A stretch of 23,954 nucleotides of DNA, taken from NCBI GenBank assembly GCA_000383735.1, contig KB912168.1, forward strand, positions 1 through 23,954, read 5' to 3'. The notes under the pieces are model-generated. The model was not told where the DNA came from and did no database searches. It saw nothing but the letters and a program-made list of their open reading frames with translations. Origin of the DNA: Verrucomicrobia bacterium SCGC AAA164-M04 (GTDB taxonomy: Bacteria; Verrucomicrobiota; Verrucomicrobiae; Verrucomicrobiales; Akkermansiaceae). The position numbers were made by a program, and so were the translations under genes. Positions 1 through 23,954 of this stretch are shown here, piece after piece (within the stretch, counting starts at the first letter, position 1; each line of letters starts with the position of its first letter).

Positions 1-166
1 TGGCATCAGCGACCTCCATCATTCCGTATTTCTTGCGCCAACGATGGAGAGTTGCCACCGAAATTTGCTTCTGCTGACAGAAGCTTTCCTGGCTCAGGTT
101 TCCGCTGTCGCATTCACGCAACAACAAGATGATTTCTTCAGGCTTGTGTCTCTTTTGTTTATTCAT
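1..166 (-). CDS. IS3-family transposase OrfA, N-terminal part (window edge)
   Basis: The first 55 codons match the OrfA encoded at 23568-23840. They begin MNKQKRHKPEEIILLLREC and run into the helix-turn-helix region (QISVATLHRWRKKYG). OrfA supplies sequence-specific DNA binding for the OrfAB transposase. The start is the ATG at 166, the same codon as in the other copy. The open frame continues past the terminus of the element in other readings, but codons beyond 166 are not part of orfA. The gene is cut by the window edge; there is no sign of damage within the visible part. Confidence 0.85.
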   Translation of the reverse strand, partial: MNKQKRHKPEEIILLLRECDSGNLSQESFCQQKQISVATLHRWRKKYGMMEVADA

Positions 167-232
167 TTCTTAGGATTTGGATTTCACCAAATCCTCTCAC
201 TCAACATGGACCATTTTCTTTGGCGGCGGCCA
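1..232 (-). mobile_element. IS3-family insertion sequence, partial copy (left)
   Basis: This stretch is the reverse complement of 23502-23733, with identity stopping sharply at 232 (equivalent to 23502). That marks the terminus of the element, which begins TGGCCGCCGCC and so has the 5'-TG end usual for the IS3 family. Only the end upstream of orfA and the first part of orfA lie inside the window. The element reads leftward, out of the window. Its end lies 20 bases past the stop codon of the AddA-like gene, so insertion was just downstream of that operon. Confidence 0.9.
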
Positions 233-251
233 GCTGGATTTTCGTAAAATC

Positions 252-3200
252 TCAGGACGTTTCTTTAATTTCCATAAGGACACCCTTGGTCACGAAGTGG
301 AGACACAACGATGGTGTTGGTAAGTCTGGATATTTTGCCTCGATAACTTGGCGGTAGAGAGCTAGCTGACCTGAGAATGTGAGGGCCTTTTTTTCTAGCT
401 CCGATCTTTTGCCGCGGTAAACTTTATGGTCGATGATGACAGGTCCATTTGACGTGAGAAGTAAATGGTCGATAAACCCAGAGACTTGCTGACCCTCAGT
501 GGTGATATGGTCAAAAGGTAGTTCTGCTATTTGCTCGTGCGGGCAATAAGTTGTCTCAATCCAATTTCTGTATTGATCACTTGTTTCTATGGCTTGTTGT
601 GCAGTTATATTTTTTTCGAGTTGATAATGTGAAAGCAGGCGGGCTGCTCTATCGATGCGGTTTGGATGATCCGGGGTCCGAATTTCAGCTACGATGATGC
701 GGTGCATCGCATCTCCGTAGTCCCTGTCATTAATTTGTCCTGAAAGATGAACTCCCTGGCCAAATTCGATGGTATTGGTGACGACAGAAGTTTCTCTGGG
801 GGCCTGAGAGGAAGCAGTAATTGTCAAAGGTAAGCGGTCTGTTTTTATTGAGCTTCCTGCGGGGTATGTGACGTTGCCGGAAGGTTTAGATTGATATTTG
901 TATTCCTCATACACGACTGAATTATTCAGAATCGGAAGGGTGTCATCATTAAGAGTGATTGTGTCCTGCGACCCCAGAAGACGTTCGTCTTTGTCAGCTA
1001 GGTTAAGCCAGCCGCATGGTGTTGCCGGATCATGTATTAGGACCAGAATGTCACGAGCTCTTGTGAACCCGACATAAAGAAGGCGAATGTCTTCTGAAAT
1101 TGCTTTTTCCATTGCCGCTTGTCCAATTTTAGATTGTTCAAGTGCTTGCTTTACTAAATTATTCTTCTTGTTTGGTAGCGGTGTGATCCACTGTCTTAGA
1201 TTACGATTTGCGAGGGGATTTGAGAGTGTGAATTGGCTTTGATCGTTATGTGCCTGAAGGGCAAATAAGCGTGTCCGAGTTTCAGTGTCGAGTTCGGTCG
1301 TGAAAACAACAGGCCACTCAAGCCCCTTGGATCCGTGGTAAGTTCCTACATATACTGCGTTGATATCGGGGTCTACTGGGCACTTGTCTTGGGGCCTATT
1401 TGTTGGGTCGTCTGCAATGTCTTCGAACCACGAGAAGAGTCCAGCCAGGGTAACGGGGCACGCAGTGGTAGACATTGTTTCTTGGTATTTCTCGATGAGC
1501 TCTCTAAAACCAGACAGGTTTAGCAAACGTTGCTCGGCTCTCTGCTGAGTAGGTCCCCAACGGGATATCATTTTTGGAAGATCTGCGATATCGTAACAGA
1601 GTTCAAAGAGTAAAAGCGGGCTCGCAGTTCTTGCCTCGGGAAGTGTTTGGGCATTCACAAGCGCACAGATAGCTTGGGACTTGATATCCCCAGATGTTCC
1701 CCATGGGTCCTTCAGGTTCTGATCGTAATTGTATCCGATGCGATCTGGAATCCATTCTTCGGGGAGGTGATTGCCTTCAAGCGCCATGACCTCGGCCACC
1801 GCTAGGCTGTCATAAGGATCTGCAACAACACGCAAGCAGGCGATTGCAAGTCTTACTTCGGGAGTTTTGAGCAATCCGTTACACGCAAGTGAAACATCGA
1901 TCCCGCGGATTCTAAGCTCTTTTGCAATAGCTTGGGCATGGCCGTTGGTTCTGGTAAGCACCGCAATATCTCGAGCCTCTACAATTCGTTGCTTTTTGTG
2001 GGGATCTGATTCTTCTTCGTCACCGATTTTGTGTTCTGAATCGAGGAAGGCTTTGATGGAATCTGCGGTGGTCGCACTACGTTTCCTTTTTGTGAGTCGT
2101 TTGAGCTTTTGGGGGGTAGATCTAGTGAACTCATTAGAGATGATTTCTGTTATATGTATCGCGGGTCCACTCGCATTATTCTGTTTTCTTTTTGGGGCGA
2201 GCCGGACTTCATCCTCGGGAAGCTTTAGGTTCCTAGCGAAAACTGATGTGAAGAGTTCATTAACAAAGAATACAAGATCTGGAACTGATCGCCATGAGTG
2301 ATCCAAGCGGGCAGATTTCACAACGGTTTTATCGCGCACTGCATTACTGATGAGTTCTGGATCGGCATTGCGGAATCCATAAATCGCTTGCTTTATATCT
2401 CCAACCCAAACCGTTCGTTTGGCACACTCAGCTAGTTGCATAAATAATGCCAATTGTATCGGGCTGGTATCTTGAAATTCGTCGACAACAAGAAGATCGA
2501 TAGTTTCCTTTAATCTGTTACGCACTGACTCTAACTTAAGTAAAGTAAGTGTTTCTTTTTCAAGATCCCCATAATCAGCGACACCCTTTTTTTGTTTTAT
2601 CTCAATAAACTTTTCATAAAGATTTTGGGCAATGCTAAAGGTCTGCTTTAGGTATTTCTTTAAATGGCGATGTAGTCTGGGGTGTTCTACCCATCGCTCT
2701 GCTACCTCACTTACAGGTGCTAGACTCTCTCTTTCAGCGGCTGCCGGTTTAGGATCCGTTAGTCTGTCCCAGTGGTCCCAAGTTATTGACTTTTTTTCAA
2801 GCGCCTCGAGTGATTCCTTGAGTAGGTAAAGGCACCTCTGTGCGTTCTTTTGAGATGGTGCGGGATCGAGTTCAGAAAGAGCCTGTCTAATTGTATTTTC
2901 AAGTTGTTGATCTAGATCTTCATCTGTCGGGCTTGGTAATGCACTCTGCATCTCATGCCAGCTCTCCGTTGCCATGCTCGGAAGCTCTGAAGGATTAATG
3001 CCATTGATACGTGCATTCTCAACGATGGTTAAGATATCGCCGCGCCAATTATGATTTTGCGACATTTTCCCCCGCTGACCAAGAAGGTCTGAAAGGTTGG
3101 ATAAATCGTCGAGTTCTTCCGCTCCGTCATCTGGAAAAATCTGGTCGAATGCTTGCGAAAGAAGAATTTGAGACTGGGCGTCATCTAAGATTGTAATTTC

Positions 3201-3494
3201 AGGCGATAAGGAAGCTTCAAGTGCAAACCGCGAGAGAAGGTCATAGCAGACACTATGCACGGTGCCGATTAATCCACTCTCGAGGAGAATTGCCTTTTCG
3301 TGGTGTCCCTCACTAAAAAGTCGTGAGCTTAGCTTCTCTCGAAGTTCGCTCGCTGCTGCCACTGTAAATGTAGTAGCGACAACATTTTGGGGACTACATT
3401 CGTCACCATTAATCTCTTTAGAAACGATATCGACTAATCGATAGGTCTTCCCGGAACCGGCACTGGCGGTAATGAATTCAATAGGGCGTTTCAT
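252..3494 (-). CDS. AddA/RecB-like UvrD-family helicase-nuclease
   Basis: This 1080-residue protein is a superfamily 1A DNA helicase fused to a RecB-type nuclease. Seen directly: Walker A ASAGSGKT at residues 10-17, motif II DEFQDTS near 336, motif III around VGDIKQAIYGF, a GTYHGSKGLEWPVVF motif, and motif VI VGFTRARD. At the C-terminus is a PD-(D/E)XK nuclease core: GFID (about 1006-1009), IIDHK (about 1020-1024) and GQLALY (about 1042-1047). The usual DYK is DHK here, which keeps the catalytic D and K. The family unwinds and degrades double-strand DNA ends during recombinational repair and destruction of foreign DNA, acting with an AddB partner. That partner is the gene immediately upstream, whose stop lies 15 bases before this ATG, so the two are surely co-transcribed. 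Length is near that of standalone AddA proteins. A Chi-like recognition role cannot be judged from sequence. Confidence 0.92.
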   Translation of the reverse strand: MKRPIEFITASAGSGKTYRLVDIVSKEINGDECSPQNVVATTFTVAAASELREKLSSRLFSEGHHEKAILLESGLIGTVHSVCYDLLSRFALEASLSPEITILDDAQSQILLSQAFDQIFPDDGAEELDDLSNLSDLLGQRGKMSQNHNWRGDILTIVENARINGINPSELPSMATESWHEMQSALPSPTDEDLDQQLENTIRQALSELDPAPSQKNAQRCLYLLKESLEALEKKSITWDHWDRLTDPKPAAAERESLAPVSEVAERWVEHPRLHRHLKKYLKQTFSIAQNLYEKFIEIKQKKGVADYGDLEKETLTLLKLESVRNRLKETIDLLVVDEFQDTSPIQLALFMQLAECAKRTVWVGDIKQAIYGFRNADPELISNAVRDKTVVKSARLDHSWRSVPDLVFFVNELFTSVFARNLKLPEDEVRLAPKRKQNNASGPAIHITEIISNEFTRSTPQKLKRLTKRKRSATTADSIKAFLDSEHKIGDEEESDPHKKQRIVEARDIAVLTRTNGHAQAIAKELRIRGIDVSLACNGLLKTPEVRLAIACLRVVADPYDSLAVAEVMALEGNHLPEEWIPDRIGYNYDQNLKDPWGTSGDIKSQAICALVNAQTLPEARTASPLLLFELCYDIADLPKMISRWGPTQQRAEQRLLNLSGFRELIEKYQETMSTTACPVTLAGLFSWFEDIADDPTNRPQDKCPVDPDINAVYVGTYHGSKGLEWPVVFTTELDTETRTRLFALQAHNDQSQFTLSNPLANRNLRQWITPLPNKKNNLVKQALEQSKIGQAAMEKAISEDIRLLYVGFTRARDILVLIHDPATPCGWLNLADKDERLLGSQDTITLNDDTLPILNNSVVYEEYKYQSKPSGNVTYPAGSSIKTDRLPLTITASSQAPRETSVVTNTIEFGQGVHLSGQINDRDYGDAMHRIIVAEIRTPDHPNRIDRAARLLSHYQLEKNITAQQAIETSDQYRNWIETTYCPHEQIAELPFDHITTEGQQVSGFIDHLLLTSNGPVIIDHKVYRGKRSELEKKALTFSGQLALYRQVIEAKYPDLPTPSLCLHFVTKGVLMEIKETS

Positions 3495-3509
3495 GAAGGT
3501 TACTTTGAA

Positions 3510-6200
3510 TCAGTCCTCAGGATTCCAGCCGATAAGGGCATCGTATATATTATAGGGACTAGCGTGCTCGCTTGGTTCCCAGTGTCCAACGGGGCAGGGT
3601 TCATCGGGGGGCTCTTCCGAATCAGGTCTTTCGGAAGTTACTTCTAGTTTTCCTTGGTCAATTTGTCGCCTGCGCCACTGGTAAATCTCTTCAAACTCAC
3701 TCCAGCACCGTTGCCAGTCAGGTCCGTTTGAATTGTTTTTGGTTACAACTGGATTGACTCCAGAAAAGAAGTCTTTGTTGCGTGAAAGTAACGTTCCTCC
3801 ATTGCTAAGGATGAAGTAAGCAGTCGCTGGATCGGTTTTTTCATTCTCAAGCATTAGCTTTCCATAAATGGCAAGCTGGAGATGGGTGTTGTTTGCGACC
3901 TCATCGTGACGAGTTGTTTTTCCGCCAAGTTTGAGGTCTACAACCGCGGTATTCTCTGCGTTCTGGCGAGCAATGAGATCAATGATACCTCCGATCTTAT
4001 TAGTCCCGAAAAATGTGATTGGGTCCATTTCTTCCTCCATAGAAATCTCTTCTATTCCTGAATTCTGGAGGATCGTAATCAGTTTCCAAAAAGCTCTTTT
4101 TGCATTGTATACAAGCTGGCCCTTCGCGACCTCAAGCCCCGGCATTAGATAATAAGACGCCTCTGTTCTACACAACTCAGCAAATAGTTCATCGATCTTT
4201 TGATGGAGTATTTTCTCATTTACCGTCCTCCAATCGATACCAGATCCATGATCAAAGATCCTTTCAGCAAGGTGGTGTAAAAGTGATCCTTTGTTTGATG
4301 GGCTTTCTTTTACGCGGTTTCTAAAAATTGGTCCGGGCCTTATATTAGCATGGTAGTCTAAGGCCCAGATATAAGGTGCGTAGACAACTTTATTTAAGGA
4401 TGAAAAAGATTCTATTTTCCTAGATGGAAACAAGTTTCCATCTCGAAAATTCCACCACCTCCGTTTCTTTTGTAAGGGACGTACAGGAATATCTTTACTC
4501 TCTACCTGAATTCCAGTCTCAGCGATGCCTGAGCCTTCAAAGTAAGATTTGATCCGAGTGTGGATGGAGGCCTGTGGGTTTAGTTTGCCGTCTGTTTGTG
4601 CGACATGGTAAATAGTAAGGCTTTTCCTTGCCATTAAGATCGCTCGGGTTGCGATCTCATCTTGCAAAAGCGATGTTTTGTTAACATCGAGAATTTTAAT
4701 CTCTGATTGGTCGAACCATTCTAGTTCTTCTGGAAGCCAGCGGGACGATTGGGGGGGCGATGGTGGAGGACACCACCAAATGATATGATCAGAAGCTTCA
4801 AGTAGTTGTGATGCTGAAGTGACGTGGTTTACTGATCCCACCTCACCATTAAAAGTTATGCCGTTTGAAGCTGACATTAACCAACAGCTTAAAAGATCAT
4901 CTAAATCTTCGAGGGGGGGCAAATTTTTACAATCTAGAGTGGTGACTAGCTCCTGGATACTATGGGCGGCTGATTGCCAAATTTCTGGCTGGGCCGTCGA
5001 TGCTAATTGGGCTTTTTTGCTAACCCAATCGACGAGGGGTTCCAGAGCTATCGTAATTTCACGACCAGTTGGAAGCTCAGGAAGTAGTTGAGAGCGGTCT
5101 AACCAGAGTTCGTAGGAATCTTTTATCCAATTTTGATGATCTGGCTGACATTTCTCAAGAACTCCCGTGAGTGCTTGCTGCCAGTGCTCTCCATAACCTG
5201 GTTTTTTTTGAATGGTATCTGCTAAAGCGTTCCCGAGGATTACTGGGACCGGAGAAGTTGGATGCAGGCAAAACTCTGAGTATGCTTTAGCATCGAGCTT
5301 TGGGCTCCGCATGCGAAGATAGAGCAACACTAATTGAAGGATGCAATCAGAGGAATCATCAACTGCCGAAGGTCTAGGAATATCCTTACGGCGCAGGAAA
5401 TGATTGAGGAGTGCTTGGTTTTTGGTGTTGGCAATGAGCGTCACACCTTCCCTAGGAAGGAATGATAGCTCTGAAGCCAAGGTATGAGCGGCCTTTTCTC
5501 GAGTTGCACAAGTTATTAACTTAACAGTCTGGTCGTATGGCGGCGGGGCAGAGGTTTCATTGAGCAAACTAGCTTGCAAGTATTCCAGAGAAGTTCTTTT
5601 GCTAGAAATGGTCTCTCTTGGGAGGGGATTAGTGAAATCAGAATTTAGCTCAGTGAGTAAATCAACCCAACACCTCGGAAGTAGATCGGGAGGGTCAGTG
5701 ACGGTTATTTTTGCGATTCTTGTCGGGCAGGATCGCAATTCCTTAATAATCGTCTCGATACGCCGAGAAACACACGAGGAGATACCCTGCATTCGACTAA
5801 AAGGAATTTCAACGCGGGCTAAGCTCGCGATACGTTCAGGTTTAGATCTGTCATTCAAGCCATCCCACCCTGCTTCGCGGAGCTCGTCGCGCATTTTTAG
5901 AACAAGTCGTGCAGTCGCAAGTGGGGCTATTTCTATGGATTTAGAATAAAAATCATGCTCGCCTCTGACTTGTTCCATTGCCCTCAAGTAGTCCATGAGG
6001 CGTTGAAGGTAACAGCCTTTTGGGGGAGGTATTCCGAGTGCCGTCTCTAGGTGGCCAAGTAAAGACATTGGGCCGCAAATGATACTACCAGCTTCACGAA
6101 TAGATGCCGGGCTGAAATAGCCATCAAGATGAAGTCCGAAAGAGTAATTTAGCATGAGAAGATCACTTCTGATGGTGAGGAAAAGTTTGGGTGGTGTCAT
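3510..6200 (-). CDS. AddB-like PD-(D/E)XK nuclease, partner of the AddA-like helicase
   Basis: This 896-residue protein resembles the inactivated-helicase/nuclease subunit of AddAB complexes. The N-terminus has a CGPMSLLGHLETALGIP stretch typical of this branch and no Walker A motif, so ATP hydrolysis is unlikely. The C-terminal RecB-like nuclease core is clear: GGIIDLI, then VVDLK (about 753-757) and LQLAIY (about 775). Both subunits of the pair therefore carry an apparently intact nuclease site, which in AddAB would cut one strand each. It precedes the AddA-like gene with a 15-base gap and follows the GYF_2/MshEN gene by 60 bases on the same strand. The ATG at 6200 has no good ribosome binding site, and the ATG at codon 16 (MLNYSFG) is a possible alternative. 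I see no cysteine cluster clearly arranged for an iron-sulfur site at the nuclease ends. Confidence 0.85.
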   Translation of the reverse strand: MTPPKLFLTIRSDLLMLNYSFGLHLDGYFSPASIREAGSIICGPMSLLGHLETALGIPPPKGCYLQRLMDYLRAMEQVRGEHDFYSKSIEIAPLATARLVLKMRDELREAGWDGLNDRSKPERIASLARVEIPFSRMQGISSCVSRRIETIIKELRSCPTRIAKITVTDPPDLLPRCWVDLLTELNSDFTNPLPRETISSKRTSLEYLQASLLNETSAPPPYDQTVKLITCATREKAAHTLASELSFLPREGVTLIANTKNQALLNHFLRRKDIPRPSAVDDSSDCILQLVLLYLRMRSPKLDAKAYSEFCLHPTSPVPVILGNALADTIQKKPGYGEHWQQALTGVLEKCQPDHQNWIKDSYELWLDRSQLLPELPTGREITIALEPLVDWVSKKAQLASTAQPEIWQSAAHSIQELVTTLDCKNLPPLEDLDDLLSCWLMSASNGITFNGEVGSVNHVTSASQLLEASDHIIWWCPPPSPPQSSRWLPEELEWFDQSEIKILDVNKTSLLQDEIATRAILMARKSLTIYHVAQTDGKLNPQASIHTRIKSYFEGSGIAETGIQVESKDIPVRPLQKKRRWWNFRDGNLFPSRKIESFSSLNKVVYAPYIWALDYHANIRPGPIFRNRVKESPSNKGSLLHHLAERIFDHGSGIDWRTVNEKILHQKIDELFAELCRTEASYYLMPGLEVAKGQLVYNAKRAFWKLITILQNSGIEEISMEEEMDPITFFGTNKIGGIIDLIARQNAENTAVVDLKLGGKTTRHDEVANNTHLQLAIYGKLMLENEKTDPATAYFILSNGGTLLSRNKDFFSGVNPVVTKNNSNGPDWQRCWSEFEEIYQWRRRQIDQGKLEVTSERPDSEEPPDEPCPVGHWEPSEHASPYNIYDALIGWNPED

Positions 6201-6260
6201 TTTTCAGGCCAACCGCATTCCCAGCATCTTGCCTTTCGCTGCCACAGCTTTGTGGCTATC

Positions 6261-7370
6261 TCACAGCGGAGCCTCACCTGCTTCATCTCCAAAGATCTGC
6301 TCCAAGGCTCCTTGGATCCCTTTTGGAGTAGCTGCAAAAAACTGACACTCACGATTTACAATGTGCGGAATTGCATCCTGAACCTCAAAATCCAGCACAT
6401 CTGCAAGGGCAATACTGAGGTAAGAACCATCATCATAAAACGGCACAGCATTAAAGTGCCGACAATCGGCCAAGCTGAGAAAGCTCTTTAAGGCTGGATC
6501 AATGAATCCATTGGCAAGATCAGCAACATGGGTTCCGACGTTTGCCGCGGAAACCTCGGCAATAGCGGTTTCGGTAACATCTCCATGATCAAGAAAATGT
6601 TGGATCAAGCCATCGTCTCCGAGCTTTCCCCGGATCTCGGCCACATGCTCGGGGGTCAAGTGGCCTCCTTCGACCAACAGCTGAATCAAATAATCTTCGT
6701 GGGCGGCGTGAAATTCGGTGTGCGTTTTTAGGTGTGTGTGACCCCGGGCGGGGATCTCCTCATCCGAATCATCGTTGTCATCATCGTCTGATTCTTCTGC
6801 GAGCTCGTCTGCCACCATATCCGTGATCATGGTGATCAATTGAACGTTTCCGATTCTTTCCCCAAAAAGTTTACGCATTGCCTCGACGTCCTCAACCTTC
6901 TCCGAATGAATAGTAAAGGCACCCTTGAGTTCCGAAATTTCAAATTCCTCACACCAACTACCCGGCATGTTGGGAGTATAGACCTCTCGCCCAGAATCTA
7001 ATTCTCTGTTTAAGACTGAAATAGTTTCTCTATCGACAATCATATGGCCTTGATATTCAACCTCACAATAGTCGAAGTTCACTTCTACGATAAACTCATC
7101 AGACGGAGCCCCCCCATTAATTTTGATCAGCCCAATCGATGATCTGTCATCTTCATAACCTTCATCTTCTTCATAGCCTTCTCCTGTCAGATTCACACTT
7201 CCACTCCGCCCCAAGTCAGCGACCTCCATGAATGGAAGCCATTCAGCCATACCATCCGTCCAAACTAGATCAGTTGGTGCTATTTCGCCGCTGTTTTTCT
7301 TGTTGATAAGCTCTTCCGAGGAAGCTGGACCTATCTGTTTGCCCCTGCGGATGTAATGCCACTCTTTCAC
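6261..7370 (-). CDS. GYF_2-domain / MshEN-like domain protein of unknown function
   Basis: This 369-residue protein has an N-terminal GYF_2 (DUF4339) domain: WHYIRRGKQIGPASSEEL with the paired W (VWTDGMAEWLPF) at about residues 4-45. GYF_2 domains usually serve in protein-protein contact. The middle (about 80-190) is unrecognised. A very acidic linker (EESDDDDNDDSDEE) follows at about 190-205. The C-terminal 140 residues resemble the N-terminal domain of GspE/PilB/MshE ATPases: LIQLLVEGGHLTPEHV, then FNAVPFYDDGSYLSIALADVLDF and ATPKGIQGALEQIFG. Some MshEN domains bind cyclic-di-GMP, but the ATPase part is absent here. No signal peptide or membrane segment is seen. It lies 60 bases upstream of the AddB-like gene and may be the first gene of that operon. 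The domain calls are fairly firm; the function is unknown. Confidence 0.8.
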   Translation of the reverse strand: MKEWHYIRRGKQIGPASSEELINKKNSGEIAPTDLVWTDGMAEWLPFMEVADLGRSGSVNLTGEGYEEDEGYEDDRSSIGLIKINGGAPSDEFIVEVNFDYCEVEYQGHMIVDRETISVLNRELDSGREVYTPNMPGSWCEEFEISELKGAFTIHSEKVEDVEAMRKLFGERIGNVQLITMITDMVADELAEESDDDDNDDSDEEIPARGHTHLKTHTEFHAAHEDYLIQLLVEGGHLTPEHVAEIRGKLGDDGLIQHFLDHGDVTETAIAEVSAANVGTHVADLANGFIDPALKSFLSLADCRHFNAVPFYDDGSYLSIALADVLDFEVQDAIPHIVNRECQFFAATPKGIQGALEQIFGDEAGEAPL

Positions 7371-7561
7371 TTAGAAAAAATCTCCACCGCGGTGCTTTTA
7401 GTCAAGGGTTATTGAAGTGTGCCCTGTTTTAGTTCCTTCAAAAGCATCATCTTTTTCCTAAGGAAAGAAATTAAACTTCCCTTCGCATTTCTTTGCTTTC
7501 GGAAGCTAAGATTCTTGGATTTAATAATTGGATGGGCAGCTTTACCTTCTAAATAAGAGAG

Positions 7562-8899
7562 ATGATTAAGGAGATCGTTACCGCTAAAGAATTGGGCGAA
7601 GCAATCGAATACAAGAAACACGGTTCTCTTTTCTTGCGGGCGCTTACTGAATCCCTCTGTTCCATAGAAAGTAGCGAAACTTCGGTAAAGGTGTCGTTCC
7701 TTACATTTGGTGACTTATACTGGCAGCCTTCGGAGGGATGGGCGTTGCACGGTATTGACTTTGAAGGAGAGCCACCGCAGGTAACTAGGTCATTGCGCTC
7801 GGTGCCTGAACTTGAGGCTATGGTTTTTAGTCATATATCCGGTGTGGAGGATATTGGTTCTGGATTTACCGCTACCGTCCGTTATTATTTGAGGCTTTTA
7901 AACGAACTAATAGATAAGCGGCTGAATCAATGTAGGGATGGAACAACGAGCTTTAGTATATTTGATTTAGGCATCTTGGTTATTGATGATGGTCATATGT
8001 CATTTACGCCCTATTCAACTTCCGCAGCTGATAACCCTAGTCAATATGCAAGGGCCATAAAACTAGATGCTTGGGATGGTTTCACCATAGCAAAGGGACG
8101 TTTCTTTAGTGATTTGTCCGCGGATACTTGTTCGCTACTGCTGAAAAAAGTGAGTTCGCGAATTCGTAAAAAACAAGGGGTTGTGGTAGGCCTCGACACG
8201 CGTCCTTTTTGTCTTCCTCCAAATGTAAACTTCCTTGATGAGGAAGCGCTCTCAGTTCTTGCAGGGCATAGGGGTTGTCTCGATATGAGTAGTATTCATA
8301 AATTGGATACAGCCGGGGCAAGGTCGCTGTCAGCATATGAGGGATGCAGTTACGTGGAGGTAAGGAGTAATCCATTTATGCGTCGTTGTGGTTATAGCCT
8401 TGGGGGACTGAGCGAAATATCGGAGGAAGTGGCTGCCGAACTATCTCGGTTTGATGTCAAGAAGCCAGCGTGGGTCACCGAGCTTTGGATGTCTTCCACT
8501 GGTCAATACGACAGAGCCTATATCGTCCACGATTTTTCAGGTTTGAAAATCGTTTCACCAGAGGCTTTGGCTCAACTGGCAAAACTGTCTGGGCATCTCG
8601 ATCTGAGCGGGCTGCGTGAATTCTATAAAGAGCATGCTGAGGCTTTGCATGATCACGTTGGCGGCGTCTTGTTAGATGGGCTTACATCTATGACCCCTGA
8701 TGTTGCGGAAGAGCTGGCTAAGATAAAGCCGGGTCATTATTATGACGATTTTAGACGCACACCTTTGATAAGTCTTGGAGGTCTTGTAAATGCTGATTCG
8801 GAAGTATGCTCAGCACTCTTGGGGTATAAGGGAGGTTTGAATTTAGGAAGCTTTGACAAACTGACTGCTGATTTTGCTGAGCATGTGAAGGATCAATAA
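7562..8899 (+). CDS. Divergent repeat-family protein with unrecognised N-terminal domain
   Basis: This 445-residue protein has an N-terminal half (about 1-200) that I do not recognise; it contains FSIFDLGILVIDDGHMSF. The C-terminal half holds degenerate copies of the 23-residue leucine-rich-like repeat found throughout the window, for example FLDEEALSVLAGHRGCLDM, LDTAGARSLSAYEG, GLSEISEEVAAELSRF and GLTSMTPDVAEELAKIK. They are far more diverged than those of the genes at 12114-15185. No signal peptide or membrane segment is visible, so it is probably cytoplasmic. A purine-rich AAGAGAG touches the ATG. It is transcribed away from the GYF_2/MshEN gene with a 191-base gap, and the next gene follows 37 bases downstream. 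The family assignment by repeats is confident; the role is unknown. Confidence 0.8.
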   Translation: MIKEIVTAKELGEAIEYKKHGSLFLRALTESLCSIESSETSVKVSFLTFGDLYWQPSEGWALHGIDFEGEPPQVTRSLRSVPELEAMVFSHISGVEDIGSGFTATVRYYLRLLNELIDKRLNQCRDGTTSFSIFDLGILVIDDGHMSFTPYSTSAADNPSQYARAIKLDAWDGFTIAKGRFFSDLSADTCSLLLKKVSSRIRKKQGVVVGLDTRPFCLPPNVNFLDEEALSVLAGHRGCLDMSSIHKLDTAGARSLSAYEGCSYVEVRSNPFMRRCGYSLGGLSEISEEVAAELSRFDVKKPAWVTELWMSSTGQYDRAYIVHDFSGLKIVSPEALAQLAKLSGHLDLSGLREFYKEHAEALHDHVGGVLLDGLTSMTPDVAEELAKIKPGHYYDDFRRTPLISLGGLVNADSEVCSALLGYKGGLNLGSFDKLTADFAEHVKDQ

Positions 8900-8936
8900 A
8901 GATGAGGAGTGGGTAAGAGCGATCCCTTGGGGAGAG

Positions 8937-9617
8937 ATGGTTAATCAGGTAATTGAAGAATCAGATGTTAAGGTGAATAGCGAAGATGATTATTCTTGGG
9001 TTGAAACTCCCGAGCGGCCAATGATAACGGATGCTGCTCTGAAAAAAATGATGTCGAATAAAGCAGGAGACCTAAGTTCAATAAGAATTTTACAAGGTGG
9101 TCAGGCTGAAATAATTGCGTCATCAAAGGATGATGTTGCTCTCGGTGTTTGTCATTTGACCGATGAACAAGTTGATATCCTACTTAAAATAAGAGCGGGA
9201 ATTAGTTTGAGCAACCTTAGAGCCGCCAGTGAAGCCAGTGTCAAAAAACTTATTCGTTCTCAAAAAGTTAACGAGCTGGGAGGTGACCTAGCGATCGCAC
9301 GCCAAGAGTATCAAAATAGTGGTGAGGATCTTGATAACGATGTTGATGACGAAGAAGAAAATGATGTGGTGGGAGACATCTACTTTGATTACGGGAGGCT
9401 TAAGGCAAGATTATCCTCAGATACTTCATCTTTGGGTGGCCCTATGGATCTCCTTGATAATATTGAGGAACGAATTAAGGGGGGCGGATTTCCTTACCGC
9501 CTAGCAAAAATCGAGTCTTTGCTGGGAGAGTTTTTCATCGCTTGTGTCGAAGATAGGGATACTTCAGACATAAAGGGCAAAATTGACGATTTATTTTGGA
9601 ATCCTGAAGACGAATAA
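8937..9617 (+). CDS. Hypothetical acidic protein with traces of the repeat family
   Basis: This 226-residue protein matches no family I can name. Around residues 78-110 one weak repeat pair is visible (HLTDEQVDILLKIRAG then NLRAASEASVKKLI), suggesting a distant relation to the flanking repeat proteins. A strongly acidic stretch (GEDLDNDVDDEEENDVV) at about 128-145 separates it from a C-terminal part predicted to be helical (LLDNIEERI, IESLLGEFFIACVEDR). GGGGAGAG lies immediately before the ATG, closer than ideal. It follows the upstream repeat gene by 37 bases in a different frame and was probably co-transcribed with it. It could be a broken-off downstream part of that gene, but no continuous frame joins them. 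Confidence 0.65.
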   Translation: MVNQVIEESDVKVNSEDDYSWVETPERPMITDAALKKMMSNKAGDLSSIRILQGGQAEIIASSKDDVALGVCHLTDEQVDILLKIRAGISLSNLRAASEASVKKLIRSQKVNELGGDLAIARQEYQNSGEDLDNDVDDEEENDVVGDIYFDYGRLKARLSSDTSSLGGPMDLLDNIEERIKGGGFPYRLAKIESLLGEFFIACVEDRDTSDIKGKIDDLFWNPEDE

Positions 9618-9737
9618 GTCTATGACACTTAATAGAGAAGATCCAAAAGAGTTGGCTGAGTCGCTGCGGAAGTAGCGACTAATACCTCCACTTGGACAAA
9701 CAGAAATTACGCATCAACAGTAGAACTCATGAACTGA

Positions 9738-11471
9738 ATGAAGCCGCAACATGTATATATGGTTAAGCACAAGAAAACAGGACTGCTTCTGTCCGGTCAT
9801 GGGCTTCACAGCGAAGGTCAAATCTTCCAAACACCAGCATCAGCAAAAGCCGCCATAACTCGTGGGGCGAACAATATTACAGACCTCGAATCTGGGGAAC
9901 TCGTGGAAAGACGAGATCTAGTGGTTGCGAAATATGAGCTCACCGAGTGCGAGGAAAATTTGAAACTAAAGCCCCAAGGGGACACTGAAATCCCCCCCGA
10001 GGAATTAACCATCAAGGAGATGAAATCCCTTCTCAAGGCTAAGGATGAGGACAGCTTACGACTCGTTTGTGATCACCTTGGCAAGGAGTCTCAAGACGAT
10101 AACCTATGGGGGAAAGTATTTAATAAAACAGCAATATGTCAGCTGCTTGGAACATGGGATGCCAAGGTGTGGGATTTGTTGGCAACCAGCTTCAGCAACG
10201 AAGGCAGGCTGTACACCATCTTGCTGGAGGATGCTACAAAGAGGCTGAACTCGAGCAGTTCCGATATCAACGTGCACAATAGAATCAGTTTCTTCTGTTT
10301 CTCTATCTTATCGGAGGGGAGTGAGAACGCGGCCCAGCTAGTTAAGGAGGCCAAAACTGAAGGAAATTTCCTACGGCTAAATCTTGCCGACATGGGGTAT
10401 CCTGAACCGTCGAACAATGCCGTGGCGACCGCTTTCGACTCTCTTGCCAAGCATGTGGGTAAGCTTGAAATTCGCAATATTACAGATCTTCCTGTTAAGG
10501 CCGCCGAATCACTTTCAAGGCACGAGGGTGCGCTTCACCTCGATCATCTTTACTCACTCTCTGCCGCCGCCGCCGAGGCACTCTCGAAGCATAAGGGAGA
10601 TCTTTTATTAGAGCATCTTGCAAAGTGTTCTGATTCTGTCCTCGAATCTCTTTCGAAACTGGACGGCAAGATAAATGGAAGGCACCCCAAGCAGTGGGTT
10701 GAGTCGGTGAAAAAGGAGATCCTCGAGTATCACACTATAGATACTCAGGCGGCGAAAAAATTCATGGAGGGCTCGGTGGATCTTTCCTACGACTTCATCG
10801 CAATTACAGATGCTGCCGCTGAATTGCTCTCTGAGTTCAAGGGTGATGAACTCGTTCTCGACGGCCTCTCTAAACTCTCTGATGCGGCTGCTAAGTCCCT
10901 TTCCAAGTATCAGGGTGAGCTTTCACTCCGCGGTTTGACCGAGATCTGCTCTCCATCTCTGGCGGCTTCTTTGGTGCGATACTCGGAAGATTTGTCCCTT
11001 GACGGATTGACTAGCCTGTCGCCCGAGATCGCAATGGAGCTCTCACGTCAGAAGTGTGAATCCGAAGGATTTGAGCCCTGCCTTCGCTTAGAAGGCCTAA
11101 CAGAACTTTCGCAGGAAACCACTAAGGTCCTGATGGGGCACTCTGGGCATTTGTCCCTTGGTCTGGAGTCTGTCACGATCGAGCAGGCAAGAATGTTCTT
11201 GGAGTTCAATGGCGAATCCCTGATGCTAACAGACGTTTCCGAAGTCTCTGATGAGGTAGCAGAAATACTGAGCCGGTCGAGTGCCGACGAGATCTGTTTG
11301 GAAGGCTTAGAGTCTCTGAGTCCTGAGGCAGCACAACACCTCCAGAAGCATGAGTGTGTTAAAACTCTGTTTGATCTTGATGCCATTGCGAGTAGCAACG
11401 ACGGTGAGGATGAGGGGGAGATTATTGCCTTTGAAGGCGATGGGCTAACCGTCTCTTACACGACCTCTTGA
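9738..11471 (+). CDS. Two-module repeat protein with unique N-terminal domain
   Basis: This 577-residue protein starts with a unique region of about 240 residues (KKTGLLLSGHGLHSEGQIF; possibly starting at the second Met, residue 8). Repeats follow: VKAAESLSRHEGALHLDHL, AAAAEALSKHKGDLLLEHL. Then comes a sequence that is the C-terminal cap in other members (GKINGRHPKQWVESVKK, about 310-330). Directly after it is an internal N-terminal cap (DTQAAKKFMEGSVDL...ITDAAAELLSEFKG), then a second repeat block to about 545 and an acidic tail. The gene thus looks like two ancestral genes joined end to end. The codons at 10873-10898 are identical in DNA to 14719-14744, showing recent exchange with the gene at 14354. 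A C7 run at 9992-9998 (ProPro) is in frame. No signal peptide or membrane segment; the role is unknown. Confidence 0.82.
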   Translation: MKPQHVYMVKHKKTGLLLSGHGLHSEGQIFQTPASAKAAITRGANNITDLESGELVERRDLVVAKYELTECEENLKLKPQGDTEIPPEELTIKEMKSLLKAKDEDSLRLVCDHLGKESQDDNLWGKVFNKTAICQLLGTWDAKVWDLLATSFSNEGRLYTILLEDATKRLNSSSSDINVHNRISFFCFSILSEGSENAAQLVKEAKTEGNFLRLNLADMGYPEPSNNAVATAFDSLAKHVGKLEIRNITDLPVKAAESLSRHEGALHLDHLYSLSAAAAEALSKHKGDLLLEHLAKCSDSVLESLSKLDGKINGRHPKQWVESVKKEILEYHTIDTQAAKKFMEGSVDLSYDFIAITDAAAELLSEFKGDELVLDGLSKLSDAAAKSLSKYQGELSLRGLTEICSPSLAASLVRYSEDLSLDGLTSLSPEIAMELSRQKCESEGFEPCLRLEGLTELSQETTKVLMGHSGHLSLGLESVTIEQARMFLEFNGESLMLTDVSEVSDEVAEILSRSSADEICLEGLESLSPEAAQHLQKHECVKTLFDLDAIASSNDGEDEGEIIAFEGDGLTVSYTTS

Positions 11472-11532
11472 AGATATCTAGAATCAAACCATAATGGGAC
11501 TGAAAGCTGTATTCACTACTGGAGATATCTTC
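11470..11532. repeat. Inverted repeat between convergent genes
   Basis: GAAGATATCT at 11470-11479 is the exact reverse complement of AGATATCTTC at 11523-11532, with 43 bases between. It overlaps the end of the plus-strand repeat gene and precedes the end of the minus-strand membrane-protein gene. It could stabilise or end both transcripts, but there is no T run, so the role is weakly supported. Confidence 0.3.
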
Positions 11533-11543
11533 GAGATCACCCC

Positions 11544-11933
11544 TCAAGTGTCCATACTTGAGTAGATCCCGTATGCAAGTCCGAGGAAAATAAACATTCC
11601 AGTGAGGTTTAATGTTAACACCATCACCAAGGAAATTGATAGGAAGAAGTTTATCACGATCGTACTGCCGGCACCCCAGCCTCCTCTGCCTTGTCGTCCG
11701 GCCGCCTGATTCCAACTTTCGCCGTGCTGCTTTGGCCTCTGATCGCCTGGGTTTCCTGCCGTCAAGGCGATGATGCCAAGCACCGACGAGGAGAGTAGGA
11801 CTATTGCGATAACGGAAAGGGTATCATTTTCTTTTTTTAACCAGACCATCCATCCGAAAATCTGGAATGAGATGTAAAGAAGCACATGGGAAATAATCAC
11901 CCAGCTCTTCTTGTCATTGTCACTCATTGCCAT
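11544..11933 (-). CDS. Small multi-pass membrane protein, hypothetical
   Basis: This protein of about 129 residues begins MAMSDNDKKSWVIISHV. It has hydrophobic segments at about 10-30 (VIISHVLLYISFQIFGWMVW), 40-60 (LSVIAIVLLSSSVLGIIAL) and a long one at about 92-125 that could be two helices. A glycine-rich hydrophilic loop (GRQGRGGWGAGS) lies before the last. I recognise no family. The ATG at 11933 is preferred to the TTG four codons upstream; a second ATG two codons further in is equally possible. It sits alone on the minus strand between a convergent repeat gene and the decayed repeat remnant. The strongly membrane-like composition argues for a real gene. Confidence 0.6.
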   Translation of the reverse strand: MAMSDNDKKSWVIISHVLLYISFQIFGWMVWLKKENDTLSVIAIVLLSSSVLGIIALTAGNPGDQRPKQHGESWNQAAGRQGRGGWGAGSTIVINFFLSISLVMVLTLNLTGMFIFLGLAYGIYSSMDT

Positions 11934-11959
11934 ACTGACGGGCAAGCTATGTAGCTGGT

Positions 11960-12085
11960 TTCATGTTACCGGTTGATCCAGTTTCCTCGGTCAGTGCAAA
12001 GACAGCCGAACTGGAAAGCTTGGTGAGGCAGGGGGAGTGTGAGATCATCCTTATGTTTGGCGAGGGACTCTCGCGCATTGAATTA
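11960..12085 (-). pseudogene. Decayed repeat-protein remnant
   Basis: On the minus strand, one frame reads ARESLAKHKDDLTLP and a second frame then reads CLTKLSSSAVFALTEETG. Together they match one and a half units of the 23-residue repeat (AESLSKHKG... LTKLSDAAVEALAKHKG). The reading frame changes inside the repeat and no start or cap is present. It lies just beyond the stop codon of the repeat gene ending at 12114, so it may be the discarded tail of that gene or of a former neighbour. Confidence 0.5.
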
Positions 12086-12113
12086 TGATATGGGGGACAC
12101 ACTTTCTCATTGG

Positions 12114-14010
12114 CTACTGAGATAAGTTGGTAACCCATTTAACCCATTTGGCCGGTTTCATCCCATTGATCTTTCCTTTGGGTTTCTGGAGCATTGCCGC
12201 GGCAGCCGCATCAGAAAGTTTGGTAAGGCCAATGTCGAGTTTCCCTTTATGTTTAGAGAGAGATTGAGCCGCCGCATCAGAAAGTTCAGTGATTCCGTCA
12301 AGGGAGAGCGGGCCCTTATGTTTTGCAAGGGCCTCAACAACGGCATCGGAGACTTCTGTTAGGCCATCCAGCCATAATTTTCCACGGCACTTTGCTAGGG
12401 CTACTGCAGCAGTCTCTGAGAGTTCGTTGAGATTGCTCAGGTCAAAATCAGCGTATTTATGTTGTCCGAGTCGCACAGCAGCCCCATTGCTAATTTTTTT
12501 AGCCTGCCCAAGGGAATACATCCAAGATGATCCACGAATCCATTTTTGAGCAAAATCTTCGTCTACATAGTCAGGGCTGCGATCTTGCTCGGAGTCCAAA
12601 TCAATCTCAGCTTTTTTCGCCAAATCATAATCGAGACAACTATCGAAATTTAATAGATTAAGTATCTCGCCAAGCGAACGTGCTCCCTCTCGGCTCAGTT
12701 TCCTAACAATCTTGTCATCAGAATAAAAAGTTAACTCTTTTCCCCTGAACTTTGATAACTCATGCGCACACTCATCACTGAGACTGCTAAAACCACTTAA
12801 TCCCAGCCAACGACCACGAAATCCTGCGAGTGCTCTGGCGAGCTCGCCAGTCATATTTTTTTTACTTATTGTTAATTCAAGAAAATCGACCCCACAAAGC
12901 TTCGTAACTGCAGTCGGCGTTAGTTTTTTTAATCCCCTGAGAAGGAGGCTACCCTTATACTTGCCGATTGACTCCGCAGCCGCATCGGAAAGTTCTTTGA
13001 GGCCGTCGAGGTCGAGGTCCCCCCCCCCGAAACTTGGAGAGAGATTCAGCAGCGGCGTCAGAAAGTTTGGTGAGGCCGCTAAGCAAGATTGTTTTGCCCT
13101 TATACTTGCTAAGTGACTCTGCAGCCGCATCCGAGATTTTAATGAGGCCGTTAAGGGAGATAGTTTCGCTCTCATGCTTGGAGAGAGATTCAGCAGCGGC
13201 GTCAGAGAGCTCCGTCAGACCTTCAAAAATAGCACAGTGACGATTGGATTTTTCAATGAGACCATCGCTCAATGAAGTCATTTCCTGATACTTGGACAAA
13301 GACTCAACGGCGGCGTCGGAGAGTTTCGTCAGACCACCGAGAGAAAGGTTCCACTGATACTTGGAGAGGGACTCAGCAGCAGCGTCGGACAGCTCGGTCA
13401 AACCATTGAGGTTAAGCCCCCCTTTTTGCTTGGAGAAAGACTCAGCGGCGGCGTCAGAGAGCTCCGTCAGACCATTGAGACTAAGCTTTCCTAAAAAGAT
13501 AGGCTTACCGTCCTTTACAAACTGTGCCAAACTGCAATTCAGTGGAGCCTCCGTCAAAAATGTCTCGCTCCCGTGATGCTTAGAGAGAGACTCAGCCGCC
13601 GCATCAGAGAGTTCCGTCAGACCATCGAGGCTAAGAAACCCTTCATACTTAGAGAGAGACTCAGCAGCCGCGTCCGATAGTTCGGTTAGACCGCTTAGGT
13701 TAAGTTCAGTGGGCCAAGTTGATAAGCTTACCAAGCTCGCCCAAGAAGCGGGACCGAAGGGTCCCTGTGACTTGGAGAGTGATTCCGCGGCGGCATCGGA
13801 GAGTTGCGTCAAGCTATTGAGGTGAAGTTCCCCTTCATGCTTGGAAAGAGACTTAGCAGCGGCGTCAGAGAGCTCGATTAAGCCTCCAAGCCAAAGCTTC
13901 CCCTGACCCTTGGAGAGAACTTCAGCAGCATCGTCGGTAATTTTCGTTACCTCCCAAAAATCTACACTACTGTTCAGATCCTTGTTAGCCATTTTTAAAT
14001 CCAAAATCAT
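12114..14010 (-). CDS. Large 23-residue-repeat protein interrupted by a G10 tract (out of frame as given)
   Basis: From the ATG at 14010 the frame runs MILDLKMANKDL (N-terminal cap) and about eleven repeats of the LxLxGLTELSD/AAAESLSKHEG type. It then meets a run of ten G (plus-strand C) at 13019-13028 near residue 328. As given, translation shifts and ends at 12955 (351 residues). With one G fewer, SKFRGGDLDLDGLKELSD restores the frame and the product would be 631 residues: further repeats, an internal cap (EDFAQKWIRGSSWMY), and the C-terminal cap GKINGMKPAKWVKWV at the stop. The total span is 3n+1, consistent with a single extra base. The start aligns with that of the divergent gene at 14354 (MTIDLEMAKKFL). 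Several repeats are nearly identical in DNA, making the gene prone to slippage and recombination. It is probably phase-variable; a plain mutation or assembly error remains possible. Confidence 0.8.
13019..13028 (-). repeat. G10 mononucleotide tract (C10 on the plus strand)
   Basis: Ten C on the plus strand inside the repeat gene 12114-14010. The coding context is AAGTTTC then G10 then ACCTCGACCTCG. Nine (or six) G would keep the repeat in frame as FRGGDLDLDGL, whereas ten gives FRGGGPRPRRP and premature termination. Tracts of this length slip readily during replication. Confidence 0.9.
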
Positions 14011-14184
14011 AGCTATAGAAGTATAAAAAAGCGCTGCCGATAAACAAGGAAAAAAGGAGAGTGAAACTGGAGGTTAAGGAAGACAAGATGGTGCGTTTAC
14101 ACTCGAGTTTTTCCCATTCCAAACGGTAGCTTTGGTTTCATTAAAAGTAATGAACCCGACATCAATAGAATTTTTAATTTTTGC

Positions 14185-14286
14185 TCATTCTTCGGCAGTG
14201 TCACCTCCGCCGGTTGTCACTCCTGCTCCTGCTCGGACAACACAAGATCCAACGATATTTCGTAGAGCTGAGGTCCATCTACTCAT
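14185..14286 (-). CDS. Possible 33-residue small protein
   Basis: A small frame starts with ATG at 14286 (MSRWTSALRNIVG) and ends TTGGGDTAEE before TGA. It lies in the 343-base gap between the divergent repeat genes at 14010 and 14354. GAGAAA lies about 20 bases upstream within the palindrome at 14294-14308. The composition (a basic, hydrophobic first half, then GAGVTTGGG) looks peptide-like, but there is no homology evidence and chance is a fair explanation. Nothing else in 14011-14353 looks coding. Confidence 0.2.
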   Translation of the reverse strand: MSRWTSALRNIVGSCVVRAGAGVTTGGGDTAEE

Positions 14287-14293
14287 AATCAAT

Positions 14294-14308
14294 GAGAAAT
14301 AATTTCTC
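14294..14308. promoter_or_regulatory. 7+1+7 palindrome upstream of divergent repeat gene
   Basis: GAGAAATAATTTCTC is a perfect inverted repeat with a one-base centre. It lies 45 bases before the ATG of the repeat/ACP-like gene, where an operator could overlap a promoter. An AT-rich stretch follows up to the ATG, and no Shine-Dalgarno sequence is seen. Regulatory function is inferred only from symmetry and position. Confidence 0.3.
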
Positions 14309-14353
14309 TTTAAATCTTGTAGTCGAGAGCATTTTTCTTTTTAAAAATTTCGT

Positions 14354-15185
14354 ATGACGATCGACTTAGAAATGGCTAAGAAATTCCTAGAAGATGTGGA
14401 ACTAGATGTATCTGAAGCGAGGGACATTACCGACGAGGCCGCTGAAGTTCTCTCAAAGTGTAAGTGGCAACTTATGCTTTCGGGCCTAACCGAATTAAGT
14501 GATACGTCCGCTGAATCTCTCTCAAAGCATGAAGGATATCTCAGTCTCGACGGCCTAACCGAATTTTCTGACGCGGCAGCTGAATCTCTCTCCAAGCACA
14601 AGGGGTCAAGACTCAGTGGATGTCTCAGTCTCAACGGCCTCTCCAAGCTTTCAGATGCGGCAGCTGAATCTCTCTCCAAGTTTCAGGGGGGGGGACCTCG
14701 TTCTCGATGGCCTCCCCGAACTCTCTGATGCGGCTGCTAAGTCCTTCTCAAAGCATGAAGGATATCTAAGTCTCGACGGCTTAACCGAACTTTCTGATGC
14801 GGCGGCTGAGTCTCTCTCAAAGCATAATGGCCGCCTCGCCCTAGATAGTCTCACCAAAATTTCTGATACAGCCGCCGCGCTCTTATTAGGGCAGGAGAAG
14901 TTGGCGGGGGCATCCGAATCTCTTGCGGAAGAAAATACGGTTGAGCTAGTCACCGAAATAATAGTAGAGCAGCTCAGCATTACCGCTGATAAAGTAAGAC
15001 CCGATTCGAAAATTATTGAGGATCTTGGCGCCGATTTTACTGATGCCGTAGAGCTCGTTATGGGTGTTGAAGAGGAGTTCGGTATCGAGGTCCCCGACGA
15101 AGAAGCCGAGAAGTTTATTAGCGTTAGCGATATTATCTCGTATGTCGAGAAAGCTCTGCTTCGGAACTCGGAATCGAATCAGTAA
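14354..15185 (+). CDS. Repeat protein with C-terminal acyl-carrier-like domain, interrupted by a G9 tract (out of frame as given)
   Basis: From the ATG the frame reads the N-terminal cap (MTIDLEMAKKFLEDVELD... ITDEAAEVLSK) and four 23-residue repeats. At residue 111 a run of nine G (14686-14694) shifts it, ending at 14728 (124 residues). With eight G, SKFQGGDLVLDGLPELSD continues into three more repeats and then an acyl-carrier-protein-like domain of about 75 residues (TEIIVEQLSITADKVRP, DLGADFTDAVELVMGVEEE, FGIEVPDEEAEKF), 276 residues in all. The span is 3n+1, as for one extra base. In true ACPs the motif is DSLD and its serine carries phosphopantetheine; here the residue is Phe (GADFTD), so the modification should be impossible. 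The HU-like gene starts 20 bases downstream, probably in the same operon. In the given frame the ACP-like domain is not made. Confidence 0.82.
14686..14694 (+). repeat. G9 mononucleotide tract
   Basis: Nine G follow AAGTTTCA and precede ACCTCGTTCTCG inside the gene 14354-15185. Eight G give the in-frame repeat FQGGDLVLDGL; nine give FQGGGPRSRWP and a stop at 14728. The position within the repeat unit is the same as that of the G10 tract at 13019-13028 in the divergent gene. Confidence 0.9.
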
Positions 15186-15205
15186 TATTTTTGGGGAGCT
15201 TAATT

Positions 15206-15529
15206 ATGGCAAATTTTACAAAGAAAGAGATCACTGAAGAAGTTAGCGATCACCTTGGTGTGACCCACGTTCTCGCATCGCAAATGTTCGAACTGATTTT
15301 GGATATCATTACACGGGAGTTGGCTGCTGCAAATCAGGTGGTTGTTCGCGACTTCGGAACTTTCAAAACAAAAGTCGCTAAGGGGCGTCCAGGAAGAAAC
15401 CCAAAGAACCCAAGTGAAACGATTCCAATTCCTGATAGAGCTCTTGTTAAATTCGTTTCAGGTAAGGCTCTCAGAGAAAAAGTAGCAAGAACTCTTCCAG
15501 AGATTATGTCTAGAGACGGCATCAGTTGA
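15206..15529 (+). CDS. HU/IHF-family DNA-binding protein
   Basis: This 107-residue protein has the complete HU/IHF fold: helical N-terminus (FTKKEITEEVSDHLGV, FELILDIITRELAAANQVVV), the FGTF turn, and the DNA-binding arm with its intercalating proline in GRPGRNPKNPSETIPIPDRA. The C-terminal VKFVSGKALREKV is also typical. The family bends DNA and supports nucleoid structure, recombination and transposition. The ATG at 15206 is preferred because GGGGAG lies eight bases upstream; an upstream TTG at 15191 is less likely. It starts 20 bases after the repeat/ACP-like gene and is followed by the retron RNA. An HU protein between these two is unusual. It may be a specialised architectural partner, or simply a normal HU gene next to an inserted retron. 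Confidence 0.93.
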   Translation: MANFTKKEITEEVSDHLGVTHVLASQMFELILDIITRELAAANQVVVRDFGTFKTKVAKGRPGRNPKNPSETIPIPDRALVKFVSGKALREKVARTLPEIMSRDGIS

Positions 15530-15590
15530 TTCTGATTAGATCTTATGTAGGCCTGTTTTAGGTAGACACTATTATGAGATGATTTGATTT

Positions 15591-15607
15591 GGTCTTGTGA
15601 CCTTTTT
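15591..15607 (+). terminator. Weak stem-loop with T run after the HU-like gene
   Basis: GGTC-TTGT-GACC followed by TTTTT lies 62 bases past the HU-like stop codon. The stem is only four base pairs, so termination is tentative. If real, it would separate the HU-like transcript from the retron RNA. Confidence 0.25.
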
Positions 15608-15644
15608 GCTTGTTATTGAGGCTGACTATTTTACAGAATTACGC

Positions 15645-15831
15645 AGCTTTCAGACACGTATACGATGGTGGCGTTCCGCCACTAGGAAGACTTGAATGAC
15701 AATAGTCGTTCAATAATACCCGTAACTGACTGTATTATCAACGAGTTACGAGGAGGCCTCCTCGTAACTCAGTTGTATCCTCAGGCAGTTACAGCCATTA
15801 TTGCCTCGCAAGCGTTAAGGAAGTGAAAGCT
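15645..15831 (+). ncRNA. Retron msr-msd non-coding RNA (candidate)
   Basis: The region lies immediately upstream of the retron reverse transcriptase, where msr-msd RNAs are found, and has the expected layout. A candidate a1 (AGCTTTCA, 15645-15652) pairs with a2 (TGAAAGCT, 15824-15831). The msr part has two stem-loops: GTGGCG-TTC-CGCCAC (15668-15682) and a nine-pair stem TTGAATGAC-AATA-GTCGTTCAA with one G-U pair (15692-15713). The msd part is a long hairpin at 15712-15802. The G at 15653, directly after a1, is a plausible branching guanosine. The hairpins are seen directly. The a1/a2 boundaries and branch site are inference; the eight-base pair is short, and the transcript may extend into the hairpin at 15831-15860. 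Confidence 0.7.
15712..15802 (+). other. Long imperfect palindrome forming the msd hairpin
   Basis: The centre is a perfect 28-base palindrome (15743-15770) with arms GAGTTACGAGGAGG. Outside it the arms continue with mismatches: TCAAC/GTTG, then GTAACTG (15722-15728) with CAGTTAC (15786-15792), then AATAAT (15712-15717) with ATTATT (15797-15802). The 91 bases are symmetric about 15757. As RNA or cDNA this is one long hairpin, as expected of the reverse-transcribed msd part of a retron. There is essentially no loop at the tip. Confidence 0.8.
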
Positions 15832-15870
15832 TTGGTGGCCTAGGCGACTAGGCCACCAAAATTATTTTTT
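15831..15870 (+). terminator. Strong GNRA-capped hairpin with T run directly before the RT start
   Basis: TTTGGTGGCCTAG (15831-15843) pairs perfectly with CTAGGCCACCAAA (15848-15860) across a GCGA tetraloop. T6 follows at 15865-15870. The ATG of the reverse transcriptase is at 15875, so the hairpin occupies the place of a ribosome binding site, and none is otherwise seen. It may end the retron RNA, attenuate RT expression, or do both. The T run starts four bases after the stem, so it is not a textbook terminator. Confidence 0.5.
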
Positions 15871-15874
15871 GATT

Positions 15875-16984
15875 ATGGAAGAGATCGCGGAACGACTTGG
15901 GCTAAGTGAAGGCTTTTTGTGGAATGCCTACTCTTTAGCGCGAAGCGGTAGAGGTTATACTATTTTCGAGATTCCGAAGCGCAGTGGAGGCACAAGAAAG
16001 ATCCATAGGCCTTCAGATAAACTTCGATATGTTCAATACTTGATTAAGCGTCGTATTCTCGATCAAGCGCCTCAATCGAAGGAGTGTGTGACTGCCTTTT
16101 GCAAAGGGATTTCTATTCGGGATAACGCTTCTGCACACTGTAATAAGGCAGTCCTTGTTAAGTTCGATTTGAAAGATTTTTTCCCATCTGTTTCATTAGG
16201 AAAAATTGTGCATGTTTTTAAAAGTCTTGGATTTGATGACTGGGATTCACAAGGCTTGGCTTATCTTACAACAATACGTATTGATTCACTTGTAAAATCA
16301 GAGAAGTTTTCTGCCGCTGATCTTTGCTATATCCATTCTAAGCGACTCAAAGAAGTAACCGATTCCTACATCGGGCACTTGAAGAGTGAAGCGTACGATA
16401 AACGTAGAGCAATGGAAGATGGTATCGATTTTGGTGATCTTGGGTGGGAAGCGGATTGTCTTTTAAGTGAGGCTAGAAGACTTGAACAGGATCGGAAGAT
16501 TCTTCCTAAGGCTAAAGTAGTCAGAGGGTTGCCTCAAGGGGCTCCAACATCTCCACAATTGGCAAACCTTGCAGCAAGGCGCTTAGATGCCAGGATACAA
16601 GGCTTAGCTAACCGTTTAGGGTTCAAGTATACGAGATACGCAGATGATCTTACCTTTTCTTCAAGTGACCCACGGGCCAAAACCAATGTGCTGGGCCGGT
16701 TTCTTGAACAGATCATTAGAGATTGTGGTTTTGAGGTGAACTCTTCGAAGACTTCATTCATGCGTGCTCCTGCCACTCGACAAACGACAGGACTAATTGT
16801 TAATGAGGAAAAACCGCGAGTGCGTAGGCATCTAATTCGCAAGGTTCGCGCAATGATTCATCATTATTGTAAAGGTTCTCTTCCTGACGATCAGTTGTTA
16901 AGGCTAAACGGTTATCTATCATTTATCAGAATGATAAATCCAGAACAGTCGGAGAAACTTGAGGCTAGAATGCCCAAGGTCTAG
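15875..16984 (+). CDS. Retron-type reverse transcriptase
   Basis: This protein of about 369 residues carries the retron RT motifs in order: GGTRKIHRP, then DNASAH (the NAxxH signature of region X), FDLKDFFPSV, GLPQGAPTSP, YADDLTFS (catalytic YADD) and QTTGLIVN (a VTG-type region Y motif). The C-terminal thumb (RKVRAMIHHY... LNGYLSFI) is present. It would synthesise msDNA from the RNA encoded just upstream, priming from a 2'-OH. A long segment of about 80 residues lies between FPSV and GLPQG, more than in short retron RTs. The ATG at 15875 is chosen over a TTG at 15869. There is no fused effector domain. The next plus-strand gene (17127) starts 142 bases downstream and is a repeat protein, so the effector is not one of the usual kinds. 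Confidence 0.95.
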   Translation: MEEIAERLGLSEGFLWNAYSLARSGRGYTIFEIPKRSGGTRKIHRPSDKLRYVQYLIKRRILDQAPQSKECVTAFCKGISIRDNASAHCNKAVLVKFDLKDFFPSVSLGKIVHVFKSLGFDDWDSQGLAYLTTIRIDSLVKSEKFSAADLCYIHSKRLKEVTDSYIGHLKSEAYDKRRAMEDGIDFGDLGWEADCLLSEARRLEQDRKILPKAKVVRGLPQGAPTSPQLANLAARRLDARIQGLANRLGFKYTRYADDLTFSSSDPRAKTNVLGRFLEQIIRDCGFEVNSSKTSFMRAPATRQTTGLIVNEEKPRVRRHLIRKVRAMIHHYCKGSLPDDQLLRLNGYLSFIRMINPEQSEKLEARMPKV

Positions 16985-17126
16985 GTTCCGGGTGTACTAA
17001 ACACGGTAAGCAGTCACATCGTTCTGTCAGGACATAGACACTGATACAACTGCACTTGGAGAGTTCTAATCCGTTTCCCTCTTTTTTCCTTTACCTATCG
17101 GAAGCTGGATTTGAAATTGCGACGGC

Positions 17127-18104
17127 ATGAGCATCATCGACGAAGAACTGGCAAAGGCGTTTATAGATGATCCGGATAACGTGGATCTTTCCGAGGCAAC
17201 GGAAATTACGGACGAGGCGGCGGAATTACTCGCAAAGCATGAGGGTGAACTTAACCTCAGTGACTGCAGCCGTATTTCAGAAAAGGCTATTGAAACCCTT
17301 GCTTCAAGAAATGGAGACCTGTCATTGGGAATTAATTCCCTTTCAGACGCCACTGTAGCGGCACTAGCTACCCACGTTGGTAAGTTGGAATTACCCGAAT
17401 TGGAAAAGGTTGGGGACGAAAATGCCGCTGTTCTTTCCACCCATTCTTCAGAGCTCCAAATATCCCAGTGGTCAGAACTGAGCCCCAGTTCGATGGCTGA
17501 AAATAATTATAATTACGAGGAACTCGCGACTGAAGGTGAGAGATTGCTCGCTAAGAAGCTTCACGATAGCGAAATCGCTGTTGATGACAAAATCAGGAAG
17601 ATAAATCAACGGGACATAATTGATGCGAGCATGGCAAAGAAGTTTCTAGATCGTAGCTATCTTGATGGTAGTGGCTCCGAGCAAATCAAGCTTTCAGACA
17701 AAAAGGTGTTAAGTGTCGAAGCCGCTGAGATTTTTTCCAAAATGGATGGAGGGCCTTTGCATTTGGAAGGATTAACTGAAATATCGGATAGAGTAGCCGA
17801 TCTGCTCGGGAAGAGTTCGGGTTTGCTTTATCTTGGCAAATCAGCCTCCTTATCGGCTACGGGATGGAAATCTCTTTCAAGTCACAAGGGGTGGCTCTGC
17901 CTCGAACTGGAGTCCTTGCCGGATGAGGCTGCTTCCGCGTTGAGCCAGTATCAGGGAGACAAGATCTTTCTTGAGGGACTAGTCGAGGTATCAGACTCCG
18001 GAATTAAATCCCTCACAGAATATGGTAAGATTATTGAGTTTGGGAGGAAACGGAAGACGAGTGAAGTTAGAAAAAGGTTTAAATCTCTTAAAGAGGATTT
18101 CTGA
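17127..18104 (+). CDS. Repeat-family protein with frameshifted C-terminus
   Basis: This 325-residue protein has the N-terminal cap (MSIIDEELAKAFIDD... ITDEAAELLAKHEG) and several repeats. A hydrophilic spacer (about 115-165) follows, then a second internal cap (DASMAKKFLDRS) and more repeats (GGPLHLEGLTEISD, SLPDEAASALSQYQG). At 18071-18075 (AAAAA) the frame leaves the repeat pattern and ends in RFKSLKEDF. With one A fewer it would read GLNLLKRISDAVAESLSKAWGV and stop at 18144. That is the expected next repeat, so the present tail looks like the result of a one-base insertion. It lies 142 bases after the retron RT on the same strand and could share its transcript. No signal peptide or membrane segment. 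Function unknown. Confidence 0.78.
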   Translation: MSIIDEELAKAFIDDPDNVDLSEATEITDEAAELLAKHEGELNLSDCSRISEKAIETLASRNGDLSLGINSLSDATVAALATHVGKLELPELEKVGDENAAVLSTHSSELQISQWSELSPSSMAENNYNYEELATEGERLLAKKLHDSEIAVDDKIRKINQRDIIDASMAKKFLDRSYLDGSGSEQIKLSDKKVLSVEAAEIFSKMDGGPLHLEGLTEISDRVADLLGKSSGLLYLGKSASLSATGWKSLSSHKGWLCLELESLPDEAASALSQYQGDKIFLEGLVEVSDSGIKSLTEYGKIIEFGRKRKTSEVRKRFKSLKEDF

Positions 18105-18279
18105 CGCCGTTGCTGAGTCTCTATCCAAAGCATGGGGCGTATGAAACAGCATCACGGGCAGTCACATAGCTGAGGCAGCCTTTTGCCCCCACCGGGCCAG
18201 TGAGGCAGCCATGAGCCACGGGATGGCTCGTATTCGACTCGGTAAGTTGGGACGGGTGATTGGGGCATTCTAACTGGCC

Positions 18280-18665
18280 TTACTCTCCCTTAGACGCGGC
18301 ATATTTCTTAAGCCACTCTCTGGTTAGCTTTTGACCTTCGGCAATTTTCTCTTTGGTCATTATTTCCCCAATTGTCTCCCTATATTTTTCAGAATTTTCA
18401 AAGTCTTTCGCGGCAGCAAGATTGAAAAACATGTATGCTTTAGCGTAATCCTTAGGGACTCCGTTGCCATTGGCATACATCATACCCAAGTTGTGTTGGC
18501 CATCGCGTCATCCTGCGCAGCGGCCTTCCGATACCACTTCACGGCTTCGACGTAATCCTTAGGGACTCCGCTGCCTTTGGCATACATCAACCCCAAGTTT
18601 GATTGGGCCTTTGCGTATCCTTGTTCAGCGGTCTTACGCCACTACTTCGCGGCTAAGACAGCACT
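18280..18665 (-). pseudogene. Decayed Sel1-repeat (tetratricopeptide-like) gene
   Basis: The downstream frame encodes GMMYANGNGVPKDYAKAYMFFNLAAA and ends AAKDFENSE... KKYAASKGE. Further upstream another frame reads TAEQGYAKAQSNLGLMYAKG then SGVPKDYVEAVKWYRKAAAQDDA. These are two or three Sel1 units. They are separated by a one-base frameshift near 18497-18510 (QDDA... HNLGMMY), and an in-frame TAG stands where a repeat tyrosine is expected near 18640. Sel1 proteins act as scaffolds for protein contacts. The damage is clear and no start is visible, so this is a relic. The rest of 18145-18716 holds nothing I can identify. Confidence 0.75.
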
Positions 18666-18716
18666 TTTCGGGATAGTAGAGTGGGTTGGTTCATCTGGGT
18701 TGGTATTTTTATCCAG

Positions 18717-20732
18717 TTAACTCTTCCTCATGGAATCCGCCCACTTAGCCGGGTCCTCGCAATTTATTCTTCTCTTATGCTGCGCCAGCGATTGCGCAGC
18801 TGCATCTGACAATTCCGTGAGTGCTTCGAAGTGGAGATCTCCCTTTGCCTTTGCCAGTGTCTGTGCAGAGGCTTCGGTAAGAGTCTTAAGCCCCTTGAGA
18901 GATAGAAACCCCGTTCCCTTGCGTTTTGTAAGAGCTGCAACAGCGGCATCCTCAAGCTCCGACAAGCCATTGAGCGAGAGCGAGCCTACATGTCCAGTGA
19001 GCATGGTTGCGAGATTGGCTGGAAGTGATTTCAAGCTATCTAGAAAAAGTCCACCCCTGTGTTTGGATAGTGATTTCGCGGTGCTTTCGGATAGCTTTTT
19101 AAGGCCGAGCGATAGCGAACTTCTTCCGGGACTGGCTGATAAGAATTCTACACCTGTGTCGGAAATCCGGTTCAACCCCTTGAGCGAAAGCTCCCCCTTG
19201 TGCTTGGCCAGGAATTGCGCCGCAGTATCCGAGAGCTCAGTGATCCCATCAAGGGCAAGGGTTCCTTTGTGTGTGGAAAACACTTTTGCGGTGGTATCCG
19301 AGATTGAGTTTAGGCCGGGTAGTTCCAAACAATCGTCCTTTATCAGGATTTTGGCAGCACCGTCTGTAATGGTCAAGGCGCAGGATATTTTCACGTTTGC
19401 TTTGTGTCCATGTAGGCGCGCGGCTCTCTTGCATTCCATATATGCATTGGCTACATTTTTGTCTATGATTTGCTCGGCTAAGACACGTAGATGAATATTA
19501 GATATGATCGTGGCACGGCTTTCAGTTTCAGCTAAAAAACAATCTGATGTAATATCGAAGTATAATTCCCGCTTATCGAGCAAATTGCTGGCCGCTGTTT
19601 TCGAGAGGAATTCCAGACTTCTAAGATACAGTTCAGATCCGCGGTATTGGGATAAATATTTTGCCGAGGTTTCGGATAGCTCTTCGACCCCGAGGGTCAG
19701 ATGACTTCCCTGATGCTTTGAAAGCATCTCAGCAGATACATCGGAGAGTTCTCTGAGGCCATTCAGAGAAATAGACCCACGGAATCCAGCCAAAGCCTCA
19801 GCTGCTGAGTCAGTAATCATCATAACTTGATCAAGCGAGAGATAATCCTTCGCACATGTTCTGAATCCTTCCGAATCAGCTAGTTTTTTTGCCAGATCGG
19901 TGTTTTGAAGATTTTCGATTCGATACAATTCCAAATCGCCTCTGTGCTCCGCCAGTGCTTCTGCAGCAGACACGGATAAATGCTTCAGTGAACGGAATGA
20001 AAGCCTGCCCGCATGGTTGGACAGATACTTGGCAGCGGTATCGGACAGCTCGGTGAGTCCATCCAGTGCGAGATCTCCCTTGTGCTTGGCAAGCGACTTG
20101 GCTGCCTCATCAGACAGGCTCTTCACACCGTAAAGCGACATTGACCCCCCAGTATTTCCTGTGAGTGCTACCAAAATCTCGTCGGAGGGCGATACAAGGC
20201 AGTCAAGATCAAGACTGCCCTTATGCTGTGAGAGCGCCGAGGCAACCGGTTCGGATATTTCATGTAAGCCAAGCTTCAAATGACCGCTGAACCCTGTCAG
20301 CGATTTTGCTGTGGGCTCGGAGATGTATTGCAAGCCGCTTAAATTTAAATGATCATCACGTTCAACTGCAGACAAGCCCAGTATTTCGGCAGCGTCATCG
20401 TCTATATCTGTGGCTTCAGAGAGCCAAGCATTGCCGCCACTGACATATCGCTCGGCATCTCCTGTTTTAATTACCTGACAGAATGGGAAGTCAACATTCA
20501 GACGCTGCCCTAGTTCCAGGGCTATCTTGACTTTTGCAGTCTGATTGCCCAGCATCCACTCCGCATCGTGTGATAGAGCCGTCAGGCCATCGAGCCAGAG
20601 CTCAATGCCCTGATATTTACTCAAAGCCTCGGCCGCATCGTCGTCAATTGATGTTGCCTCGCGAAGGTTTACACCGCTCTCATCTTTGAGGAACTTCTCA
20701 GCTATTTCCTTGGTAATGTGTCCGGTGCTCAT
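18717..20732 (-). CDS. 671-residue multi-module repeat protein (intact)
   Basis: This is the longest intact member of the repeat family. It begins with an N-terminal cap (ITKEIAEKFLKDESGVNLREATSIDDDAAEALSKYQG). Internal caps appear around residues 85-115 (AWLSEATDIDDDAAEILG), 290-315 (DYLSLDQVMMITDSAAEAL) and 430-460, each followed by several 23-residue units such as DLALDGLTELSDTAAKYLSNHAG. The C-terminus has the standard cap (RRINCEDPAKWADSMRKS). The pattern alternates a short strand (LxLDGL) with a helix (SDxAAxxLxxHxG), as in leucine-rich-repeat solenoids, which usually bind proteins. No signal peptide or membrane segment is seen. The start lies 28 bases after the stop of the voltage-gated channel gene on the same strand, so the two are probably co-transcribed. 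Confidence 0.85.
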   Translation of the reverse strand: MSTGHITKEIAEKFLKDESGVNLREATSIDDDAAEALSKYQGIELWLDGLTALSHDAEWMLGNQTAKVKIALELGQRLNVDFPFCQVIKTGDAERYVSGGNAWLSEATDIDDDAAEILGLSAVERDDHLNLSGLQYISEPTAKSLTGFSGHLKLGLHEISEPVASALSQHKGSLDLDCLVSPSDEILVALTGNTGGSMSLYGVKSLSDEAAKSLAKHKGDLALDGLTELSDTAAKYLSNHAGRLSFRSLKHLSVSAAEALAEHRGDLELYRIENLQNTDLAKKLADSEGFRTCAKDYLSLDQVMMITDSAAEALAGFRGSISLNGLRELSDVSAEMLSKHQGSHLTLGVEELSETSAKYLSQYRGSELYLRSLEFLSKTAASNLLDKRELYFDITSDCFLAETESRATIISNIHLRVLAEQIIDKNVANAYMECKRAARLHGHKANVKISCALTITDGAAKILIKDDCLELPGLNSISDTTAKVFSTHKGTLALDGITELSDTAAQFLAKHKGELSLKGLNRISDTGVEFLSASPGRSSLSLGLKKLSESTAKSLSKHRGGLFLDSLKSLPANLATMLTGHVGSLSLNGLSELEDAAVAALTKRKGTGFLSLKGLKTLTEASAQTLAKAKGDLHFEALTELSDAAAQSLAQHKRRINCEDPAKWADSMRKS

Positions 20733-20760
20733 TTTTATCGTTAGTCGGTATTAAACTGAT

Positions 20761-21621
20761 TTACGAATCCCTTTTCAAATCCCTAGCTTTCTCAAGTTGT
20801 GATAAACGAGTAGAGATCTCGTCGAGCTTTCCTAGAATTTCGACCTCCACCTCAGGCTTTTCATCTTTGTCACCCTCGTCTCCTTGATAGTCCTTAACAA
20901 CGGAATCATAATTATTACAAACAGCTCCAACGACCAAGTTAATGAGAAGAAAAGCTGCAATCACATAAAACGAAATAAAGAACGTAGTGATTAGGAATTG
21001 TCCCTGTCCCGACTGGCCGACAAGAAGGTCGTATCGCAAATCAGTCCAATCTTCTCCTGTCAGAACTCGAAACATACTAAACATGGCCTCTAGAACATTA
21101 CCGAATGGATCGCCTGCATTCCCAATACCCGTTATTACCTGACTTTTTCCACGGAACAAAATAACCCCCATTATAGAGTATAAATACATGATGATAATCA
21201 TCAGAAAACAGACCGATGTAAGTGAGGAAATAGAGCGGAAAAGCACTTTGCTGACAATCTGAAGTTCAGGGAAAGCCTTGATGAGCCTGAAGACGCGAAA
21301 GACTCTGAGAATTCGTAAGGAGGTCAGCAGTTCTGGATTCTTAATTGCGTTTTCTGGAACAAAAGCGAGCGCGACTAAAAATACGTCAAAATAATTCCAC
21401 TTATCGCTGAAGTATTCTGAATTATTATTTCTCCCGAACCATCGAACTAAAATTTCAATCAAAAATAGATAGACTATTATTTCTTGAATACGAAGAACTA
21501 GAGGGTCTGGGTAATCGAGTTCGACGCTTATTAGGAGGCAATTTACGACGATCAAGAAAGTGATGAAAAGCGTAAACCATCGTGCACGCGTGATCTGGTG
21601 AAGTGCTGATTTGATATGCAT
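20761..21621 (-). CDS. Single-domain voltage-gated cation channel (NaChBac-like), calcium-type filter
   Basis: This 286-residue protein has six membrane segments and resembles bacterial voltage-gated sodium channels that assemble as tetramers. S1 is at about 14-35, S4 at about 104-120 (SLRILRVFRVFRLIKAF, four arginines and a lysine at three-residue spacing), and S5 at about 135-157. The pore helix with its filter is LTGEDWTDL, and S6 ends LLINLVVGAV. A charged tail ends in a probable coiled coil (ILGKLDEISTRLSQLEKA), typical of the family. NaChBac has TLESWAS; here TGEDWTD carries extra acidic residues like those that make engineered CavAb calcium-selective, and matches the TGEDW of animal Cav domain II. 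Calcium selectivity is inferred from this. The start lies nine bases after the stop of the voltage-sensor/TAXI gene and is part of its operon. Confidence 0.9.
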   Translation of the reverse strand: MHIKSALHQITRARWFTLFITFLIVVNCLLISVELDYPDPLVLRIQEIIVYLFLIEILVRWFGRNNNSEYFSDKWNYFDVFLVALAFVPENAIKNPELLTSLRILRVFRVFRLIKAFPELQIVSKVLFRSISSLTSVCFLMIIIMYLYSIMGVILFRGKSQVITGIGNAGDPFGNVLEAMFSMFRVLTGEDWTDLRYDLLVGQSGQGQFLITTFFISFYVIAAFLLINLVVGAVCNNYDSVVKDYQGDEGDKDEKPEVEVEILGKLDEISTRLSQLEKARDLKRDS

Positions 21622-21630
21622 CTTTATAGC

Positions 21631-23346
21631 CTAAAGTTTTTTATGATGCTGCTTGATTCGATCTAAAGTGATGCCGCAGCCGTTGAGCATATTTTGATAA
21701 ATTACAAATGAAATATTTCCATCGAGTTGCTCATGAACGAGCTCAGCTGTAGCCCTTCGTCTAATGTCGAAAAGCTGTGATTCTATTTTTTCGAGTTCGG
21801 TTTCTGATCGTGATTCGTTTAGCTCCGTCATGACTCCGCATAGCTCGAGGTAATAAATATCAATACGATTCTTTCTTCTCTGTGAAAGCCATGTTTTCAC
21901 CCATCCACCCCCACTCCAAAGAAGTAAAATCACCGTAAGGATAAAGCCCATCACTTCCGCATGTGCGACCAAGAAACCAGGCTCCCGGCGAAGATAAAAA
22001 TCCTCAGCGCCCTCGTGCAAAGGATAGTGGAGACCCACCGTTGCAGTGCTTTCATCAAGGTTTGAAAATAAAACCTCTTCGCTTGAAAGTTGAGCACGTC
22101 TCGTAAAAAGAGCTTTGGTCAGACGATGAACAATTTCACTATCTAAGTCTGCGTTGCAAGCAAGGATTGCAGCAACGCTAAGAGATGGAGATGGGGTTTT
22201 AGGACGTCCCTCGTAAGCCATTTGAGGAATTACGTTTGCCTTAAGATATGGGTAATGAACATTGATCCCACTCGCGAATTTTTGAGCTTGTCTCGACGGG
22301 TCACTTTCAGTCTCAGAGAGTTGAATCGCTGTTAACTTTAGTTCCGGATTGAGTAAACCACTCGTTACAACATCGGAGCCAAGGCCCGAGAGAAAGAAGG
22401 CGGCGTCGATCTCTTTGTTGTCTAAGCTTTCGATCGCCTTTGATGGTGATAGAAAAAAGGTGTTTCCAGTTGATATTCTGATCTTCGAAAATTTAAGAAC
22501 TTCTTCAACGACTTGTTTTGTGCCGCTATCGATTGTTCCCAAATTAACGCGTTTGTTTTTGAGGCCTTGAAGGTTATCGATATTCAATTCAGACCTTGTG
22601 ATAAGATGAAGGATTTCAGGATACACTGATGCAATACTAAAAACCTCTTTGCCGGTCGTGCAGTCATTTTGAATCCAAGCGATGTGAGCCTTTTTGTCTT
22701 CTAGGTTTCTGATGTTTTCATTACTTCCGTTGCTTGCTTTTAGCTCGATCAGAAGATCATCGTGCTCGCTTTCTAAAGCTTGTTTTATTTTTTCAGCCAT
22801 TTGGTAGTACTTCCCACCCTTTGACCCCGTAGAAAAAATAATAGTGGTTTTTTCAGGGGTGCGTAGGAGATGCCATGCAAAGCCACTTGCAGAGAGAGTG
22901 AGGACAATCACGACAGCTGACCGAAGCGCCCCTATTTCGGAGCAATACTTGAATAGATGTGTGAGTTTAAGAATTCGAAGCACTCGGAGTAACAAAAGAA
23001 ATTCTAGCTCGATGCCCGGTATTAGAGATAGATATGCTGGGACGATAGCCAGTAGATCAATGATCCCAAATAAGCTCCACAAATAGTCGCGATATGAATG
23101 AGAGGTCCATAGCCGGATTAAGTATTCGACTGTGAAGAAAATAATGAAGAACCACTCAATACGGATTAAATAGGTTTTCCAGCGAGCCATCCCTGGATCC
23201 ATAGCTAACACTAAGAAAATGATGCTTAAAATAATGGAGGTAATTATTGCTACGTCAAAAAGCCTCCCAGCTAATGAATCTTTTCCATTAATTATCTTTC
23301 GAGTAGAAACACGCAGGGAGCTCATACGTTCGGCGATACCGTTCAT
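21631..23346 (-). CDS. Kv-type voltage-sensor domain fused to TAXI-family solute-binding domain
   Basis: This 571-residue protein opens with four membrane segments of a Kv-type voltage sensor: S1 about 27-47, S2 with FFTVEYLIRLW about 66-80, S3 with FGIIDLLAIVPAYL about 92-108, and S4 LLLLRVLRILKLTHLFKY about 117-134. One more hydrophobic segment follows (VVIVLTLSASGFAWHLL, about 145-161). A potassium pore would follow in a channel, but no TVGYG filter exists. Instead residues about 167-460 are a TAXI-type periplasmic binding protein (IIFSTGSKGGKYYQMAEKI, NLGTIDSGTKQVVEEVL). A final membrane helix (VMGFILTVILLLWSGGG) and a cytoplasmic tail of about 80 residues end the protein. TAXI proteins bind organic acids for TRAP transporters or signal ligands. 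It heads the operon with the channel nine bases downstream. No TRAP permease is present. Voltage- or ligand-sensing is inference. Confidence 0.85.
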   Translation of the reverse strand: MNGIAERMSSLRVSTRKIINGKDSLAGRLFDVAIITSIILSIIFLVLAMDPGMARWKTYLIRIEWFFIIFFTVEYLIRLWTSHSYRDYLWSLFGIIDLLAIVPAYLSLIPGIELEFLLLLRVLRILKLTHLFKYCSEIGALRSAVVIVLTLSASGFAWHLLRTPEKTTIIFSTGSKGGKYYQMAEKIKQALESEHDDLLIELKASNGSNENIRNLEDKKAHIAWIQNDCTTGKEVFSIASVYPEILHLITRSELNIDNLQGLKNKRVNLGTIDSGTKQVVEEVLKFSKIRISTGNTFFLSPSKAIESLDNKEIDAAFFLSGLGSDVVTSGLLNPELKLTAIQLSETESDPSRQAQKFASGINVHYPYLKANVIPQMAYEGRPKTPSPSLSVAAILACNADLDSEIVHRLTKALFTRRAQLSSEEVLFSNLDESTATVGLHYPLHEGAEDFYLRREPGFLVAHAEVMGFILTVILLLWSGGGWVKTWLSQRRKNRIDIYYLELCGVMTELNESRSETELEKIESQLFDIRRRATAELVHEQLDGNISFVIYQNMLNGCGITLDRIKQHHKKL

Positions 23347-23567
23347 GGGGTAGTCGTAAAGCTTCTTACAGATTTTCGTAAAGATAAAACTCTCACCGAT
23401 ACAAGGTTAGGAAATCATTTTAAAAGCGTTTTTAACTAGAGTTGTTTCAAGGATTTCCTTGAAATTTATTTTTTTATTGAAGCTCTTGAGGTTTGAACTC
23501 GTGGCCGCCGCCAAAGAAAATGGTCCATGTTGAGTGAGAGGATTTGGTGAAATCCAAATCCTAAGAA

Positions 23568-23840
23568 ATGAATAAACAAAAGAGACACAAGCCTGAAGAA
23601 ATCATCTTGTTGTTGCGTGAATGCGACAGCGGAAACCTGAGCCAGGAAAGCTTCTGTCAGCAGAAGCAAATTTCGGTGGCAACTCTCCATCGTTGGCGCA
23701 AGAAATACGGAATGATGGAGGTCGCTGATGCCAAGCGCCTCAAGACTCTTGAAAAAGAGAACTCCGAGCTCAAGAAGATGTATGCCGATGCCATGCTTGG
23801 AATGAAGGTCTTGCAGGAGGCACTAGAAAAAAAGCTGTAA
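23568..23840 (+). CDS. IS3-family transposase OrfA
   Basis: This 90-residue protein has a helix-turn-helix (LSQESFCQQKQISVATLHRW, about 24-43) followed by a leucine-zipper coiled coil (LKTLEKENSELKKMYADAML, about 57-76). It matches OrfA of the IS3 family, probably the IS407-type group. It binds the terminal repeats and forms the N-terminal half of the OrfAB transposase. The frame ends at the TAA just after the A7G slippery sequence, where a share of ribosomes is expected to shift by -1 into orfB. The gene is intact here, whereas its left-hand copy is cut by the window edge. Confidence 0.93.
   Translation: MNKQKRHKPEEIILLLRECDSGNLSQESFCQQKQISVATLHRWRKKYGMMEVADAKRLKTLEKENSELKKMYADAMLGMKVLQEALEKKL
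23827..23834 (+). promoter_or_regulatory. A7G programmed -1 frameshift site
   Basis: AAAAAAAG lies three codons before the orfA stop, and the downstream orfB frame is in -1 relative to orfA. Such slippery sequences produce the OrfAB fusion transposase in IS3 elements. Confidence 0.75.
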
Positions 23841-23954
23841 GCGCGGCGCACCGTCGAGACTATGCGCGGCTCGCTGTCTCAAATAGACAGTGCAGTCAGC
23901 GCAAGGCCTCCAGCTACTTTCGCCTGCACCGATCCACCTTGCGTTATCGTCCGA
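23834..23954 (+). CDS. IS3-family transposase OrfB, N-terminal start (window edge)
   Basis: In the -1 frame after the slippery site the sequence reads AVSAAHRRDYARLAVSNRQC, then SSYFRLHRSTLRYRP. This is the HTH_21-type beginning of IS3 OrfB, which precedes the DDE catalytic domain. The window ends before the catalytic region, so activity cannot be judged. No independent start codon is obvious; synthesis as an OrfAB fusion is likely. Confidence 0.8.

What the first reader, a model, noticed from the sequence alone, without database searches (positions are those of the whole stretch)
14686..14694. A second, independent G9 tract at the same repeat position switches an ACP-like domain off
In the divergent gene 14354-15185, nine G replace the eight that keep the frame. 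The tract follows SKFQ and precedes DLVLDGL, the same point of the repeat unit as the G10 tract. Two genes, each exactly one base too long at the equivalent site, suggest either coordinated phase-variable design or a repeat cassette carrying the tract spread by gene conversion. In the OFF state the C-terminal ACP-like domain is lost.
Basis: partly seen in the sequence, partly recalled or inferred. Interest (0 to 1): 0.8.

Follow-up and report, generated by a model that had tools for sequence, protein, structure and literature searches.

The report
Hypermutable G-run in repeat-protein gene
A gene of an uncultured bacterium carries a run of nine identical letters that throws its reading frame off, while a nearly identical copy elsewhere reads through, which fits the well-known on/off switching of genes by slippery letter runs but could also be a sequencing slip.

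Summary
A G9 run lies at 14686-14694 and a C10 run (G10 on the minus strand) at 13019-13028, the only G/C runs of 8 or more in the window. Both sit at the same loop of a ~23-residue repeat unit in two divergent neighbouring genes. In both, one frame is open before the run and the +1 frame after it to the end, with no other lesion. Protein P0001 is a natural uninterrupted copy of gene B: 113/113 identical before the run, 162/167 after. G9/G10 fall in the published hypermutable class (>7G; PMC4235727, passage). B is most likely a slipped-strand ON/OFF locus recorded OFF; a homopolymer sequencing slip is the main rival. Coordination is unsupported; a shared cassette is weakly supported. The run is not a family trait: none of 41 relatives' loci has a G/C run of 8 or more. 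The lost "ACP" domain has Phe where the phosphopantetheine Ser should be, so it is not a working carrier. A new target of a known kind of switch.

The parts
14354..14728 (+). Gene B as recorded (OFF reading): 124 aa, first repeat units, ends GGGPRSRWPPRTL-stop
   Evidence: 113/113 identical to P0001 up to the run
14686..14694 (+). G9 tract, the proposed slippage site of gene B
14695..15185 (+). Remainder of gene B in frame +1: further repeat units and the ACP-like domain (mechanical ORF 14616-15185)
14931..15155 (+). Degenerate acyl-carrier-protein domain; DFTD in place of DSLD, so no phosphopantetheine serine
12114..14010 (-). Gene A, divergent paralog made of the same repeat units, also frame-broken at its own run
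13019..13028 (-). G10 tract (C10 on + strand) of gene A
10830..10942 (+). Another F-type repeat unit (SEFKGDELVLDGL) in gene 9738-11471, same loop length, no run; its sequence after the loop is the closest to B's among the four F-type units compared
15206..15529 (+). IHF/HU-type gene, 477 nt beyond B's premature stop; context
15869..16984 (+). Retron-type reverse transcriptase downstream; context, no shown link

Best explanation
Gene B encodes a protein of leucine-rich-repeat-like units with a non-functional ACP module at the end. One unit's five-residue loop (F-Q-G-G-D) is written as an uninterrupted G run long enough to slip during replication (slipped-strand mispairing). Gains or losses that are not multiples of three swap the full product (276 residues in P0001) for a 124-residue stump without the last repeats and the ACP module; further slippage reverses it. 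The window records an OFF allele, P0001 an ON allele. Gene A next door is a second, independent locus of the same sort. Shown: the runs, the frames, an intact natural copy of B. Inferred: that slippage in cells and not sequencing made the difference, that it is reversible, and any benefit.
For: The only two long G/C runs in the window sit exactly where the frame breaks, while the runs of 7 at 4751, 4913, 7109 and 9992 lie inside ORFs that stay open. The downstream frames carry no further lesion, so the breaks are recent or reversible. P0001, an uninterrupted copy from an ENA contig (cluster of 5 member sequences, 1 contig listed), is 113/113 before and 162/167 after the run. Published classes give >7G as hypermutable, 1e-5 to 1e-2 mutations per division (PMC4235727, passages). 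Akkermansia muciniphila, a probable family mate (the window's family is inferred from its ACP), has G8 and C10 tracts in two capsule-related genes and its authors suggest phase variation (PMC3048395, section 5 and passages).
Against: No reads, no population data and no DNA of P0001: only its protein is seen, so its tract length is unknown. No near-identical OFF copy among the 120 listed of 260 hits. No long run at this place in relatives: 0 G/C runs of 8 or more in 41 loci; the pattern for 7 or more G found one repeat gene, a G7 in frame, in 260 family genomes, and the pattern's hits do not exceed its backward control (5 against 7, 8 against 13, 34 against 47 for the looser pattern). By eye the N-terminus shows no export signal, unlike typical phase-variable targets; no signal predictor was run. 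Poly-G/C runs of 8 or more are error-prone in Illumina data (PMC4235727, passage).
Confidence: 0.55

Rival explanations
1. Homopolymer sequencing or assembly error: the true runs are in frame and both genes are intact.
For: Both breaks fall at the longest G/C runs only, and an intact copy P0001 exists; published error problem for poly-G/C of 8 or more in Illumina assemblies (PMC4235727, passage).
Against: The four G/C runs of 7 and an A8 in gene A's second part sit in open frames; the runs are abnormally long whatever the exact count. Platform and coverage of the window are unknown.
Confidence: 0.27
2. Plain frameshift decay: dispensable repeat genes caught in early, fixed inactivation, with the run merely the mutational hot spot and no adaptive switching.
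For: The repeat is patchy (15 of 260 family genomes); the ACP module already lacks its serine; the run is not conserved.
Against: No other stop or frame lesion in 1,897 and 832 nt; a near-identical intact copy exists. All 4 true substitutions lie after the run, but 0/113 against 4/163 is not significant (Fisher p 0.15).
Confidence: 0.14
3. Recoding: ribosomal or RNA-polymerase slippage on the run makes some full-length product from the recorded allele.
For: Homopolymer runs are a known slippage site for polymerases (PMC3711429, passages).
Against: A -1 ribosomal shift would enter frame 2, which has 10 stops after the run in B and 15 in A; only a +1 or -2 shift reaches the open frame. The passage on polymerase slippage names runs of A or T, not G.
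Confidence: 0.04

Closest known systems
Poly-G/poly-C contingency loci of Campylobacter jejuni (29 tracts of 7 or more in NCTC11168; PMC4965091, abstract and passages)
   Same: Run of G in the coding part, overlapping length range (G8-G11 discussed there), ON/OFF by frame, many loci in one genome
   Different: Those genes mostly modify surface structures (passage); here a repeat protein with no export signal seen by eye; rates unmeasured here
Mononucleotide tracts suggested for phase variation in Akkermansia muciniphila (PMC3048395, section 5 and passages)
   Same: Probably the same bacterial family; G8 and C10 tracts in genes
   Different: Capsule-biosynthesis and acyltransferase genes there, a repeat-ACP gene here; a suggestion from sequence in both cases, as far as I read
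Acyl carrier protein AcpP (TIGR00517, PF00550)
   Same: C-terminal 75 residues, up to 83% identical to AcpP of an Akkermansiaceae MAG
   Different: Attachment serine replaced by Phe; fused to repeats
Leucine-rich repeats, cysteine-containing type (recalled resemblance: LxLxGLxxLSDAAAESLSKH)
   Same: LxLxxLxxL strand followed by a helix-like stretch, about 23 residues
   Different: No Pfam LRR model among the matches; no structure could be predicted

Membership tests
Slipped-strand (simple-sequence-repeat) phase-variable gene | Repeat tract in the hypermutable length range inside the reading frame or promoter | tested here: met
   G9 and G10 inside the coding parts; class >7G (PMC4235727, passage)
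Slipped-strand (simple-sequence-repeat) phase-variable gene | Length change switches expression or product | tested here: met
   By reading frame only: 124 aa against the 276 aa of P0001; expression not measured
Slipped-strand (simple-sequence-repeat) phase-variable gene | More than one state found among close relatives or in one population | tested here: inconclusive
   Window OFF, P0001 ON; a sequencing slip cannot be excluded
Slipped-strand (simple-sequence-repeat) phase-variable gene | Reversible switching at high rate | not testable with these tools
   Needs reads, colonies or reporters
Functional acyl carrier protein | Sequence match to the family | tested here: met
   PF00550 31.7 bits over cut-off 20.8; TIGR00517 86.2 over 70.45
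Functional acyl carrier protein | Phosphopantetheine-attachment serine in the DSL motif | tested here: not met
   DFT aligned to DSL of 2ehs and 8jfn; AcpP of five relatives' loci reads DSLDAVELV; P0001 also has DFT
Coordinated pair of switches | States of A and B vary together | not testable with these tools
   One allele of A only; best identity 57% among the 120 listed of 960 hits, and an intact A (about 631 aa) is above that search's length limit (about 614)

The most novel reading that the evidence does not exclude
Two divergent, independently slipping repeat genes form a four-state contingency module beside a retron, and the state of B, through polarity over the 477 nucleotides between its premature stop and the next gene, also tunes the downstream IHF/HU gene and retron.
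Probability: 0.07. Interest if true: 0.65.

Novelty: new member of a known kind. Interest (0 to 1): 0.36.

Why it matters
If tract lengths are mixed in the population, it shows poly-G contingency switching in uncultured Verrucomicrobiota-like bacteria acting on repeat proteins that do not look like surface structures, and suggests that these little-known proteins face fluctuating selection, for instance from phages or competitors (inference). If it is a sequencing slip, it is a warning for gene calls in such contigs.

Tried and rejected
Rejected: (1) 'Only two SKF units, both with runs' as proof of common origin (figure printed): one search shows another SKF unit at 12755 in gene A without a run, so the figure was dropped. 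(2) In-frame slippage by three as a general habit of the family: of 153 five-residue loops that my pattern recognised (288 of 325 fetched proteins had recognised units) 28 are xxGGx, 18%, against Gly at the last position in 71 of 673 four-residue loops, 11%; I do not count that as a clear excess. (3) P0094, ending SKHKGGGDACHPNF, as a second OFF copy: by my own hand reading of possible codons, not a tool, its tail does not fit the repeat in the other frames. (4) G149:C343:88308, AAGTTTC followed by G13, is not in a repeat gene; the pattern hits in G222, G249 (three), G336, G288 and G379 show no repeats in the translations printed. (5) Retron as partner of the repeat genes: of 26 places in 23 of 260 genomes I looked only at the best (G178, 55%); its 4 kb locus has no repeat ORF. 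PADLOC gave only two weak matches for six repeat proteins (Csm6 E 0.012, PDC-M03B E 0.049). (6) Viral contigs: no relative in two scans. (7) Plasmids: 150 records match, all under 60% identity and none with one place covering 80% of P0001; 8 listed. (8) Structure prediction could not be had, so the fold of the repeats is untested. (9) The census of 124 units can see only units that are in frame, and missed the window's own two run-bearing units in the same kind of scan; one search repeats it without regard to frame.

Literature searches: (listings; searches returned no paper). None of the listed titles or abstract openings names a phase-variable repeat-ACP or leucine-rich-repeat gene with a poly-G tract.

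Full report
What is there. The window (46% G+C) holds six genes of a repeat family between 7562 and 20732: 7562-8899, 9738-11471, 12114-14010 (gene A, minus), 14354-15185 (gene B, plus), 17127-18104 and 18717-20732 (minus). The unit is about 23 residues, LxLxGLxxLSDAAAESLSKHxG. No Pfam model reached its cut-off on the repeats; the likeness to leucine-rich repeats is recalled, and no structure could be predicted. The G9 and C10 runs are as described and are the only G or C runs of 8 or more.

Frame. In B, frame 0 is free of stops up to the run and ends 11 residues after the GG; frame 1 is open from the run to the natural stop at 15185. In A the same holds, with the natural stop at 12114. No other lesion is present in either gene. 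Frame 2, which a -1 ribosomal shift would reach, has 10 stops after the run in B and 15 in A, so a -1 shift would not yield the ACP part.

An intact copy. A search of the protein collection with the post-run ORF gave 727 hits among 2494 candidates, 120 listed; the best, P0001, is 276 aa long (ENA source, cluster of 5 member sequences, 1 contig listed, longest 3,418 nt) and reads straight through SKFQGGDLVLDGL. It is 113/113 identical to the window before the run and 162/167 after it; one of the five differences is the residue at the run's edge read in the other frame, so four are real, all in the ACP module or tail. The excess after the run is not significant (0/113 against 4/163, Fisher p 0.15). 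I have not seen P0001's DNA or its members one by one. A search with the 124-aa OFF reading (340 candidates, 260 hits, 120 listed) lists no near-identical OFF copy; the highest identity listed is 72%.

Is the run a family habit? No. In the family of G001 (an Akkermansiaceae MAG by its record title) 15 of 260 genomes have a match to B's first part. Among 124 distinct units that my pattern recognised in loci from those genomes and two Planctomycete loci, the longest G run in the loop is 5 or less in 123 and 7 in one, in frame. That pattern cannot see frame-broken units, so I repeated the scan without regard to frame: none of 41 such loci (214 kb, overlaps counted apart, 32 of them with at least three unit anchors) has a G/C run of 8 or more, while the window gives exactly its two. 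Whole-genome patterns agree: at least 7 G at this place gave 5 places in 3 of 260 family genomes, one of them a repeat gene (the G7 of G141), and 7 places for the backward control; 8 places in 6 of 386 genomes of the order, with no further repeat gene, and 13 for the control (the two genome sets overlap); a looser pattern gave 34 places against 47 for its control in 17 genomes. So the long runs belong to this lineage as far as was searched. Synonymous recoding with local codon use makes such runs in 2.9% and 1.8% of draws: unusual, but reachable by codon choice.

Origin of the pair. The 60 nt before the two runs match at 48/60; over 351 pairs of 27 recognised units the mean is 34.2, the 95th percentile 45, the 99th 49 and the maximum 52. 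The 60 nt after the runs match at 44/60, while B matches the unit at 10830 at 52/60 there; for that side I computed no background. B's tract unit thus looks mosaic: modest support for exchange of repeat units, none for one cassette copied whole. Four F-type units (13038, 14675, 10830, 12755) all have a five-residue loop in the repeat's frame; two of the four carry runs.

The ACP module. NCBIfam TIGR00517 matches above its cut-off (86.2 against 70.45) and the module is up to 83% identical to AcpP of an Akkermansiaceae MAG, so it was probably copied from the housekeeping gene of this group (inference). AcpP of five of those loci reads GADSLDAVELV; B and P0001 read GADFTDAVELV, and the two PDB alignments printed place Phe at the serine. 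That this serine carries phosphopantetheine is established knowledge. So the module cannot carry an acyl group in the usual way; it may be a docking module, or decaying. Losing it in the OFF state is therefore not loss of a carrier function.

Mechanism. Slipped-strand mispairing at a run of this length is the plain explanation: published classes give 6-8G as mutable and >7G as hypermutable, 1e-5 to 1e-2 per division (PMC4235727, passages). In C. jejuni, slippage products rise 2.5-fold from G8 to G11, although the abstract also says that PCR over-estimates the true switching by 20-35-fold (PMC4965091, abstract). The review warns that Illumina data are error-prone in poly-C/poly-G of 8 or more (22 of 31 tracts at contig ends in one data set). 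The window's platform is unknown. I put slippage in cells at 0.55 and a sequencing slip at 0.27. For coordination, two runs both at +1 has chance 1/9 if registers are equally likely, or 1/4 given that both are out of frame; it needs no design.

Known or new. Poly-G contingency loci are a known kind; Akkermansia muciniphila was reported with G8 and C10 tracts and a suggestion of phase variation (PMC3048395, section 5 read in full, other passages). What is new, as far as the searches show, is the target: a repeat protein with a serine-less ACP module, next to a second such gene, upstream of an IHF/HU-type gene and a retron-type reverse transcriptase. Whether B's state affects those by polarity is untested.

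Noticed in passing
15640-16984 (+): Retron-type reverse transcriptase (PADLOC RT_XIII E 3.2e-86; NCBIfam retron_St85_RT 238.3 bits against 235) preceded by a strongly folding stretch 15640-15870 (z -9.2), a candidate retron RNA; no Rfam match at gathering threshold in the window.
   Followed up: partly
14931-15155 (+): ACP module with DFTD in place of DSLD: an apparently captured acyl carrier protein without its attachment serine, in the window and in P0001.
   Followed up: yes
1-232 and 23502-23733: Perfect 232-nt inverted repeat at or near the two ends of the window, overlapping a transposase-like ORF (23568-23840, +; IS3-type by recall): probable copies of an insertion element.
   Followed up: no
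21631-23346 (-): TAXI-type TRAP transporter solute-binding domain (TIGR02122, 147 bits) joined to an N-terminal part with a weak channel match (E 0.00066, far below cut-off), next to a second gene with a weak channel match, 20761-21621.
   Followed up: no
L133 (G149:C343:78001-90529), 10308-10327: AAGTTTC followed by a G13 run in an unrelated genome, at the start of a short ORF that resembles a GYF-type protein by recall; another possible slippage site, not in a repeat gene.
   Followed up: no
252-6200 (-): AddA-like gene and, by position and look compared with the neighbours of AddA in L101 and L102, a probable AddB-like gene. AddA is at most 51% identical to its best matches among 260 family genomes, so the host genus seems unrepresented there.
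   Followed up: partly
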